A DNA stretch of 59,680 nucleotides. Source: an uncultured Bacteroidales bacterium. GTDB lineage: Bacteria; Bacteroidota; Bacteroidia; Bacteroidales; P3. The DNA lies in the NCBI GenBank assembly GCA_900318275.1, contig ONJY01000024.1, positions 1 through 59,680 of the forward strand. The letters are read 5' to 3'. Below are positions 1 to 59,680 of the stretch, piece by piece (position 1 is the stretch's first letter; each line of letters begins with the position of its first letter). The translations under genes and the position numbers were made by a program. Under the pieces are notes generated by a model. It saw only the letters and a program-made list of their open reading frames with translations, made no database searches and was not told the DNA's origin.

Positions 1-1
1 G

Positions 2-208
2 ATCATGAACCACTGCTGGGTGATGGCCGAGGGCCGCGAGAACCTGCAGGACGCCTTCATGGCCTTCGCCAAGGAGCGCGGCATGGTCGGCATCAAGGGT
101 CACCGCTCGGTGGGCGGCTTCCGCGCCAGCCTCTACAACGCTTGCCCCGTCGAGGCCGTCGAGGCTCTCGTCCAGTGCATGCAGGACTTCGAGAAAGCCA
201 ACAAGTAA
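2..208 (+). CDS. serC: Phosphoserine aminotransferase, C-terminal fragment
   Basis: This is the last 68 codons of SerC; the rest lies before the window. SerC is a cytosolic PLP enzyme that transaminates 3-phosphohydroxypyruvate with glutamate to give phosphoserine, the second step of serine synthesis. The visible tail contains [15 protein letters not shown], the substrate-phosphate-binding ending typical of the family, and it stops at the usual distance after that motif. The frame is already open at base 2, so the ATG at base 5 is internal. The next pathway gene, serA, follows in the same direction after a 256-nt gap filled by a long inverted repeat. Confidence 0.93.
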
Positions 209-215
209 CTTGTAA

Positions 216-355
216 AACGGCGAATTGAACAAATTAAACGAATTACTATTTGGTTGAATTAAGGGCGAATTACTCAAATTCCGGTACTCGACAATTCGAG
301 TAATTCGCTTAAAATAGCCTTGTGTAGCTTAGTTTAATTCGTATAATTAGCCGTT
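216..355. repeat. Long imperfect inverted repeat with degenerate GAATTA-type arms
   Basis: Two arms of about 64 nt (216-280 and 293-355) face each other around a 12-nt loop at 281-292. The inner 16 nt of each arm pair with one mismatch (265-280 with 293-308). Within each arm a word like CGAATTA or GAATTAA recurs at about 9-nt spacing. It fills most of the serC-serA gap. As RNA it would fold into a long hairpin that could act as a terminator, attenuator or processing site between the two genes. Confidence 0.8.
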
Positions 356-464
356 AAAATAATTAACAATGGAGATCAGAGACGACGTCAGGCACGGCTA
401 CGAGAAGAAGCTTCGCAAGGAGCCTACTTGCGTCTTCTCTGATGAAATAAAGATTTATCCGAAA

Positions 465-1385
465 ATGAAAGTATTAGTTGCAACAGAGAAACCCTTTGCA
501 AAGGTGGCCGTCGACGGCATCCGCGAAGTGGTTGAGAAGAACGGCTACCAGCTGGCTCTTCTGGAGAAATATACCGACGTGAACGACCTCTACAAGGCCG
601 TCGAGGATGCCGACGCTCTCATCGTCCGCTCCGACAAGGTGACCAAAGAGGTTATCGACCACGCCAAGAACCTGAAGATCGTCGTGCGCGCCGGCGCCGG
701 TTACGACAACCTCGACCTCGAGGCCTGCACCGCCCGCAAGATCGTCGCCATGAACACCCCCGGCCAGAACAGCAACGCCGTTGCCGAGTTGGTCATGGGT
801 CTGCTCGTCTATGCCGTTCGTAACTTCTACAACGGCAAGAGCGGCAGCGAGCTCATGGGCAAGAAGCTTGGTATTCTCGCCTTCGGTAACGTGGGACGCA
901 ACGTGGCCCGCATCGCCAAGGGCTTCGGCATGGACGTCTATGCCTACGATGCCTTCATGACTGCCGAGCAGATCAACTCCAGCGCTATGGCCAAGGCCGT
1001 CGCCAGCCAGGAAGCCCTGTTCGAGACCTGCGACATCGTCAGCCTGCACATCCCCGCCACCGCCGAGACCAAGCAGAGCATCAACTACGACCTCGTAGGC
1101 AAGATGCACAAGGGCGGCATCCTCGTGAACAGCGCCCGCAAGGAAGTCATCGACGAGGCTGGTCTGCTCAAACTCATGGCCGAGCGCACCGACCTGAAGT
1201 ACATCACCGACATCATGCCCGATGCCGATGCCGACTTCAAGGCTTTTGAAGGCCGCTACTTCGCCACCCCCAAGAAGATGGGTGCCCAGACCGAAGAGGC
1301 CAACATCAACGCCGGTATCGCCGCCGCCAACCAGATTGCCGACTTCTTCAAGACCGGTAACAAGAAGTTCCAGGTCAACAAATAA
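465..1385 (+). CDS. serA: D-3-phosphoglycerate dehydrogenase, Lys-type
   Basis: NAD-dependent enzyme oxidising 3-phosphoglycerate to 3-phosphohydroxypyruvate, the first step of serine synthesis, in the cytosol. The 306-residue protein has the Rossmann motif AFGNVGRNVARIAKGFG and the catalytic-arginine region VNSARKEVIDE. Where most family members have TPH with the catalytic histidine, this protein has ATPKKMGAQTEEAN. That is the lysine-type arrangement known from Bacteroides-like and Entamoeba enzymes. There is no C-terminal ACT domain, so no sign of serine feedback. ATG 465 is chosen because the Bacteroidales family starts MKVLVATEKPFAKVA. The frame stays open upstream to an ATG at 369, and those 32 codons are not recognisable. 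Confidence 0.93.
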   Translation: MKVLVATEKPFAKVAVDGIREVVEKNGYQLALLEKYTDVNDLYKAVEDADALIVRSDKVTKEVIDHAKNLKIVVRAGAGYDNLDLEACTARKIVAMNTPGQNSNAVAELVMGLLVYAVRNFYNGKSGSELMGKKLGILAFGNVGRNVARIAKGFGMDVYAYDAFMTAEQINSSAMAKAVASQEALFETCDIVSLHIPATAETKQSINYDLVGKMHKGGILVNSARKEVIDEAGLLKLMAERTDLKYITDIMPDADADFKAFEGRYFATPKKMGAQTEEANINAGIAAANQIADFFKTGNKKFQVNK

Positions 1386-1394
1386 GAAGAAAGG

Positions 1395-2231
1395 ATGCAT
1401 CTATGCATCTTCAACCCTGAGCACGACCTTTGCCTGGCCAAAGGTCGTGCTCATTATGTTCCGCCACGGTCGGCTGTCGACTTCGCCCGCCGCGACGCGG
1501 GATTGATGCGTGTGCTATACCCAGAGGCGCTGTGCTGCTCGGTGTACGACCTGACGCGCGAACAGGCTTCGCAAGCCACCGAAGTGACGGCATGGGGGTG
1601 GGACGCTGTAGTGAAGCACGAACTGCTGAAGCGTGGTATTCCAGAATCTTTGCTGCCTACCGACGAGGAAATTGGCACCATACGCGAGCTGCAGCACCGC
1701 TCCACCGTGCTGCCGTTGCAGGAAGACTGCCGCGAGGTGCGCTCTGTCGTGGAGATGGAGGCGTTGCTGCGCGAGCGTGAGCACTGGGTGATGAAAGCCC
1801 CCTGGAGTGGGGCAGGGCGGGGCCTGCGTTGGGTGCACGGAAGCCTGACGGCGATAGACCGCGACTGGCTGCTGAAGACGGTGGCGGCACAACGTTGCGC
1901 AATAGCGGAACCGCGCCGCGAGGTTGTGGCAGACCTGGCGCTTGAGTATATGGGTGGCGAGTTTGCCGGCTACAGTTACTTCAAGACGGGCAGCGGAGTC
2001 TACAAGGAGAATGTCCTATGGCCTGACGAACAAATAGAAGCTGCCTTCCCCTTGCGGCAGACACGTGAGCGCATAGAGCCTTGGTTGGCTGCCAACGTGT
2101 GGCCGCGCTACCATGGGCCCATAGGTGTCGACCTGATGTTCTGCGCCGACGGTAGCGTGCATGTGGCGGAGATGAACTTCCGCCACACCATGGGCATGGT
2201 GGCACATGAGGAGTTAAGAGTTATGAATTAA
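1395..2231 (+). CDS. ATP-grasp-like protein of unknown substrate
   Basis: A 278-residue cytosolic protein starting 9 nt after serA, behind an AGAAAGG that could serve as ribosome-binding site, so probably co-transcribed with it. MKAPWSGAGRGLRW (about residues 133-146) resembles the phosphate-binding loop of ATP-grasp enzymes. VDLMFCADGSVHVAEMNFRHTMG near the end, cited here as its parts GVDLMF and EMNFRHTMG, looks like the metal-binding Glu/Asn site of the same fold. The N-terminus begins MHLCIFNPEHDLCLA. I infer an ATP-dependent ligase, but the substrate is not visible. The last six codons (ELRVMN) and the stop are made from an intergenic tandem repeat. Confidence 0.75.
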   Translation: MHLCIFNPEHDLCLAKGRAHYVPPRSAVDFARRDAGLMRVLYPEALCCSVYDLTREQASQATEVTAWGWDAVVKHELLKRGIPESLLPTDEEIGTIRELQHRSTVLPLQEDCREVRSVVEMEALLREREHWVMKAPWSGAGRGLRWVHGSLTAIDRDWLLKTVAAQRCAIAEPRREVVADLALEYMGGEFAGYSYFKTGSGVYKENVLWPDEQIEAAFPLRQTRERIEPWLAANVWPRYHGPIGVDLMFCADGSVHVAEMNFRHTMGMVAHEELRVMN

Positions 2232-2245
2232 GAGTTATGAGTTTT
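2211..2245. repeat. Tandem GAGTTA-type repeat supplying a stop and a start codon
   Basis: Degenerate copies of a word like AGAGTTATGA run from the end of the ATP-grasp-like gene into mntP. They encode the final residues ELRVMN, supply the TAA stop at 2229 and supply the ATG of mntP at 2237. Similar words recur at 11649, 28455, 53568 and 57669. Confidence 0.8.
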
Positions 2246-2809
2246 CTTGAAGCATTGATATTGGCACTCGCCCTCTGCGTCGACACGCTGGTGGTATCGG
2301 CCACCACCGCTTTCCGCAGCAAGATGGCGTACAAGCGGGGCCTTCTTATGGCCCTCATCCTCGGCTTCTGCCAGTTTGCCTTCCCGCTGGCGGGAGCTGT
2401 CATAGGCGACGTGGCGCGTTCGTTCATCGAGGCCGTAGACCACTGGGTTGCCTTCGGCCTGCTGGCCATAGTGGGTGGCAAGATGGTGGTGGAAGGTTTT
2501 CGCAACGAAGAGGAGGCTGAGTCGACAAAATACAGCAACCTCAGCGTTGGCATGTTTTTCCTGCTCGGCGTGGCCACAAGTATCGACGGCCTTGCTGTCG
2601 GCATTGGCCTTGGTCTCGACAATGCGCTAAAGACCGTGCTGTGGGTTGTGGCCATCATCGGTGTCGTCACCTTCCTGGTCTCCATGCTGGGCATCTACCT
2701 CGGCAAGCGCAACATACCGGTGCCGGAGCGCACAGCCAACATCATAGCCGGCATGGTGCTCATCGGCCTCGGAGCCAAGATACTCATAGAGCATCTTTAT
2801 TTCTCGTAA
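2237..2809 (+). CDS. mntP: Manganese efflux pump MntP-like
   Basis: Inner-membrane protein of 190 residues with six hydrophobic segments, the size and layout of the MntP (DUF204) family, which exports Mn(II). The two family repeats are visible as ALCVDTLVVSATTAF (about residues 12-26) and ATSIDGLAVGIGLGL (about 113-127). Each has the membrane-embedded acidic residue needed for metal transport. A charged loop with FRNEEEAEST links the halves. The ATG lies inside a tandem repeat 5 nt after the previous stop. mntP-type genes are often controlled by a Mn riboswitch elsewhere, but no such leader is seen. It converges with the NSS transporter gene, separated by only 12 nt. Confidence 0.9.
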   Translation: MSFLEALILALALCVDTLVVSATTAFRSKMAYKRGLLMALILGFCQFAFPLAGAVIGDVARSFIEAVDHWVAFGLLAIVGGKMVVEGFRNEEEAESTKYSNLSVGMFFLLGVATSIDGLAVGIGLGLDNALKTVLWVVAIIGVVTFLVSMLGIYLGKRNIPVPERTANIIAGMVLIGLGAKILIEHLYFS

Positions 2810-2821
2810 AAATCAGGAGTG

Positions 2822-4165
2822 CTACTGCAACAGCTGGCTGATGAAGATGACCAGGATTGCAACGGGTGCCATGTAGCGTATGAGGTAATAGATAACCTTG
2901 CGGATGCCGACGCGGAGCGTGCCGCCATTGGTGAGCTCGTCGATAGCGTCGGCTTTCTTCATGCGCCAGCCCACAAATAACACTATAAACAGTCCGCCGA
3001 GGGGCATGAGGTAGAGCGCGGTGACACTATCAAGCAGGTCGAAGAATATCTTGCCGTTGATGTGCAGGGGGCTGCCTGTGCGGAAGCTGAGGGTGGCCAG
3101 CAGGCCGATGACGGCCGTCACCACTGTGCCCAGAATGGCAGCCTTGGTGCGCGAGAGATGCATCTCCTCGGTTGTGGCGGCCACGATGACCTCAAGCAGC
3201 GATATGGTCGAGGTGAGGGTAGCGATAACCAGCAACACAAAGAATATCAAGCAGAAGAAATAACCGCCCGTCATCTGTTGGAAGACCATCGGCAGGGTGG
3301 TGAAGACCAGCGACGCACCTGACTCAGGCTTGATGCCGAACGAGAAGGCGGCTGGGAAGATGATGATGCCGGCGAGGATGGCCACCAGCGTGTCGGCAAG
3401 CACCACGCTCACCGAACTGCTGACCATATTGTCCTTGGCACCGATATAAGAGCCGTAGGTTATCAGCGCACCCATGCCTATGGAGAGCGAGAAGAAGCTC
3501 TGGCCCAGGGCACTGATGAGCACGTCGCCGTTAATCTTCGAGAAGTCGGGCTTGAAGAAGAAGCGTATACCTTCGGAGGCACCGGGGAGGGTCAGCGACT
3601 TGACGCAGAGGACAATCATGATGACTAGGAGCAGCGGCATGAGTATCTTGGACCATTTCTCGATGCCGTTTTTGACGCCACGTGCCACCACGACGGCCGT
3701 GAGGGCGAGAAATGCCAGCTGGCAGACGATAGGCAGCCATGGGTGTGTGGTGAAGGAAGAGAACTGAACTTGTATCTGAGCTAGGTCTTGACCCTCGAAG
3801 TGGTTGGCTGCAGCCTTGCCGAGGTAGCCCAGCGTCCAGCCCGCCACGGTGGTGTAGAAGGCCAGGATGAGGAAGGCGCAGACGACGCCGAGCCATCCAA
3901 TCGCCATCCAGCCGGTTTTCTTGCCCTCAAGGGCACGGAATGCACCTATGGGGTTGCTGCGCGAACGACGTCCGATGATGAACTCCGACAGCATCAATGT
4001 AGTGCCTACAAGCAGAGCCACAGCCAGATAGACTATCAGGAAAGCGCCGCCGCCATTGGCACCTGCCTCACAGGGGAAGCGATAGATGTTGCCCAGGCCG
4101 AGGGCTGAACCGGCGGTGGCCATGATTATGCCAAGCTTTGAGCCGAAATTCTCGCGTTGTTTCAT
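2822..4165 (-). CDS. Sodium-dependent amino-acid transporter, NSS (SNF) family
   Basis: Inner-membrane symporter of 447 residues that would bring in an amino acid or related amine with Na+. The N-terminus carries the family signature in TM1, GSALGLGNIYRFP followed by GANGGGAF, which in LeuT-type transporters forms the substrate and Na+ sites. About eleven hydrophobic segments follow, the number typical of the shorter bacterial members. TM6 contains QSFFSLSIGMGALITYGSY. The start codon overlaps the stop of the upstream 77-residue gene by 4 nt (ATGA), so translation is probably coupled. Substrate specificity cannot be read from the sequence; tryptophan, tyrosine, leucine and others are known for the family. 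Confidence 0.92.
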   Translation of the reverse strand: MKQRENFGSKLGIIMATAGSALGLGNIYRFPCEAGANGGGAFLIVYLAVALLVGTTLMLSEFIIGRRSRSNPIGAFRALEGKKTGWMAIGWLGVVCAFLILAFYTTVAGWTLGYLGKAAANHFEGQDLAQIQVQFSSFTTHPWLPIVCQLAFLALTAVVVARGVKNGIEKWSKILMPLLLVIMIVLCVKSLTLPGASEGIRFFFKPDFSKINGDVLISALGQSFFSLSIGMGALITYGSYIGAKDNMVSSSVSVVLADTLVAILAGIIIFPAAFSFGIKPESGASLVFTTLPMVFQQMTGGYFFCLIFFVLLVIATLTSTISLLEVIVAATTEEMHLSRTKAAILGTVVTAVIGLLATLSFRTGSPLHINGKIFFDLLDSVTALYLMPLGGLFIVLFVGWRMKKADAIDELTNGGTLRVGIRKVIYYLIRYMAPVAILVIFISQLLQ

Positions 4166-4395
4166 AATGTTTGTTTATTATTGTTATCGTGTATCTTTCT
4201 TTCCAGGTCGGCCACGCGTGCGGTGATCTGTGCCACTTGCATTTCGATGAAGTCCTCGCTGTATTTGCGGTCGCAGAAACCGTTGCCGCGAGCCACAAAG
4301 GCGTCGTCGTCTTCCTGCTCTACAGCCAGGTCCTGATAGCTGGCAAGCAGTCTGCGTGCAGCTTCAAGTTCTTCTTTAAGTGTATTTGGTTTCAT
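4162..4395 (-). CDS. Small charged coiled-coil protein
   Basis: A 77-residue protein I do not recognise. Residues about 5-30 (LKEELEAARRLLASYQDLAV) and 52-70 (VAQITARVADLERKI) have heptad patterns and should form two short helices, separated by an acidic stretch (EQEDDDAF) and a CDRKYSEDF segment. There is no signal peptide or membrane helix. Both ends overlap neighbours by 4 nt: its ATG overlaps the stop of the HAD phosphatase gene, and its stop overlaps the start of the NSS transporter. That tight packing is the best evidence that it is real. An accessory or regulatory partner of the transporter is possible but unproven. Confidence 0.7.
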   Translation of the reverse strand: MKPNTLKEELEAARRLLASYQDLAVEQEDDDAFVARGNGFCDRKYSEDFIEMQVAQITARVADLERKIHDNNNKQTL

Positions 4396-5165
4396 GCTAA
4401 CAATCTGTTTACTGCATTCTCTATACCTTCGTTGTCGACATCGGTTGTCACTATGTCGGCTACAGCTTTCACATCGTCGGCGGAGTTGCCCATGGCCACC
4501 CCGATACCGGCCCATTGCAGCATCTCGTTGTCGTTGCCACCGTCGCCGAAAGCCAGCGTCTCCTCTTGGCGTATGCCAAAGTGGCGGCAGATGGCCTCCA
4601 TGCCTGCAGCTTTGCTGTTGCCTGCAGCCACAATGTCTGTGAAAGCGGGGTGCCAGCGAGGCAAACGACAGTGCGACAACAGGTTGCCGACCTCCTTGTC
4701 CATCTCGGCAGGCATGATGGCGATAAGCTGGTAGGCTTCGACATCGCGTATGGCGTCAATGGGCACAAACGGCGGCATCTCAAACTCCAGTTGCTCCCTG
4801 ATTTTGAGGCCTATGGCATTGGGCTGCGAGGCCATCATGCCGTCGGCGGTAAATGCCATGGTGCAGAGGTTGCGTTCCTTGGCGAGGTCAACCCAGCGGT
4901 TGCTGTCCTCACGGGGTATGGGGTTGGAGAGCAATGTCTTGGCGTTATCGCCAGTGGTGAACACCAGGCCTCCGTTCATGGTGATATAGCCTTCGAAGCT
5001 CACCGGCATCGGCGGTATGAGCACCATCGGGCGGCCGCTTGATATGAAGGTGCGGATACCGTGTCTGTGAAGCGTCCCGAAAGCTCGCACAGTGCCCTCG
5101 GACACACGGTGAGTCTTGAAACTCAGTAGTGTACCGTCAATATCGAAGAATGCCGCTTTTATCAT
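4392..5165 (-). CDS. HAD-superfamily phosphatase, Cof type
   Basis: Cytosolic phosphatase of 257 residues. The catalytic loop is FFDIDGTLL near the N-terminus (nucleophile Asp, acid Asp). The Mg-binding loop is AFGDGGNDNEMLQWAG near residue 205, followed by AMGNSADDVKAVADIVT, the typical Cof-family ending. The large type-IIB cap between them recognises the substrate, most likely a sugar phosphate or cofactor phosphate such as a flavin or PLP; which one cannot be told. ATG 5165 is preferred over an upstream GTG because AAGGAAA precedes it and the family starts IKAAFFDIDGT. It is the first gene of a three-gene operon with 4-nt overlaps. Confidence 0.9.
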   Translation of the reverse strand: MIKAAFFDIDGTLLSFKTHRVSEGTVRAFGTLHRHGIRTFISSGRPMVLIPPMPVSFEGYITMNGGLVFTTGDNAKTLLSNPIPREDSNRWVDLAKERNLCTMAFTADGMMASQPNAIGLKIREQLEFEMPPFVPIDAIRDVEAYQLIAIMPAEMDKEVGNLLSHCRLPRWHPAFTDIVAAGNSKAAGMEAICRHFGIRQEETLAFGDGGNDNEMLQWAGIGVAMGNSADDVKAVADIVTTDVDNEGIENAVNRLLA

Positions 5166-5198
5166 TGTGGTCGTTTCCTTTTTGAGTTGCACCCACTT

Positions 5199-5285
5199 CG
5201 GACTCCCTTCGGCCCCTTTTCGGCCTTTCTACGGCGTTCCATTGAAGAAATGCCGAAGAGGGTCCGTAGTGGCTCCGTAGGGGAT
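5199..5285. repeat. CCGTAGGG-type dispersed hairpin element, copy 1
   Basis: This 87-nt element is about 80% identical by eye to the reverse complement of 36879-36974, the copies differing mainly by 8 extra nt here. Outer arms at 5200-5216 and about 5260-5276 form an imperfect stem. It lies between the purine nucleoside phosphorylase stop and the HAD operon start. Confidence 0.75.
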
Positions 5286-5304
5286 GGGTGGTGAAATGGT
5301 GGTT

Positions 5305-6132
5305 TTATTGTCGGTTTATCTGTTCAATTATCTTGCTGAAGAGCGCTGTCATGCGGTCGGCAGCGCGGTCGGCCTGCAGCACAACGTCGTCGGCATCGTT
5401 TACTGTCCCGTCTTTCAGGTCGTTGGCCTGGTTGGTGATGACGCTCATGCCGAAGATTTCCATGTCGCAATGGCGTGCCACAATGACCTCGGGTACGGTG
5501 GACATGCCGCAAGCATCGCCACCGAGCACACGGTACATGCGGTATTCGGCCGGTGTCTCGTATGTGGGACCAGTACCTGCTACATAGACACCATGTTGCA
5601 GCGTGATGCCGAGGTCGGAGGCACAACGGTCGGCGATAGAGCGGAGGCGTGGGCTATAGACGTCGGTCATGTCGGGGAAGCGGGGGCCGAATTCCTCTTT
5701 GTTGGGGCCTATCAACGGGTTGGGCATGAAGTTGATATGATCGGTAATGACCATGAGGTCGCCGACGCGGTAGGCAGGGTTGACGGCGCCGGCAGCGTTG
5801 CTCACCAGCATGGTGCCGATGCCCATGAGTGCGAAGACGCGCATGGGGAAGGTAACCTGCTGCATGGTGTAGCCCTCGTAGTAGTGGAAGCGGCCCTGCA
5901 TGGCCATGACGGTACGGCCGCCCAGAGTGCCGACGATGAGGTTGCCCTTATGGCCTACGGCCGTGGATGTCATGAAGTTGGGTATGTCGCTGTAGGGGAT
6001 GACGAGTGGGGCGGCAATCATGTCGCCGAGCTTACCGAGGCCGCTGCCGAGCACGACGACGGCTTGCGGCATCTCTTTGCCGGCCTCGCCGATGCGGCGT
6101 GTAAGGTATTGTGCTGTTTCTTTATAGTTCAT
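5305..6132 (-). CDS. Purine nucleoside phosphorylase
   Basis: Cytosolic enzyme of 275 residues cleaving purine nucleosides with phosphate to free base and ribose-1-phosphate (trimeric PNP, family 2). Visible signatures are VVVLGSGLGKLGD (phosphate loop), GRFHYYEGY, VSNAAGAVNP, GTGPTYETPAEYRM and GMSTVPEVIVARHC. The position usually written TNxAAG reads ITNQANDL, a modest deviation at the base-binding loop. ATG 6132 is preferred over a start 18 nt upstream because the protein then begins MNYKETAQYL and leaves the preceding gene's stop 2 nt away. It ends an operon-like run behind rdgB and the bifunctional nuclease gene, both also nucleotide-related. Confidence 0.93.
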   Translation of the reverse strand: MNYKETAQYLTRRIGEAGKEMPQAVVVLGSGLGKLGDMIAAPLVIPYSDIPNFMTSTAVGHKGNLIVGTLGGRTVMAMQGRFHYYEGYTMQQVTFPMRVFALMGIGTMLVSNAAGAVNPAYRVGDLMVITDHINFMPNPLIGPNKEEFGPRFPDMTDVYSPRLRSIADRCASDLGITLQHGVYVAGTGPTYETPAEYRMYRVLGGDACGMSTVPEVIVARHCDMEIFGMSVITNQANDLKDGTVNDADDVVLQADRAADRMTALFSKIIEQINRQ

Positions 6133-6134
6133 AA

Positions 6135-6680
6135 TTATGGGGCTAACCACTTGTCTTTTAGCTTCTCTATCTGCATCTGTATCTCGGCGGCACGCTCGTA
6201 GTCTTCGGCCTCCTCGCAGCGGCGCAGTTCGCGCTCAAGGCTCTCCACGGTGACCACTTCGGCCACTGGCTTGGAGGGTGATGCCGGGGTGCTGCATTCA
6301 TCCAGGACGCTGTCGGCCACGGTGATAGGTGCGCCACAGAGGAGCGCTATGGTGACGGCGTCGGTGGTGCGGCTGTCGATGTCCTTGCTGTTGAAGCCGT
6401 CGGTGGTGTGTATGGTGGCGTAGAAGATGCCGTCGGCCATACGGTCTATGCTGGCGCCGGTGACGCTGATGCCATACTGCTCCATGATGGAGACCGCGAG
6501 GCGGTGTGTGGTGGGGCGCATGGTTGGTACCATACCCTTGGCAATCAGTATGCTGTTGGCCTCGTGTTCACCTATCACTATAGGTATACGGCGACCGCTC
6601 TCCGGCTCCTCGAGCATGAGGATATAGCTGCCGGTGCGCGACATGCCGCCCTCTATTGATATGGGATAGACCTGCTTCAT
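6135..6680 (-). CDS. Bifunctional-nuclease-family protein with UVR motif
   Basis: A 181-residue protein. Residues 1-130 match the BFN/DUF151 family (GRRIPIVIGEHEANSI, then DSRTTDAVTIALLCGAPI), whose plant members have both DNase and RNase activity; the bacterial role is unclear. Residues about 140-175 (LERELRRCEEAEDYERAAEIQ and onward) form a UVR motif, the UvrB/UvrC and ClpC-type interaction helix pair. ATG 6680 is used; a TTG 9 nt upstream is the only alternative. It sits 12 nt behind rdgB and 2 nt ahead of the purine phosphorylase, so the three are almost certainly one transcript. Confidence 0.88.
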   Translation of the reverse strand: MKQVYPISIEGGMSRTGSYILMLEEPESGRRIPIVIGEHEANSILIAKGMVPTMRPTTHRLAVSIMEQYGISVTGASIDRMADGIFYATIHTTDGFNSKDIDSRTTDAVTIALLCGAPITVADSVLDECSTPASPSKPVAEVVTVESLERELRRCEEAEDYERAAEIQMQIEKLKDKWLAP

Positions 6681-6692
6681 GACAGACAATGG

Positions 6693-7277
6693 TTAAGACG
6701 ACACCTTGAGGTATTCAACAAGTTTCTGCACGGCGAGGCCGCGGTGGCTTATGGTGTTCTTGACGTCGAGGGGCATCTCGGCGAAGCTGAGGGCGAAGCG
6801 GTCGGGCATGAAGATAGGGTCGTAGCCAAAGCCTTCGCCGTTGCTGTGGCGCTCGGTGAGTATCTGTCCGTCAACGCGCCCCTCAAAATACTTGGGCTCA
6901 CCGTCTTCTATGAGGCATATCACGGTGCGGAAGTCGGCACGCCGGTTGTTCTGGCCGTCGAGGGCGGCAAGCAGTTTATTGATATTGTCGTCGAAGGAGC
7001 AATGTTCGCCGGCATAGCGGGCGGAGTAGACTCCCGGTGCACCGCCGAGGGCGTCGACCTCGAGGCCTGTGTCGTCGGCGAAGCAGTCCATACCAGTTCT
7101 CTCCCACACCCACTGTGCTTTCTGCAGCGCATTGCCCTGCAGGGTGTCGGCGGTCTCGGGTATCTCGCCGCTGAGGCCCGCTTCGGCGAGGGTGACTATC
7201 TGCACCATCCCGCCGAGGGCGGCGCGCACTTCCTCTACCTTGTGCTTGTTGTTGGTTGCAAATATAAGCTTTTTCAT
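6693..7277 (-). CDS. rdgB: Non-canonical purine NTP pyrophosphatase (RdgB/HAM1)
   Basis: A 194-residue cytosolic house-cleaning enzyme that hydrolyses dITP, ITP and XTP to monophosphates so they are not built into nucleic acids. Family motifs are complete: ATNNKHKVEEVRAAL at the N-terminus, FADDTGLEVDALGGAPGVYS with the metal-binding acids, GFGYDPIF, and the terminal NTISHRG. Length is normal for the family. It lies 36 nt behind the porin gene and 12 nt ahead of the BFN/UVR gene, forming a nucleotide-metabolism group with the purine nucleoside phosphorylase. Confidence 0.95.
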   Translation of the reverse strand: MKKLIFATNNKHKVEEVRAALGGMVQIVTLAEAGLSGEIPETADTLQGNALQKAQWVWERTGMDCFADDTGLEVDALGGAPGVYSARYAGEHCSFDDNINKLLAALDGQNNRRADFRTVICLIEDGEPKYFEGRVDGQILTERHSNGEGFGYDPIFMPDRFALSFAEMPLDVKNTISHRGLAVQKLVEYLKVSS

Positions 7278-7313
7278 ACGGTTATGTCTAAGTAATCCAA
7301 AAGAGTCTATGGT

Positions 7314-9290
7314 TTAGTCGAAGAACTTCCATGTGATGCCGTAGAAGAGCGCGAAGCCGCGGCCCGGATAGTGGGGCAGGAGGAAGTATTTGCGCTCCTC
7401 CTCCCAGAGTGCGTTGAGGTGGCCGGCCTTCACGTAGAAGGAGGCTCGTTTGAGCTGCATGTTGAGGAACACGTCGCCCCAGAGGTAGCCGCCGACACGG
7501 GCTGTGCGCTGGTGGTAGAAGAGTCCGGTGTAGGGGTCGTAGTTGGGCGAGTAGAACATTGTGTGGTAGCGGATGTCGGCACCAAGCTGTACGCGCAGGG
7601 CGCCGTGGAATAGGACGACGTCGGCATAGAGAGAGTTCTTCGTGGCGAACATAGGCACAGGCATCTGGGCCGTGTCGGTGCTGTGCTGTAGCAGCTGCTG
7701 CATGTCGAGGTGCATCCAGCCCCAATGCAGGTGTGTTATAAGGCGTGCCTGGTATAGCCACAGAGGTGTCGTGCCCTCGACGGCCAGCAGGCAGGTGTCG
7801 TACCACGTATTGTGGTCATAGTGTGTGGCCTGAACGCTGAGGTCTATGATGTCCTTGTGGCGGAACTGAACGCCGAAGAGGGCTGTGTTCACCGGCTTAA
7901 GCACGTTGTTGTTTCTTTCAGCAAAGTGTACAAGCATGAGCTCGGGGGTGCGCGATGTCATGATAGCTTTTGCTTCCATCGTTGTGTGACGGGCGCTGTC
8001 GAAGGGGAAGAGGAACGTGGCGGCGAAGCGCGAGTCCTGCCGGTTCGTGCTCATGAGGGCTTTCCGCATCTCGCCTTCTGCCATGAGACTTCCACGCCCC
8101 AGAGCAAGCTCCACACGGGCGAAGGGGTCGAGCCATGAGCGGTAGCCGAGGGTATCGCCGGCGATGTCTACAAAAGTGTAGTGTGGCTGTATGCCGACGG
8201 TGACTTTCAGGGGATTGCGCCAGCGGTGGTCGGGGTACACGTCGTTGGTCCAGAAGAGGCGTGCGCTGTATTCGCGCCACATGGTGGAGTCGACGGCGAC
8301 ACGTTTGCGACGGTCGTAAGACACCTCCACGCCAAAGGTGCCGGCGTTGAGGACGTGCGGCTTGCGCAGCGGTATGGTGTCTGTGACCTCGATGGTGTCG
8401 TAAACCATCGTGCTGTCGGCACCCATGCTTACGGCGATACTGTCGCGCAGACGATAGCTCTCGAACTGAGGCACAAGGCTGTAGCTCACGCTGCCCATAA
8501 GCGCAAGGTCGTTGTGGCGCGACTGCAGGTTGTATATGTTTACCGGCATGCCGGCGTAGTTGGTGCTGTAGTTGCCTGTGAAGTAGCCGTCGTCCACCAG
8601 ACCTCCGTTCTCGTCGTTGCGTATTGAGTTCCAAACCACGGCGGCTTTGGCCTGCAGGCGCGAGTCGCGCGAGAAGTAGTTGGTCGTGGCGTCGAGGAAA
8701 TGGTCCTTGGCGTAGGTGGCGGTATAGATGCCGTCGGGGCGCAACAGCGTGTAGTCAAACGACACATTCCAGCCGGGCATGATATTTTGCGTGTGCGTAG
8801 CGCGTACCATATAGTCTTTGTTGAGCGACGAGTGGTAGGCCAGCAGTGAGTAGGGGGTGCGCGTCTGGTAGAAGCGTACGTTGCCGAGCCGCTTGGCATA
8901 GGCCGGGAAAGGCTCGCCGATGAGGCTCAAGGCAAGCGGTGCCTCTGGAGTGGGGTAGAGGGCGAGGTGAGGGTGTCCGGCAACGCCTACGCCGAGGTAA
9001 TAGTTGCCGTTGATGGCGTCAATGGCATCGTTGAACTGCGCCCCTGCAGGCGACAGCGACGGATGCATCACAGCGTTGATCTTCGTCTGTGCCGGAGTGT
9101 AGAAGAAGTAGTACACCTTGCCACGCTTCACGCTGTCGGGCTCCTCCTTATGGTACTCGAGACCACGTACCTGCGGCCCCTCGTTGCGGGCCGTGTCAAT
9201 CTGCGGATTGACTTGGGCTCCGAGGTTTTGCGGCAGGACTAAGGCGAGCAGCGTGATGAGGACAAAGGCGTATACTCTTCGCATTCGCAT
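7314..9290 (-). CDS. Putative outer-membrane porin (Porin_10 type)
   Basis: A 658-residue predicted outer-membrane beta-barrel. A signal peptide (MRMRRVYAFVLITLLALVLP and onward, cleaved near GAQ) is followed by a periplasmic lead with LEYHKEEPDSVKRGKVYYFF. The rest is amphipathic strands rich in aromatic residues and ends WKFFD, a terminal aromatic strand usual for outer-membrane barrels. The pattern fits the Bacteroidota putative porin family; substrate is unknown. ATG 9290 or 9284 both give a good signal peptide, and longer starts do not. It starts 4 nt after the trxB stop, but a functional tie to trxB is not implied. Confidence 0.82.
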   Translation of the reverse strand: MRMRRVYAFVLITLLALVLPQNLGAQVNPQIDTARNEGPQVRGLEYHKEEPDSVKRGKVYYFFYTPAQTKINAVMHPSLSPAGAQFNDAIDAINGNYYLGVGVAGHPHLALYPTPEAPLALSLIGEPFPAYAKRLGNVRFYQTRTPYSLLAYHSSLNKDYMVRATHTQNIMPGWNVSFDYTLLRPDGIYTATYAKDHFLDATTNYFSRDSRLQAKAAVVWNSIRNDENGGLVDDGYFTGNYSTNYAGMPVNIYNLQSRHNDLALMGSVSYSLVPQFESYRLRDSIAVSMGADSTMVYDTIEVTDTIPLRKPHVLNAGTFGVEVSYDRRKRVAVDSTMWREYSARLFWTNDVYPDHRWRNPLKVTVGIQPHYTFVDIAGDTLGYRSWLDPFARVELALGRGSLMAEGEMRKALMSTNRQDSRFAATFLFPFDSARHTTMEAKAIMTSRTPELMLVHFAERNNNVLKPVNTALFGVQFRHKDIIDLSVQATHYDHNTWYDTCLLAVEGTTPLWLYQARLITHLHWGWMHLDMQQLLQHSTDTAQMPVPMFATKNSLYADVVLFHGALRVQLGADIRYHTMFYSPNYDPYTGLFYHQRTARVGGYLWGDVFLNMQLKRASFYVKAGHLNALWEEERKYFLLPHYPGRGFALFYGITWKFFD

Positions 9291-9294
9291 AGTG

Positions 9295-10224
9295 TCAGTT
9301 CTCCTGCAGGAAACGTTCCACATCCATAGCCGCGCGACAGCCGCCAGCGGCAGCCATCACGGCCTGACGGTAGTTGGGGTCGCACACGTCGCCGGCGGCG
9401 AAGACACCAGGCACGCTGGTGGCCGACGTGGGGTGCTGTATCTCTATGTAGCCCTGCTCGTTGAGCTTCAGCTGACCGCCGAGGAAGTCGGTGGCGGGCT
9501 TATGTCCTATGGCCACAAAGACGCCTGTCACCTCGCGCTGGCTCTTCTCGCCGGTCTTGGTGTCGGTGAGCTCTATTCCTGTCACTCCGTCGAGCGGCGT
9601 GCCCAGTATCTCGCTCACGCGGCTGTTCCAGCACATCTCGATCTTGGGGTTGGTGAGCACACGGTGCTGCATGGCCTTCGAGGCGCGCAGCTCGTCGCGA
9701 CGGTGCACCAGGTACACCTTGGCGCAAAGGGTGCTGAGGTAGTTGGCCTCTTCGCAGGCGGTATCGCCGCCGCCCACCACCGCCACGGTCTGCCCTTTGT
9801 AGAATGGGCCGTCGCAGGTGGCGCAGGCCGACACACCCTCGCCGTAGTATTTCTGCTCGCTCTCCAAGCCTATCCAGCGTGCTGTAGCGCCGGTGGCCAC
9901 AATCACCGTCTCGGCCTCCACCTCCACTCCGTGGTCGTCCTTGGCGTGGAAGGGGCGGTGGCTGAGGTCTATCTCACGTATGTAACCCGTACGCACGTCG
10001 CAGCCGAAACGCTGGGCCTGACGCCGCAGGTCGTCCATCATCTCGTTGCCGCCGATGCCCTCTGGGTAGCCGGGGAAGTTCTCAATCTCGGTGGTGATGG
10101 TCAGCTGGCCGCCGGGCTGTTCACCCTCGTAGAGCAGCGGCTTGAGGTCGGCGCGACCGGTATAGATGCCTGCGGTGTAGCCTGCAGGGCCTGAGCCTAT
10201 GATAAGGCAGCGTGTCTTTTCCAT
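9295..10224 (-). CDS. trxB: Thioredoxin-disulfide reductase
   Basis: A cytosolic FAD/NADPH flavoenzyme of 309 residues that reduces thioredoxin. FAD-binding motif IIGSGPAGYTAGIY is at residues about 8-21. The redox-active pair lies in ACATCDGPFYKG near residue 135, and the NADPH-binding motif VVGGGDTACEEANYL follows at about 150. The C-terminal FAD segment VFAAGDVCDPNYRQAVMAAA is intact. ATG 10224 gives the normal family length; the frame is open further upstream but that stretch reads as noise. It starts 14 nt behind the flippase-like gene. Confidence 0.95.
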   Translation of the reverse strand: MEKTRCLIIGSGPAGYTAGIYTGRADLKPLLYEGEQPGGQLTITTEIENFPGYPEGIGGNEMMDDLRRQAQRFGCDVRTGYIREIDLSHRPFHAKDDHGVEVEAETVIVATGATARWIGLESEQKYYGEGVSACATCDGPFYKGQTVAVVGGGDTACEEANYLSTLCAKVYLVHRRDELRASKAMQHRVLTNPKIEMCWNSRVSEILGTPLDGVTGIELTDTKTGEKSQREVTGVFVAIGHKPATDFLGGQLKLNEQGYIEIQHPTSATSVPGVFAAGDVCDPNYRQAVMAAAGGCRAAMDVERFLQEN

Positions 10225-10238
10225 AATGTATGTATCGT

Positions 10239-11270
10239 TTATCGTTTTCTCTTTATCAAGCTGAAGTATATCAGGTAGGCGGCACCCACGGTGACGACAA
10301 CGGCCTGCTGCGAGCCCCATAGGAGCCATCCGCAGGCGGTGCCCACCTCCATGGGTATGCCGTAGATGTCGAGCGCCAGCTGCACCAGCACGGGATAGAC
10401 GCCGATGCCGCCTTGCGAGAAGGTCATGCCCACGCTGCCGAAGAGGTACACCACGAAGGCCGCGCGGAAGCCCAGCCATTGGGTCTCGGGCAGCGCCTGG
10501 AAGATTATCAGGCCGCCCAGAATGTAGAGCAGGTATATGGCTACGCTGTAGGCGACAAACAGCAACGTGGCCCGCGGCCCGAGGTGCAGTATGCTCTTCA
10601 CGCCGTCGACCATGTTGCGCACCATGTCGTCAATTTTCTTGAAGAGCTTTATGTGCAACAGCTTCTTCCAGAAGAGCTTGTAGCCGAGCAGCGCCAGCAC
10701 GGCCAGCACCACCAGCGCGCCCACAATCATGGCCATGTTGGGCAGGTTGCTGAAACGTTCGGCCAGAGTGTCGTAGAGCCAGTCCTTGGCTTTGCCGAAC
10801 ATCACCACCAAGCCCAGCAGCACCACCAGCCCGAAGGCCAGCGTGTCGATGATGCGCTCGGTGACGACGGTGCCCAGCGACTTCTCCATGGGTATACCCT
10901 CGCTGGTGCGCAAGGTGGCGCAGCGCATCACCTCGCCCGCCCGCGGGAAGGCCAGGTTGCCCAGGTAGGCCACCACCACCGACCCGAAGGTGTGGTTGAG
11001 CGTCGGCACATGCCCTATGGGCTTGAAGAGCAGACGCCAGCGCAGGGCGCGCATCAGGTGGCTCAGCAGGCTGCACACCATCGTCGCCGCCACCCACCAC
11101 CAGTTGGCGCCGGTGAACGACGCCCAGATGGCAGCCTTCTGGCCGCTGTCGAGCTTGAGCAGGAACCAATAGATGAAGAAGAAGCCTATGCCGAGGAACA
11201 CGACGAGCCTCAGCACACCGCCGAGGGTCACCCCTGAGCCTTTCTCCTTCTGTGCCATAATGCCACCCAT
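10239..11270 (-). CDS. Flippase-like integral membrane protein (LPG synthase TM/UPF0104 type)
   Basis: An inner-membrane protein of 343 residues with about eight hydrophobic segments. It matches the lysylphosphatidylglycerol-synthase transmembrane (AglD/YbhN) family. Recognisable pieces are RALRWRLLFKPIGH, YLGNLAFPRAGEVMRCATL, VVTERIIDTLAFG and FSQGGIGVYPVLVQ. Family members are proposed to move lipids or lipid-linked sugars; none of the C-terminal aminoacyl-transfer domain is present, so lipid lysylation is unlikely. ATG 11270 and ATG 11258 are both plausible. It lies 35 nt behind panD, the gap being short tandem repeats. Confidence 0.85.
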   Translation of the reverse strand: MGGIMAQKEKGSGVTLGGVLRLVVFLGIGFFFIYWFLLKLDSGQKAAIWASFTGANWWWVAATMVCSLLSHLMRALRWRLLFKPIGHVPTLNHTFGSVVVAYLGNLAFPRAGEVMRCATLRTSEGIPMEKSLGTVVTERIIDTLAFGLVVLLGLVVMFGKAKDWLYDTLAERFSNLPNMAMIVGALVVLAVLALLGYKLFWKKLLHIKLFKKIDDMVRNMVDGVKSILHLGPRATLLFVAYSVAIYLLYILGGLIIFQALPETQWLGFRAAFVVYLFGSVGMTFSQGGIGVYPVLVQLALDIYGIPMEVGTACGWLLWGSQQAVVVTVGAAYLIYFSLIKRKR

Positions 11271-11305
11271 CTATCTATAACCTATAACCAATAACCTATA
11301 ACCTT
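11271..11305. repeat. Short tandem AACCTATA-type repeat
   Basis: Three to four degenerate copies of a word like CCTATAACC fill the panD to flippase gap. The same word appears in the inverted-repeat cassette at 16303-16385. Confidence 0.7.
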
Positions 11306-11647
11306 CTAAAGCCGGTTGTCTTTCGGGAATATCACGGTGGGGTGCCACTCGCGTGCCTCCTCGGGCGTCATCTGCGCATAGGCGGCGATGATGATCAAGT
11401 CGCCCACGCCGGCCTTGTGGGCAGCAGCGCCGTTGATGCCTATCACACCCGTGCCGCGTTCGCCGCGTATGGCGTAGGTGGCCAGGCGCTCACCGTTGGT
11501 GATGTTGTATATCTCCACCTTCTCGTTCTCGATGATGCCGGCGGCCTCCATCAGCGCTTCGTCGATGGTTATCGACCCTATGTAGTCGAGGTCCGCCTCC
11601 GTCACCGTCACGCGGTGTATCTTCGATTTCAGTACTTCTATAAGCAT
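11306..11647 (-). CDS. panD: Aspartate 1-decarboxylase
   Basis: A pyruvoyl enzyme of 113 residues making beta-alanine from aspartate for pantothenate and CoA. The self-cleavage site Gly24-Ser25 is in [11 protein letters not shown], and Ser25 becomes the pyruvoyl group. Arg54 (NGERLATY) and Tyr58 at the substrate site, and [17 protein letters not shown], are all in place. Length is standard. panC and panB are not in the window. It is flanked on both sides by short tandem repeats. Confidence 0.96.
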
Positions 11648-11648
11648 G

Positions 11649-11697
11649 AACTCTAAACTCTTAGCTTTTAACTCTTAACTCTTAACTCTTAACTAAA
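11649..11697. repeat. Tandem TTAACTC-type repeat
   Basis: About six copies of a 7-nt word (AACTCTT) lie between the 169-residue membrane protein gene and panD. The repeat contributes the TAG stop of the upstream minus-strand gene. It is the reverse complement of the GAGTTA word seen at 2211 and 57669. Confidence 0.8.
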
Positions 11698-12202
11698 ACA
11701 GTATCCAGTACAGCAGCAGGCACACCAGCAGCGTGTAGAGCATGATGCGCGTGGCCGGCACGGGCTTCATGTAGTCGGGGTCGGTCACGTCGAAGCGCCT
11801 CTTTATCTTCACACCGCGTTTCTTGAACTCCGCTATATGCTCGCCGACGCCCATCTCTCCGCTCTCCACACTCTCGGTGTTCTGGAAGCGCGGCTGGTAG
11901 TTGAACTTCGGCATCTCGCGTTTGCGGAACATGTCCTTCCACGTGAGTCCTTTGTGCTTCTCCTGGCGGTCAAGCTCGCGCACACGCTTCTGGAAATACT
12001 CCAGGTCCTTGTCGGCGGCATCGCCAGCAGGCATATCGCCGGCCGGCTGGCTCTCAAGCTCGTCGGCCTCTTCCATAGCCTCGCGCAGCGCACGCTCGTC
12101 GGCGTACTTCTGCTTCAGCGCCTCCCAACGCTCCTTCTCGGGGTCGTAGAAGCGCGGCTTGTAGTGGAACTGGCGCGGCTTGGGTGTGTAGAACATTGGC
12201 AT
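11693..12202 (-). CDS. Tail-anchored protein with a duplicated RFxY motif, unknown function
   Basis: A 169-residue protein I do not recognise by function. It has two copies of a motif: PRQFHYKPRFYDPEKE at the start and PKFNYQPRFQNTES near residue 100. They are separated by a highly charged, probably helical stretch. The last about 20 residues (IMLYTLLVCLLLYWILF) form one membrane helix with no signal peptide, so the bulk should face the cytosol from a C-terminal anchor. Starts at 12202 or 12196 are equally possible. It lies between the folate cyclo-ligase and panD in the same direction, each gap holding short repeats. Confidence 0.75.
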   Translation of the reverse strand: MPMFYTPKPRQFHYKPRFYDPEKERWEALKQKYADERALREAMEEADELESQPAGDMPAGDAADKDLEYFQKRVRELDRQEKHKGLTWKDMFRKREMPKFNYQPRFQNTESVESGEMGVGEHIAEFKKRGVKIKRRFDVTDPDYMKPVPATRIMLYTLLVCLLLYWILF

Positions 12203-12210
12203 TGTCTCTG

Positions 12211-12292
12211 GTGTTAGTTTTAAGCTTTAAGTTTTAAGCTGTTAGTGTGGCGCCAGCCACTTAAAACTTACAGCTTACAGCTCTCAGCTTTC
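12211..12292. repeat. Inverted-repeat cassette, AGCTTTAAG arms with GCCAGCC core
   Basis: Tandem words like AGCTTTAAGTTTTA on the left (about 12211-12249) pair with their inverse on the right (about 12254-12292) around a GTGGCGCCAGCCAC core at 12247-12260. It sits downstream of the 5-formyl-THF cyclo-ligase gene and may be its terminator. The architecture and core match the cassettes at 16303 and 56626. Confidence 0.75.
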
Positions 12293-12826
12293 TGTTATCA
12301 CTCGGTCCATCTTCACGTCGTGAGGCTCGGTGGGTATGCTGTCGAGCAGCTGGAAGTCGTAGGCCACACCCACCTTCACGGCGTTGGGGGTCGACTTGAG
12401 CAGGCGGTCGTAGAAGCCTCGTCCGCGACCCATGCGGTTGCGCTGGCCGTCGAAGGCCACACCCGGCACCACGATGAGCTCCACAGCCTCAAGGTCGTTC
12501 CATACCTCGCCCGTAGGTTCTCCTATGCCGAACTGCTCGCCGGCCGTCATGCACTCGGGGCCCGTGTACTGGCGCAGCACCAAGTCGTCGCCCACCACGC
12601 AGGGCAGCAGCAAGGTCTTCTCCTTGTACCACCGCTCCACGAAAGCGTGCGTCTGCACCTCGTCGGCCATCGACCAGTAGAGCAGAACCACCTTGGCCCG
12701 ACGGAACTCCGCGAGCCCTTCGACGCCGCGCATGACGGTCTCGCTGCGTCGCAGCTTCTCCTCCATGGGCACCGCGCGCTTCAGCTCGCGCATCTGCTTC
12801 CTTATCTCAGCCTTTGAAGTCTCCAA
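12284..12826 (-). CDS. 5-formyltetrahydrofolate cyclo-ligase
   Basis: A cytosolic ATP-dependent enzyme of about 180 residues returning 5-formyl-THF to the 5,10-methenyl-THF pool. Motif NRMGRGRGFYDRLLK (nucleotide and folate binding) and ELIVVPGVAFD are diagnostic. No ATG lies where the family begins: the conserved basic start KAEIRKQM is preceded only by TTG codons at 12826 and 12847. The first ATG (12796) would remove it, so a TTG start is inferred. The region just upstream is a tandem repeat that may have overwritten the original start. It lies behind the DUF3127 gene. Confidence 0.88.
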   Translation of the reverse strand: METSKAEIRKQMRELKRAVPMEEKLRRSETVMRGVEGLAEFRRAKVVLLYWSMADEVQTHAFVERWYKEKTLLLPCVVGDDLVLRQYTGPECMTAGEQFGIGEPTGEVWNDLEAVELIVVPGVAFDGQRNRMGRGRGFYDRLLKSTPNAVKVGVAYDFQLLDSIPTEPHDVKMDRVITES

Positions 12827-12830
12827 GGTC

Positions 12831-12862
12831 CAACTGTCAATTGTCAATTGTCAATTGTCAAC
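12831..12862. repeat. Tandem CAATTGT-type repeat
   Basis: Four copies of a word like TCAATTG fill the gap between the DUF3127 stop and the folate cyclo-ligase. They supply one candidate TTG start (12847). Related words occur at 15201, 21890 and 29384. Confidence 0.8.
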
Positions 12863-12863
12863 T

Positions 12864-13295
12864 TCAGAACGGCAGGTCGTCCTCACCGTTCGACTGCATC
12901 GCCGGCGGCTGCGCGAAACCCTGTGCCGGAGCGGCAGCGGGAGCTGCAGCGGGCTGCGCCGGAGCGGCGGCAGGGGCGGGACTCCAGTTGTAGTTGCCGG
13001 CAGCGGCGGCGGGCATCTGGCCAGGCACGAAGGGCTGTATGCGCGAGCAGCGCAGGTCGGTGTACCAACGCTCGTTGAACTCTCGGCTCTCAGGGGTGAA
13101 GGTCACCTGCACCATCGAACCCATCGGTAGGTTCTTGGCCATAGCCACTCGCTCCTCGCCAAAGGCCGTGAAGGCCACCTTGCGCGGATAGTCGTCGCCG
13201 GTCTCGATAACAAAGCCGCCGCGCACCCACGGGCCGCGGGCCGACTCGCCCTGCACTTCGGGCAAAATCTGGATTAACTTGCCTGTAATTTCCAT
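12864..13295 (-). CDS. DUF3127 OB-fold protein with SSB-like acidic tip
   Basis: A 143-residue cytosolic protein. Residues about 1-90 match DUF3127, a Bacteroidota family with a predicted OB fold (MEITGKLIQILPEVQGES, then AKNLPMGSMVQVTF and FNERWYTDLRC). Residues about 95-130 are an alanine/proline linker and the end is NGEDDLPF. That build (OB fold, flexible linker, acidic tip ending Pro-Phe) copies single-stranded DNA-binding protein, whose DDIPF tip docks replication and repair partners. A single-stranded nucleic acid role is inferred. A consensus promoter lies at 13362-13392 and the gene diverges from dnaB. Confidence 0.85.
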   Translation of the reverse strand: MEITGKLIQILPEVQGESARGPWVRGGFVIETGDDYPRKVAFTAFGEERVAMAKNLPMGSMVQVTFTPESREFNERWYTDLRCSRIQPFVPGQMPAAAAGNYNWSPAPAAAPAQPAAAPAAAPAQGFAQPPAMQSNGEDDLPF

Positions 13296-13361
13296 AGTAT
13301 TGTGTTGTTTTTGTTAATATTCAATATGTTGTCGCAAGTGTCGCCACTCGTTTTAAACGTA

Positions 13362-13392
13362 CAAAGATAGCACTTATTTTTAATATAGCAAA
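13362..13392 (-). promoter_or_regulatory. Bacteroidota consensus promoter for the DUF3127 gene
   Basis: On the minus strand TTTG (13392-13389) is followed after exactly 19 nt by TATCTTTG (13369-13362), a perfect match to the phylum's primary sigma factor consensus. The DUF3127 ATG is about 65 nt downstream. Confidence 0.88.
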
Positions 13393-13440
13393 ATATTTTT
13401 ATTAACAGCACTCCGCCGGCCCCACTCGTCAGCCACCATC

Positions 13441-13545
13441 TTGCATCGCCTTTCCATCGCCATTTCGACCATCCTTCAACCATCCTTCGACCATCGTTTA
13501 ACCATTTATAATGGTCGAAGAATGGTCGAAGGATGGTCGAACTAA
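13441..13545. repeat. GACCATCCTTC inverted tandem repeat between divergent promoters
   Basis: About four direct copies of a word like TTCGACCATCC on the left face three inverted copies on the right across a centre near 13507. The inner 32 nt of each arm match at 27 positions. It stands between the DUF3127 and dnaB promoters, where iterated sites could bind a regulator of both; a plain extruding palindrome is the alternative. Confidence 0.8.
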
Positions 13546-13642
13546 GGTACAAGAGTGGAGGAAATAAGGTGGGTAGGAGGCTGGGAGTGTGGGCGAGGGG
13601 CGAGGTGTTGATATTTTTTTCTCGTATGTCCGATTTTTTGTG

Positions 13643-13650
13643 TATCTTTG
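13643..13650 (+). promoter_or_regulatory. -7 element for dnaB
   Basis: TATCTTTG is a perfect -7 box; a T-rich run about 21 nt upstream can serve as the -33 region. It places transcription start just before the ATG at 13675. Confidence 0.7.
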
Positions 13651-13674
13651 TAGTCCAAAATTTGAACGCAAAAA

Positions 13675-15204
13675 ATGCCCGTAAACGACGCAAGACGTAC
13701 AAACAGAATGACATATGAGCAGGCCTTCGCCCTCAACAGCAACACTCCGCCGCAGGCTGTGGCCTTGGAGGAGGGTGTGCTGGGGGCGCTGATGCTCGAC
13801 CAGGCGGCGCTCATCAACGCCATCGAGACGCTGCACGAGGAGTATTTCTACAAGCCTGAGCACCAGGCTGTTTTCCGTGCCATCCGCAAACTCTTCGAGC
13901 AGAGCCAGCCGGTCGACCTCCTCACGGTGGTGGAGCGCCTGCGCCTCGACGGCGAACTGGAGCTGGCCGGCGGCGCCTATGGCGTAAGCAAACTCACCGA
14001 GAACGTGGTCTCCGCCGCTCATATCGAGTACCACATCCGCGTGCTCAGCGAGAAGTTCATCCAGCGCGAGATGATACGCATCAGCACCGAGACCATCAAG
14101 AAGGCCTACGACGAGACCACCGATGTGGTCAACCTGCTCGACCAGACCGAGCAGCACCTGATGGACATCAACGACAAGAACTTCCGCTCCGACTACAAGC
14201 CGCTGGGCGACTTTGTGGGGCTGGCTATGGACCAGATCACCGAGGCGGGGCAGAAGGAGGACGGCCTGAGCGGCCTGGAGAGCGGCTTCATGGGGCTCGA
14301 CCGCATGACGGCAGGCTTCCAGCCGGGCACACTCATCATCCTCGCCGCCCGCCCGGCTATGGGTAAGACGGCCTGCGCCTTGAGCATGGCGCGCAACATG
14401 GCCGTCGACTTCAAGAAGCCTGTGGCCTTCTTCTCGCTTGAGATGAGCGGCCAGGAGCTGGCCATGCGCCTGCTCTCGAGCGAGGCGCGCCTGACGGGCG
14501 ACAAGCTCAAGAAAGGCCGTCTGGAACCCTACGAGAAAGAGCAGCTCAAGAGCGGTGCACAGCGCCTCCACGAGGCCTCGAACCGCATACTGATAGACGA
14601 CACGCCGTCGCTCACCATATTCGAGCTCCGCGCCAAAGCACGTCGCCTCAAGCAGCGCTACGACATACAGATGATCTTCATCGACTACCTGCAGCTGATG
14701 CAGAGCGGCTCGGCCGAGAACCGCAACGGCAACCGCGAGCAGGAGATCTCGATGATAAGCCGTCAGCTCAAAGCCCTCAGCAAGGAGCTTAACATACCCG
14801 TGCTGGCTATGTCGCAGCTCAGCCGCGCGGTCGAGAACCGTGTGGGCAACAAGCCACAGCTGAGCGACTTGCGCGAGTCGGGCGCCATCGAGCAGGACGC
14901 CGACATCGTGATGTTCATCTACCGCCCCGAGTACTACAACATCATGGAGGACGATCACGGCTCCACCATAGGTATGGCCGACCTCCTCATCGCCAAACAC
15001 CGCTCCGGTGGAGTGGGGGAGGTGCGCCTGCGCTTCGTTAAGGAGTTCGCTCGCTTCGAGAACCCGCCAACCGACTCCGACTTCGGCGGCGCTATGGCAG
15101 GCATGGGCCCCAACACGGGCTTCGACAACGGCGGCCACATGATAATAGACAGCAAGATGAACGAGGACATGCCGCCCGACGGCGACGGCGACGTGCCGTT
15201 CTAA
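13675..15204 (+). CDS. dnaB: Replicative DNA helicase DnaB
   Basis: Hexameric 5'-3' helicase of the replication fork, 509 residues. The N-terminal collar domain spans about residues 20-150 and the RecA-like motor follows. Walker A is AARPAMGKTACALSMARNM, Walker B IFIDYLQLM, and the DnaB motif RGAIEQDAD appears as ESGAIEQDADIVMFIYRPEYY. After the motor an unstructured tail of about 40 residues ends DGDGDVPF, an acidic tip resembling that of SSB; most DnaB proteins lack this. ATG 13675 lies about 25 nt after the -7 box; ATG 13708 would also keep the collar. The TAA stop is followed at once by a tandem repeat. Confidence 0.95.
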   Translation: MPVNDARRTNRMTYEQAFALNSNTPPQAVALEEGVLGALMLDQAALINAIETLHEEYFYKPEHQAVFRAIRKLFEQSQPVDLLTVVERLRLDGELELAGGAYGVSKLTENVVSAAHIEYHIRVLSEKFIQREMIRISTETIKKAYDETTDVVNLLDQTEQHLMDINDKNFRSDYKPLGDFVGLAMDQITEAGQKEDGLSGLESGFMGLDRMTAGFQPGTLIILAARPAMGKTACALSMARNMAVDFKKPVAFFSLEMSGQELAMRLLSSEARLTGDKLKKGRLEPYEKEQLKSGAQRLHEASNRILIDDTPSLTIFELRAKARRLKQRYDIQMIFIDYLQLMQSGSAENRNGNREQEISMISRQLKALSKELNIPVLAMSQLSRAVENRVGNKPQLSDLRESGAIEQDADIVMFIYRPEYYNIMEDDHGSTIGMADLLIAKHRSGGVGEVRLRFVKEFARFENPPTDSDFGGAMAGMGPNTGFDNGGHMIIDSKMNEDMPPDGDGDVPF

Positions 15205-15238
15205 TTGACAATTGATAATTGACAATTGATAATTGAAA
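15201..15238. repeat. Tandem AATTGA-type repeat
   Basis: Four copies of a word like TTGATAA or TTGACAA begin at the dnaB stop codon and run toward the next gene. It also creates an upstream in-frame TTG for the deoxyhypusine-synthase-like gene, which is not needed. Confidence 0.8.
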
Positions 15239-15256
15239 ACAAAAACAATAATAACA

Positions 15257-16294
15257 ATGGAAAAGAAAGACCTCCTGAAAGAAACCGTCAAGCACATTGA
15301 CATCAAGAAGTACGACAGCACCGAGCTTATCGACGCCATGCGCCACATGAGCTTCACCAGCCGCGACACCGCACGCGCCGCCGACATCCTCTGCCAGATG
15401 CTGGCCGAGAAGGACTGCACCAACATCCTCACCATCGCCGGCTCCACCAGCGCCGCAGGCTGCATGCAGGTGTATGTCGACATGGTGCGCAACAAGATGA
15501 TCGACGCTGTCGTCAGCACCGGCGCCTCCATCATCGACATGGACCTCTTCGAGGCACTCGGCTACAAGCACTATATCGGCACCAAGGAGAACGTCATCCC
15601 CGACACCAAGCTGCGCGAGCTCTACATCGACCGCATCTACGACACCTTCATCGACGAAGAGGAGCTGCAGGCTTGCGACCAGGCCACCTGCGACGTCGCC
15701 GACCTCCTCGAGCCGCGTCCCTACAGCAGCCGCGAATTCCTCTACAACGTGGGCAAATGGCTCGCCGAGGGTCACGGTGTGAAGAAGGACAGCCTCATCC
15801 AGACCTGCTACGAGTGCGGCGTGCCTATTTTCTGCCCCGCCTTCAGCGACAGCAGCGCCGGTTTCGGCATCGGCAAGCACCAGTGGATCCGCCGTCACGA
15901 AGGCAAGCCCTACGTCAGCATCGACAGCGTGGCCGACTTCCTCGAGCTCACCGAGATCAAGATGGCCTGCCCCGAGAGCGGCCTCTTCATGGTCGGCGGC
16001 GGCACCCCCAAGAACTTTGCACAGGACACCGTTGTCTGCGCCGAGATTCTTGGCAAGGAGGTTCCCATGCACAAGTATGCCATCCAGATCACCGTGGCCG
16101 ACGTCCGCGACGGCGCCTGCTCCTCCAGCACTCTCCTCGAGGCCGGCAGCTGGGGCAAGGTGAGCGAGGAGTTGCAGCAGATGGTCTATGCCGAAGGCAC
16201 CACCGTCATCCCCGCCATCGTCAGCTACGCCTACCACAACGGCGCCTGGCGCGACCGCGAATACAAAAACTGGCAGAAACTCTTCCAGAAATAG
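15257..16294 (+). CDS. Deoxyhypusine-synthase-family protein
   Basis: A 345-residue cytosolic NAD-dependent enzyme of the deoxyhypusine synthase fold. The glycine-rich NAD site is around GSTSAAGCMQVYVDMV (residues 62-77) and STGASIIDMDLFEALGY. CPAFSDSSAGFGIGKHQW matches the spermidine site. Lys301 in AGSWGKVSEE matches the lysine that carries the aminobutyl intermediate in true DHS. Bacteria lack the eIF5A substrate of eukaryotic DHS, so a polyamine role such as homospermidine synthesis is more likely; this is inference. ATG 15257 is chosen over an in-frame TTG in the repeat. The gene follows dnaB by 52 nt. Confidence 0.88.
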   Translation: MEKKDLLKETVKHIDIKKYDSTELIDAMRHMSFTSRDTARAADILCQMLAEKDCTNILTIAGSTSAAGCMQVYVDMVRNKMIDAVVSTGASIIDMDLFEALGYKHYIGTKENVIPDTKLRELYIDRIYDTFIDEEELQACDQATCDVADLLEPRPYSSREFLYNVGKWLAEGHGVKKDSLIQTCYECGVPIFCPAFSDSSAGFGIGKHQWIRRHEGKPYVSIDSVADFLELTEIKMACPESGLFMVGGGTPKNFAQDTVVCAEILGKEVPMHKYAIQITVADVRDGACSSSTLLEAGSWGKVSEELQQMVYAEGTTVIPAIVSYAYHNGAWRDREYKNWQKLFQK

Positions 16295-16302
16295 TTTATT
16301 AA

Positions 16303-16385
16303 AGGTTAGAGCGTAAAGGTTAGAGGGGCTGACGCACTTTATTGATGCGCCAGCCCTTTAACCTATAACCTTTAACCTATAACCA
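16303..16385. repeat. Inverted-repeat cassette, AGGTTA arms with GGCTGACGC core
   Basis: Tandem words like AAAGGTTAGAG on the left pair with TTTAACCTATAACC words on the right. The core stem GGGGCTGACGCA / TGCGCCAGCCC encloses a 9-nt loop at about 16338-16346. It starts 8 nt after the deoxyhypusine-synthase-like gene and probably terminates it. Confidence 0.8.
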
Positions 16386-16562
16386 TTATAAATTACAAGA
16401 AACAATGCTGACATATCCGACTTTTCTTGAAAATAAAAGAGCCCTCGCACAATATTCCAGTGAAGGCTACGTTACTTAAAGCAAAAAACAACATCCCATC
16501 TGCCTATCGAAGAAACAATACTTATTGCAAACTGTTTTATTAATTTAAAAAAGTGTTTTGTT

Positions 16563-17279
16563 ATGAAAGTATTGTTTCAGAAGATGAGCCTGAAAGGCTT
16601 TGTGTTGCTGGCATGTATGCTGACTGGTGGCGCGGTGAGCGCACAAGAAAACAAGGCAGATAAACCGAAATGGGATGTCTGGGTCGACCTGCACTTCGGC
16701 TCCAGCTTCCTCGACGGCAGCAAGGGATTTACCGACTACATGCAAAGCAACCTTTCCGCGCTCGATTACCGCAGCACCTACCTCGGTGCCTTACAGGGCG
16801 GCATCGGTGCCGGGATGGAGTATGGCAGGTTCACCGTGGGACTATATGTCGATAGGGCGGACGTCAGCAGCGGTGTCGCTGTGAAGAACCAACTTGTCAA
16901 AAAGGACGACATGAATTCTCACCTCGACTTCGGCTACCGCATCACCCTGGCCGAGCACCTCATCCTCGAACCTTCGGCGGGCTTCGGCGTGAGCACCAGC
17001 GACATCTACCTCGCCACCTCGCGGGGCGGCGCCGACTACGTCACCTCGTTCACCACGAGGAACTATATTGTGCCGTTGACGCTCAGCTTCACGGCCGTAG
17101 GCAAAGATGATGATGTCGGCATCTACTTGCAGTACATCATCAGCGCCGGCCAGATAGGCACAGCTCGTATCACCGGCCTCGAGACCGAGGTGGACGGCCT
17201 CCACTTCCATCCCGCCACCCTTACCTTCGGTATCAAATACCGCTTAGGGTTTAAACGGACAATCAAACCGACAAACTAG
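16563..17279 (+). CDS. Outer-membrane beta-barrel protein, island copy 1
   Basis: A 238-residue exported protein. A signal peptide ends near GGAVSAQ (residue about 28) and the rest is a small predicted eight- to ten-strand barrel with alternating aromatic strands. It is clearly paralogous to the 225-residue gene at 28690. Shared stretches include FLDGSKGFT, VKNQLVKK, LEPSAGFGV against LEPTAGFGV, TSRGG.DYV, NYIVPLT and LYLQYIIS. Such barrels may anchor or pair with secreted proteins, but no function is known. It is preceded by about 180 nt of AT-rich sequence with no clear promoter and followed by a strong terminator. Confidence 0.82.
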   Translation: MKVLFQKMSLKGFVLLACMLTGGAVSAQENKADKPKWDVWVDLHFGSSFLDGSKGFTDYMQSNLSALDYRSTYLGALQGGIGAGMEYGRFTVGLYVDRADVSSGVAVKNQLVKKDDMNSHLDFGYRITLAEHLILEPSAGFGVSTSDIYLATSRGGADYVTSFTTRNYIVPLTLSFTAVGKDDDVGIYLQYIISAGQIGTARITGLETEVDGLHFHPATLTFGIKYRLGFKRTIKPTN

Positions 17280-17312
17280 ATGCTTTAGTATTTGACAAAA
17301 AGCTTGTGAATA

Positions 17313-17349
17313 GAAGAATCCCTGCAGGTCATTCCTGCGGGGATTCTTC
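17313..17349 (+). terminator. Rho-independent terminator after barrel gene 1
   Basis: A 16-bp stem (17313-17328 with 17334-17349, one G-T pair) with the loop TCATT is followed by TTTCT. It lies 33 nt after the barrel gene stop. Confidence 0.85.
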
Positions 17350-17380
17350 TTTCTCCCTTCATCGATCCTTCTATAATCCT

Positions 17381-17404
17381 TGTCGGCCGAGCCGACGGCA
17401 CACC
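17381..17404. repeat. Short dispersed repeat GTGCCGTCGGCTCG, reverse copy
   Basis: The reverse complement matches 24393-24416 at 22 of 24 positions. The inner TCGGCCGAGCCGA is nearly palindromic. Here it is intergenic; the other copy is inside a coding gene. Confidence 0.65.
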
Positions 17405-17486
17405 ACGGCGATGTTTCGACATGGGATAATGCCATTGGAGTGTAAATAAAAACATAAATAATGTTAAAAAATGATACAAAAACAGC

Positions 17487-17512
17487 ACTTCCTCGTCATA
17501 TATATAGGAAGT
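17487..17512 (+). promoter_or_regulatory. Conserved leader hairpin before T9SS cargo gene 1
   Basis: The 6-bp stem ACTTCC/GGAAGT encloses a 14-nt loop TCGTCATATATATA. The same loop and a stem with a compensatory A-T to G-C change recur before the next cargo gene (19798-19822). The AT-rich ACATAAATAATG sequence just upstream is also shared. It lies 52 nt before the start codon. Confidence 0.6.
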
Positions 17513-17564
17513 CCCCAATAAGGCCCTCATGAAAACGGATAAATAATCATTTAACACCACAACA

Positions 17565-19634
17565 ATGACAAAGAAAGTCCTCTCTTTTGCGCTCCTCGCC
17601 CTGATGGCAATCACCGCCAACTCTCAACATTTCGACTGGGTGAAATCCTACTTCGGCCCCGATTACGAGGACGGGGCCGCTGCCAACGAGATATTCGGCT
17701 CGGCTATAGACAGCGAGGGCAACATCTATATTCTCGGCCAGTTCATAGGCAACGCGCGATGGGACGACGATACAAGCATACTGCCATTCTCAGCACACCG
17801 CAACCGTAGCGCCGTCGTCGCCAAGTTCTCTCCCGATGGCCAATTGGTGTGGCACAAGGAGTTCTATTCCAGCTATACCGACTTTGTGGTCTATACCATG
17901 CGGATGGTGGGCGACACCGCACTTATGCTGTTTGCCGAGTTTAGGTTCCCCTTCAATTGGGGAAGCAGCTGGCACGACAAGAACGAGGTATACTATATGG
18001 ACACCCTGTTGACCACCCCCGATAGGTTCCCGGAGTCGCCCGACAGCCTCAAGTCACCAGCCCTCTACTATGCCTTTATCACTATAGGGCTTGAAAGCGG
18101 AAATCTCATCGAAGAGCATTTCTGGATACCATCCTTCGTCAAAAACGATGGCTCGTTGTTGAGAGATGAATACTCCGGCTACTTGATTACAAATGTAGGT
18201 GAGAGGGTCTCCTTCAATGTCGACAGCGAAGGAAACATCATATTGGCACGCCAGACAAATGATTATTATGGAGTTATATGCGACACCTGTCCTGATGGGC
18301 TCCAGGTCTGGTCGCCCCGGGAGGGCAACATCAGCACAATGCGTCTGCTTGTAGACGGAGCCACAAAGCAGCTTGATGTCCCCTTGGAACCCTCCAGCAA
18401 GTGGAACTGGCAAATAATAAAACTGTCGCCCCATATGGACAGCGTGATTGCAAGCACCTATGTCTTCGACTCCACTTGGCGATATTCTTATAATGACAAT
18501 ATAAGTATGCATTTGAATTCTATCGATGTCGATGCCAACGACAATATTTATATGCTTATAGACCGTACACAAGATCCTCTCGATAGATGGCCGGTAAAGA
18601 ACTCCGACACACTGGCTATGGAGTGGTACTCGTGCATGATACGATATGACTCGGAACTGACGCCGACGGGGATTGTGCAGGTGACTGCAACTTATACTCC
18701 AGAAGGAAACTGTGCGGGATATGTAAGACTCCTTGGCACATATTATGACAGCGTAACCAACTCGCTATTTATAAACGGTGAGTCAGGTAAAGTCCCAGAC
18801 TACTACACCACGTTGAACTACAGAGGCAGCACATTGGACCTTAAGAACAACGCCTGCTGGCTGCGGCTTGACGCCGACGACCTGAGTCTTGTCTCCTACG
18901 GCAAAGCCCGCTCAACAGGCACAGAGCCTTGGGAAAGGACATTTCTGTACTCCGACAAATATATGTGGTCCCACAACGGCTCCTTCGCTGTGGGAGGCAA
19001 CCGTGTCTTCTGCCAGGTGAAATACCAATGCAACATACTCTTCCAAAACACTCAAATTAACAATCCATACGGGATGGGACTATTTGTTTGGGACTATGAT
19101 GGTCACGAACTCGAATACATCGACTACAACTCGCCCGGCAAAACCAACGAACAAGGCTATATATTCCTTAAGGACAGCTCGCTATGGCTTACCGGCACCC
19201 TTACCGCAAACGCCGCCTTCGGCAACCACAATGTCAACGCCGCATGGAACAGCCACGCCTACATCGCCCGCTACACCGACACCGCCTTCCTGACACCCTA
19301 TGTCTATGACTCCACAGGTCACGGTGGCGGCATCGGCATCACACTCGTTGAAGGTGGAAACGCCCTCGTCGCCTATCCCAACCCCTTCCGGCAGAGAGTA
19401 ACAATTCAAGTGGAAAGTGGTGAGTTGAAAGTTGAAAGAGGGGCCGCCACAGCTTGGCTGACCGATATGTCCGGCCGCAGCGAAGAAGTCCGCCTCACCG
19501 CCGACGGCCCCAACCGCTACTCTCTCGACCTCACCTCACGCCCACAAGCCACCTACCTCCTCACCCTCACCACCGCCGACGGCCGCCAACACACCGTCCG
19601 CCTGCTGAAGCAGACAGATGTGTTCGGGAACTGA
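17565..19634 (+). CDS. T9SS-sorted exported protein, beta-propeller-like, copy 1
   Basis: A 689-residue protein with signal peptide MTKKVLSFALLALMAITANS. The body has recurring strands of the type DSEGNIYILGQF, VDSEGNIILARQ and VDANDNIYMLI (SBBP-like blade motifs). The last about 75 residues, from VAYPNPFRQRVTI to YLLTLTTADGRQHTVRLLKQ, form a type-A T9SS sorting domain, so it should be exported and attached to or released from the cell surface. Residues about 614-625 (VESGELKVERG) inside that domain are encoded by a tandem repeat. It is paralogous to the next gene along its length. Bases 18100-19000 are more AT-rich than the flanks. Ligand or activity is unknown. Confidence 0.85.
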   Translation: MTKKVLSFALLALMAITANSQHFDWVKSYFGPDYEDGAAANEIFGSAIDSEGNIYILGQFIGNARWDDDTSILPFSAHRNRSAVVAKFSPDGQLVWHKEFYSSYTDFVVYTMRMVGDTALMLFAEFRFPFNWGSSWHDKNEVYYMDTLLTTPDRFPESPDSLKSPALYYAFITIGLESGNLIEEHFWIPSFVKNDGSLLRDEYSGYLITNVGERVSFNVDSEGNIILARQTNDYYGVICDTCPDGLQVWSPREGNISTMRLLVDGATKQLDVPLEPSSKWNWQIIKLSPHMDSVIASTYVFDSTWRYSYNDNISMHLNSIDVDANDNIYMLIDRTQDPLDRWPVKNSDTLAMEWYSCMIRYDSELTPTGIVQVTATYTPEGNCAGYVRLLGTYYDSVTNSLFINGESGKVPDYYTTLNYRGSTLDLKNNACWLRLDADDLSLVSYGKARSTGTEPWERTFLYSDKYMWSHNGSFAVGGNRVFCQVKYQCNILFQNTQINNPYGMGLFVWDYDGHELEYIDYNSPGKTNEQGYIFLKDSSLWLTGTLTANAAFGNHNVNAAWNSHAYIARYTDTAFLTPYVYDSTGHGGGIGITLVEGGNALVAYPNPFRQRVTIQVESGELKVERGAATAWLTDMSGRSEEVRLTADGPNRYSLDLTSRPQATYLLTLTTADGRQHTVRLLKQTDVFGN
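19408..19441. repeat. In-frame tandem GGAAAGTTG-type repeat in T9SS cargo gene 1
   Basis: Degenerate words like GTGGAAAGT and GTTGAAAGT encode VESGELKVERG within the sorting domain. The paralogue at 21940 has a shorter, unrelated stretch at this point, so this looks like an insertion. Confidence 0.7.
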
Positions 19635-19797
19635 ATATGAACCGGATGGTAACCAGTACCAAACCGAAACCGAACCGAAACTCTGACGGAGTCATCCGTT
19701 CTTGAGTACGGACTTACCTACTACCTGCATTGACGCCAAACACACTTTCAAAAGCCCAAAACATAAATAATGCAAAAAAAAATGATAAAAAAACGAC

Positions 19798-19822
19798 GCT
19801 TCCTCGTCATATATATAGAAGC
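19798..19822 (+). promoter_or_regulatory. Conserved leader hairpin before T9SS cargo gene 2
   Basis: Stem GCTTC/GAAGC surrounds the same TCGTCATATATATA loop as at 17487-17512 with one extra unpaired C. It lies 56 nt before the start codon, and the upstream ACATAAATAATG is conserved. Confidence 0.6.
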
Positions 19823-19878
19823 CCAAGAGAGGCTTGGTTAGGAAAACCGGTTTATAAAACCACAAAAATAACACAACT

Positions 19879-22161
19879 ATGGCAAGAAAGACCCTCATCT
19901 TTGCGTTCCTCGCGCTGCTGGCAATCGCCGCCCACGCCCAGCAGTTTGAATGGGCAGAGAGTTACTATGGCTATGGCGATGAATACGTAAACATTCCTCG
20001 AGGGCTGGTGGCCGACAGCGAGGGCAACACCTACCGCCTGATGCAGGTGAGCAGAGGTGGCACGCTGGACGGCGTCGATCCCTTCGAGGGCATCACCAAC
20101 TACAACTACAGCATGCTGCTGGTCAAGATGTCCCCCAACGGGCAGCACCTGTGGCACCGCATCATCAACCCTTGGGAGAGGGGTGTCGACACCATCGGTG
20201 TGACCGTCCACGACCTGCGCATGCTGGGCGACACGGCCCTGATGATGATGGTGGACATGCCGCTGCCTCTCACCATCGTCTCGTATGGTACACCGCAGGT
20301 GCAGTCGAAGCTCTACTACCTCGACACTCTGCTCACCACCAGCGAAACGTTGATGCCTACGGACAGTATCTATAATTGGAGGGTCACAGCCTTCATCACA
20401 ATGGGGCTTGACGGCACTTTGCTGGAACACCATTTCCTGCAGGTCACCTACCTCGACAGCCTGGGGCAGCCAGTAACACGTGGGCAAAAAGTGTATGGCA
20501 ACAACCTTACTGCCCAACACTTCGACGTTGACAGCCGCGGGAATATCTATATCGTCCGTCATACACAAGACGATGCATTTTCGGGACTTGACCCTATGTA
20601 CTTTTACGATGGGGCGCTGAGCGGCTACCGCTTTATGGTAGACGGCACGCAGTTTCTTACCCATATCCCGCCTTACCCGACGGGCTGGTGGAACCAGCAG
20701 GTGCTGAAGTTCTCGCCGCATTTCGACAGCCTGATTGACGCCACCTACATTGCCGGCGATGCGCCGTGGGTCGACCCCATCAACACCCCCTGGATGGACA
20801 TCAAGTCGTTCGACATCCACGAAGACGACCAGTTGTACTTCACCTTCAATATAAAAGTAGAACACGACAGCATACCCATTGCACGATCGAACGGGCTGGC
20901 TCTGCAGGTGGACACACTCTCGCTGGCTTGGGGTACCGACTGTATGCTCCGCCTTGACACCGGCCTGAATGCCAACCTGCTGATGCAGTTCAATTGTGTG
21001 CCTTACGATGGAGGCTATCCTTCGGTGGGACTCAGCGCCACCTGCGTCGACACCGCCACAGAATCGCTCTTCGTACTTGGCGTTGCGGGAACGGATGGAT
21101 TCATCGGCAACGACAATCCACACCAGATCGTCTACCGTGGCGACACGCTGGACAACCGTAATGATGCTTTTTGGCTCCGCGTGGGAATCGACGACGGACG
21201 CTACCTCTCCTATGGGCGTATACACTCGAGTTGGGGCGCCTCCAAAGGTGGCTTGAGCATCGCTGCGCGCAACAACCGGGTGTTCGCACAAGTAGCCTAC
21301 AGTGGCAGCGTCTTCTTTGCCGATACGCTCCTCACCACCCAAAGCGCCTTCGAGACCGGACTGGCTCTGGCCCAGTGGGACTACGACGGCAACGAGGTGA
21401 CCATATACCCCTTCCACTGCACCCATTCCAACAGCCAGGCCGGACACCTGCTGCTGACGGACACGGCGGTATTCGTCACCGGCAACAGCTTCAGCAGCCC
21501 CACCACCTTCGGCGACATATTCTGTGGCAATGGACAGTACATCGCCAAACTGGTCGACACCTCGATGCGCTCGCCCTACGTCTATCCCGACCTTCATGCC
21601 GACCAGACAATCATCTGGCCGGGTGGCAACACCCTGCGCATCTCTAATCCCGGCAGCAATCCGTATCTGCAGCTCAATGCCAGCGCCAGCAGCGGCATGC
21701 CGGTAGCCTACATCATCTCCGACCCCTCGATGGCCATGGTTATTTCAACAGGCGGCGGTGGCGGTTTTGAAATATTGGCATTGTGCTCGCAAGGAGTCTG
21801 CCAAGTAACTGCCAGCCAACCAGGCACCAGCTACTGGAACCCCGCTTCGCTCACCAAGACCCTCGTTATCGGCAACGTCGGCATCCACGAATTTTCAATT
21901 CTCAATTCTCAATTCTCAATTTATCCCAACCCTACCTATGGCAAAGTGACCATCTCCACTCATGAGAGCATTGTATCCGCCTTCCTCACCGACCTCTCCG
22001 GCCGCCGCGAAGAAGTCCGCCTCACCCCAACAGGCTTCGGACAATACACGTTGGATTTAACCCCACGCCCCCAAGCCACCTACCTCCTAACCCTCACCAC
22101 CGCATCAGGCAAGACCCACACCGTCCGCCTGCTGAAACAATCGGACATCTTCTCACGATAA
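19879..22161 (+). CDS. T9SS-sorted exported protein, beta-propeller-like, copy 2
   Basis: A 760-residue protein paralogous to the preceding one: signal peptide MARKTLIFAFLALLAIAAHA, blade motifs such as ADSEGNTYRLMQ and VDSRGNIYIVRH, and a type-A T9SS domain starting at IYPNPTYGKVTI. It has an extra Ig/MBG-like domain at about residues 575-665, with LNASASSGMPVAYIISDP and CQVTASQPGTSYWNPAS. The short linker between that domain and the sorting domain (FSILNSQFS) is encoded by a tandem repeat. It probably heads an operon: the next four genes follow at gaps of 27, 20, 20 and 18 nt. Surface or secreted location is inferred; activity is unknown. Confidence 0.85.
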   Translation: MARKTLIFAFLALLAIAAHAQQFEWAESYYGYGDEYVNIPRGLVADSEGNTYRLMQVSRGGTLDGVDPFEGITNYNYSMLLVKMSPNGQHLWHRIINPWERGVDTIGVTVHDLRMLGDTALMMMVDMPLPLTIVSYGTPQVQSKLYYLDTLLTTSETLMPTDSIYNWRVTAFITMGLDGTLLEHHFLQVTYLDSLGQPVTRGQKVYGNNLTAQHFDVDSRGNIYIVRHTQDDAFSGLDPMYFYDGALSGYRFMVDGTQFLTHIPPYPTGWWNQQVLKFSPHFDSLIDATYIAGDAPWVDPINTPWMDIKSFDIHEDDQLYFTFNIKVEHDSIPIARSNGLALQVDTLSLAWGTDCMLRLDTGLNANLLMQFNCVPYDGGYPSVGLSATCVDTATESLFVLGVAGTDGFIGNDNPHQIVYRGDTLDNRNDAFWLRVGIDDGRYLSYGRIHSSWGASKGGLSIAARNNRVFAQVAYSGSVFFADTLLTTQSAFETGLALAQWDYDGNEVTIYPFHCTHSNSQAGHLLLTDTAVFVTGNSFSSPTTFGDIFCGNGQYIAKLVDTSMRSPYVYPDLHADQTIIWPGGNTLRISNPGSNPYLQLNASASSGMPVAYIISDPSMAMVISTGGGGGFEILALCSQGVCQVTASQPGTSYWNPASLTKTLVIGNVGIHEFSILNSQFSIYPNPTYGKVTISTHESIVSAFLTDLSGRREEVRLTPTGFGQYTLDLTPRPQATYLLTLTTASGKTHTVRLLKQSDIFSR
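21890..21922. repeat. In-frame tandem CAATTCT-type repeat in T9SS cargo gene 2
   Basis: Four copies of a word like TCAATTC encode FSILNSQFSI between the Ig-like and T9SS domains. The same word family is intergenic at 29384 and 12831. Confidence 0.8.
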
Positions 22162-22188
22162 TTTTCAATCATCAAAAACACCTCCAAA

Positions 22189-22770
22189 ATGACACACCAC
22201 ATCATCAAACCCCTTGCCGTCCTCGCCATGGGAGCAGTGCTGCTGGCGGGCTGCGGGAAAGACAACAAGGACAACGGGAAGCCCGAGGCCACCCAAATCA
22301 AACAGACCGAGTGTGGACAGCACTTCGAGACACAAGCCAAAAACCTCGCAGAGGGCGAGCAGTACGTCGTGGAGTGGGTCGACGGCGCCGCAAGGGTGAT
22401 ACACGTCGGAATGGCGGTGACGTGCGACTATGAGAGCGTGTCGGTCGACGTGGCGGTCGACGGCTCGACGGTCACCGTCGATGAGTGCCCAGTCGGCGGC
22501 GGCTACGTGGACTGCCTCTGCATTATCGACAACATGTTCACCATCGCCAGCTTGCCCCACGGCACCTACACCTTCATCTTCAAGGAGTGCGGCTACGAGA
22601 ACCACGAGGCCGTTTTGCAATGCCGTAAATGCGTTTTGCAGTGGTGCGAGGCTATTTTGCAGCCGTGCAATGCCCAATGCAATGGTGCGAGACCGATTTA
22701 CACGACTGCAAGAGGGTTTTGCGATGGTGCGAGGCAAAATTGCACGGAAGAAACAACAAATCGAAGTTAA
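22189..22770 (+). CDS. Predicted lipoprotein with a repeat-encoded Cys-rich tail
   Basis: A 193-residue protein with a lipobox LLAGC at residues about 19-23, so it should be lipid-anchored in the envelope. The body, with YVVEWVDGAARVIHVG and CLCIIDNMFTIASLPHGTYT, looks like a small beta domain; I do not recognise it. From about residue 142 the tail is six degenerate heptapeptides (VLQCRKC, VLQWCEA, ILQPCNA, QCNGARP, IYTTARG, FCDGARQ) built from 21-nt units. The natural protein may have ended near KECGYE, the rest being added by the repeat. It is 27 nt behind the T9SS gene and 20 nt before a DUF6624 gene. Confidence 0.72.
   Translation: MTHHIIKPLAVLAMGAVLLAGCGKDNKDNGKPEATQIKQTECGQHFETQAKNLAEGEQYVVEWVDGAARVIHVGMAVTCDYESVSVDVAVDGSTVTVDECPVGGGYVDCLCIIDNMFTIASLPHGTYTFIFKECGYENHEAVLQCRKCVLQWCEAILQPCNAQCNGARPIYTTARGFCDGARQNCTEETTNRS
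22612..22737 (+). repeat. Six-unit 21-nt tandem repeat in the lipoprotein gene
   Basis: Units begin at 22612, 22633, 22654, 22675, 22696 and 22717. The best-kept words are TTTTGCA and TGGTGCGAG. Because 21 nt is seven codons, copy-number changes would keep the frame. Confidence 0.8.
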
Positions 22771-22790
22771 ACAATAAACACATTGAGACA

Positions 22791-24497
22791 ATGAAGAGAA
22801 TCCTGATGCTATGCGCGGCGATGTTTGCTCTTGTCGCCAATGCCCAGTCGGAACAATGGAAGGCTTATCTGGACATCTGCGGGCAGTTCCGTGCCGACAT
22901 GACGCCTTGCGAGAAGATGGAGTTCTATGCGCGAATGGATTCCCTGTTCGATGGATATATCCCGTTGCGCCGTGTGGAAATGAACTATATGGAGGCTGCC
23001 CTGCAGTGCGGCGACACGGCGACATTCAAGCGGCTGGCTTTCCGCGTGGTCAGGTGGAAGGGATGGAATCCGCTGGTGTTCTACTATGTAGACCAATACA
23101 AGTTTCTGAAGGACTGCGACTGGTGGCCGGAACTGGACTCCATCCAGCAGGCCGTCCACAGCAGGAAAGACTACAGCTATGCCGAAACCCTCCACCAGAT
23201 GCAACAGGAAGACCAGGCCGCGCGGCGTGCTTTCCACAACCGCTCGTTCACGCCTGCCGAGGAAGATTCGCTCGGTCGCAGGATGCGTGATGTGGACTCG
23301 GCCAATTTAGTGAAGCTGAAGTGGCTGATCGATACCCTGGGCTTCCCCTCATGGGACCGAGTCTGCTCCTACGGCTCTGCCGACGCCTGGCTCGTCGCGC
23401 AGCATATGCACCCGTGGTTTCAGTACGGCTACGTCAAGCAACTGCGTCAAGCGGTGGCGGACACTAATGCCGACCCGTCAAATCTGGCCTACCTCGAAGA
23501 CCGGCTGCGCACAGAGCGCGGGCTGCCACAGCTCTACGGCACGCAGTTCACCTCCACCAGCGAGAACAACCGCACCGCGTGGCAATGCCCCGTCGCCGAC
23601 ATCAAGAATGTCAACCTGCGTCGCGGACAAATGCTTATGCCGCCACTGGAGGACTATATCGAAGGCTATCTGAAATCCTCGAGCGAAGATGGAATGCTGG
23701 ACAGTGACAACCCACTGACAGAGATGGGGGACAACTATGTGCGATACTATTACCTCGGCGACCAGTTTTCGCTCCTGCCTATGGACATGCAGCAGGGGGT
23801 GACGGATGCAGTGGCTTACAAAACTGCAGGCGATTACTGCGCAGCAATTCCCATCTTCTGCTCACGGCTTTCGAACCACTACCCCTTTGTGCGTGACCTG
23901 AAGCGCTATCTGGAATGCCTTCTGCACAGCGAGTGCGTAGGGAACCAGTATTGCTACATCAGCCATTACGAGGTACTGGAGCGCATGGTACTCTGCGGCT
24001 ACGAGCCGGACGCTTGGCTCGATTCGCTGCCCGACACGCTCTCTGTGCCTCTGCGGGCCGATTACGCCAACCTGCGCGAGGAGTACCTGCGCTACCTCAA
24101 CCATGAGGATGATGCCGAGCTCACTGCCGCCCTCGCCAGTCGCGTCGACTTCGAGGCCCTGCTCCGAAGCGGCAAGAACTACCACCGCTACGAACTCGAC
24201 ACATGGAACCATGCCTATCCCTTGTTGCTGAAGATGACCGACGAGCTGACCAAAGGCGACTATGAAGAGTTCTTTGCCCTTCTTTGGCGCGAAGTAGAGC
24301 GCGGCAACCTCCACGCCGAGGATTACGCCTCGCTCTACGACCGCACCTACTATCGCCTCCACGGCAAAGACTGGTACGGCGCCCTTGCCGCTGGCGTGCC
24401 GTCGGCTCGACCGACAACGGACAAGCATATCCGTACCGCCAAACCGAAGTCTCTCAACGAGCGCCGCCGCGCAGCCTGTCTGCCGCCAGCAAAATAG
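22791..24497 (+). CDS. Exported DUF6624 protein, copy 1
   Basis: A 568-residue protein with signal peptide MKRILMLCAAMFALVANAQS. Residues about 125-290 match DUF6624: DSANLVKLKWLIDTLGFPSW, ADAWLVAQH, NLAYLEDRLRTERGLPQLYGTQ and then VNLRRGQMLMPPLEDY. The domain has no known activity. The remaining C-terminal half (helical, ending KSLNERRRAACLPPAK) is shared almost identically with the next gene. An in-frame insert encoding about GVPSARPTT (24393-24416) near the C-terminus is absent from that paralogue and matches an intergenic repeat at 17381. ATG 22791 is chosen for the signal peptide; upstream in-frame codons lie in the neighbouring repeat. A periplasmic or secreted location is inferred. Confidence 0.82.
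   Translation: MKRILMLCAAMFALVANAQSEQWKAYLDICGQFRADMTPCEKMEFYARMDSLFDGYIPLRRVEMNYMEAALQCGDTATFKRLAFRVVRWKGWNPLVFYYVDQYKFLKDCDWWPELDSIQQAVHSRKDYSYAETLHQMQQEDQAARRAFHNRSFTPAEEDSLGRRMRDVDSANLVKLKWLIDTLGFPSWDRVCSYGSADAWLVAQHMHPWFQYGYVKQLRQAVADTNADPSNLAYLEDRLRTERGLPQLYGTQFTSTSENNRTAWQCPVADIKNVNLRRGQMLMPPLEDYIEGYLKSSSEDGMLDSDNPLTEMGDNYVRYYYLGDQFSLLPMDMQQGVTDAVAYKTAGDYCAAIPIFCSRLSNHYPFVRDLKRYLECLLHSECVGNQYCYISHYEVLERMVLCGYEPDAWLDSLPDTLSVPLRADYANLREEYLRYLNHEDDAELTAALASRVDFEALLRSGKNYHRYELDTWNHAYPLLLKMTDELTKGDYEEFFALLWREVERGNLHAEDYASLYDRTYYRLHGKDWYGALAAGVPSARPTTDKHIRTAKPKSLNERRRAACLPPAK
24393..24416. repeat. Short dispersed repeat GTGCCGTCGGCTCG, in-frame copy
   Basis: This segment matches the reverse complement of 17381-17404 and is missing at the corresponding place in the paralogous gene (about 26169), which reads AASDKHIRT where this reads AAGVPSARPTTDKHIRT. 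Confidence 0.65.
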
Positions 24498-24517
24498 ATA
24501 CGAAAAGAAATAATTCC

Positions 24518-26257
24518 ATGAAGATTAGACATCTTATTAAAACCTCATTCAATATGAAAACAACCAAGAGAGCCATCCTATTAGCGGTGTGCATCGCGTT
24601 TTCGCTTGCCGCAAACGCCCAGTCGGAACAGTGGAAGGCTTATCTGGACATCTGCGGGCAATTCCGTGCCGACATGACGCCCTGTGAGAAGATGGAACTC
24701 TATGCGCGAATGGATTCACTGTTTGATGGGCATATGCCTGATTACAATAATCTCTATAACTATATGATAAGTTCGTTTCTGTGTGGTGACACCATGACCT
24801 TCAAAAAGCAGCTTGTTCGTGCAACAGATTGGAAATGTTGGAATTCAAAATTAATCGATACATGGGATGCTGTTGAGTTCTTGAAGAAAGAAAAAGACTG
24901 GAATCAATTGGATTCGCTTTCGAAAATCTATGGAACCAAGAAGATTTACCCCTATATGGATTCTTTGGAGGCCATGGTTGAACGAGACCAGGCTATTCGT
25001 TCGGAATTACACAATCCCAATCTTTCCATTGAACAAAAAGATTCTATTTTTACCCAATGGCAAATAATTGATTCTACTAATCTGACACTTCTAAAATCCC
25101 TTATTAAAAGATATGGCTTTCCTACATGGGAGCGTGTTGGCTATACCGGCTGTAGAAATGCATGGCTGATTGCCCAGCATGCAATACCTTATATTTATGA
25201 CTTTGAAAAAGAATACCGCAAGGCAGTTATGGATAACAATGCCGCAAAAAATTTGTTGGCATATCTTGAAGACCGCTCAAGGACAATGAGAGGTTTGCCA
25301 CAACTTTATGGAACACAACTGGCGACAAACCCTAAAGATTATCTGCCTATTTCAGATATTAAAAATGTTAACAGTAGAAGAGAAGAGATAGGATTGGAGC
25401 CATTAAATGACTATCTGAAACGTATGTCTATTGATATTAATGATTATTTTATTTTACAAGATACATCGGAACCTAACTATATTGATTTTTATTATAAAGG
25501 TAATAAGCTTGAGCCTTGGGGAGTAATTAAAGCTCAAGGCTATTTAGACGAGAACGAATTTGACAAAGCGAGTGTTCTCTATTGTCATGTATTTCATAAC
25601 ACCTATCCTTTCATTCGAGATTTAAAACGTTTTGTGTCAACCCTCATAATGAATGGGGGAAAAAGCGACCAATATCTTTTCATCAGTACCTATGAGGTGC
25701 TGGAGCGCATGGTGCTCTGCGGCTACAAGCCGGACGCATGGCTCGACTCGCTGCCCGACACGCTCTCTGTGCCCCTACTGGCCGATTACGCCAACCTGCG
25801 CGAGGAGTACCTGCGCTACCTCAACCACGAGGACGACGCCGAACTCACCGCCGCACTCGCCAGCCGTGCCGACTTCGAGGCTCTGCTCCGAAGCGGAAAG
25901 AACCGAAGGTCGGCGACCGACAGTGGAGCCAACAGCCAACTGGCGACCGACAGTGGAGCCAACTATCACCGCTACGAACTCGACGCATGGAATCACGCCT
26001 ATCCCATGTTGGAGAAGATGACCGACGAACTGACCAAAGGCGACTATGAAGAGTTCTTTGCCCTTCTTTGGCGCGAAGTGGATCGTGGCAACCTCCACGC
26101 CGAGGATTACGCCTCGCTCTACGACCGCACCTACTATCGCCTCTACGGCAAAGACTGGTACGGCACCCTTGCCGCGTCCGACAAGCATATCCGTACCGCC
26201 AAACCGAAGTCTCTCAACGAGCGCCGCCGCGCAGCCTGTCTGCCGCCAGCCAAATAG
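24518..26257 (+). CDS. Exported DUF6624 protein, copy 2, mosaic
   Basis: A 579-residue paralogue of the preceding gene. The signal peptide is MKTTKRAILLAVCIAFSLAANA from ATG 24554; ATG 24518 is used here because its upstream context (GAAAAGAAATAA) repeats before the next gene, but 24554 is equally possible. DUF6624 signatures are NLTLLKSLIKRYGFPTWERV, NAWLIAQH, NLLAYLEDRSRTMRGLPQLY and GLEPLNDYLKR. The gene is a patchwork: about 24615-24730 and 25690-26257 are nearly identical in DNA to copy 1, whereas 24735-25680 is AT-rich and clearly diverged. A 63-nt in-frame insert with a 22-nt direct repeat lies at about 25904-25966. Its function is as unknown as that of copy 1. Confidence 0.82.
   Translation: MKIRHLIKTSFNMKTTKRAILLAVCIAFSLAANAQSEQWKAYLDICGQFRADMTPCEKMELYARMDSLFDGHMPDYNNLYNYMISSFLCGDTMTFKKQLVRATDWKCWNSKLIDTWDAVEFLKKEKDWNQLDSLSKIYGTKKIYPYMDSLEAMVERDQAIRSELHNPNLSIEQKDSIFTQWQIIDSTNLTLLKSLIKRYGFPTWERVGYTGCRNAWLIAQHAIPYIYDFEKEYRKAVMDNNAAKNLLAYLEDRSRTMRGLPQLYGTQLATNPKDYLPISDIKNVNSRREEIGLEPLNDYLKRMSIDINDYFILQDTSEPNYIDFYYKGNKLEPWGVIKAQGYLDENEFDKASVLYCHVFHNTYPFIRDLKRFVSTLIMNGGKSDQYLFISTYEVLERMVLCGYKPDAWLDSLPDTLSVPLLADYANLREEYLRYLNHEDDAELTAALASRADFEALLRSGKNRRSATDSGANSQLATDSGANYHRYELDAWNHAYPMLEKMTDELTKGDYEEFFALLWREVDRGNLHAEDYASLYDRTYYRLYGKDWYGTLAASDKHIRTAKPKSLNERRRAACLPPAK
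25912..25963 (+). repeat. 22-nt direct repeat inside DUF6624 copy 2
   Basis: GGCGACCGACAGTGGAGCC and three more bases occur at 25912-25933 and 25942-25963. Together they encode the two ATDSGAN units of an in-frame insert not found in DUF6624 copy 1, which reads SGKNYHRYELD straight through. Confidence 0.85.
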
Positions 26258-26275
26258 ACGAAAAGAAATAACAAC

Positions 26276-28465
26276 ATGAAGAAAATCTTGATTATATGCT
26301 CGGTACACCTGCTTTTTGCAGTCACCGCCTCGGCACAGACCCCTACTTACAAAGAATTGTCGGCAACGGCCTACAACTTGATTAAAGAGCAGGACTATAT
26401 TGGGGCACACAAGGCATTCCATACGATGGACTCCCTGTATGGAATAAGTGATTTCGAAGCCCTCTACTATTACTACGCCTTGTCGCACGACTTTGTTCCG
26501 GACCGCGAGTTGGAAAAAGCCTTAATGTTCCGCTTGGCGCAAAACAAGTGCTGCGATATGCGCTACTTGGACGACTGGGCAAGAAGTCAGCAGGCCGACA
26601 CGCTCGATTACTGGAACGACATTGTTGCCATCGTTGCTCCCCGCGGCTATCAGGACACTGTCTATCAGAACCGCCTGCTGGCGATGAACAGAGCCAATAA
26701 TGCAGCATGGCAGATGCAGCACGGCAGCAACAACCAGGATTCGGTGCGGGATGCCATGCGTATGGTTAACTCTGCCAATCTGAGCGAGTTAAAGCAGCTG
26801 ATTGCCGAGCGCGGTTTCCCGACATACAGCAAGGTGGGCTACTATTGCGTCAAATATGCCTCAGCGATAGCTTTGTACCAGCCATCAGAGTTTCTCCATT
26901 GGTATCTGAAACAGGCCAAAGCCGCCGCCGACAGCAACGACTATGACCCTGAATGGCTCGGCCATCTAATCAAACGCGACAGACAGGTGAGCATCTACGA
27001 TACCGTGTTCTATACAGGCATCGAACCGCTGTTCCAAGCCGACCAAGAGGCGCGCCATCTGCTGAACAAGGGATTGGATGAGGACTCGGTGTTGCGCGTT
27101 ATACATGAGGTTGATTCGGTGAACCTAATTGCGCTGAAACAACTGATTGCCGATTGTGGATTCCCGACGCTGTCGCGGTCGGGCTACAAATGCTGCGACT
27201 ACGCCGCCCTGATAGCGCAGCACTCGCCGCCCGAGTACCTGCATTGGTTTCTGGAACAGGCGCAGGCTGCCGCCGACAGCGGCGACTTCATCCCATCGTG
27301 GATTGCCTATATGACCGACCGTGATCTTACCCATCAGGACAAACCTCAACTGTACGGAACCCAAGGGGTTCCCCTTGACGGTCTGACAGGAATGGCTCTT
27401 ATCGACGATGTCGAGCATCTGAACGAACGGCGGAGAAGTATGGATTTGGAACCCATTGAGGATTATCTTCCATACATGGATATGCCCGACTTCTATTTCC
27501 ACCCCTCGCTTGTCGACTACAGGCAATACAGCCTCAACCTCCGCATCGAGGGCGACACGCTGCGGGTGTCAGGCTTTTATCTCATCCCCTACGACACCAC
27601 CACCTATTCGGGACAACCTATCAAGGTCGATACCGCCTATTCCCTGCCACTTGCCGACTACCGCATGGCCGATGGTGCCATCGTGCTGCGCCGCGAGGGC
27701 GACTGGTACCCACACCGCAATGGCGAGCTGCTGACGGCACAGGTACACATCAAGGCGGACGACTATTACATCCTTGGCGGCACAGAATGGCTTCCCTCGT
27801 TCGACCTGCACCTCGTCCTCTTGCCGAAGGACAAATACGCTTGCAAAGTGGTTGAATCGCCCACGCGTCCCTTCCATTTCTACCGCCTTGCAAGTGATAC
27901 AACACAGTATCCCGATGCCTATTACCGCGAGTTCGTGGATTCCTACAATTTCTACTGCTCCTTCTTCGGCGATTCCTTGTCGTCAAAGCCGATGAACATC
28001 GTGGAGATTGGCGACCCGCAGTTTGTGATGTGCCAGTCGCTGCGCGATATGATTATCCTCGGGCATTATTTCTATGATGTCTATACGATGATACCCGACT
28101 TTTCGTGGATTCCTCACGAGGTGGCGCACCAATGGTGGGGCAACGGCATCTTCTTCGAGTACCGCAAACTACAGTTTCTCAAAAGCCGCGGACGAGGCTA
28201 CGAGGAGCAGCTGGAATACTACAAGGCGATGATGGAGCGTGCCGAGAAATCATTGCCGATCGCCGACATCCGCAGCGTTGAGTCGCAGGATGAGTCCATA
28301 GCCATCTATCACGCGGCACCCTACCGACTCTCCCTCATGGACATGGCGACCGTCAACACCGCTCTGCAGCATCTCTACAACAAACACAAATACACAATAG
28401 TCGGTCGGGATACCTTCCTGCAAGAATGTCAAAGCTTGCGCCTCTGGCTATTCTATAACTCTTAA
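26276..28465 (+). CDS. Exported tandem-DUF6624 / M1-peptidase-like fusion, zinc site incomplete
   Basis: A 729-residue protein: signal peptide MKKILIICSVHLLFAVTASA; a degenerate DUF6624 unit at about 140-245 (NSANLSELKQLIAERGFPTY); a better one at about 255-410 (DSVNLIALKQLIADCGFPTL, PQLYGTQ, LNERRRSMDLEPIEDYLPY); then an M1-aminopeptidase-like region. HEVAHQWWGNG at 614-624 is the zinc-binding HExxH with the usual WWGN. M1 enzymes need a glutamate 19 residues after the second histidine, in a WLxEG-type motif; here that place is Ser637 and the motif is missing (FFEYRKLQFLKSRGRGYEE). An in-frame deletion is inferred, so it is probably not an active peptidase. The end (LWLFYNS) runs into a tandem repeat and may be truncated. 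Confidence 0.8.
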   Translation: MKKILIICSVHLLFAVTASAQTPTYKELSATAYNLIKEQDYIGAHKAFHTMDSLYGISDFEALYYYYALSHDFVPDRELEKALMFRLAQNKCCDMRYLDDWARSQQADTLDYWNDIVAIVAPRGYQDTVYQNRLLAMNRANNAAWQMQHGSNNQDSVRDAMRMVNSANLSELKQLIAERGFPTYSKVGYYCVKYASAIALYQPSEFLHWYLKQAKAAADSNDYDPEWLGHLIKRDRQVSIYDTVFYTGIEPLFQADQEARHLLNKGLDEDSVLRVIHEVDSVNLIALKQLIADCGFPTLSRSGYKCCDYAALIAQHSPPEYLHWFLEQAQAAADSGDFIPSWIAYMTDRDLTHQDKPQLYGTQGVPLDGLTGMALIDDVEHLNERRRSMDLEPIEDYLPYMDMPDFYFHPSLVDYRQYSLNLRIEGDTLRVSGFYLIPYDTTTYSGQPIKVDTAYSLPLADYRMADGAIVLRREGDWYPHRNGELLTAQVHIKADDYYILGGTEWLPSFDLHLVLLPKDKYACKVVESPTRPFHFYRLASDTTQYPDAYYREFVDSYNFYCSFFGDSLSSKPMNIVEIGDPQFVMCQSLRDMIILGHYFYDVYTMIPDFSWIPHEVAHQWWGNGIFFEYRKLQFLKSRGRGYEEQLEYYKAMMERAEKSLPIADIRSVESQDESIAIYHAAPYRLSLMDMATVNTALQHLYNKHKYTIVGRDTFLQECQSLRLWLFYNS

Positions 28466-28500
28466 CTCATAACTCATAACTCATAACTCTTAACTCACAA
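28455..28500. repeat. Tandem AACTCAT-type repeat after the fusion gene
   Basis: Six copies of a 7-nt word (AACTCTT or AACTCAT) follow and include the TAA stop of the 729-residue gene, so its last residues are repeat-encoded. Confidence 0.8.
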
Positions 28501-28511
28501 CAAACAATATC

Positions 28512-28619
28512 ATGCGCAAAGCAATTGTACGGAAACAATCCGCCTTGCGGGCAATAAAAAACGTATCGGAACGTTTATATGGGCGTAAAACAAATTGTAT
28601 AACAAAACCGATACCATGA
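28512..28619 (+). CDS. Possible 35-residue basic peptide
   Basis: A short frame from ATG 28512 to TGA 28617 encodes a basic peptide starting MRKAIVRKQSALRAIKNVSE. There is no signal peptide or known motif and no clear promoter. It lies between the tandem repeat and barrel gene 2. It may be a leader peptide or chance; base composition is less GC-rich than neighbouring genes, which argues for caution. Confidence 0.25.
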   Translation: MRKAIVRKQSALRAIKNVSERLYGRKTNCITKPIP

Positions 28620-28689
28620 TGAGACATTGAATACCATTCATGCTAAACGCATAAATCAGTAATGTTCAATAAAAAAAAACTTTAACATC

Positions 28690-29367
28690 ATGGTAAAACA
28701 CATCAACATCAAACAGACGGCTCTGCTGCTGGCTTGCTTGCTGGCAGTCGGCACAGTTTCATCTCAGGAAAACGAGGCCGGAAAAAGGAAGGTTAATCCC
28801 TGGGGCGAATTCAACCTCGGTTTTAACTTCCTCGACGGCAGCAAAGGCTTCACCAACCACATGCAGACCTATCACCCCGCGCTCGACTACCGTGGCGTCT
28901 ACAGCGTGGCGGCCCAAGTCGGCATCGGCATCGGCGTGGAATACTGCCGCTTCACCCTCGCCCTGCACCTCGACGGTACCGCAGACAACATCAACTCCGT
29001 CAAGAACCAGCTTGTCAAAAAGCGGGACAACCTTTATCATATCGACCTCGGCTACCGTTTCAACCTTGGCAGAAACTTCACCCTCGAACCCACAGCGGGC
29101 TTCGGCGTCGGCCTCAGCGAAATATTCCTCTCAACTTCGCGAGGTGGTACCGACTACGTCAACTCGTTCTCCTCAGCCAATTACATCGTACCTCTGACAG
29201 TCAACTTCCTGTATGCTAAACGTAGGCTTGATGGCGGACTCTATCTCCAGTACATCATCAGCGTCGGGCATATAGGCAAAGCCCACATCACAGGACTCGC
29301 CACCGAGGTGGACGACCTAAACTTCCAACCGTCCACGCTCACCCTCGGCTGGAAGTACCGGTTCTGA
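28690..29367 (+). CDS. Outer-membrane beta-barrel protein, island copy 2
   Basis: A 225-residue exported protein with a signal peptide ending near GTVSSQ and a small predicted barrel ending in the aromatic strand LGWKYRF. It is a paralogue of the gene at 16563 in the same orientation, about 12 kb away, so the two bracket the exported-protein genes. The family is not one I can name beyond outer membrane beta-barrel. The gap upstream (28466-28689) holds a tandem repeat, a possible small ORF and an AT-rich stretch just before the start. Its closeness to copy 1 suggests segmental duplication. Confidence 0.82.
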   Translation: MVKHINIKQTALLLACLLAVGTVSSQENEAGKRKVNPWGEFNLGFNFLDGSKGFTNHMQTYHPALDYRGVYSVAAQVGIGIGVEYCRFTLALHLDGTADNINSVKNQLVKKRDNLYHIDLGYRFNLGRNFTLEPTAGFGVGLSEIFLSTSRGGTDYVNSFSSANYIVPLTVNFLYAKRRLDGGLYLQYIISVGHIGKAHITGLATEVDDLNFQPSTLTLGWKYRF

Positions 29368-29383
29368 CCGATAAAAACTATTA

Positions 29384-29420
29384 GCAATTTTCAATTCTCA
29401 ATTGTCAATTCTCAATTATA
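29384..29420. repeat. Tandem CAATTCT-type repeat
   Basis: Four copies of a word like TCAATTC or TCAATTG lie 16 nt downstream of barrel gene 2, the same family as the in-frame repeat at 21890. Confidence 0.8.
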
Positions 29421-29461
29421 CCCACCGCCTCGCTCTACGACTCTATGACTCTTACACAATA

Positions 29462-29495
29462 AAAGTTTGCATCCTGCGTTAAGGATGTAAACTTT
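29462..29495 (+). terminator. 14-bp hairpin ending 6 nt before the thioesterase start
   Basis: 29462-29475 pairs with 29482-29495 (one G-T pair) around the loop GCGTTA. It could end transcription from barrel gene 2, though no long U-run follows, or it could hide the ribosome-binding region of the thioesterase. The sequence alone does not decide. Confidence 0.55.
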
Positions 29496-29501
29496 CTTTG
29501 T

Positions 29502-29885
29502 ATGATAGAGACCGGAATCAAAGGACATCATGAACAGATCGTAACCCCCGGGATGAGCGCCGCTCGCGTGGGCAGCGGCCTCGTCGACGTCTTCGCCACA
29601 CCCATGCTCGTGGCACTCGTCGAACAGACATGCTACGAGAGCGTACTGCCGCACCTCGACGAAGGACAGGGCACCGTCGGCACACTGGTGAATGTGAGCC
29701 ATCTCTCGGCCACGCCCATAGGCCGTCGCGTATGGTGCGACAGCGAGCTGACAGAAGTGGACCGCCGCCGACTCGTATTCCATGTGAAGGCCTTCGACGA
29801 CTGCGGCCTCATCGGCGAGGGAACCCACGAGCGCTTCATCATCGACACCGCCAAATTCATGGACAAACTGAAAGCAAAAAGCTGA
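29502..29885 (+). CDS. Hotdog-fold thioesterase (FlK-like)
   Basis: A 127-residue cytosolic protein. GSGLVDVFATPMLVALVEQTCYES and TVGTLVNVSHLSATPIG (read as GSGLVDVFATP, VEQTC and NVSHLSATP) match the hotdog acyl-CoA thioesterase group related to fluoroacetyl-CoA thioesterase. That group keeps Thr, Glu and His at the active site; here the pattern is ATP...VEQT...SH. The physiological acyl-CoA is unknown. The start at 29502 gives the family's usual N-terminus and lies only 6 nt after a strong hairpin. It stands alone, between the exported-protein island and the cysteine desulfidase operon. Confidence 0.85.
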   Translation: MIETGIKGHHEQIVTPGMSAARVGSGLVDVFATPMLVALVEQTCYESVLPHLDEGQGTVGTLVNVSHLSATPIGRRVWCDSELTEVDRRRLVFHVKAFDDCGLIGEGTHERFIIDTAKFMDKLKAKS

Positions 29886-29964
29886 CGAAACGCTACGCGG
29901 CGCATTCCCTCCGCGCACCCACGCACACGCATCACCCACGCACGGCCGCAGGCGCTCTTTTTAT

Positions 29965-29995
29965 TTTGCCGTATAAAATAATTGTCGTATCTTTG
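29965..29995 (+). promoter_or_regulatory. Bacteroidota consensus promoter for the cysteine desulfidase operon
   Basis: TTTG at 29965-29968 and TATCTTTG at 29988-29995 are separated by exactly 19 nt. The ATG at 30034 follows about 38 nt later. Confidence 0.9.
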
Positions 29996-30033
29996 CATTT
30001 TACAATATTTCTAACTCTAGATTGTATCTACCT

Positions 30034-31311
30034 ATGGATAAGCAACTCCGCGAGCAAATAAAGGATATAATGCAGCATGAGGTAGTGCCCGCCACAGGCT
30101 GCACCGAACCCGGCGCTGTGGCACTCTGCGTCGCCAAAGCCGTCGAAACCCTCGGCTCCATGCCCGCGTCAGTGAGACTCAAACTCAGTAAGAACGTCTT
30201 CAAAAACGCCATGGGCGTCGGCATTCCAGGCACCGGCATGATAGGTCTGCCCATAGCGGTGGCTATGGCCGTAACACACGGCAACTCCATGCGCGGCCTC
30301 GAAGTGCTGACAATGCCAGAAAACCAAGTGCAAGATGCCAAACAATGGCTCGCAAACCACGCCGACAGCATCAACATAAGCGTCAAAGAAAACGGCGACA
30401 AACTCTATATTGAATGCCTCGCAGAGGCCAACGGCCACGCGGCTACAGCAGTCATCGCCAAACGCCACACAGATTTTGTGCACGTGGAGCACGACGGCAA
30501 AGTCGTGTTCAACCAAAAGCATGGCCTTATAGCAGAGGAAAAACAGGACGAGGACGCCGGACAGCTGCACCTCACAGCACGCATGGTCTACGACTACGCC
30601 ACCTCAGCACCGCTCGACGAACTCGACTGGCTCCGCGAGACCGTCACATACAACAACGCAGCCTCCGAGTGCGGACTTGAAGGCATGGGCCTCCATACCG
30701 GACAGATACTGATGGAGCAGGCGAGGGGAGACATGGTGCACACAGTGGTGGCCCGCACCGTCGCAGCCAGCGACGCACGCATGGACGGCTGCACCCGTCC
30801 CGTATACTCCAACTCCGGCTCCGGCAACCAAGGCATCTGCTGCACCCTCCCCGTATACTACTACGGCAAACTCAAAGGAAACACCGACGAGCAGATTCTG
30901 CGCGCACTCACCATGAGCCACCTCATGAGCATATACATCAAGCGCGGCATAGGCCGTCTCAGCGCTCTCTGCGGCATCGTCAACGCCACCATGGGCGTCA
31001 GCGCAGCGCTCACATACCTCGAAGGGGGCAGCTTCGAGCAGGTAGGCTTCGCCCTGAAGAACATGATCAACACCATCGCCGGCATGGTCTGCGACGGCGC
31101 CAAACCCAGCTGCGCACTCAAGATGAGCGTCGGCCTCTACAGCGCCTTCGTCTGCTCCGAACTGGCCGTACACCGCCGCGTCGTCGACTCCACCGACGGC
31201 CTCAGCGAAAGAGACCTCGACTGCAGCATCCGCAACCTCGGACGCCTCGGCAAAGACGGCATGAACCAGACCGACGACATGATCCTCGACATAATGACCC
31301 ACAAGAAATAA
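30034..31311 (+). CDS. L-cysteine desulfidase family protein (CyuA/UPF0597)
   Basis: A 425-residue cytosolic [4Fe-4S] enzyme family related to serine dehydratase. Characterised relatives break cysteine into pyruvate, ammonia and sulfide. Cys23 in ATGCTEPGAVAL, the pair in NQGICCTLPVYY and Cys in CDGAKPSC are the conserved cysteines, matching the cluster ligands and active site of the family. SNSGSGNQG and GIGRLSALCGIVNA are also typical. ATG 30034 is preferred over a TTG 12 nt upstream. It leads an operon with an exported unknown (9-nt gap) and dxs (11-nt gap). Pyruvate from this reaction is a dxs substrate, a possible reason for the pairing, though this is inference. Confidence 0.9.
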   Translation: MDKQLREQIKDIMQHEVVPATGCTEPGAVALCVAKAVETLGSMPASVRLKLSKNVFKNAMGVGIPGTGMIGLPIAVAMAVTHGNSMRGLEVLTMPENQVQDAKQWLANHADSINISVKENGDKLYIECLAEANGHAATAVIAKRHTDFVHVEHDGKVVFNQKHGLIAEEKQDEDAGQLHLTARMVYDYATSAPLDELDWLRETVTYNNAASECGLEGMGLHTGQILMEQARGDMVHTVVARTVAASDARMDGCTRPVYSNSGSGNQGICCTLPVYYYGKLKGNTDEQILRALTMSHLMSIYIKRGIGRLSALCGIVNATMGVSAALTYLEGGSFEQVGFALKNMINTIAGMVCDGAKPSCALKMSVGLYSAFVCSELAVHRRVVDSTDGLSERDLDCSIRNLGRLGKDGMNQTDDMILDIMTHKK

Positions 31312-31320
31312 AGGGTTGCA

Positions 31321-32295
31321 ATGATACGCCGTCCCACATTATTGCTCCTGATGCTGGCAATGACACTGCCGGCAGCAACAGCCCAGAACCGCGAGCTAAT
31401 GGCACTCCACCAGCAACGGCTGGCAGAGCTGCTCATGCGCACCGCATCGGCCCCCACCGACAACGAACGCTATCTCGCTTCCGAACAGGCTGTCGGCGAG
31501 CTCTCGGCAGCATTGGAAGAAGAACAATCCGAACAATGGAAATGGCAGCTGCCGAAAGTGGCTTCAGTCCTCACTTCGCCCGACGGACTCCTGCGCATTT
31601 TCACCTGGGCCGTCGTGCGCGACAACGGCGAGTTCGAATGTTTCGGCGCCATACAGTATTACAACGACCGCGAAGAAGAATACCAATACAGCCTGCTCAA
31701 CGACAAAAGCGAGGAAATTATGAACCGCGAAGAGTCGCTCCTCACACCCGCAAACTGGCTCGGCGCCGTCTATCAGGAACTCATACAGACTTCTCACGCC
31801 GGAAAGACCTACTACACGCTCCTCGGCTGGAACGGCGTCGACAACCTCACCGAACGCAAAATAATAGAACCCGTCATCCTGCGCGGCGGTACACCACAGT
31901 TCGGCGCACCGCTCTTCCGCCGCGAACGTAACTTGCGCCGTGTGGTACTTGAATATCGCAACGATGCAATGGTCAGCCTCAGCTATGAGGAACAATTTGT
32001 CGAAGAGGTCGAACGCGAACGCGTCAAAGTGAAAGGCACCAACCGCTACCGTACAGTCGAGAAACGCAAACAGCACAAAGAGAAGATGATAATCTTCGAC
32101 GAAGTGGAGCCCCAAGTACAAGGAATGGAGGGATTGTTCCAGTACTATATCCCTTCGGGACTAGAACTGGCCTATGCATTCGTCGACGGCAAATGGGAAC
32201 TCCGCAACGGTGCACAAGGACGCCTCAAAGACAAAAAACTGAACAAAGCATTTGAACCACTCCCCAAAAAAACACCGGCTTACGGTGTCAGATAA
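31321..32295 (+). CDS. Exported protein of unknown function
   Basis: A 324-residue protein with signal peptide MIRRPTLLLLMLAMTLPAATA. I do not recognise a named domain. The early part is helical (LMALHQQRLAELLMRTASAP). The later part is mostly beta with GDGLLRIFTW-like strands (SPDGLLRIFTWAV), EFECFGAIQYYND, KTYYTLLGWNGVDNLTERK and the ending LELAYAFVDGKWELRNGAQG. A basic loop VERERVKVKGTNRYRTVEKR precedes the last section. Similar proteins occur in other Bacteroidota as hypothetical proteins next to unrelated housekeeping genes. Operon position between the desulfidase and dxs (gaps 9 and 11 nt) supports that it is real. Confidence 0.75.
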   Translation: MIRRPTLLLLMLAMTLPAATAQNRELMALHQQRLAELLMRTASAPTDNERYLASEQAVGELSAALEEEQSEQWKWQLPKVASVLTSPDGLLRIFTWAVVRDNGEFECFGAIQYYNDREEEYQYSLLNDKSEEIMNREESLLTPANWLGAVYQELIQTSHAGKTYYTLLGWNGVDNLTERKIIEPVILRGGTPQFGAPLFRRERNLRRVVLEYRNDAMVSLSYEEQFVEEVERERVKVKGTNRYRTVEKRKQHKEKMIIFDEVEPQVQGMEGLFQYYIPSGLELAYAFVDGKWELRNGAQGRLKDKKLNKAFEPLPKKTPAYGVR

Positions 32296-32306
32296 CCAAC
32301 ACTACA

Positions 32307-34193
32307 ATGGTACTCAGAAATATACATTCACCCGCTGACCTGAAAAGAATACCCGTCGACCAGCTCCCGCCAATCGCCGACCAGCTGCGCGACTACATCA
32401 TAGACACTCTTTCGTCACACCCCGGCCACCTGGCATCAAGCCTCGGTACCGTGGAACTTACCATCGCTCTCCATTACGTCTTCAACGCCCCCGACGACAA
32501 ACTCATCTGGGACGTGGGCCATCAAGCCTACGCCCATAAAATACTGACGGGTAGGGGAGACCGCTTCTCAACAATACGCACCTACGGCGGCCTGAGCGGC
32601 TTCCCGAAGATGAGCGAGAGCCCCTACGACGCTTTCGGCACCGGACACAGCTCCACATCAATCTCCGCCGCCCTCGGTATGGCCACCGCAAGCAATCTGC
32701 AAGGCAACACCACCCGCAACCACATAGCCGTCATCGGCGACGGCGCTATGAGCGGCGGCGAGGCCTTTGAGGCACTGAACAATGTCGGCGACTCAAAGGC
32801 CAATATCCTTATCGTACTCAACGACAACGGTATATCCATCGACAAAGCTGTCGGCGGACTCAACAGCTACCTGACTCGCATCACGGCCTCAAGACGCTAC
32901 AACAAACTTAAGAAGCAGGTGTGGCAACGGCTCGACGGCGACGAGGACGACCGCAAGCACGCCACGACGATAGGGCTTCTGCAACGCCTCACCTCAACGG
33001 CAAAGACCGTAGCGGTCGGCGGCAGCAACCTCTTCGAGGCACTCGGCATTCGCTACTTCGGACCTGTGGACGGACACAATATCAACGACCTCATAGACAT
33101 CCTGAAGCGGTTGCGCGACCTTGAAGGACCTAAGCTGCTCCACGTAATCACCAAGAAGGGCAAAGGACTGCGTCAGGCCGAACAAGACCCCGTGGTATAT
33201 CATGCACCGGGAATGTACGACATCCGCACAGGCAACCAGATAAAAGCCGAAGAAGTCGACAAACCACTGAAATACCAGGAAGTCTTCGGTCGCACAATAA
33301 TCGAGCTGGCCAAGCATAACCCCTCAATCGTGGGTATCACTCCGGCAATGGCCACAGGCTGCTCTCTCAACATGATGATGGAGGAAATGCCAGAGAGGGT
33401 CTTTGACGTCGGCATCGCCGAACAGCACGCCGTCACATTCTCGGCAGGTCTCGCTGCCGCCGGAATGGTGCCGTTCTGCAACATCTACTCATCCTTTGCA
33501 CAACGCTCCTACGACCAGATTATACATGATGTGGCACTGCAGAAACTGCCTGTAATCATCTGTCTCGACCGCGCCGGATTGGTCGGCGACGACGGTCCCA
33601 CACACCATGGAACATTTGATTTGGCGTATCTCAGACCAGTGCCGAATCTCACCGTCTGCGCACCCATGAACGAACACGAGCTGCGCAACATGATGTACAC
33701 CGCACAGTTGCCAGGCCGTGGTCCTGTCGTCATAAGATATCCACGTGGCGCAAGCGTCCATAGCGATTGGCAATCAGACTTTTGCGAAATCAAGATAGGG
33801 GAGGGCCGCTGCCTCCGGGAAGGCAAAGATGTGGCTGTCATCAGCCTCGGACATCCTGGCAACGATGCCGTCTCTGCCGCCGAAGAGCTTGAAAAGCAAG
33901 GCGTCTCAACCGCCGTTTACGACATGCGTTTCCTCAAGCCGTTGGACACCCGTCTGCTTGACGAAATAGCCGCCAAGGGCTACCGCCGCATAATAACAGT
34001 CGAGGACGGCTGCCGTCTGGGTGGTTTCGGCGAAGCTGTGACCGAATACTTCGCCGAAAATCATCCCGACATAGTTCACAACATCACGATTCTCGCCATA
34101 CCCGACGAATTTGTCACACACGGTAACGTAGCGCGACTGAAAGCCGACTGTCGCATCGACAAAGCCGCTATAATAGATACAGCTACAAAATAA
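32307..34193 (+). CDS. dxs: 1-deoxy-D-xylulose-5-phosphate synthase
   Basis: A thiamine-diphosphate enzyme of 628 residues joining pyruvate and glyceraldehyde-3-phosphate, the first step of the MEP isoprenoid pathway (cytosol). ThDP motif GDGAMSGGEAFEALNN with its Mg ligands, the glyceraldehyde site DVGHQAYAHKILTGR, the transketolase-type glutamate in FDVGIAEQHAVTFSAGLA, and DDGPTHHGTFDLAYLR are all intact. Length is normal. It is the last gene of the desulfidase operon and is closed by a perfect hairpin terminator at 34195-34220 shared with the converging acyl-ACP thioesterase gene. Confidence 0.97.
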   Translation: MVLRNIHSPADLKRIPVDQLPPIADQLRDYIIDTLSSHPGHLASSLGTVELTIALHYVFNAPDDKLIWDVGHQAYAHKILTGRGDRFSTIRTYGGLSGFPKMSESPYDAFGTGHSSTSISAALGMATASNLQGNTTRNHIAVIGDGAMSGGEAFEALNNVGDSKANILIVLNDNGISIDKAVGGLNSYLTRITASRRYNKLKKQVWQRLDGDEDDRKHATTIGLLQRLTSTAKTVAVGGSNLFEALGIRYFGPVDGHNINDLIDILKRLRDLEGPKLLHVITKKGKGLRQAEQDPVVYHAPGMYDIRTGNQIKAEEVDKPLKYQEVFGRTIIELAKHNPSIVGITPAMATGCSLNMMMEEMPERVFDVGIAEQHAVTFSAGLAAAGMVPFCNIYSSFAQRSYDQIIHDVALQKLPVIICLDRAGLVGDDGPTHHGTFDLAYLRPVPNLTVCAPMNEHELRNMMYTAQLPGRGPVVIRYPRGASVHSDWQSDFCEIKIGEGRCLREGKDVAVISLGHPGNDAVSAAEELEKQGVSTAVYDMRFLKPLDTRLLDEIAAKGYRRIITVEDGCRLGGFGEAVTEYFAENHPDIVHNITILAIPDEFVTHGNVARLKADCRIDKAAIIDTATK

Positions 34194-34194
34194 T

Positions 34195-34220
34195 AACAAC
34201 CCCATGACGATGGGGTTGTT
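34195..34220. terminator. Bidirectional terminator between dxs and acyl-ACP thioesterase
   Basis: A perfect 11-bp stem AACAACCCCAT/ATGGGGTTGTT with loop GACG begins 1 nt after the dxs stop and serves both converging genes. Confidence 0.88.
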
Positions 34221-34265
34221 CTACATATACCTATTTAACATAACTGCCATATTAATACAATATGA

Positions 34266-34994
34266 CTACTGCAGCGAGGCTATCTTGGCTGTGATGCTAA
34301 CTCCACGAGAATTGCTTATTTGGACGAAGCTTGCATCGTCGGCTTGTTTAAGGAAAAGATTCAGAGTATCACCTGGGCGCGATTCGTGCGCGTAGTTCAT
34401 TTCCAGCGTGAATGGACGCGCTGTGGAGAAACCTCGTTCGTGCAGGCAGTCGAAAATCATGCGTATGTATTCTGAGTTGTTCATGTGCTGCGTATGGTCG
34501 AGCATTGCGTAGCTCACCGGACGCTGCATGGCCAGATCGTCGGCCGACATCTCAGGAATCTGCAATTTGGCAAGTTTATCGTATTGTGTAGCGCATTCCG
34601 GATGGTTCTCGTAGTTGGCTATCACGTCGTTGAGACGCATCACGCGGCGGGACGTCATGTCGATGAGAGCCCAAGCCGACGTGCCTGTGAGCAGCGTCTC
34701 GCCTGCCGCGTTCTGCACCCGGTAGTCACGGTTGGCAAGGAGGCCGTTGTTACCACGCGACCATGTATTTAACATAATCTGCTCGAAGGCGTCAGGCAGA
34801 CGATATATATTGTAGAAAGCGTGCGTGATGACCCAGGCGCGGTTCTGTGCCACCAAGGTCTTGAAACCTATACCTGTGGCATTGCCATGGTACTCTGTAA
34901 CTTCCTGACACAGGCGTATTGCCGCCCATACATGGAGGCGGTCGTCGACGTCGCACAGATATGAAGGAACCTCAATATTCTGCTTGTATATCAT
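34266..34994 (-). CDS. Acyl-[acyl-carrier-protein] thioesterase
   Basis: A 242-residue cytosolic double-hotdog protein of the acyl-ACP thioesterase family, which releases fatty acids from ACP. The N-terminal hotdog has DDRLHVWAAIRLCQEVTEYHG (shown by DDRLHVWAAI) and the second has DHTQHMNNSEYIRMI, with the Asn/His pair of the catalytic site. NRDYRVQNAAGETL and SAWALIDMTSRRVMR are further family marks. It starts 2 nt after the argS stop, so it is probably transcribed with argS. Chain-length preference cannot be judged. Confidence 0.9.
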   Translation of the reverse strand: MIYKQNIEVPSYLCDVDDRLHVWAAIRLCQEVTEYHGNATGIGFKTLVAQNRAWVITHAFYNIYRLPDAFEQIMLNTWSRGNNGLLANRDYRVQNAAGETLLTGTSAWALIDMTSRRVMRLNDVIANYENHPECATQYDKLAKLQIPEMSADDLAMQRPVSYAMLDHTQHMNNSEYIRMIFDCLHERGFSTARPFTLEMNYAHESRPGDTLNLFLKQADDASFVQISNSRGVSITAKIASLQ

Positions 34995-34996
34995 GA

Positions 34997-36796
34997 CTAC
35001 ATCCTTTCCGGCACCTCAATGCCTAGTATGTTCATCGTGTTTTTGAGAGCGCTGGCCACTGCCGCGCAGAGGCTTACGCGCATCGTTTTGAGCTGCTGGT
35101 TTTCCTCACGCAGTATCGGTGTATCTTGATAGAAGCTGTTGAAGGCCTTGGCCAGTTCATAGGCGTAGTTGGCAACCATAGCGGGACTGTAAGCGGATGC
35201 TGCGGAAGTAATTGTGTCGGGAAGCGAATGTAACACTTTAAGCACTCCCCTCTCCTTCTCATTCAGTTCAACTCCAAACTCTCCACTTTCCACTTTCCAC
35301 TTTCCACTTTCATCTGCCTTCCGCACGATGCTGCGTATACGGGCATGGGTGTACTGGATGAAAGGACCTGTGTTGCCGTTGAAGTCGATACTTTCGGCCG
35401 GATTGAAGAGCATGTTCTTAGTGGGGTCAACCTTCAGGATGAAGTACTTAAGGGCACCGAGGGCAAGGATATGGTACAGGTGCTTCTGCTCTTCGGCCGA
35501 CAGCTCGTCGTTCTTGCCGTGCTCACGACTCATCTCTTCGGCGGTCTTCTCCATCTCGTCGATGAGGTCGTCGGCATCAACGACGGTGCCCTCGCGACTC
35601 TTCATCTTGCCATTGGGCAGCTCCACCATACCATAGCTCAGATGGTATACTTTGTCCGACCACGAAAACCCTAATTTACCGAGTATTAGCTTCAGTACCT
35701 TAAAGTGATAGTCTTGCTCGTTGCCCACCACATAGATGAGCCTCTCGGCACCGAAATCGTTATGCCTGAGGAGCGCGGTACCGAGGTCCTGCGTCATGTA
35801 TACGCTGGTGCCGTCCTTGCGGAGCAACAACTTCTGGTCAAGACCGTCGCCCGTGAGGTCGCACCACACCGAGCCGTCTTCCTTGCGGAACAGCACACCT
35901 ATATCCAAGCCTTTCTGCACCAGCTCTTTGCCAAGCAGATAAGTCTGACTCTCATAGTACACTTTGTCGAAGCCAACACCCAGACGGCCGTAGGTCTCGT
36001 CGAAGCCGGCATACACCCATCCGTTCATCTTCTCCCAGAGGCTACGCACCTCATTGTCACCCTCTTCCCAACGCTTCAGCATCTGCTGGGCCTCCACCAT
36101 CAAGGGGGCCTCACGTTTGGCCTGCTCCTCCTCTACCCCACTCTCCATCAGCTGTTTGACCTCATCTTTGTAGTGTTTGTCGAACTCCACATAGTACTTG
36201 CCCACCAGATGGTCGCCCTTCATGCCACTGCTCTCGGGGGTCTCGCCGTTGCCATAACGCAACCATGCGAGCATACTCTTGCAGATGTGTATGCCACGAT
36301 CATTGACCAGATTCACCTTCTTCACGTTGGCACCTGCGGCGGCCAGCAGCTGGCTCACAGACCAGCCGAGAAGGTTGTTGCGTATATGCCCTAAGTGCAA
36401 CGGCTTGTTGGTGTTAGGACTGCTGTATTCAACTACTACTGGAGCCGCTTCTGCAGAGGGGTGCACCATGCCGTAGTCGTCCTGCCCTGCCCTTTCGGCG
36501 AGGAACTGCAGCCAGTAGCTGTCGGCGATCTCGAAGTTGAGGAAGCCCTTGATGACGTTGTAGCCCGCCACCTGGGGCAGAGCGGCCTTGACGGCCTCGC
36601 CTATTTCGGCGGCCACAACCTCGGGGCTCTTACGGGCCTGTTTGACATAGGGGAAGACGACGAGCGTATAGTCGCCGCGGAAGTCGCGACGGGTATCCTG
36701 CAGAGCAATGCTGCCGGCGGATTGATCCACTCCATAGAGTTCTTTAAGGGCCTGAGCGATGGCCTTTGTCAGTGAGTCGGTGATATTCAGAGCCAT
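34997..36796 (-). CDS. argS: Arginyl-tRNA synthetase with a repeat-encoded insertion
   Basis: A class I aminoacyl-tRNA synthetase of 599 residues charging tRNA-Arg. The HIGH motif is HLGHIRNN near residue 130 and the KMSKS-type loop is KMKSREGTVV. The N-terminal additional domain and the C-terminal anticodon domain (ALCAAVASALKNTMNILGI near the end) are present. Between RSIVRKA and LNEKERG the protein has SGKWKVESGEFGVE (about residues 495-507), encoded by a tandem CTTTCCACT-type repeat. This lies in a loop before a conserved helix and is probably tolerated. A -7 box at 36826-36833 serves as promoter. The acyl-ACP thioesterase follows 2 nt after the stop. Confidence 0.96.
   Translation of the reverse strand: MALNITDSLTKAIAQALKELYGVDQSAGSIALQDTRRDFRGDYTLVVFPYVKQARKSPEVVAAEIGEAVKAALPQVAGYNVIKGFLNFEIADSYWLQFLAERAGQDDYGMVHPSAEAAPVVVEYSSPNTNKPLHLGHIRNNLLGWSVSQLLAAAGANVKKVNLVNDRGIHICKSMLAWLRYGNGETPESSGMKGDHLVGKYYVEFDKHYKDEVKQLMESGVEEEQAKREAPLMVEAQQMLKRWEEGDNEVRSLWEKMNGWVYAGFDETYGRLGVGFDKVYYESQTYLLGKELVQKGLDIGVLFRKEDGSVWCDLTGDGLDQKLLLRKDGTSVYMTQDLGTALLRHNDFGAERLIYVVGNEQDYHFKVLKLILGKLGFSWSDKVYHLSYGMVELPNGKMKSREGTVVDADDLIDEMEKTAEEMSREHGKNDELSAEEQKHLYHILALGALKYFILKVDPTKNMLFNPAESIDFNGNTGPFIQYTHARIRSIVRKADESGKWKVESGEFGVELNEKERGVLKVLHSLPDTITSAASAYSPAMVANYAYELAKAFNSFYQDTPILREENQQLKTMRVSLCAAVASALKNTMNILGIEVPERM
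35277..35314. repeat. In-frame tandem TTTCCAC-type repeat inside argS
   Basis: Four copies of the 7-nt word CACTTTC lie inside argS and encode the loop GKWKVESGEFG on the minus strand. The word resembles the repeat at 19408 read on the opposite strand. Confidence 0.85.
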
Positions 36797-36825
36797 GATT
36801 GGATGATATATTTATTATTGAGATG

Positions 36826-36856
36826 CAAAATTACACTTTTTTTTCTTACTGCACAA
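36826..36856 (-). promoter_or_regulatory. Promoter for argS
   Basis: On the minus strand TTG (36856-36854) precedes TAATTTTG (36833-36826) by 20 nt, matching the phylum consensus. The argS ATG is 30 nt further on. Confidence 0.7.
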
Positions 36857-36878
36857 CTTTTATTGCACATCTTTTTCC

Positions 36879-36974
36879 GACGGTGCCGGTATGGAGTCCC
36901 AACGGAGCCCCTACGGACCATTTCTTCAGTGGAATGCCGTAGAGAAGCCGAGGAGGGGCCGTAGGGACTCCGTC
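36879..36974. repeat. CCGTAGGG-type dispersed hairpin element, copy 2
   Basis: Reverse-oriented copy of 5199-5285. Arms GGAGTCCCAACGGAGCCCC (36893-36911) and 36955-36971 pair strongly. It lies between the divergent argS and clpC genes. Confidence 0.75.
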
Positions 36975-37033
36975 TTTTTTTCTGGGTGGCGGCAATTGAC
37001 ACGATGCTGTTGAAAACAACTTCTGGCACGGAA

Positions 37034-37063
37034 GTTGCAGGTGATGGAAATAGTGTATTTTTG
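37034..37063 (+). promoter_or_regulatory. Promoter for clpC
   Basis: GTTG at 37034-37037 and TATTTTTG at 37056-37063 are 18 nt apart. It lies downstream of the in-frame ATGs at 36986 and 37004, which supports the GTG start at 37088. Confidence 0.7.
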
Positions 37064-37087
37064 CAAAAAATAATAAAGGTAATTATT

Positions 37088-39673
37088 GTGGAAAACAATT
37101 TAAGTGAAAACACCCGCAAAGCCGTGGCTTTCAGCCGTGACGAGGCCATCAGGCTGAAGAACGGAGCCATCGGTGTGGAACATATCTACCTGGGCATCAT
37201 GCGTGTGCCGGAATGCACAGCGCTAGGGATGCTGGCGGCGTTGGGTGTGAACAACGACGAGATCAAGGATAAGATTGAGAAGCATGTGAGCCAGGCCGAC
37301 GCCGACGTGCGCTACAGCGAGGACAGCGAGATACCGATGCTGCGGCAGACCGAGAAGGTGTTGAGGCTGAGCTATCTGGAGAGTATAAAGCTGAAGGCCA
37401 AGGTCATCGGTACGGAGCACCTGATACTGGCCATGCTGCAGGAGGGTGACAACCTGGTGAGCAACCTGCTTCAGAAGGCTGGCGTGGACTATGAGCGCTT
37501 CGCCAAGGTGGTGCGCGCCAACGGTCCGGCTACGGAGCCTACAGACCTGCCCGACTTCAGCATGCAGACCAGCGAGGACGACAACGACGACCCCTTCGAC
37601 GACCCGACGTCGGTTGGCGGCAAACGCCAGACGGCCAGTAGCCAGCAGGGCAAGAGCGGCACTCCAGCCCTTGAGAATTTCGGACGCGACTTAACGAAAC
37701 TGGCCAAGGAAGGCAAGCTGGACCCGATAGTGGGCCGGCAGAAGGAGATGGACCGCATAGCGCAGATACTGAGCCGCAGGAAGAAAAACAACCCGATACT
37801 GATAGGCGAAAGCGGCGTTGGCAAGAGCGCCATCGCCGAGGGCCTCGCGATAAGGATTGCCGAAGGCAGCGTGCCTCGCACGCTCTACGGCAAGCGGCTG
37901 CTGAGTCTGGACCTGGCGGGCCTGGTGGCAGGTACGAAGTACCGCGGCCAGTTCGAGGAGAGAATGAAGGCCATCATCACCGAGCTGGAGCAGCATCCAG
38001 AGATAATCATTTTCATCGACGAGATACACACCATCGTGGGTGCCGGCAGCGCAGCTGGAAGCCTGGACGCCAGCAACATGTTCAAGCCGGCCCTCTCGCG
38101 CGGAGCCATACAGTGCATAGGCACGACGACGCTCGACGAATACCGCCAGTACATAGAGAAAGACACGGCGCTGGAGCGCCGGTTCCAGAAGGTGCTGGTG
38201 GAGCCTGCCACCGCCGAGGAGACGCTTGAAATACTGAACAATATAAAGGACAAGTATGAGGAGCACCACATGGTACAGTACAGCGACGCTGCCATCAAGG
38301 CTTGTGTGTCGCTGACGGAGCGCTATGTGAGTGACCGTCTGCAGCCCGACAAGGCCATCGACGCCTTGGACGAGGCTGGTGCGAGGGTGAGAATAGCCAA
38401 TGTGAAGGTGCCGGAGGAGATTGTGACGCTGGAGGCTGAGGTAGCCAAAGTGGCACAGATGAAGAAGGAGGTGCTTGCCGGCAAGCACTACAGCGAGGCG
38501 GCACAGTACCGCGACCAGGAGCGCGACCTGACAGCCAAGCTGGCCGACATGAAGCGTCGCTGGGAGGAGGAAGAGCGCGAGAAGCATGTGCAGGTGACGG
38601 GTGAAGATGTGGCCGCCGTGGTGGCCATGATGACGGGCGTGCCGGTGGAGCGTATAGCCGAGAGCGAGCAGGGCCGCCTGATGAGCATGGAGGATGAGCT
38701 TAAGGGCTCGGTGGTGGGTCAGGACGAGGCCATAGGTCAGATAGCCAAGGCAATACGTCGCAACCGCGCAGGTCTGAAGGACCCCAACCGCCCGATAGGC
38801 AGCTTCCTGTTCCTGGGTCCCACAGGTGTCGGCAAGACATACCTGACCAAGGTGTTGGCGAAGTATTTGTTCGACAGTGAGGCTGCGATGATAAGGATAG
38901 ACATGAGCGAATACATGGAGAAGTTTGCTGTGAGCCGTCTGATAGGAGCGCCTCCGGGATATGTGGGTTACGAGGAAGGTGGCCAACTGACGGAGCGTGT
39001 GCGCCGCAAGCCTTACTCCATCGTGTTGCTCGACGAGATCGAGAAGGCACATCCCGACGTGTTCAACGTGTTGCTGCAGGTGCTCGACGACGGTGTGCTC
39101 ACCGACGGCATCGGTCGTAAGGTGGACTTCAAGAACACCATCATCATCATGACTAGCAACATCGGCAGCCGTCAGCTCAAGGAGTTCGGAATAGGCGTGG
39201 GCTTCAACACCGCGGCCCGAGAGGCCGAGAAGGCAGAGCTGCAGCGCGAAGTGATAGAGAAGAGTCTGAAGAAAGCCTTTGCGCCGGAGTTCATCAACCG
39301 TATAGACGACATCATATACTTCAACTCGCTGAAGCGCGAAGACATACACAAGATAATAGACATAGAGCTGCGCGGTCTTTTCGGACGCGTGAAGCAGATG
39401 GGCTTCGGTGTGGAGATGGACGAGAAAGCCAAGGACTTCCTGGTGAAGAAAGGTTGGGACGAGCAGTATGGTGCACGTCCGCTGCGCAGAGCCATACAGC
39501 GCTATGTGGAGGACGACCTGGCCGACGAGATCATCAAGGCCGTCATACTGCCCGGCGACACGATACGCATCACCGCCGACGACAGCAAGGTGCTGTTTGA
39601 GATAGAGAAAGGCGAGACATCGAAGGCCCTCGACGAGGCATTCTCGGCGGAGCCGGAAGTCGTAGAGCCGTAG
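37088..39673 (+). CDS. clpC: ATP-dependent Clp chaperone/protease ATPase, ClpC type
   Basis: A cytosolic Hsp100 unfoldase of about 861 residues. Clp-N repeats occupy residues 1-150 (NLSENTRKAVAFSRDEAIRL, then EKVLRLSYLESIKLKAKVIG). The first AAA domain has Walker A GESGVGKSA near residue 240; a UVR-like middle segment follows (YSEAAQYRDQERDLTAKLADM); the second AAA has GPTGVGKTY near 575. LKEFGIGVGFN carries the ClpP-docking loop, so it should feed ClpP. The GTG at 37088 (VENNLSENTR) is taken as start because the family begins there and the promoter box lies after the upstream ATGs. It converges with gcvP over a strong terminator. Confidence 0.93.
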   Translation: MENNLSENTRKAVAFSRDEAIRLKNGAIGVEHIYLGIMRVPECTALGMLAALGVNNDEIKDKIEKHVSQADADVRYSEDSEIPMLRQTEKVLRLSYLESIKLKAKVIGTEHLILAMLQEGDNLVSNLLQKAGVDYERFAKVVRANGPATEPTDLPDFSMQTSEDDNDDPFDDPTSVGGKRQTASSQQGKSGTPALENFGRDLTKLAKEGKLDPIVGRQKEMDRIAQILSRRKKNNPILIGESGVGKSAIAEGLAIRIAEGSVPRTLYGKRLLSLDLAGLVAGTKYRGQFEERMKAIITELEQHPEIIIFIDEIHTIVGAGSAAGSLDASNMFKPALSRGAIQCIGTTTLDEYRQYIEKDTALERRFQKVLVEPATAEETLEILNNIKDKYEEHHMVQYSDAAIKACVSLTERYVSDRLQPDKAIDALDEAGARVRIANVKVPEEIVTLEAEVAKVAQMKKEVLAGKHYSEAAQYRDQERDLTAKLADMKRRWEEEEREKHVQVTGEDVAAVVAMMTGVPVERIAESEQGRLMSMEDELKGSVVGQDEAIGQIAKAIRRNRAGLKDPNRPIGSFLFLGPTGVGKTYLTKVLAKYLFDSEAAMIRIDMSEYMEKFAVSRLIGAPPGYVGYEEGGQLTERVRRKPYSIVLLDEIEKAHPDVFNVLLQVLDDGVLTDGIGRKVDFKNTIIIMTSNIGSRQLKEFGIGVGFNTAAREAEKAELQREVIEKSLKKAFAPEFINRIDDIIYFNSLKREDIHKIIDIELRGLFGRVKQMGFGVEMDEKAKDFLVKKGWDEQYGARPLRRAIQRYVEDDLADEIIKAVILPGDTIRITADDSKVLFEIEKGETSKALDEAFSAEPEVVEP

Positions 39674-39702
39674 AGACGTAGAGTTATAGAGACGTAGAGA
39701 GA
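39661..39702. repeat. Tandem GTAGAGACGTAGAG-type repeat
   Basis: Degenerate words like GTAGAGACGTAGAG start within the last codons of clpC, which read VVEP, and run into the terminator. It probably supplies the TAG stop. Confidence 0.7.
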
Positions 39703-39707
39703 AAAAG

Positions 39708-39741
39708 AATCGCGGGCGAGGAAGCATCCTCGCCCGCGATT
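39708..39741. terminator. Bidirectional terminator between clpC and gcvP
   Basis: A perfect 15-bp stem (39708-39722 with 39727-39741) with loop AGCA sits between converging genes. Confidence 0.9.
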
Positions 39742-39761
39742 GGTATTAATGTGGGTAGGTA

Positions 39762-42611
39762 TTACTCGGCCCAGACAGCCTGCAGATTGCGGTCGCCATA
39801 GGCGTCGTCGATCTTGCTGATGGTAGGCCAGTACTTCTCACAATGGGGCTGCGGGAATGCGGCCTTCTGACGGCTGTACGGGAGGTTCCACTCGTCGGCG
39901 CAGACCACCTGCATGGTGTGGGGGGCGTTGGCGATGGGGTTGTTCTTCTCGTCACTCTTGCCGGTCATGATGTCGTCAATCTCCTGACGGATGGCGATCA
40001 TGGCGTCGCAGAAACGGTCCATCTCGCTGAGCGGCTCGCTCTCGGTGGGCTCGACCATGAGGGTGTTGTGCACCGGGAAGGCCACCGTGGGGGCGTGGAA
40101 GCCATAGTCCATGAGGCGCTTGGCGATGTCGCCGACGCCGACCTTGAGGCTGAACTCGTTGAAGTCGACAATCATCTCGTGGCCACACATACCGTTGCGG
40201 TTGGTGTAGAGAATCTTGTAGTACTTCTGCAGACGTGCGCGGAGGTAGTTGGCGTTGAGGATGGCATGTTTGGTGACATCGGTGAGGCCTTCGCCGCCGA
40301 GCATGAGGAGGTAGCCGTAGGTGATGGGCAGGAGGTAGGCGCTGCCATAGGGGGCTGCCGCCATGGTGTTGCCGTTCTTGCCGCCGACCTCGACAATGGG
40401 GTGTGTGGGCAGGAAGTCGACGAGCTTCTGGCTGACGCAGATAGGGCCTACGCCGGGACCGCCGCCGCCGTGAGGCATGGCGAAGGTCTTGTGGAGGTTG
40501 AGGTGGCACACGTCGGCACCCATGTGACCGGGGCTGGTGAGACCCACCTGGGCGTTCATGTTGGCACCGTCCATATAGACGAGAGCGCCGAAGCTGTGGA
40601 TGATGTTGATGATGTCGAGGATTCCCTCTTCGAAGGCGCCGTGGGTCGACGGATAGGTGATCATCAGGCAGCTGAGGGTGTCTTTGTACTGCTCGGCTTT
40701 GGCCTTCAGGTCGTCGATGTCGACATCACCCTTGTCGTTGCACTTCACCACGACAACCGTCATGCCGGCCTTGGCGGCAGAGGCGGGGTTGGTGCCGTGT
40801 GCGGAGGCGGGGATGAGGCAGACGTTGCGCTGCGACTGACCGTTGGCGATGTGGTAGTTGCGGATGACGGTGAGGCCGCTGTACTCGCCAAAGGCGCCCG
40901 AGTTGGGCTGCAGCGAGCAACCGGCGAAACCGGTGACGACGGAGAGCATGTGCTCGATGTCCTTGATCATCTCGATGTAACCCTGGGCTTGGTCGGCAGG
41001 CACGAAGGGATGCATGCCGGCGAACTTGCTCCAGCTGAGAGGCATCATCTCGGCGGCGGCATTGAGCTTCATGGTGCAGGAGCCCAGCGGAATCATGGCG
41101 CGGTTGAGGCTGAGGTCTTTCTCCTCAAGCATCTTGATATAGCGCATCATGGAGGTCTCGTCATGGAAGCGGTTGAAGATTTTTTGCGTGAGGTAGGCGG
41201 AGGTGCGCTTCAGCTCGGCGGGGATAGCCTCGTCGGCGAACTGGCAGCAGCAGCCCTTGCACTCGAGCGGTTTGGCACTCTTGCCGGCAGCTTCGGCCAG
41301 GCAGGCAACGATGGCGTCGAGGTCGCACTTCTCGGTGGTCTCGTCGATGGAGATGCCGATGCACTCGTCGCAGATATAGCGGAAGTTAATCTCATGCTTC
41401 AGGGCCACTTCACGCACCTTGGCGGTGGGCACCGGGCATTGGAGTGCGAGGGTGTCGAAGTACACCTTGTTCCACTGCTTATAGCCGTACTGCTCAAGTT
41501 CCATAGCAAGACGATGGGCGCGGGCGCAGATGCGAACGGCAATTTCGCGGATGCCATCGGCACCATGCCAGATGGCGTAGAAGCCACTCATGTTGGCCAC
41601 GAGGGCTGCGGAAGTGCAGATATTGGAGGTGGCTTTGTCGCGCTTGATGTGCTGCTCACGCATGCCGAGAGCCATACGGAGGGCGGGGTTGCCCTTGGCG
41701 TCGACGCTCCAGCCGATGATGCGGCCAGGGAAGGCTCGCTTGAAGGTCTCGGTGAAGGCGAAGAAGCCGGCATGAGGACCGCCGAAGCCCATTGGCAGAC
41801 CGAAGCGCTGGGCGTTGCCTACGGCGCAGTCGGCACCCATCTCGCCGGGAGTCTTCATGAGGGCCAGAGCCATAAGGTCGGTGGCCATGCAGACGAAGAT
41901 ACCTTTCTCGTGGCACTTGCTGATGAATGAGGTCCAGTCTTGAGCCTCGCCGAACTGGTTGGGGTACTGCACGAAGGCGGCGAAGTAGCTGCCGTCGAGC
42001 TCGGTCTGTGCAGCTTTGCCGGTGACAATCTCAATACCGCGGGGAGCAGCATTGGTCTGCATCACGGCAAGCGTCTGGGGCAGGATGCCCTCGTCGACGA
42101 ACACCTTCACAATGCCTTCCTTGACAGCCTGGCGGCTGCGGCTGTTGAAGAACATAATCATGGCCTCGCCGGCGGCAGTGGCCTCGTCGAGCAGACAGGC
42201 GTTGCTCAAAGGCATGCCGGTCATACTGGCAATCATGGTCTGGTAGTTCATCAAGGCCTCGAGACGCCCCTGCGATATCTCGGTCTGGTAAGGAGTGTAG
42301 CTGGTGTACCAGCCGGGGTTCTCAAAGACATTGCGCATGATGACGGCGGGGGTGATGGTGCCGTAATAGCCCATGCCGATGTAGCTTTTGTACATCTTGT
42401 TCTTCTGAGCCAGCGAACGGACGTGGTTCAGGAACTGGTACTCACTCATGCCTTCAGGCAGAGGCATAGGCTCTTTGAGACGGATAGCGGCGGGAACCGC
42501 TTTCTCAATGAGTTCATCCATGGTTTTCACACCAATGGTGTCGAGCATCTTCTGCTCTTCGGCGGGATTGGAAACGCCGTTGTGACGGGATGCAAAGTTG
42601 TTCTTTGTCAT
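39762..42611 (-). CDS. gcvP: Glycine dehydrogenase (decarboxylating), P-protein
   Basis: A 949-residue single-chain P-protein of the glycine cleavage system; it decarboxylates glycine on PLP and passes aminomethyl to the H-protein. N-terminal half: PYQTEISQGRLEALMNYQT. C-terminal half: the PLP lysine in CHLNLHKTFAMPHGGGGPG. SAHGTNPASAAKAGM and LGSCTMKLNAAAEM are further signatures. The two-subunit form is split; here both halves are fused, as in E. coli. gcvT and gcvH are not in the window. It is the last gene of a minus-strand run with short gaps that starts at the hydrogenase cluster, but common transcription is not shown. Confidence 0.97.
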   Translation of the reverse strand: MTKNNFASRHNGVSNPAEEQKMLDTIGVKTMDELIEKAVPAAIRLKEPMPLPEGMSEYQFLNHVRSLAQKNKMYKSYIGMGYYGTITPAVIMRNVFENPGWYTSYTPYQTEISQGRLEALMNYQTMIASMTGMPLSNACLLDEATAAGEAMIMFFNSRSRQAVKEGIVKVFVDEGILPQTLAVMQTNAAPRGIEIVTGKAAQTELDGSYFAAFVQYPNQFGEAQDWTSFISKCHEKGIFVCMATDLMALALMKTPGEMGADCAVGNAQRFGLPMGFGGPHAGFFAFTETFKRAFPGRIIGWSVDAKGNPALRMALGMREQHIKRDKATSNICTSAALVANMSGFYAIWHGADGIREIAVRICARAHRLAMELEQYGYKQWNKVYFDTLALQCPVPTAKVREVALKHEINFRYICDECIGISIDETTEKCDLDAIVACLAEAAGKSAKPLECKGCCCQFADEAIPAELKRTSAYLTQKIFNRFHDETSMMRYIKMLEEKDLSLNRAMIPLGSCTMKLNAAAEMMPLSWSKFAGMHPFVPADQAQGYIEMIKDIEHMLSVVTGFAGCSLQPNSGAFGEYSGLTVIRNYHIANGQSQRNVCLIPASAHGTNPASAAKAGMTVVVVKCNDKGDVDIDDLKAKAEQYKDTLSCLMITYPSTHGAFEEGILDIINIIHSFGALVYMDGANMNAQVGLTSPGHMGADVCHLNLHKTFAMPHGGGGPGVGPICVSQKLVDFLPTHPIVEVGGKNGNTMAAAPYGSAYLLPITYGYLLMLGGEGLTDVTKHAILNANYLRARLQKYYKILYTNRNGMCGHEMIVDFNEFSLKVGVGDIAKRLMDYGFHAPTVAFPVHNTLMVEPTESEPLSEMDRFCDAMIAIRQEIDDIMTGKSDEKNNPIANAPHTMQVVCADEWNLPYSRQKAAFPQPHCEKYWPTISKIDDAYGDRNLQAVWAE

Positions 42612-42624
42612 ATTGATTGATTGT

Positions 42625-44127
42625 TTATTTGTTTTTCGTGTGGTAGAAACGCAGGTAATGTTCCTGGTCGATGGTGGTGAGGCGAATGATGTAATAGCCA
42701 GAGGGACGGTTGCGCATGTTTATAAAGCCGAGCAGGGGCTTGCCGGTATAGACACAGCGTCCCACATCGTCGTAGAGGGCCAGCGACATGATGTCGCGTC
42801 GGGCAACACCAAGCTCGAGCCTGTGGTTGGCGCGGTTGTAGACAATCATATCCTGCTGCCCCAAGGGTTTCGCCAGATCGTTGGCCTCCACGGTTTGATA
42901 GATGGTCTGCACCCCATCGCGGTAGATGGTGTCGTGTACATACTGCACCTCGTGCACCACCTCGGCACGCCGGAATATTGCTGTGTAGGTGGTGGTGTCG
43001 GTGACGACAACACGGCGTGGGTTGGTGCTGACACTGTCGGCCCAGCCCTGGAACGAGTACCCTGCTTTGCAGACGGCCACAAGGATGGCGGTGTCGCCGA
43101 TACGGTAGTGACCTGCGCCCATGACGGTGCCGGCGAGTGTGTCGTTGCTGCGCACGGTGAGTTCAAGCGAACAGGGCTGCATGGGCTTCATATTGCGCAA
43201 CTTCCCCCACCCTTCCGCCTCGCGGTAGCGCTCAACGCTCACACACGGCACGTTGATGGCCGTCGTCGCCCTGATGCCCGCAAAGGCGTCGGCCTCAACG
43301 GTGGGCGGCACGAGGGCGTAGACGGTTATCTGGGTGAGGTTGATGCACTGGTAGAACGCCCTTTGGCCGATGCTCTCAATGCGCGACGGAAACACCACAG
43401 CCTTAAGATCGTGACACTGTGTAAAGGCTTGCTTGCCCACATGTCGCATCGTTGCAGGTAGCGTCAGCGTACCGTAGATGGAGCTGCAGAAAGCAAAGGC
43501 ATAGTCGCCGATGTACTCCAGACCTGCGGGGAGGCCCCACTCGAACTTTAGGAGGTTCATGCCGGTGAAAGCATAGTCGGGGATTCTTTTCACCTTGGAG
43601 CCGAAGGTCACCTTGGTGAGTGAGCGGCAGTTGCCGAAGACTGTGCTGCTACGTGAGCCACCCATAAACAGACAGGCGACGGCATCGAAGTGCACCGTTG
43701 TGATGCCGCCACAGCCAAAGAATGCCGAACGGCCAAGCGAGACGACGTTCTCGCCGATGGTCACCTCGCCCTTCAGGGCTGTGCAGAGGCTGAAAGCATA
43801 GGCGCCGATGTCGGTGATTGATGGCGGCAGCGATAAAGCCGTGATGTCGCTACAGCCGTAGAATGCTCTGTCGGCAATGGCGACGACATTGTATGTATGC
43901 TCGCCCCATACCACCTCGCCGGGAATCTCGAGGATGCCTGCGGGTGGTACCTCGCCAGCCCATCGGTTGTTGCCTTCGGTGAGCGGTGCCGTAACCTCGA
44001 CGGCATGCTCGTCGGCGTCGATGATGTTGAAATATAGCGCATAATCTCGTACCTGAACCTTGAAGTCATAGGCCCAAGCGGCGGTTGCCGATGCTACGAA
44101 GAGCAACGATAGGATGAGGCGTTTCAC
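42625..44127 (-). CDS. BspA-like leucine-rich repeat exported protein
   Basis: A 500-residue protein with signal peptide VKRLILSLLFVASATAAWA from a GTG start; no ATG is available. Residues about 70-320 are BspA-type LRR_5 repeats (IADRAFYGCSDITALSLP, IGAYAFSLCTALKGEVTI and so on), surface-binding scaffolds in Bacteroidota. About 330-405 resemble an InlB-like B-repeat (YSFQGWADSVSTNP, TTTYTAIF). The last about 80 residues (LGVARRDIMSLALYDDVGRC, ending YYIIRLTTIDQEHYLRFYH) resemble a T9SS sorting domain though the pattern is weak. It lies between pckA and gcvP with gaps of 30 and 13 nt, an unexpected position for a surface protein. Confidence 0.82.
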   Translation of the reverse strand: MKRLILSLLFVASATAAWAYDFKVQVRDYALYFNIIDADEHAVEVTAPLTEGNNRWAGEVPPAGILEIPGEVVWGEHTYNVVAIADRAFYGCSDITALSLPPSITDIGAYAFSLCTALKGEVTIGENVVSLGRSAFFGCGGITTVHFDAVACLFMGGSRSSTVFGNCRSLTKVTFGSKVKRIPDYAFTGMNLLKFEWGLPAGLEYIGDYAFAFCSSIYGTLTLPATMRHVGKQAFTQCHDLKAVVFPSRIESIGQRAFYQCINLTQITVYALVPPTVEADAFAGIRATTAINVPCVSVERYREAEGWGKLRNMKPMQPCSLELTVRSNDTLAGTVMGAGHYRIGDTAILVAVCKAGYSFQGWADSVSTNPRRVVVTDTTTYTAIFRRAEVVHEVQYVHDTIYRDGVQTIYQTVEANDLAKPLGQQDMIVYNRANHRLELGVARRDIMSLALYDDVGRCVYTGKPLLGFINMRNRPSGYYIIRLTTIDQEHYLRFYHTKNK

Positions 44128-44157
44128 AGCAGTTATGTGTTATAAAATTTCTGTAAA

Positions 44158-45780
44158 TTAAAGTTTCGGGCCTGCGGCGACGAGGGCCTTGCCGGCTTCG
44201 TTGTAGGTGAACTTGACGAAGTTCTTCACGAAGCGGTCGGCGAGGTCGCGGGCCTTCTCGTCCCACACCTTTGCGTCGGCATAGGTGTCGCGCGGGTCGA
44301 GAATCTTCGGGTCGACACCGGGCAGCGATGTCGGCACCTCGAAGTCGAAGTAAGGTATCTTCTTTGTGTCAGCCTTGAGGATGCTGCCGTCGAGGATAGC
44401 GTCGATGATGCCACGTGTATCCTTGATGGATATACGTTTGCCTGTGCCGTTCCAGCCGGTGTTGACCAGATAGGCTTTTGCGCCGCTCTTCTCCATACGC
44501 TTCACCAGCTCCTCGGCATATTTGGTGGGATGCAGCTCGAGGAAGGCCTGACCGAAGCAGGCGCTGAAGGTCGGCGTGGGCTCCGTGATGCCGCGCTCCG
44601 TACCTGCCAGCTTGGCGGTGAAGCCGCTGAGGAAGTAGTACTTGCACTGGTCGGCGGTAAGTATACTCACCGGAGGCAGCACACCGAAAGCGTCGGCAGA
44701 GAGGAAAATGACGTTCTCGGCGGCAGGACCGGCGCTCTTGCCGTGCACGGGCTCCACAATCTTCTCGATGTGGTTTATGGGGTAGCTGACACGGGTGTTC
44801 TCGGTGACGCTCTTGTCGGCGAAATCAATCTTGCCGTTGGCGTTGACGGTAACATTCTCCAGCAGGGCGTTGCGGCGTATGGCGTTGTAGATGTCGGGCT
44901 CGCTGTCCTTGTCAAGGTTGATGACTTTCGCATAGCATCCGCCCTCGAAGTTGAAGACGCCCTCGTCGTCCCAGCCGTGCTCGTCGTCGCCAATGAGCAG
45001 ACGCTTGGGGTCGGTGCTGAGGGTGGTCTTGCCAGTGCCGCTGAGGCCGAAGAAGATGGCCGTGTGCTCACCTTTCATGTCGGTGTTGGCCGAGCAATGC
45101 ATGGCGGCGATGCCACGCAGCGGCAGGTAGTAGTTCATCATCGAGAACATACCTTTCTTCATCTCGCCACCGTACCAGGTGTTGAGGATGACCTGCTCGC
45201 GGCTGCTTACGTTGAAGGCCACGCAGGTGTCGCTGTTGAGGCCGAGTTCCTTGTAATCGTCGACCTTGGCCTTCGAGGCAGCGAAGACGGTGAAGCTGGG
45301 CTTGAAGTCCTTGAGCTCCTCGGAGGAGGGCTTGATGAACATGTTGGTCACGAAGTGAGCCTGCCAAGCCACCTCCATGATGAAGCGCACGGCGATGCGG
45401 GTGTCCTTGTTGGCGCCGCAGAAGGCGTCGACGACGAAGAGGTTCTTACCGCAGAGCTCTTTGCAGGCGAGGTCTTTCACATGGCCCCACACCTGCTCGC
45501 TCATCGGGTGGTTGTCGTTCTTATACTCGGGGGTGGTCCACCACACGGTGTTCTTCGACTGCTCGTCCATCACAATGTATTTGTCCTTGGGCGAACGGCC
45601 GGTATAGATGCCGGTCATCACGTTGATGGCGTCGAGCTCGGTGAGCTGCCCCTTGTCGTAGCCGGTGAGGCTGGGGTCCATCTCCATTTTGAACAGTTCC
45701 TCGTAGGAGGGGTTGTAGTGTATGTCCTTGACACCGGTTATGCCCAGTGCTTCGAGGTCTTTTCTGATTTTCTCGTTCAT
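44158..45780 (-). CDS. pckA: Phosphoenolpyruvate carboxykinase (ATP)
   Basis: A 540-residue cytosolic enzyme interconverting oxaloacetate + ATP and PEP + CO2. In fermenting Bacteroidales it mostly runs toward oxaloacetate to feed succinate formation, saving ATP. The P-loop [11 protein letters not shown] (245-255) and the metal site [21 protein letters not shown] ([11 protein letters not shown]) are complete; [15 protein letters not shown] and HCSANTD are typical of the ATP-type. It starts 13 nt after the [FeFe] hydrogenase stop. Together with ppdK upstream it makes a PEP-node group around the hydrogenase cluster. Confidence 0.97.
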
Positions 45781-45793
45781 AGCTGTATATTTT

Positions 45794-47251
45794 TTATTGT
45801 TTCATTGTCATTTTATAAAGGTTGACGGAGCCGTCGATGTCTTTCTCGGCGGCGGAGTTGCCATACTTGTCGACGTCGAAGACATTCTTCGGCGAACGTG
45901 TGATGCTGAGCGGACCGCCGACACAGCCGCCGTCGCAAGCCATACCTTCGAAGAAGTTGGCGGTCTCTTTCTTGGCTCGCAACAGGGCCAGATGCTGGCG
46001 GCATTGGTCGATGCCGTTCATCACGCATGGGTTCACACCTTCAAGACCCAGCTTTTCGGCCACATGGGCCACACCCTGGGCTATGCCGCCGCTCTTGGCG
46101 AAGATGCGGCCGTAGAAGGAGGCGTTGTCGAGATGGGTGTCCTCACATTGCGTCGTGTCTATCCCACGTGCGTCGAGGAAAGCCTGCAGCTCCTCGAAGC
46201 TCATCACGCAGTCGATCATCCCCTGAGTCTTCTCGAGCGTGTATTCTAACTTCTTGGCGGCGCAGGGACCTATGAAGACGACCTTCGCCGTGGGGTCGCT
46301 GCGCTTGATGAGGCGTGCGGTGGTGATCATCGGCGAAGGCGACGTGGAGATGGCGTCTATGAGTTCCGGGAAGTTGGTCTCAATGAAGCGTACGAAAGCC
46401 GGGCAGCAGCTGGTGGTCATCACGGGGTTGTCGCTCTCGGCGGCCTTGTGCTGGAACTCACGTGCTTCGGTGTAGAGGGTGATGTCGGCACCCAGAGCCG
46501 CTTCCACCACCTGATGGAAGCCGAGTCGCTTGATGGCGGTGACCACCTGCTCGATGCGACCGAAGCGGCATTGGCCCACGATAGCTGGGGCGATGACGGC
46601 ATATACGCGATATTTGGTGTTCTCCTCGCTCTGTTTGAGCATGTCGATGATGTCGAGCACCAGCGAGCGGTCGGTGATGGCGCCGAAGGGGCAGCTCACC
46701 ACGCAGGCGCCGCAGGAGATGCATTTCTCGTTGTCGATGACGGCCTTGTCGTCCTCCTGACGTATGCTCAGGGCTTTGGGTTTGCAGCTCTTGATGCAGG
46801 GACGCTTCTGGGCGATGATGGCGCTGTAGGGGCAGGCGGCGGCGCACTTGCCACACTCGATGCATTTCTCCTTGTCTATGTGGCAGCGGTGGTTGACGAT
46901 GGTGATGGCTCCCTTGGGGCACACCTCCTTGCAGGAATGCATCATGCATCCGCGACAGGCTTCGGTCACCAGCATGCCGGCAGCCGGGCACTCGTCGCAG
47001 GCGGTCTCCATCACCTGCACGGGGTTCGGGTTGTTCTTGTCGCCCCCCATAGCCATGTGGATACGCTCCTGAACGATGGCTCGTTCCTTGTAGATGCAGC
47101 AGTTGAGCTCCGACTTGGGACCGGGGCTTATAAGCTTGGGAATCTCGATATAGGCCTCGTCTAGACCTCCCTCGTAGGCACGACGGATGACCTCCTTTAG
47201 GACTTTGTATTTAATCCATTGTACGTTGGTGTCAAATAGTTTCTGCTCCAT
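45794..47251 (-). CDS. [FeFe] hydrogenase, catalytic, monomeric group B-like
   Basis: A 485-residue cytosolic hydrogenase joining protons and electrons from reduced ferredoxin to H2, or the reverse. An N-terminal Cys-rich section ([18 protein letters not shown], residues about 85-102) and further [4Fe-4S] sites (CPKG 111-114; [12 protein letters not shown] 130-141; [12 protein letters not shown] 177-188) lead to the H-cluster domain. Its three motifs are intact: TTSCCPAF (Cys282/283), [10 protein letters not shown] (Cys330) and [13 protein letters not shown] (Cys439/443). The CC pair with its proton-relay cysteine suggests an active enzyme. ATG 47251 is chosen, 2 nt after the phosphatase stop. 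HydE, F and G maturases are not in the window. Confidence 0.9.
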
Positions 47252-47253
47252 AA

Positions 47254-48417
47254 TCAATCATAGTTCACAGTTACATTTTTGCCCATCTTGCGGAGGTTGT
47301 CTGCCAGGCGCTCGACGAGCTTGAGCTTCATAGTTATGTCGATATCAAGTCCCTGATGGGCGGCGTTGACGTTCTGTCCGACGAAGAACACCACATGCGT
47401 GGCCTCCTCGAAGATGATGTTAGCCAGTAGCGAACCGCCGTCTTTCTTGGCATAGGTCTTCGGCGTGAGGTCTTTCACCGACGCGTATTTCTCCGACAGC
47501 GCCAGCAGTCGCCGCAGTGTTATCACGCCTTCGGTCACCAGGTCGATGCCGTCGATGAAGCCGATGGGTGGCACATCCTTGTCGGGGAAGTCGAAGCTGG
47601 TATTCAGCTTACGGCCTGTGCAACGTGCCACCACCTGCGAGGTGGTGCCGCCGCAAACGATGCGTTTGTCGGTGTCCATCATGAAACGATGCACATATTC
47701 CTCGTCTTTCTCCTTGTCCACCGGCGGCCCCACCATGATGTGCACCATCGTGCGCGGACGCATGCGTATCGCCGCCACCGTGGTGTCGTCGCCGGGCTTG
47801 TCGAGGTACAGGTCGTTGCAGGCCGACGCCAGCAGGCAGGCAGCGGCGCGGGCCGACATGTGGGGGTCTATGTTGTGGTCGAGGTGCTCCATTATCTCCT
47901 TGCGCTGCCAGCCGAAGTTCAGCATCTGGCCTATGCCGGCATGTATGGTGCCGTCGCTCATCACGAAGACCATGTCGCCATCGTCGAGCTCCAGCTCGCT
48001 GACGAACACTCGCTTGTCGTAGACATTCAGCTCCTCGCGGGGGAAATCGCAGGTGTGGCCGTGATGGTACCAGATGGCTTCGGGGTTGTCGAACTCGAAG
48101 AGGTGTCCCCTACCCTCGTTGTTAACATGGATGATGGAGAAGGTGCTGTAAGCGACACCGCGTTCCTTGCACACGGGCAGCGTCTGTATGATGGTACCGA
48201 CACAATCCTCTATGTCGGCGCCACCGGCCACCATCGTGCATAGTATCTTGCTGGTCAGCGTGGAGAGTATGTTGGCTTTCACTCCGCTACCCAATCCGTC
48301 GGCGAGCACCAACGTCGTCCACTCACCATCGGAGGTCATCTCCACGTTGTCGCCGCAGAGTTCCTCGCCATAGTGATTAAGCGAAGTGTATCCGTATTCT
48401 ACACATAGTTGTTTCAT
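47254..48417 (-). CDS. SpoIIE/PP2C-family protein phosphatase
   Basis: A 387-residue cytosolic Mn/Mg-dependent serine/threonine phosphatase. Metal-ligand Asp40 is in LVLADGLGSGVKAN; MSDGTIHAGIGQML and GDDTTVAAIRMRP supply the other acidic sites, the usual spacing for SpoIIE enzymes. After the phosphatase domain (about 1-240) a second part of about 145 residues (from MVHIMVGPPVDKEKDEEY) has no name known to me. Family members often dephosphorylate anti-anti-sigma proteins, but none is encoded nearby. The gene lies 10 nt after the sensory hydrogenase and 2 nt before the catalytic one, so it is probably the output arm of an H2 or redox sensor. Confidence 0.9.
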   Translation of the reverse strand: MKQLCVEYGYTSLNHYGEELCGDNVEMTSDGEWTTLVLADGLGSGVKANILSTLTSKILCTMVAGGADIEDCVGTIIQTLPVCKERGVAYSTFSIIHVNNEGRGHLFEFDNPEAIWYHHGHTCDFPREELNVYDKRVFVSELELDDGDMVFVMSDGTIHAGIGQMLNFGWQRKEIMEHLDHNIDPHMSARAAACLLASACNDLYLDKPGDDTTVAAIRMRPRTMVHIMVGPPVDKEKDEEYVHRFMMDTDKRIVCGGTTSQVVARCTGRKLNTSFDFPDKDVPPIGFIDGIDLVTEGVITLRRLLALSEKYASVKDLTPKTYAKKDGGSLLANIIFEEATHVVFFVGQNVNAAHQGLDIDITMKLKLVERLADNLRKMGKNVTVNYD

Positions 48418-48427
48418 AGTTCACCAT

Positions 48428-50188
48428 TCACTTGTCACTGACCTTTGCTGTTTTCCAGTCCTTGGGGCGGCCGTCGACGCCCAGGTCACCCTGGCCGTCG
48501 CTGAGCGTCTTCTTAAGCTTCAGCAGCGCCACCTTGGTCTCTGCCGTTGTCTCACCCAGCAGCGAAGCAATCTCCTGCGCCACACGCATCTGCTTCATGA
48601 TAAGGTCGTCGGTGGTGCTGATGGTGTCCATCCTCACCTTCTCCAGCTTCTTGTCGTAGTTCACCATGTCGGAGATATCCTTCATCAGGCCGAAGAGCAG
48701 GTTCTGCTCGCTGAGCAGACTCACCGTGAGGCTCAGGTAGCGGTTGGTGGCCTGTATGTGCAGCTGCGGGTTCTCCACACGCTGCTTCTTGCTGTATGCA
48801 TTGTAGAAGTCTATCGGCTGGAAGCTCTCGGCCACAGGGCGGCCGACGACGCTCTCCGGCGTACCGTTGAGGCCCAGCATCTTCATGGCCGACGCGTTGA
48901 TGTCCACGATGTTCATGTCGGGGTCGACAATCATCACGCCTTCGGGCGAGTTGCGCACGATGTCGACAGCCAGGCTCTCGGCGCGTTTGCGCATGTAGGG
49001 CAGGCAGATGTCGATGTCGGCATAGCCGTTCACCACGGCCCAGGCCTTCTCGCGGCAGGTGCGGTAGCCGCAGGCGCCGCAGTCGAGCTCGTCGGCTTTG
49101 GTGAACTTGCCGGTGCGGCGCAGCACATCCTCTATTTCCTTGTCGGTTGCGGGACGGCTCTTGGCGCGCAGGCGCGGATGAGCGTAAGCCAGCTGGACGC
49201 CGGCATCCGGGGCGGGCAGGTGTTTGCGGGTGGCCATCTCGTGTTCCACATAGCGGTCGATGTCGGCTTCGGCCTTGATCATACCGCCCTCGTGGGCAAT
49301 GGCGCAGGGACCGTTGATGCAGCCTCCGGGGCACACGTTCATCTCTATGAACACGTGGTCCATCGTCTCTATGTTCTCCAACACATCGGCAATACGGTCG
49401 ACGCCGTCCACCGTCATGTATCGGTAGCCTTGCGGCAAAGCGTCGAACGAGCGTATGATGCCCTGCGTGGCGGGATAGGCTTTTGCACGGTTGGCGATGT
49501 CTGTCTCGTCGCCTACCGTGAGCTTGTTTATCGTGTTCAGGTCTATGCCGTTCTCCTCGAAGAGCTGCAGCAGCTCCTCGAAGGTTATCACGGCTTCTAT
49601 GGCGTGTTCGTCGGCCTCGCGCTTCTTGGCTATGCAGGGGCCGATGAATACTATCTTCAGGTTCGGATCGTTGCGGCGCAACATCTTGGCATGCGCTACC
49701 ATGGGTGAGTCGACAGGCGCCAGATAAGGCAGCGCCTTGGGGTAGTACATCTGTATCAGGCGGCATGCTGCCGGACAGGCCGACGTGATGAAGTTGCGCA
49801 TCTCGCCTTTTTGGAGCACCTTCTTGTATTCTTCTGTGACGGCCTGTGCTCCGACGGCGGTCTCTTCGGCGACGGCGAATCCAAGCTTGGCCAGCGCTAT
49901 GCGCAGCACCGAGAAGTCCGTCTGCCCGAGGCTGCTGATGAACGACGGCGCCACAGTGGCGGCGACCTTCGCCTCACCTTTCAGCAGTTCTCTCACCACA
50001 GCGAGTTCGCTGTGTTCTATCTTCGCATGCTGCGGGCACACCTTGGTGCAGTGGCCGCACAGTATGCAATGCTCCTCAATAATCTGCGCGTGATGGTCCT
50101 TGATGTTGATGGCTTTCACCGGACACTCGCGCAGGCAGCGGTAGCAGTCTTTGCATTGAACAGTCTTGAATTCCAGATATTCAGACAT
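48428..50188 (-). CDS. Sensory [FeFe]-hydrogenase-like protein with PAS domain (HydS type)
   Basis: A 586-residue cytosolic protein. Two [4Fe-4S] motifs at Cys12/15/18/22 and 41/44/47/51 precede an H-cluster domain. Motif 1 reads TSACPA, so the proton-relay cysteine is alanine (Ala137) while ligand Cys138 stays; IGPCIAKKRE (Cys185) and EMNVCPGGCINGP (Cys286/290) are kept. That substitution is typical of group C sensory hydrogenases, which are slow enzymes. A CGACGYRTC cluster (Cys370/373/378/395) resembles the PF04060 Fe-S domain, followed by a PAS domain at about 405-510. No kinase is present; the adjacent SpoIIE phosphatase probably takes its place. Confidence 0.9.
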   Translation of the reverse strand: MSEYLEFKTVQCKDCYRCLRECPVKAINIKDHHAQIIEEHCILCGHCTKVCPQHAKIEHSELAVVRELLKGEAKVAATVAPSFISSLGQTDFSVLRIALAKLGFAVAEETAVGAQAVTEEYKKVLQKGEMRNFITSACPAACRLIQMYYPKALPYLAPVDSPMVAHAKMLRRNDPNLKIVFIGPCIAKKREADEHAIEAVITFEELLQLFEENGIDLNTINKLTVGDETDIANRAKAYPATQGIIRSFDALPQGYRYMTVDGVDRIADVLENIETMDHVFIEMNVCPGGCINGPCAIAHEGGMIKAEADIDRYVEHEMATRKHLPAPDAGVQLAYAHPRLRAKSRPATDKEIEDVLRRTGKFTKADELDCGACGYRTCREKAWAVVNGYADIDICLPYMRKRAESLAVDIVRNSPEGVMIVDPDMNIVDINASAMKMLGLNGTPESVVGRPVAESFQPIDFYNAYSKKQRVENPQLHIQATNRYLSLTVSLLSEQNLLFGLMKDISDMVNYDKKLEKVRMDTISTTDDLIMKQMRVAQEIASLLGETTAETKVALLKLKKTLSDGQGDLGVDGRPKDWKTAKVSDK

Positions 50189-50214
50189 GATTCCTTAGTT
50201 GTTTTAGTTCTTTT

Positions 50215-50514
50215 TTAGTTTAGAAAGAGTTTCGGATAAATCTCTTTTGCAAACAGTTCCTCTACGTTGCCGGCATTGACGCTGTGCAGGATGAACCCAT
50301 CGGGGGTCTCCTCCACTTGCGGGCCGCGCTCCGCAGGTTCCATCCCTTCGCAGCCAACGGTTACGCCTTGGGCGCAATGACCGAGGCAGAAGCTCGCCTG
50401 AAGTTCCACGACATCTTCAACATCGTATTTCTTCAGCACCTCCTTGAAGGCCTCGATCACTTCGTATGACCCTTTCAGGTGACAGGAACTGCCAACACAA
50501 ACCTTGATAGTCAT
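50215..50514 (-). CDS. Thioredoxin-like [2Fe-2S] ferredoxin
   Basis: A 99-residue cytosolic protein of the thioredoxin-fold ferredoxin family (NuoE/HndA-related). Four cysteines, in CVGSSCHLKG and SFCLGHCAQG, should bind one [2Fe-2S] cluster. The surrounding pattern (VELQASFCLGHCAQGVTVGC) matches the hydrogenase-associated branch. It lies 26 nt upstream of the sensory hydrogenase and is the first gene of the cluster, so it may carry electrons to or from it. Its partner reductase is not visible here. Confidence 0.9.
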   Translation of the reverse strand: MTIKVCVGSSCHLKGSYEVIEAFKEVLKKYDVEDVVELQASFCLGHCAQGVTVGCEGMEPAERGPQVEETPDGFILHSVNAGNVEELFAKEIYPKLFLN

Positions 50515-50550
50515 ATTTTTCTGGTTTTTATTTTTAAAGTCTTAACTCTC

Positions 50551-50598
50551 AACTCCCCTCCCCCTCCCTTATTGGGAGAGGGGCCGGGGGTGAGGTTT
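50551..50598. repeat. REP-like GC-rich hairpin CCCCTCCC/GGGAGAGGGG
   Basis: Stem CCCCTCCCCCTCCC (50555-50568) pairs with GGGAGAGGGGCCGGGGG (50574-50590) across TTATT. This resembles the extragenic palindromes widely seen in bacteria whose chance translation reads LGEGPGVR. It ends ppdK or separates it from the ferredoxin gene. Confidence 0.7.
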
Positions 50599-50607
50599 TG
50601 TTTTATT

Positions 50608-53379
50608 TTATTTCTCTCTGGCTTCCTTGATGGCGGCCTGGGCGGCGGCGAGGCGGGCTACAGGCACGCGGAACGGCGAGCAGCTGACGTAGTTCATGCC
50701 GGCCTTGTAGAAGAACTCGGCAGCCGTCGGGTCACCGCCGTGTTCGCCGCAGACGCCGCACTTCAGGGCTGCGCGGGTCGAGCGGCCACGCTCGATACCC
50801 ATCTTCACCAGCTGGCCGACGCCTTCCTGGTCGAAGCTGTTGAACGGGTCGGCGGGGATGATCTTCTCGTCGACATAGGTCTTCACGATGGCGTTGACGT
50901 CGTCGCGGCTGAAGCCGAAGGTCATCTGTGTCAGGTCGTTGGTGCCGAAGCTGAAGAACTCGGCCACCTCGGCAATCTGGTCGGCAACGAGGGCGGCGCG
51001 CGGAATCTCTATCATGGTGCCGAACTTGTACTCGAACTTGACGCCGTACTTCTTCTCCACCTCTTCCTTCACCTCGGTGGCGATGGCTTTCTGGTGTTTC
51101 AGCTCGGCGGCGTTGATGGTCAGAGGCACCATGATCTCGAGCATCGGGTGCATGCCTTCTTTCATCAGCTCGCAGGTGGCGCTGAAGAGTGCGCGGAACT
51201 GCACGCGGGTAATCTCGCTGTAGATGATGCCCAGACGAACGCCGCGCAGACCCATCATCGGGTTGACCTCGTGGAGGCTCTCAACGCGCTTGCGCACATC
51301 CTCGTAGCTGATGCCGAGGCGCTTGGCGGCCTCTTTCATCTTCTCTTCACCCTGCGGGGCGAACTCGTGCAGCGGGGGGTCCATCAGGCGGAAGGTCAGG
51401 GGCTTGCCGTCAAGCACTTTCAGCGTGCCTTTGGCGCTCTCCTTGATGTAGGGTTCCAGCTCGTCGAGGGCGGCGATACGTTCCTCCTTGGTGTCGGCGA
51501 GGATCATGTTGCGCAGTTTCTCCAGCGGCTTCTCGCTGTTCTCGCCATAGAACATGTGCTCGATGCGGAACAGACCGATACCTTCGGCGCCGAAGTCGAT
51601 GGCCTTCTGGGCGTCGGCGGGGTTGTCGGCGTTGGTACGCACCCCCATCTTGCGGTATTTGTCCACCAGCTTCATGAACTCCTGGAACAGGGGGTTCTCG
51701 GTGGCGTCGATCATCTTCACCTCTTCGTCATAGACGTAGCCCTTCGTGCCGTTGAGGCTCAGCAGGTCGCCTTCGTGGAACACCTTGCCGTTGATGGTCA
51801 CGGAGCCACCTTCCTCGACGTTCACTTTCTTCTTGCCGTACTCGTCGGTCTTGACGGAAGTCTTCTCCATCTCGATCTTCACGGCGTCGCAACCCACGAT
51901 GCAGCATTTGCCCCAGCCGCGAGCCACGAGGGCGGCGTGCGAGGTCATACCGCCACGGGCGGTGAGGATGCCGTCGGCGGCACGCATGCCTTCGACGTCC
52001 TCGGGATTGGTTTCCTCGCGGACGAGGATGTTCTTAATCTTGGCAGCACGGTATTCCTTGGCCTTCTCGCTGGTGAGTGCTATGACACCCACGGCGCCGC
52101 CGGGGCCGGCGGGCAGACCTTTGGCGAGCACCTTGTGCTTCTTCTCGTCCTCGGCGTTGAGGATGGGGTGCAGCAGCTCGTCGAGCTGGGCGGGGCTGAT
52201 GCGCATCACCACCTCGCTCTCGTCGATGCGGCCTTCCTTCAGCATGTCGAAGGCCATGGTGAGGGCGGCGACGCCTGTGCGCTTGCCGACGCGGCACTGG
52301 AGCATGTAGAGCTTGCCGTCCTGGATGGTGAACTCGATGTCGAGCATGTCGTGGTAGGCATCCTCAAGGGTGGTGCGGATGTCGCAGAGCTCCTTGTAGG
52401 TCTCGGGCATGAGCTCCTGCATCGACTTCATCTCTTTGTTCTTCTCGTTCTTGGTCTCGTTGTTGAGGGGGTTGGGGGTACGGATACCGGCCACCACATC
52501 CTCGCCCTGGGCGTTGATGAGCCATTCGCCGTAGAACTGGTTGTCGCCGGTGGCGGGGTTGCGGGTGAAGGCCACGCCGGTGGCGCTGGTGTCACCCATG
52601 TTGCCGAAGACCATGGCCTGCACGTTGACTGCGGTGCCCCAGTCGTCGGGGATGCCCTCGATCTTGCGGTAGCTGACGGCCTTCTTGCCGTTCCAGCTCT
52701 TGAAGACGGCCTTGATGCCGCCGACCATCTGGGCACGTGCGTCGTCGGGGAACTCGACACCCAGCACCTCTTTCACGCGCACCTTGAAGGCTTCGGCCAG
52801 CTTCATCAGGTCCTCGGCGGTGAGCTCGGTGTCGCTCTTGTAGCCTTTGACGGCCTTGTACTCGTCGAGCATGTCGTCGAGCTGTTTGCGGATGCCCTTG
52901 CCGTCGGCGGGCTCTATGCCTTCGGCTTTCTCCATCACCACGTCGGCATACATCATGATAAGACGACGGTAGCTGTCATACACGAAACGGGGGTTGTTGG
53001 TCTTCTTCAGCATACCGGGGATGGTCTTGCTGCTGAGGCCGATGTTGAGGACGGTGTCCATCATGCCGGGCATCGACGAGCGGGCGCCCGAGCGGCAGCT
53101 CACCAGCAGGGGGTTCTCGGCATCGTCATATTTCATGCCCATGATTTTCTCGATATTCTCGACGCCCTTCCAGACCTCTTCCATCAGGCCCTTGGGGAGC
53201 TCGCAGTTGTTGGCATAGTAGGCCGTGCAGCACTCGGTAGTGATAGTCAAACCGGCAGGCACCGGCAGGCCCAGCAGGCACATCTCGGCCAGGTTGGCGC
53301 CCTTGCCGCCAAGGAGGTTCTTCATGTCAGCTTTTCCCTCGGCAGTCTTGCCGCCGAACGTGTAAACGTACTTAGTCAT
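50608..53379 (-). CDS. ppdK: Pyruvate, phosphate dikinase
   Basis: A 923-residue enzyme interconverting pyruvate + ATP + Pi and PEP + AMP + PPi. Domains in order: an N-terminal ATP-grasp nucleotide domain (GGKGANLAEMCLLGLPVPAG), a central swivelling domain with the phosphorylated histidine in GGMTSHAALVARGWGKCC, and a C-terminal PEP/pyruvate barrel with its cysteine in KCGVCGEHGGDP. Length is normal. In anaerobic fermenters it often works beside pyruvate kinase in glycolysis, using PPi. It has its own consensus promoter at 53438-53470. The hydrogenase cluster follows in the same direction after 93 nt containing a hairpin. Confidence 0.97.
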   Translation of the reverse strand: MTKYVYTFGGKTAEGKADMKNLLGGKGANLAEMCLLGLPVPAGLTITTECCTAYYANNCELPKGLMEEVWKGVENIEKIMGMKYDDAENPLLVSCRSGARSSMPGMMDTVLNIGLSSKTIPGMLKKTNNPRFVYDSYRRLIMMYADVVMEKAEGIEPADGKGIRKQLDDMLDEYKAVKGYKSDTELTAEDLMKLAEAFKVRVKEVLGVEFPDDARAQMVGGIKAVFKSWNGKKAVSYRKIEGIPDDWGTAVNVQAMVFGNMGDTSATGVAFTRNPATGDNQFYGEWLINAQGEDVVAGIRTPNPLNNETKNEKNKEMKSMQELMPETYKELCDIRTTLEDAYHDMLDIEFTIQDGKLYMLQCRVGKRTGVAALTMAFDMLKEGRIDESEVVMRISPAQLDELLHPILNAEDEKKHKVLAKGLPAGPGGAVGVIALTSEKAKEYRAAKIKNILVREETNPEDVEGMRAADGILTARGGMTSHAALVARGWGKCCIVGCDAVKIEMEKTSVKTDEYGKKKVNVEEGGSVTINGKVFHEGDLLSLNGTKGYVYDEEVKMIDATENPLFQEFMKLVDKYRKMGVRTNADNPADAQKAIDFGAEGIGLFRIEHMFYGENSEKPLEKLRNMILADTKEERIAALDELEPYIKESAKGTLKVLDGKPLTFRLMDPPLHEFAPQGEEKMKEAAKRLGISYEDVRKRVESLHEVNPMMGLRGVRLGIIYSEITRVQFRALFSATCELMKEGMHPMLEIMVPLTINAAELKHQKAIATEVKEEVEKKYGVKFEYKFGTMIEIPRAALVADQIAEVAEFFSFGTNDLTQMTFGFSRDDVNAIVKTYVDEKIIPADPFNSFDQEGVGQLVKMGIERGRSTRAALKCGVCGEHGGDPTAAEFFYKAGMNYVSCSPFRVPVARLAAAQAAIKEAREK

Positions 53380-53437
53380 CTTGTTTAAATTGTTTGTTTA
53401 TTGATTATTATATATTTTTTTCGGTTTTTTGAGACTG

Positions 53438-53470
53438 CAAAGATACGCTTTTTTTTTGAAATAATACAAA
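53438..53470 (-). promoter_or_regulatory. Consensus promoter for ppdK
   Basis: On the minus strand TTTG (53470-53467) lies 21 nt before TATCTTTG (53445-53438). The ATG at 53379 follows after a roughly 50-nt leader. Confidence 0.88.
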
Positions 53471-53567
53471 AATAATGGCCGATATTTCAACAAAATAATG
53501 CACCGTCCACCCTACCCTTTGAAAATGAAAAGCCTACACCGCCGCCACCTCTGCCGCGGAGCCGTAG

Positions 53568-53602
53568 TTGGGCGTTAGGAGTGATGAGTTAGGAGTTATG
53601 GG
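53568..53602. repeat. Tandem GAGTTAGGAGTTATG-type repeat
   Basis: Degenerate words related to GAGTTA/GTTATG, the same word family as 2211, 11649 and 57669, in a non-coding setting. Confidence 0.65.
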
Positions 53603-53724
53603 GTGTTGATGCCGTTTAGTAGCCGTTTAGGTGGGGTTGGCGGGAAAAGGCGACGACGAGGAGGAGCCTCGTTGCTGATGCCCGGCGGAAGGATGGTCGG
53701 GGGAATGAATTGGAACAGGTGTAC

Positions 53725-54639
53725 CTACTTCTTGTAGTGTGGATGGTAGGCGGCGATGGTGTTGCGCAGGGTGTCGCGCGTCAGGTGGGTGTAAATCTCT
53801 GTGGTGCTGATGCTTTCGTGGCCCAGCATCTCCTGCACGGCGCGGAGGTCGGCCCCGTTCTCCACAAGCTCGGTGGCGAAGCTGTGGCGCAGCGAATGGG
53901 GGCTCACCTTCTTGCGGATGCCGGCAGCGGCGACGGCGTCGCGCAGCATGATGAAGACCATCTGGCGCGTCAGCCGGTGGCCGCGACGGTTGAGGAAGAC
54001 TATCTTCTCCTCGCCCGGTTTCACGTCAAGGTGGCTGCGGACGTTGTGTATGTAGTTCAGCAACAGCTTGAGGGCGTGTTCGTTGATGGGTACCCAACGC
54101 TCTTTGTCACCCTTGCCTATCACCTTCAGATACTGCTCCTCGACGTAGATGCACGACAGGCGCAGCTCGGTGAGTTCGGAGACACGCAAACCACAGCCGT
54201 ACAACACCTCCACAATCACGTAGTTACGCTCGCCTTCGGGGAGGCTTCGGTCGAAAGTCTGCTGTATGGCCGTCACCTCGTCGTCGGTAAGCACGTCGGG
54301 CAGGTGGCGCGGCTTGATGGGCAGGTCGAGCAGGTCGGCAGGGCTGTCCTTGATGTCATCGTCGATGACCATCATGTGGAAGAACATACGCCAGCCGGAT
54401 ATCATGCGGCGCTGCGATGCGGGAGCGATTCCAAGGTCGCACAACTGCTTCAACAACTGCTGCAGGTAATCTTTCGTTACGCTCTTAGGCTCAATATCTT
54501 GCTCACACATGAACTGCTGCATGTGGTCGAAGTCCTGCATGTAGGCTTTCACGCTGTTGTCGGCCATGCCGCGCTCAAGTCGCAGGTAGGTCTCATAGTC
54601 CTGCCTGGAGCGTTGCCAAGTATGTTCCACATCAGCCAT
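53725..54639 (-). CDS. xerD: Site-specific tyrosine recombinase XerD-like
   Basis: A 304-residue recombinase resolving chromosome dimers at dif, usually with XerC. The N-terminal SAM-like DNA-binding domain covers residues 1-110. Catalytic residues are all visible: Arg152 (GCGLRVSEL), Lys176 (GKGDKERWVP), His248 and Arg251 (HSLRHSFATE), His274 (MLGHESISTT) and Tyr283 (IYTHL). The size and the match fit the housekeeping enzyme rather than a mobile-element integrase. The start ATG overlaps the mtgA stop by 1 nt (TGATG). No dif-like site was recognised by eye. Confidence 0.93.
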   Translation of the reverse strand: MADVEHTWQRSRQDYETYLRLERGMADNSVKAYMQDFDHMQQFMCEQDIEPKSVTKDYLQQLLKQLCDLGIAPASQRRMISGWRMFFHMMVIDDDIKDSPADLLDLPIKPRHLPDVLTDDEVTAIQQTFDRSLPEGERNYVIVEVLYGCGLRVSELTELRLSCIYVEEQYLKVIGKGDKERWVPINEHALKLLLNYIHNVRSHLDVKPGEEKIVFLNRRGHRLTRQMVFIMLRDAVAAAGIRKKVSPHSLRHSFATELVENGADLRAVQEMLGHESISTTEIYTHLTRDTLRNTIAAYHPHYKK

Positions 54640-55487
54640 CAGTCTTGCTTCATGCGCCAGAGGATGAACTCCACGAGGGTCTCGCGGTCCTTGTAGCGTT
54701 CTTTGCGCTTTTCTTTCGGTAAGTCGATGTTCACAGCCCCCCATCCGAAGCGTTCTTTTATGGCCGCGACCTGCTTTTTATAGAAAGGAGTCTGGTGCGC
54801 GGGGTTGCGCTTGAGGGGTGCCGGCAGCGTGGCGGCGAGCTGTGCGGCCTCGGTCTTGGTGAGGCGCTTGGCGGAGTGGCCGAAATAGTGCTGCGCCGCC
54901 GCTTCGGCTCCGTAGATGCCGTCGCCGAACTCTATGACGTTGAGGTATACCTCCATGATGCGCCGTTTGCCCCAAACGGCCTCAATCATAACGGTGTAGT
55001 AGGCCTCGAAGGCCTTGCGCACCATGTTGCGTGAATGCGGCAGGAAGGCGTTCTTGGCCGTCTGGTTGCTGATGGTGCTGCCCCCGCGGAAACGCCGGCC
55101 GCTCTTGTTCTCGCGGTAGGCCTGTTTCATCTGCCTGACGTCGAAGCCATGATGGTACATAAAGAGGCCGTCTTCGGCATATACCACAGCGGTAATCAGG
55201 TTGTTGCTGATGCTGTCGAGCGGCACATAGTCGCGCTCGAAGCACACCTTGCGGTCCTTGCTGAAGAGCTGCTGGCCGAAGCGCTGTATCATGAGCGGGG
55301 TGAGCGGCGGGTTGATGAACCAGCCGAGGAAGACCTGCAGCAGGGTGATGAGCCAGAGTGTGAGCACCGTGACCCACAAAACACGCCACACCTTGCCCAA
55401 GAAGCCGAGCTGACGCCATCCCTTGAGGGCAGCTTTCCGCTTCTGTCCGCTGGACTTCAATGTCTTATGTCTGTGTACCTTTGCCAT
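54639..55487 (-). CDS. mtgA: Monofunctional peptidoglycan glycosyltransferase
   Basis: An inner-membrane GT51 enzyme of 282 residues polymerising lipid II into glycan strands. One transmembrane helix at about residues 36-57 (LWVTVLTLWLITLLQVFLGW) follows a basic N-terminus. The catalytic domain has the active-site glutamate Glu105 in VYAEDGLFMYHHGFD, then RRFRGGSTISNQTAKN and AVWGKRRIMEVYLN, all GT51 signatures. There is no transpeptidase domain. ATG 55487 gives the usual N-terminus; upstream codons overlap the gapA start on the other strand. It shares a transcript with xerD. Confidence 0.94.
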   Translation of the reverse strand: MAKVHRHKTLKSSGQKRKAALKGWRQLGFLGKVWRVLWVTVLTLWLITLLQVFLGWFINPPLTPLMIQRFGQQLFSKDRKVCFERDYVPLDSISNNLITAVVYAEDGLFMYHHGFDVRQMKQAYRENKSGRRFRGGSTISNQTAKNAFLPHSRNMVRKAFEAYYTVMIEAVWGKRRIMEVYLNVIEFGDGIYGAEAAAQHYFGHSAKRLTKTEAAQLAATLPAPLKRNPAHQTPFYKKQVAAIKERFGWGAVNIDLPKEKRKERYKDRETLVEFILWRMKQD

Positions 55488-55497
55488 AAACGATATG

Positions 55498-55505
55498 CAA
55501 AGATA
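55498..55505 (-). promoter_or_regulatory. -7 element for mtgA-xerD
   Basis: TATCTTTG on the minus strand, 11 nt before the mtgA ATG. No good -33 TTTG is visible at the right spacing, so the call is partial. Confidence 0.5.
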
Positions 55506-55523
55506 CAAAAATAATAAAAAAGG

Positions 55524-55555
55524 TTTGCACATATTGAAAAAGTTTAATACTTTTG
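55524..55555 (+). promoter_or_regulatory. Consensus promoter for gapA
   Basis: TTTG at 55524-55527, then TACTTTTG at 55548-55555 after 20 nt; ATG at 55609. Confidence 0.88.
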
Positions 55556-55608
55556 TCAATTCAAAGTCCAAGTAACAAACAATATAAAACATTAAAAAAC
55601 AAAATACT

Positions 55609-56616
55609 ATGGCAAAAGTAGCAATCAATGGCTTCGGCCGAATTGGAAGAATGAGCTTCCGCGCAATGCTCGCCCACCCCGAGCTTGAAATCGTCGCTAT
55701 CAACGACCTCACCGATGCCAAAACCCTGGCATACCTGTTCAAATATGACTCTGTGCACGAGAACTTCGACGGCGAAGTGTACGCCGACGGCGACTGCCTC
55801 GTGGTGAACGGCAAGAAAGTGAAAATCTATGCCGAGCGCGACCCGCAGAACCTGCCTTGGGGCCAGCTTGGTGTCGACATCGTCGTTGAGTCGACCGGTC
55901 TGTTCAAGAAACGCGAGCAGATGATGAAGCACATCAACGCCGGTGCCAAGAAGGTCATCCTCACCGTCCCTGCCGGCAAGGCCGACGACGTCGACGCCAC
56001 CGTCGTGATGGGTGTCAACGACAACGTGCTCACCAAGGAGATGCAGCTCGTCAGCAACGCCAGCTGCACCACCAACTGCCTGGCCCCCGTGGCCAAGGTG
56101 CTCAACGACAAGTTCGGCATCAAGCGCGGTTTGATGAACACCATCCACAGCTACACCAACGACCAGAAGATCCTCGACCAGCCGCACAGCGACCTCCGTC
56201 GCGCCCGTGCTGCCGCCGTCAGCATCATCCCCACCAGCAGCGGCGCCGCCAAGGCTGTGGGTCTGGTAATCCCCGAACTCATGGGCAAGCTCGATGGCTT
56301 CGCCATGCGCGTCCCCACTCCCGACGGCAGCGTCGTTGACCTGACCGCCGAGCTGAACTGCAACGTCACCAAGGAGGAAATCAACGCCGCCGTCAAGGAG
56401 GCCGCCAATGGTGCCATGAAGGGTGTCCTCCAGTATGTCGACGAGCCTATCGTCAGCATCGACATCATCGACAACACCCACAGCAGCATCTTCGACAGCC
56501 TGCTGACCCAGGTGATGGACGGCAACTTCGTGAAGATCGTCAGCTGGTACGACAACGAGAAGGGCTACAGCACCCGCGTCGGTGACCTGGCCGCCAAACT
56601 CGCCAAGCTGCTCTAA
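55609..56616 (+). CDS. gapA: Glyceraldehyde-3-phosphate dehydrogenase
   Basis: A 335-residue cytosolic glycolytic enzyme oxidising glyceraldehyde-3-phosphate with NAD and Pi. The NAD motif is INGFGRIGRMSFRAML (residues 6-21). The catalytic cysteine is Cys153 in SNASCTTNCLAP, and the base His lies in LMNTIHSYTNDQ. SWYDNEKGYSTRVGD closes the protein. Codon choice is strongly C/G-ending and regular, as expected for a highly expressed gene. It has a consensus promoter and a cassette-type hairpin after the stop. Confidence 0.97.
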   Translation: MAKVAINGFGRIGRMSFRAMLAHPELEIVAINDLTDAKTLAYLFKYDSVHENFDGEVYADGDCLVVNGKKVKIYAERDPQNLPWGQLGVDIVVESTGLFKKREQMMKHINAGAKKVILTVPAGKADDVDATVVMGVNDNVLTKEMQLVSNASCTTNCLAPVAKVLNDKFGIKRGLMNTIHSYTNDQKILDQPHSDLRRARAAAVSIIPTSSGAAKAVGLVIPELMGKLDGFAMRVPTPDGSVVDLTAELNCNVTKEEINAAVKEAANGAMKGVLQYVDEPIVSIDIIDNTHSSIFDSLLTQVMDGNFVKIVSWYDNEKGYSTRVGDLAAKLAKLL

Positions 56617-56625
56617 TTCCGGATA

Positions 56626-56707
56626 ACGGTTAATGGTTAAGGGTTAATGGTTAATGAGGCTGACGCGGCACATCGGTGCGCAAGCCTTTAACCATTAACC
56701 TTTAATC
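56626..56707. repeat. Inverted-repeat cassette, GGTTAATG arms with GGCTGACGC core
   Basis: Words like GGTTAATGGTTAA on the left pair with TTTAACCATTAACC on the right. The core AGGCTGACGC / GCGCAAGCCT resembles that at 16303-16385. It begins 9 nt after the gapA stop and probably terminates it. Confidence 0.8.
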
Positions 56708-56910
56708 TTTAGGTGGGTTCTATAAATTCCACATTAAAAAAAATAATAAATATGTGTGCATTTAATTTTTTCAGCGCTTTTGCCCTTATTTCGGTATCTT
56801 TCCGATTGTCAGTTGGTTACAATGCACCACATTGCTCCCTCCTTCCGCACGTAGATCAGCTCGAAATAAGAACAAAATCGATTGAAAGCAATTTATAGAA
56901 CCCACCTTTA
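56708..56910. mobile_element. MITE-like element, 17-nt terminal inverted repeats, TTTA target duplication
   Basis: Perfect inverted ends GGTGGGTTCTATAAATT at 56712-56728 and their complement at 56890-56906 enclose 195 nt. Direct TTTA copies flank it at 56708-56711 and 56907-56910. An inner inverted pair CTTATTTCG/CGAAATAAG is also present. It has no transposase, so it looks like an internally deleted insertion sequence. It ends 14 nt before fabG and could affect its expression. Confidence 0.75.
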
Positions 56911-56924
56911 AACATTACCTACAA

Positions 56925-57671
56925 ATGATATTAGAAAACAAAACCGCCATCGTCACCGGAGCCACCCGCGGCATCGGTCACGCTATCGCTATACGCTTTG
57001 CCAAAGAGGGCTGCAACGTGGCTTTCTGCGGCCGCACACGCAACGCCGCCATGGAGGCCGTCGAGCAGGAACTGCTGGCTCTCGGCGTGAAAGCCAAGGG
57101 CTATGCCGCCGACGTGGCCGACTACGATTCCGCACAGGCCTTCGTCAAAGAGGTGCTGGCCGACTTCGGCAACGTCGACATACTCATCAACAACGCCGGC
57201 ATCACCGACGACAGCGCCGTGAAGCGCATGACCGAGGAACAGTTCGACCGCGTCCTGCACACCAACCTCAAGAGCGTTTTCTGCATGACCAAGGCCATAC
57301 AGCCGGCCATGTGGAAGCAAGGGCACGGCTCCATAGTCAACATCGGCTCGGTGGTGGGCATCGCGGGCAACTACAACCAGGCCAACTACGCCGCCTCCAA
57401 GGCCGGCATCATAGGCTTCAGCAAGAGCTGCGCCAAGGAGTTCGCCGCACGCAACATACGCGTCAACGTGGTGGCCCCGGGCTTCGTGCAGACAGAGATG
57501 ACCGCCGACATACCCAAGGAACTCATGGACACCTGGTGCAGCCGCATACCCATGAAGCGTCCCGGCACCACCGACGAGGTTGCACAGGCCTGCGTCTTCC
57601 TCGCCAGCGACATGTGTCCCTACATCACCAGCATCGTGCTGCCCATCTGCGGCGGCATGGAAGACGCGTAA
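56925..57671 (+). CDS. fabG: 3-oxoacyl-ACP reductase, FabG type
   Basis: A 248-residue cytosolic short-chain dehydrogenase reducing 3-oxoacyl-ACP with NADPH in fatty acid elongation. The cofactor motif is TGATRGIG (11-18); catalytic Ser142, Tyr155 and Lys159 lie in NIGSVVGIAGNYNQANYAASK, cited by residue. NNAGIT and RVNVVAPGFVQTEM are typical of FabG. The final VLPICGGMEDA differs from the usual VNGGMxM but keeps the GGM. The ATG lies 14 nt after a MITE-like element. A lipoprotein gene follows through a tandem repeat. Other short-chain dehydrogenase roles are possible but less likely. Confidence 0.92.
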   Translation: MILENKTAIVTGATRGIGHAIAIRFAKEGCNVAFCGRTRNAAMEAVEQELLALGVKAKGYAADVADYDSAQAFVKEVLADFGNVDILINNAGITDDSAVKRMTEEQFDRVLHTNLKSVFCMTKAIQPAMWKQGHGSIVNIGSVVGIAGNYNQANYAASKAGIIGFSKSCAKEFAARNIRVNVVAPGFVQTEMTADIPKELMDTWCSRIPMKRPGTTDEVAQACVFLASDMCPYITSIVLPICGGMEDA

Positions 57672-57732
57672 GAGTTAAGAGTTAAGAGTTATGAGTTATG
57701 AGTTAAGAGTTATGAGTTATAAGTTAAAAGTC
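57669..57732. repeat. Tandem GAGTTAAGAGTTATGA repeat supplying a start codon and N-terminus
   Basis: About eight degenerate 7-nt units (GAGTTAA, GAGTTAT) begin at the fabG stop. They include the ATGs at 57691 and 57712, so the first residues of the next protein (MSYKLK) are repeat-encoded. Confidence 0.85.
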
Positions 57733-58626
57733 TTGCTGACGGGCGTCGTCATGCTGTTCGCCGCCTGCGGCGGAGGCCACGAGCAAGCCGCCGTCAGCGA
57801 CACCGTCACCGACGACTACGGCCGCACCGTTGTGGTGCCCACACAGCCGCAGCGCGTGGTGAGCCTCTCCCCTGCCGTCACCGAGATCATCTACGCCCTC
57901 GGCGCACAAGAGCTCCTCGTCGGCCGCACCGACTTCTGCGAGTATCCGCCAGAGGCTCAGGACATACCCAGCATTGGCGGCATCAGCAACCTCAACATCG
58001 AGAGCATCCTCTCGCTCAACCCTGACCTCGTCATCAGCGGCTCAATGGTGGGCAAGAAAGTCACCGACCAGATGGACCAGATGGGCGTCCCCATGGTATG
58101 CGTCATCGAAAAACCCAAGTTCGAAGCCCTCTTCGACAACATCGCCGCCATCGGCCGCCTCGTGGGCAAAGAGCGTGAGGCCGACTCTTTGAATGCATTA
58201 ATGCGTGAACGTGCAAATGCGTTAGTGTCCGCCGACACACCAAACAATGACGCAATAACACAGTCACACAATAACGCAACCACCCCGAAGGTGTATTACG
58301 TCGTAGGCTTCGGTCCTTCGGGCAACTTCACCGCCGGCGGCAACACCTTCATCAACGACATCATACGCATGGCCGGCGGCCGCAATATCGCCGAAGACAT
58401 CGACGGCTGGAGCTACAGCCTCGAAGCCCTCGTGCAGGAAGACCCCGACTATATCATCGTGCGGCGCGAAGACTCCGCCGCCTTCTGCGGCATGAAGCCC
58501 TACAACACCCTGACGGCCGTCCGCAACGGCCACGTCATAGGCATCGTCAGCGGCACCCTCGACCTGCAGGTGCCCCGCAACATCGACGCCATCCTGTACC
58601 TTAGAAAACGAATGAACAACAAATAA
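57712..58626 (+). CDS. Periplasmic metal/corrinoid-binding lipoprotein (BtuF-like)
   Basis: A lipoprotein of 304 residues with lipobox LFAAC near residue 19 and the helical-backbone metal-receptor fold of ABC substrate-binding proteins for B12, haem or siderophores. RVVSLSPAVTEIIYALGAQELLVGR and VGRTDFCEYPPEAQDIPSIGG (parts RVVSLSPAVTE, YPPEAQDIPSIGG) are BtuF/FepB-type marks. ATG 57712 is best for the signal peptide; 57691 adds a repeat-encoded MSYELRV. Residues about 160-190 (NALMRERANALVS, ADTPNNDAITQSHNN) are encoded by an inverted repeat inside the long hinge helix region. No permease or ATPase gene is nearby. An FKBP gene follows after 2 nt. Confidence 0.87.
   Translation: MSYKLKVLLTGVVMLFAACGGGHEQAAVSDTVTDDYGRTVVVPTQPQRVVSLSPAVTEIIYALGAQELLVGRTDFCEYPPEAQDIPSIGGISNLNIESILSLNPDLVISGSMVGKKVTDQMDQMGVPMVCVIEKPKFEALFDNIAAIGRLVGKEREADSLNALMRERANALVSADTPNNDAITQSHNNATTPKVYYVVGFGPSGNFTAGGNTFINDIIRMAGGRNIAEDIDGWSYSLEALVQEDPDYIIVRREDSAAFCGMKPYNTLTAVRNGHVIGIVSGTLDLQVPRNIDAILYLRKRMNNK
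58191..58281. repeat. Inverted repeat with AATGCGTTA arms inside the binding-protein gene
   Basis: Words like AATGCGTTA at 58191-58228 face inverse words like AATAACGCAA at 58235-58281 around CCGCCG. Pairing is imperfect. The reading frame stays open through it. Confidence 0.65.
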
Positions 58627-58628
58627 TC

Positions 58629-59237
58629 ATGGATAAACTTAGTTATGCATTAGGCCACAACATCGGCCACCAACTTATCGGAATGGGCCTCCAGAAGTGC
58701 CTCAACATCGACGACTACGCCGCTGCCATCGCCGACGTGCTGCAGGGCCGCCAGCCCAAGATGAGCCACGAAGAGGTCAACCGGGTCCTCGAGCACTACT
58801 TCACCGAGCTCGAGGAGCGTCAGCAGGCCGAAGCCGCCGAGCGCGGCAAAGCTGCCCGCAGCGAAGGCGAGGCCTTCCTCAACCGCAACAAGCTGCGCCC
58901 CGAGGTCACCACCACCGCCAGCGGCCTCCAGTACGAGGTCGTCAAGCAGGGCAGCGGCCGACAGCCCAAAGCCAGCGACACCGTGCGCTGCCACTACGAG
59001 GGCACCCTCATCGACGGCACCGTTTTCGACTCCAGCTACCGTCGCAACCAGCCCGCCGAGTTCGGCCTGCGCCAGGTCATCGCCGGCTGGACGGAAGGTG
59101 TGCAGCTCATGAAGGAAGGCTCCATCTTCAAGTTCTACATCCCTTACAACCTCGCCTACGGCGAGCGCGGCGCCGGCGCCGACATACCGCCCTACGCCGC
59201 CCTCATCTTCACCGTCGAGCTCATCGCGGTGCTGTAA
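58629..59237 (+). CDS. FKBP-type peptidyl-prolyl isomerase
   Basis: A 202-residue protein: an N-terminal helical dimerisation region (residues 1-85, SYALGHNIGHQLIGMGLQ, coiled LEERQQAEAAERGKAARSEGE) and a C-terminal FKBP domain (ASGLQYEVVKQGSGRQPKASD, then VRCHYEGTLIDGTVFDSSY, cited by VRCHYEGTLIDGTVFDSS). IPYNLAYGERGAGADIPPYAALIF contains the usual active-site residues. FkpA/Mip relatives are periplasmic with a signal peptide; none is visible here, so this one is probably cytosolic. It begins 2 nt after the lipoprotein gene and is closed by a strong terminator. Confidence 0.93.
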   Translation: MDKLSYALGHNIGHQLIGMGLQKCLNIDDYAAAIADVLQGRQPKMSHEEVNRVLEHYFTELEERQQAEAAERGKAARSEGEAFLNRNKLRPEVTTTASGLQYEVVKQGSGRQPKASDTVRCHYEGTLIDGTVFDSSYRRNQPAEFGLRQVIAGWTEGVQLMKEGSIFKFYIPYNLAYGERGAGADIPPYAALIFTVELIAVL

Positions 59238-59260
59238 ACACACACCGCAATCCACAAAAC

Positions 59261-59298
59261 AAGCGCCGCCCCCACCCTGGAGGCGGCGCTTCCATTTT
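59261..59298 (+). terminator. Rho-independent terminator after the FKBP gene
   Basis: Stem AAGCGCCGCC/GGCGGCGCTT (59261-59270 with 59282-59291) is followed by CCATTTTTT. Confidence 0.93.
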
Positions 59299-59323
59299 TT
59301 CTCGATTCCGCATGGTGCAAAAG

Positions 59324-59331
59324 TAATTTTG
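59324..59331 (+). promoter_or_regulatory. -7 element before the last ORF
   Basis: TAATTTTG matches the -7 consensus. The -33 partner is only a T-run about 23 nt upstream. The ATG at 59358 follows 26 nt later. Confidence 0.5.
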
Positions 59332-59357
59332 TATTGACCAAATTTTAATTCTCACCT

Positions 59358-59603
59358 ATGCGCATGTCTATATTATCGAAGCCCGAAGCCAAGGCCGACA
59401 GCCTCCCCAACACCCTCGTCCACCAAGCCCTCGCCATAGCACAAAAAGTCTCCTCTATGCTCCTCAACAAAAAACACAAACGCCTCGTAGAAAAAAAAAC
59501 TCGAAAAAGTAAGCCACCAAACATGTATGTTCAGCGTTCCAACGTTCCAACGTTCCAACTAAAAAAAGAGGACAAACATCTCTTCTTAATATTACATAAT
59601 TAA
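59358..59603 (+). CDS. Short basic protein, unknown, tail in a tandem repeat
   Basis: An 81-residue frame starting MRMSILSKPEAKADSLPNTL with an amphipathic stretch LVHQALAIAQKVSSMLLNKKHKRL and a lysine-rich middle. I cannot assign it. From about residue 57 the sequence (VQRSNVPTFQL) is encoded by CGTTCCAA repeats, so the true gene may originally have ended earlier. There is no signal peptide. A -7 box sits in front. It could be a short real gene whose end was replaced, or a decayed fragment. Confidence 0.4.
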   Translation: MRMSILSKPEAKADSLPNTLVHQALAIAQKVSSMLLNKKHKRLVEKKTRKSKPPNMYVQRSNVPTFQLKKEDKHLFLILHN

Positions 59604-59680
59604 TTAATATATAGATATATATATAAGAATATGGGAAATGGAACCTCCCCAAAAAACAACTGGAACGTTGGAACGTTGGA
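59535..59680. repeat. Facing 8-nt CGTTCCAA repeat arms
   Basis: Three copies of CGTTCCAA at 59535-59558 face TTGGAACG copies at 59661-59680, the edge of the window, across about 100 AT-rich nt. The element continues beyond the window. Confidence 0.8.

Follow-up and report, generated by a model that had tools for sequence, protein, structure and literature searches.

Exported DUF6624 and peptidase-like proteins at a putative hypervariable chromosomal site of Bacteroidales

What holds together a run of genes for exported proteins that lies between housekeeping genes, and what could such proteins do when the domain they share has no known activity? This question is raised by a 13-kb island in an uncultured Bacteroidales bacterium. 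The window analysed here has 59,680 nt and is a whole contig of the draft genome (56 contigs, 88.6% complete), which is itself probably metagenome-assembled, as its named relatives are. In a first-pass annotation, made from the sequence alone, the island had been suggested to be a co-transcribed, uncharacterised surface or secreted system bracketed by outer-membrane barrels.

Gene content of the island and the altered DUFg fusion

The island consists of eight ORFs, all on the forward strand, with places, order and gaps as annotated before. The left flank is formed by dnaB (13675–15204, +; Pfam DnaB_C, 342 bits) and a deoxyhypusine-synthase relative, called DHS here (15233–16294, +; DS, 278.9 bits; NCBIfam PRK02492, 557.7 bits). 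The best NCBIfam label for DHS is 1,9-bis(guanidino)-5-aza-nonane synthase. To the right follow genes for a FlK-type thioesterase (29502–29885, +; FlK, 130.7 bits) and an SDH_alpha protein, called SDA (30022–31311, +; SDH_alpha, 177.8 bits). Pfam also recognised a DXP synthase among the flanking genes, which the first-pass annotation had called housekeeping genes. Between 19879 and 28465, the genes are separated by 27, 20, 21 and 18 nt if the gene called DUFf starts at 24519; a start at 24554 widens the third of these to 56 nt. A scan for consensus promoters and terminators gave 14 terminator-like sites against 12.2 expected and was uninformative on transcription units. Judged by eye, all eight N-termini resemble Sec-type signals, consistent with the earlier view that every gene except a doubtful 35-codon ORF carries an export signal.

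The two outermost genes encode outer-membrane barrel paralogues (16563–17279 and 28690–29367, both +). They are 57% identical and each other's only match in the genome. The second exceeds the PF13505 cut-off (30.0 versus 28.7 bits), while the first lies below it, has no other Pfam match above cut-off and is counted as a barrel by its identity to the second. Upstream of the second barrel lies junction DNA (28466–28689, +) that travels with it, with blastn matches in six relatives (L045, L052, L063, L131, L176 and L177). The 35-codon ORF (28512–28619) is located in this stretch, which is kept ahead of the barrel in relatives.

The first barrel is followed by two type IX secretion system (T9SS) cargo paralogues (17565–19634 and 19879–22161, both +), the second of which opens the tightly spaced run. 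They match the sorting-tail profile TIGR04183 with 25.8 and 29.7 bits (cut-off 23), and the genome encodes SprA (537.5 bits), by which we judged the presence of a T9SS. Both genes are ordinary, because this genome, besides encoding SprA, has 42 sorting-tail matches; the pair resembles Bacteroidota type IX secretion cargo and shows no unusual feature. Next comes a lipoprotein gene (22189–22770, +; lipobox LAGC). Its relatives are shorter, with 145 aa in L122 and L131 and 167 aa in L104, and end in KECGYENHRQEYTI directly before the stop. The window protein has 193 aa; its frame continues through a repeat element, and the last ~50 residues are run-on.

The remaining three genes all exceed the PF20329 (DUF6624) gathering cut-off of 27 bits: DUFe (22791–24497, +; 568 aa; 49.4 bits), its paralogue DUFf (24554–26257, start possibly 24519, +; 67.2 bits), both with signal-like N-termini, and DUFg (26276–28465, +; 51.1 bits). 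DUFg combines two DUF6624 domains, both recognised by a local profile, with an M1-like domain that has lost 12 residues. Scores of only 0.1 and 4.9 bits led us to drop a second DUF6624-like domain at the C-termini of DUFe and DUFf. In the genus set 29 of 120 genomes have DUF6624, and in the family set 33 of 150. From 56 domain matches, 23 were left after dropping near-identical and short ones, and 20 were aligned (L163, L169 and one L148 row were left out). An Asp-Arg pair and a Tyr hardly vary in this alignment, and most copies share a Gln-His. The structure model based on this alignment is all-helical (pLDDT 81, pTM 0.74). A 14-3-3 or TPR-like helical fold would have been called on a clear structural match, and comparison of the model with the PDB yielded no such match. 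The dN/dS values of the DUF6624 genes are 0.07–0.18 in comparisons of at least 400 residues (DUFe alone 0.13–0.17), and 0.25 for an 88-residue DUFg remnant in G043. By this measure the DUF6624 genes, as a group, are under purifying selection.

For DUFg, a fusion of DUF6624 to an M1-like domain had been proposed. The DUF6624 part stands; the M1-like part of the window copy has no PF01433 match at E ≤ 1. In the intact relative L045 the domain matches with an E value of 2.5e-5 and 24.4 bits, under the gathering cut-off of 27.7 bits, and the proteins of nine relatives reach 20.5–26.3 bits, all below this cut-off. In addition to the E value, intact relatives share with M1 zinc peptidases a HEXXH motif and a downstream Glu. 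They differ in their low scores and in the HEXXH–Glu spacing, which is 17 residues here and 18 in M1 peptidases. GXMEN is the exopeptidase motif of M1 peptidases, and a GXMEN-like motif was not seen by eye ~28 residues before HEXXH in our alignment (A1).

HEXXH is readable in 29 of 29 relatives' contigs and masked by N in one more; the window copy reads HEVAH. Unlike its intact relatives, however, this copy lacks the Glu, the predicted third zinc ligand, which is among the 12 missing residues. At the DNA level the deletion is a clean 36-nt in-frame gap at about 28160–28170. Every one of the 30 distinct contigs from relatives that span the position keeps the Glu (17 of 17 if the search pattern requires HEXXH); the remnants L040 and L176 do not span it and are outside this count. 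Because the predicted third ligand is deleted, the idea that window DUFg is an active metallopeptidase is not supported, and the peptidase domain of this copy is probably inactive or altered. An assembly error may be the cause of the gap.

A recurrent pairing at a variable site

To see which parts of the island recur, the DNA of 32 stretches, 31 named loci and others was compared. The named relatives are Bacteroidales or Bacteroidetes MAGs, with stated sources goat reticulum, yak rumen and reticulum, and sheep rumen; 'RUG' in their names we take to mean rumen. We counted 22 DUFe loci, leaving out duplicates (named L144–L174) and copies with fewer than 150 aligned residues. Of the 18 loci that offer 1.5 kb or more of room downstream of DUFe, 15 have an M1-like domain at most 5.5 kb away, in one case (L040) as a 33-residue remnant. 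The other three, L036, L037 and L058, lack an M1-like partner at this range, although L036 has one 6 kb on. A double DUF6624 protein is found downstream of DUFe in 9 of the 18 loci, and an S41 peptidase gene near it in seven, with just its first 31 residues in L048 and L050. The DUFe/M1-like pairing is kept elsewhere on the chromosome too, and in L142 and L143 it is found in a different genus of the family.

Across these loci the C-terminal M1-like domain stays constant and the part in front of it changes. Besides the double DUF6624 front of the window and many other loci, DUFe serves as the front in L046 and L163 (one contig), and a whole S41 peptidase does so in L162, L164 and L165. In L048, and in L050 and L161 (one contig), only ~31 residues from the start of the S41 gene precede the domain, and in L167 and L168 the front is short or unrecognised. 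In L047 and L057, S41 is a separate gene between DUFe and DUFg. No fusion of DUF6624 to M1-like or S41 domains is described in the limited literature that we searched.

The bracketing genes are much looser companions. A T9SS cargo gene lies at most 5 kb upstream of DUFe in 9 of 21 loci, a barrel gene within 8 kb in 7 of 22, and a small lipoprotein gene (F4) nearby in 6 of 22. Each of them is therefore associated with fewer than half of the DUFe loci, and a fixed eight-gene system can be dismissed. The gene-order comparison suggested by the first-pass annotation thus holds for the core but not for the bracket, and what is left of the proposed system is a recurrent, swappable secreted module. 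Since the core recurs in relatives, the grouping exceeds chance.

The island is one allele of a variable site between dnaB–DHS and FlK–SDA in a genus of probably rumen Bacteroidales. DUF6624-island genes, whole or cut by a contig end, lie between DHS and FlK–SDA in L042, L045, L052, L053, L058 and L059. Of 119 genomes, 100 encode SDA; in 20 of these, some of which have DUF6624 elsewhere, we compared the stretch upstream of it. Four contain other mixes of exported genes: L175, L176 (with an M1-like remnant), L177 (its left side cut) and L185. Nine are empty or nearly so, with DHS and SDA ~70 nt apart in L179 and ~20 nt in L194, and dnaB adjoining SDA without DHS in seven (L186–L192). The other seven (L178, L180–L184 and L193) are uninformative owing to contig ends or rearrangement. 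G024, G079, G085 and G089 have a near-empty site and carry their DUF6624 genes elsewhere.

Synonymous divergence varies strongly across the site (rows with less than 70% identity or 60 columns were left out). In comparison with G068 (L045/L158), dS inside the island is 0.03 for the second barrel, 0.04 and 0.06 for the cargo genes, 0.11 for DUFf, 0.20 for DUFg and 0.58 for DUFe, versus 1.50, 1.00, 1.02 and 0.86 for the four genes to the right. Against G090 the island genes give 0.05–0.35, the right flank 0.85–0.95, and on the left dnaB 0.52 and DHS 0.20; against G050, G091 and G115 the island gives 0.25–0.54 and the right flank at least 0.94 or saturation. In these five relatives, which carry DUF6624 genes here, dS inside the island is below that of the right flank. 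The left flank shows little contrast: DHS gives 0.20–0.25 in all five measured pairs, no more than DUFe does, and dnaB gives 0.34–0.60 in three; DHS may belong to the exchanged stretch or be codon-constrained. Because dS differs between neighbouring genes, the exchange looks mosaic. From the contrast with the right flank, the island genes have probably been exchanged between species, and the pattern of divergence points to homologous recombination. The earlier remark that no integrase or IS explains the island agrees with the ten ORFs scanned with Pfam, a scope short of a full mobile-element search; we found neither there, and the divergence data fit homologous exchange better than a mobile element of this kind.

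Such a site could gather exported genes as a recombination hot spot without any functional unit, its genes being co-located through site tolerance alone. The loose companions, the mosaic dS and the junction DNA and repeats held in common are what this explanation would predict, and shared descent of the hot spot could yield the DUFe/M1-like pairing without joint function. It does not account well for a pairing kept in 15 of 18 loci, at other places and in another genus, or for the DUFe–M1-like fusion, and we consider it unlikely. Modularity, the variable site and the DUFe/M1-like pairing are the parts best supported by these genomic comparisons.

A dispersed repeat element within the island

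The repeat element at the end of the lipoprotein gene (22605–22753, +) is built from units of ~21 nt (TTTTGCA..TGGTGCGAGGC and variants) and has conserved hairpins. The window copy matches our own nhmmer model with an E value of 2e-40 and a covariance model, whose alignment includes this copy, with 1.4e-25. At E ≤ 0.01 the covariance model finds the element in 67 of 119 genomes of the genus, with up to 12 matches each, counting overlapping and antisense matches.

The alignment A4 holds 25 element places; partial or interrupted ones were left out (such as L064, L067, L104, L111, L118, L128, L133 and the second in L123). Across the aligned copies, 96.8% of cells in the predicted helices are paired and 9 of 45 pairs are changed on both sides (shuffle mean 4.2), a support weakened by the relatedness of the copies and by the derivation of the structure from the same alignment. 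Sliding by one column as a control also gave nine such pairs, but with 14 changed cells versus 33, and only 33% paired. Many G-U pairs occur on the plus strand, which favours RNA over a DNA hairpin. By folding alone, the L105 copy is better than its shuffles (z −4.0), whereas the window copy is not clearly so (z −1.6, with 15 of 200 shuffles as good).

At 23 of 36 places, the element ends 36–78 nt ahead of genes for exported or membrane proteins, which belong to different families, many with similar signal peptides (the distance for the window copy was measured to 22791). The remaining 13 places have no such gene, a contig end or doubtful ORFs only, and terminator-like hairpins were seen by eye after the element in L106, L109 and L115. 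For these reasons we describe it as an intergenic element and not as a pure 5′ leader. Searches against Rfam gave no match for window positions 14000–32000 even at E ≤ 1, and only two tRNAs at gathering score in seven relatives' loci. ERIC and BIME are dispersed intergenic palindromic repeats, which the element resembles in being short, self-complementary and present in several copies per genome. It differs from them in its ~21-nt units, its frequent position 36–78 nt before exported or membrane genes and the lack of an Rfam match at gathering level. The element may serve as recombination homology between modules.

Peptide maturases and possible roles of DUF6624

As the first-pass annotation stated, no activity of DUF6624 is described in the literature searched; the lead found there is its reported presence in graspetide groups. 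PMC13097080, the one paper found there to name DUF6624, reports the domain as highly frequent in graspetide groups 18, 20, 23 and 42 and calls it a possible new class of biosynthetic enzyme. According to PMC8939145, nearly every Bacteroidetes branch-5 locus (ATP-grasp and SPASM) has a protein of a 'cluster 23' family, with conserved His and Arg and, in many members, a signal peptide and lipobox; zincin peptidases are reported there for another branch whose loci all carry cluster 23. We infer that this family is probably DUF6624. Within the main text of PMC10352776, the terms 'graspetide' and 'ATP-grasp' do not occur.

Peptide maturases were found beside DUF6624 in three lineages. In L037 (genome G009), a DUFe orthologue with 81% identity ends 18 nt before an ATP-grasp maturase gene (TIGR04192; 298 bits against a cut-off of 230). 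Genes for a SPASM maturase (TIGR04193; 260 bits against a cut-off of 175), a TolC-type protein and an ABC transporter with a C39 peptidase come next. L137 belongs to a different genus of the family; here 11 nt separate a DUF6624 gene from a TIGR04192 gene (237.8 bits), and a TIGR04193 gene (295.7 bits) and two S41-like genes are close by. Among 34 loci from across the phylum, one (L257) encodes DUF6624 beside SPASM and ATP-grasp homologues (local profiles). The DUF6624 proteins of all three have signal-like N-termini by eye. The other 33 phylum loci have no maturase, S41 or M1-like gene by local profiles, so that the link between DUF6624 and maturases is recurrent but not general; several DUF6624 proteins of the phylum loci are short, signal-less by eye and cytosolic-looking.

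The island resembles graspetide clusters with a DUF6624 accessory in its domain and signal-like N-terminus, and in that one DUFe orthologue directly precedes such a cluster. It differs in having no ATP-grasp, SPASM or transporter gene, and in its three consecutive DUF6624 genes, one of them fused to an M1-like domain. TIGR04192 was not found in the window's genome, which is 88.6% complete, nor by tblastn of the window, and the examined stretches of 21 of the 22 DUFe loci contain no maturase. The island might then be the decaying remnant of a graspetide cluster that lost its maturases, as the L037 arrangement and the shortened or damaged copies in some loci, including window DUFg, could suggest. 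However, TIGR04192 exceeds its cut-off in only 1 of 119 genomes of the genus, beside DUFe (five more are under it), versus DUF6624 in 29 of 120, and the low dN/dS of DUFe speaks against decay. We regard such a remnant as highly improbable.

Another explanation is ordinary nutritional proteolysis, in which secreted peptidases and their helpers break down rumen protein and DUF6624 is an adaptor unlinked to modified peptides. The S41 and M1-like partners, the signal-like N-termini and the origin of several relatives from rumen or reticulum are in line with it. Maturases beside DUF6624 in three lineages are not, nor is a damaged peptidase half in the window while the DUF6624 genes stay under purifying selection as a group. 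Somewhat less doubtful to us than a mere hot spot, this explanation is still rather unlikely.

The interpretation we favour, tentatively and at slightly less than an even chance, is that of a hypervariable-site module of DUF6624 and peptidase-like domains, reshuffled between species and acting jointly on peptides outside the cytoplasm. There, DUF6624 would bind or present a peptide and the peptidase domain of its M1-like or S41 partner would cut it, the two working together. The reshuffling of the core domains between species is shown by the comparisons, as is the exchangeable nature of the T9SS cargo, barrels and small lipoproteins that accompany them. As the peptidase half of window DUFg is probably dead or altered, the remaining function would be carried by DUFe and DUFf. 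A peptide role is the likeliest one for DUF6624, suggested by its neighbours. Against the favoured interpretation we counted the maturase-free loci, the short and signal-less DUF6624 proteins of some phylum loci, the PDB comparison without clear match, the M1-like scores below cut-off and the GXMEN-like motif not seen by eye, the dS of the left flank, the 3 of 18 loci without an M1-like partner and a pairing that may stem from shared descent of the hot spot.

A more specific and rather improbable variant, though slightly less so than a decaying graspetide cluster, is an orphan peptide-defence locus. Bacteria that do not make graspetides would keep and trade exported DUF6624–peptidase proteins that trap and cut modified peptides set free by rumen neighbours, with DUF6624 as an exported immunity or resistance factor. 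If this were true, DUF6624 in graspetide clusters would likewise be such a factor and not a biosynthetic enzyme. The signal-like N-termini, found also in the three maturase-linked cases, and the swapping and fusion with peptidase-like domains make an action outside the cytoplasm, after the peptide is made, likely. For a family with no assigned activity in the literature searched, the fusion to peptidase-like parts hints at extracellular peptide handling, and it raises a concrete question: do DUF6624 proteins bind, cut or neutralise modified peptides?

Divergence of the flanking genes

The gene of a deoxyhypusine-synthase relative (15233–16294), located with dnaB in the left flank of the exported-protein island, shows a steady dS of 0.20–0.25 against five relatives. 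Higher values were obtained for dnaB (0.34–0.60; three relatives) and for the gene of the SDH_alpha protein in the right flank, with a dS of ~1 or saturated.

Conserved stretches upstream of cargo and barrel genes

The two T9SS cargo genes (17565–19634 and 19879–22161) have 42 nt in common in their upstream stretches (17449–17507 and 19758–19818), 90% identical and including CTTCCTCGTCATATATATAG. Similar stretches precede cargo genes at five loci of relatives (L042, L045, L052, L054 and L176); at L059, such a stretch precedes the homolog of the DUF6624 gene at 22791–24497. A palindrome-like stretch of 26–39 nt (~17380–17417) lies between the first barrel gene and the first cargo gene. Its inverted match is the coding 3′ end of that same DUF6624 gene in several relatives, and it may represent a second short dispersed repeat.

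The M1-like domain, in the window the C-terminal piece of a DUF6624 fusion protein (26276–28465), is joined to an S41 peptidase in a single protein at L162, L164 and L165. The 35-codon ORF at 28512–28619, already considered doubtful in the first-pass annotation, is probably not a gene, because the junction DNA in which it lies is also conserved in several relatives, where it precedes the second barrel gene.

The dispersed repeat element and its neighbors

A structured dispersed repeat built of units of ~21 nt occupies 22605–22753, where the lipoprotein gene runs on into it. By covariance model search, the element is present in 67 of 119 genomes of the genus; in the stretches searched against Rfam, nothing matched over it at gathering level. 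Exported or membrane proteins start shortly downstream in 23 of 36 places. Viewing both sides of the element, we found a DUF6261-type protein or the lipoprotein encoded upstream (L114, L120, L122, L130, L131 and others). After this recurring kind of upstream gene and the repeat, unrelated exported genes follow in different genomes. It looks as if a single expression spot were taking in changing cargo.
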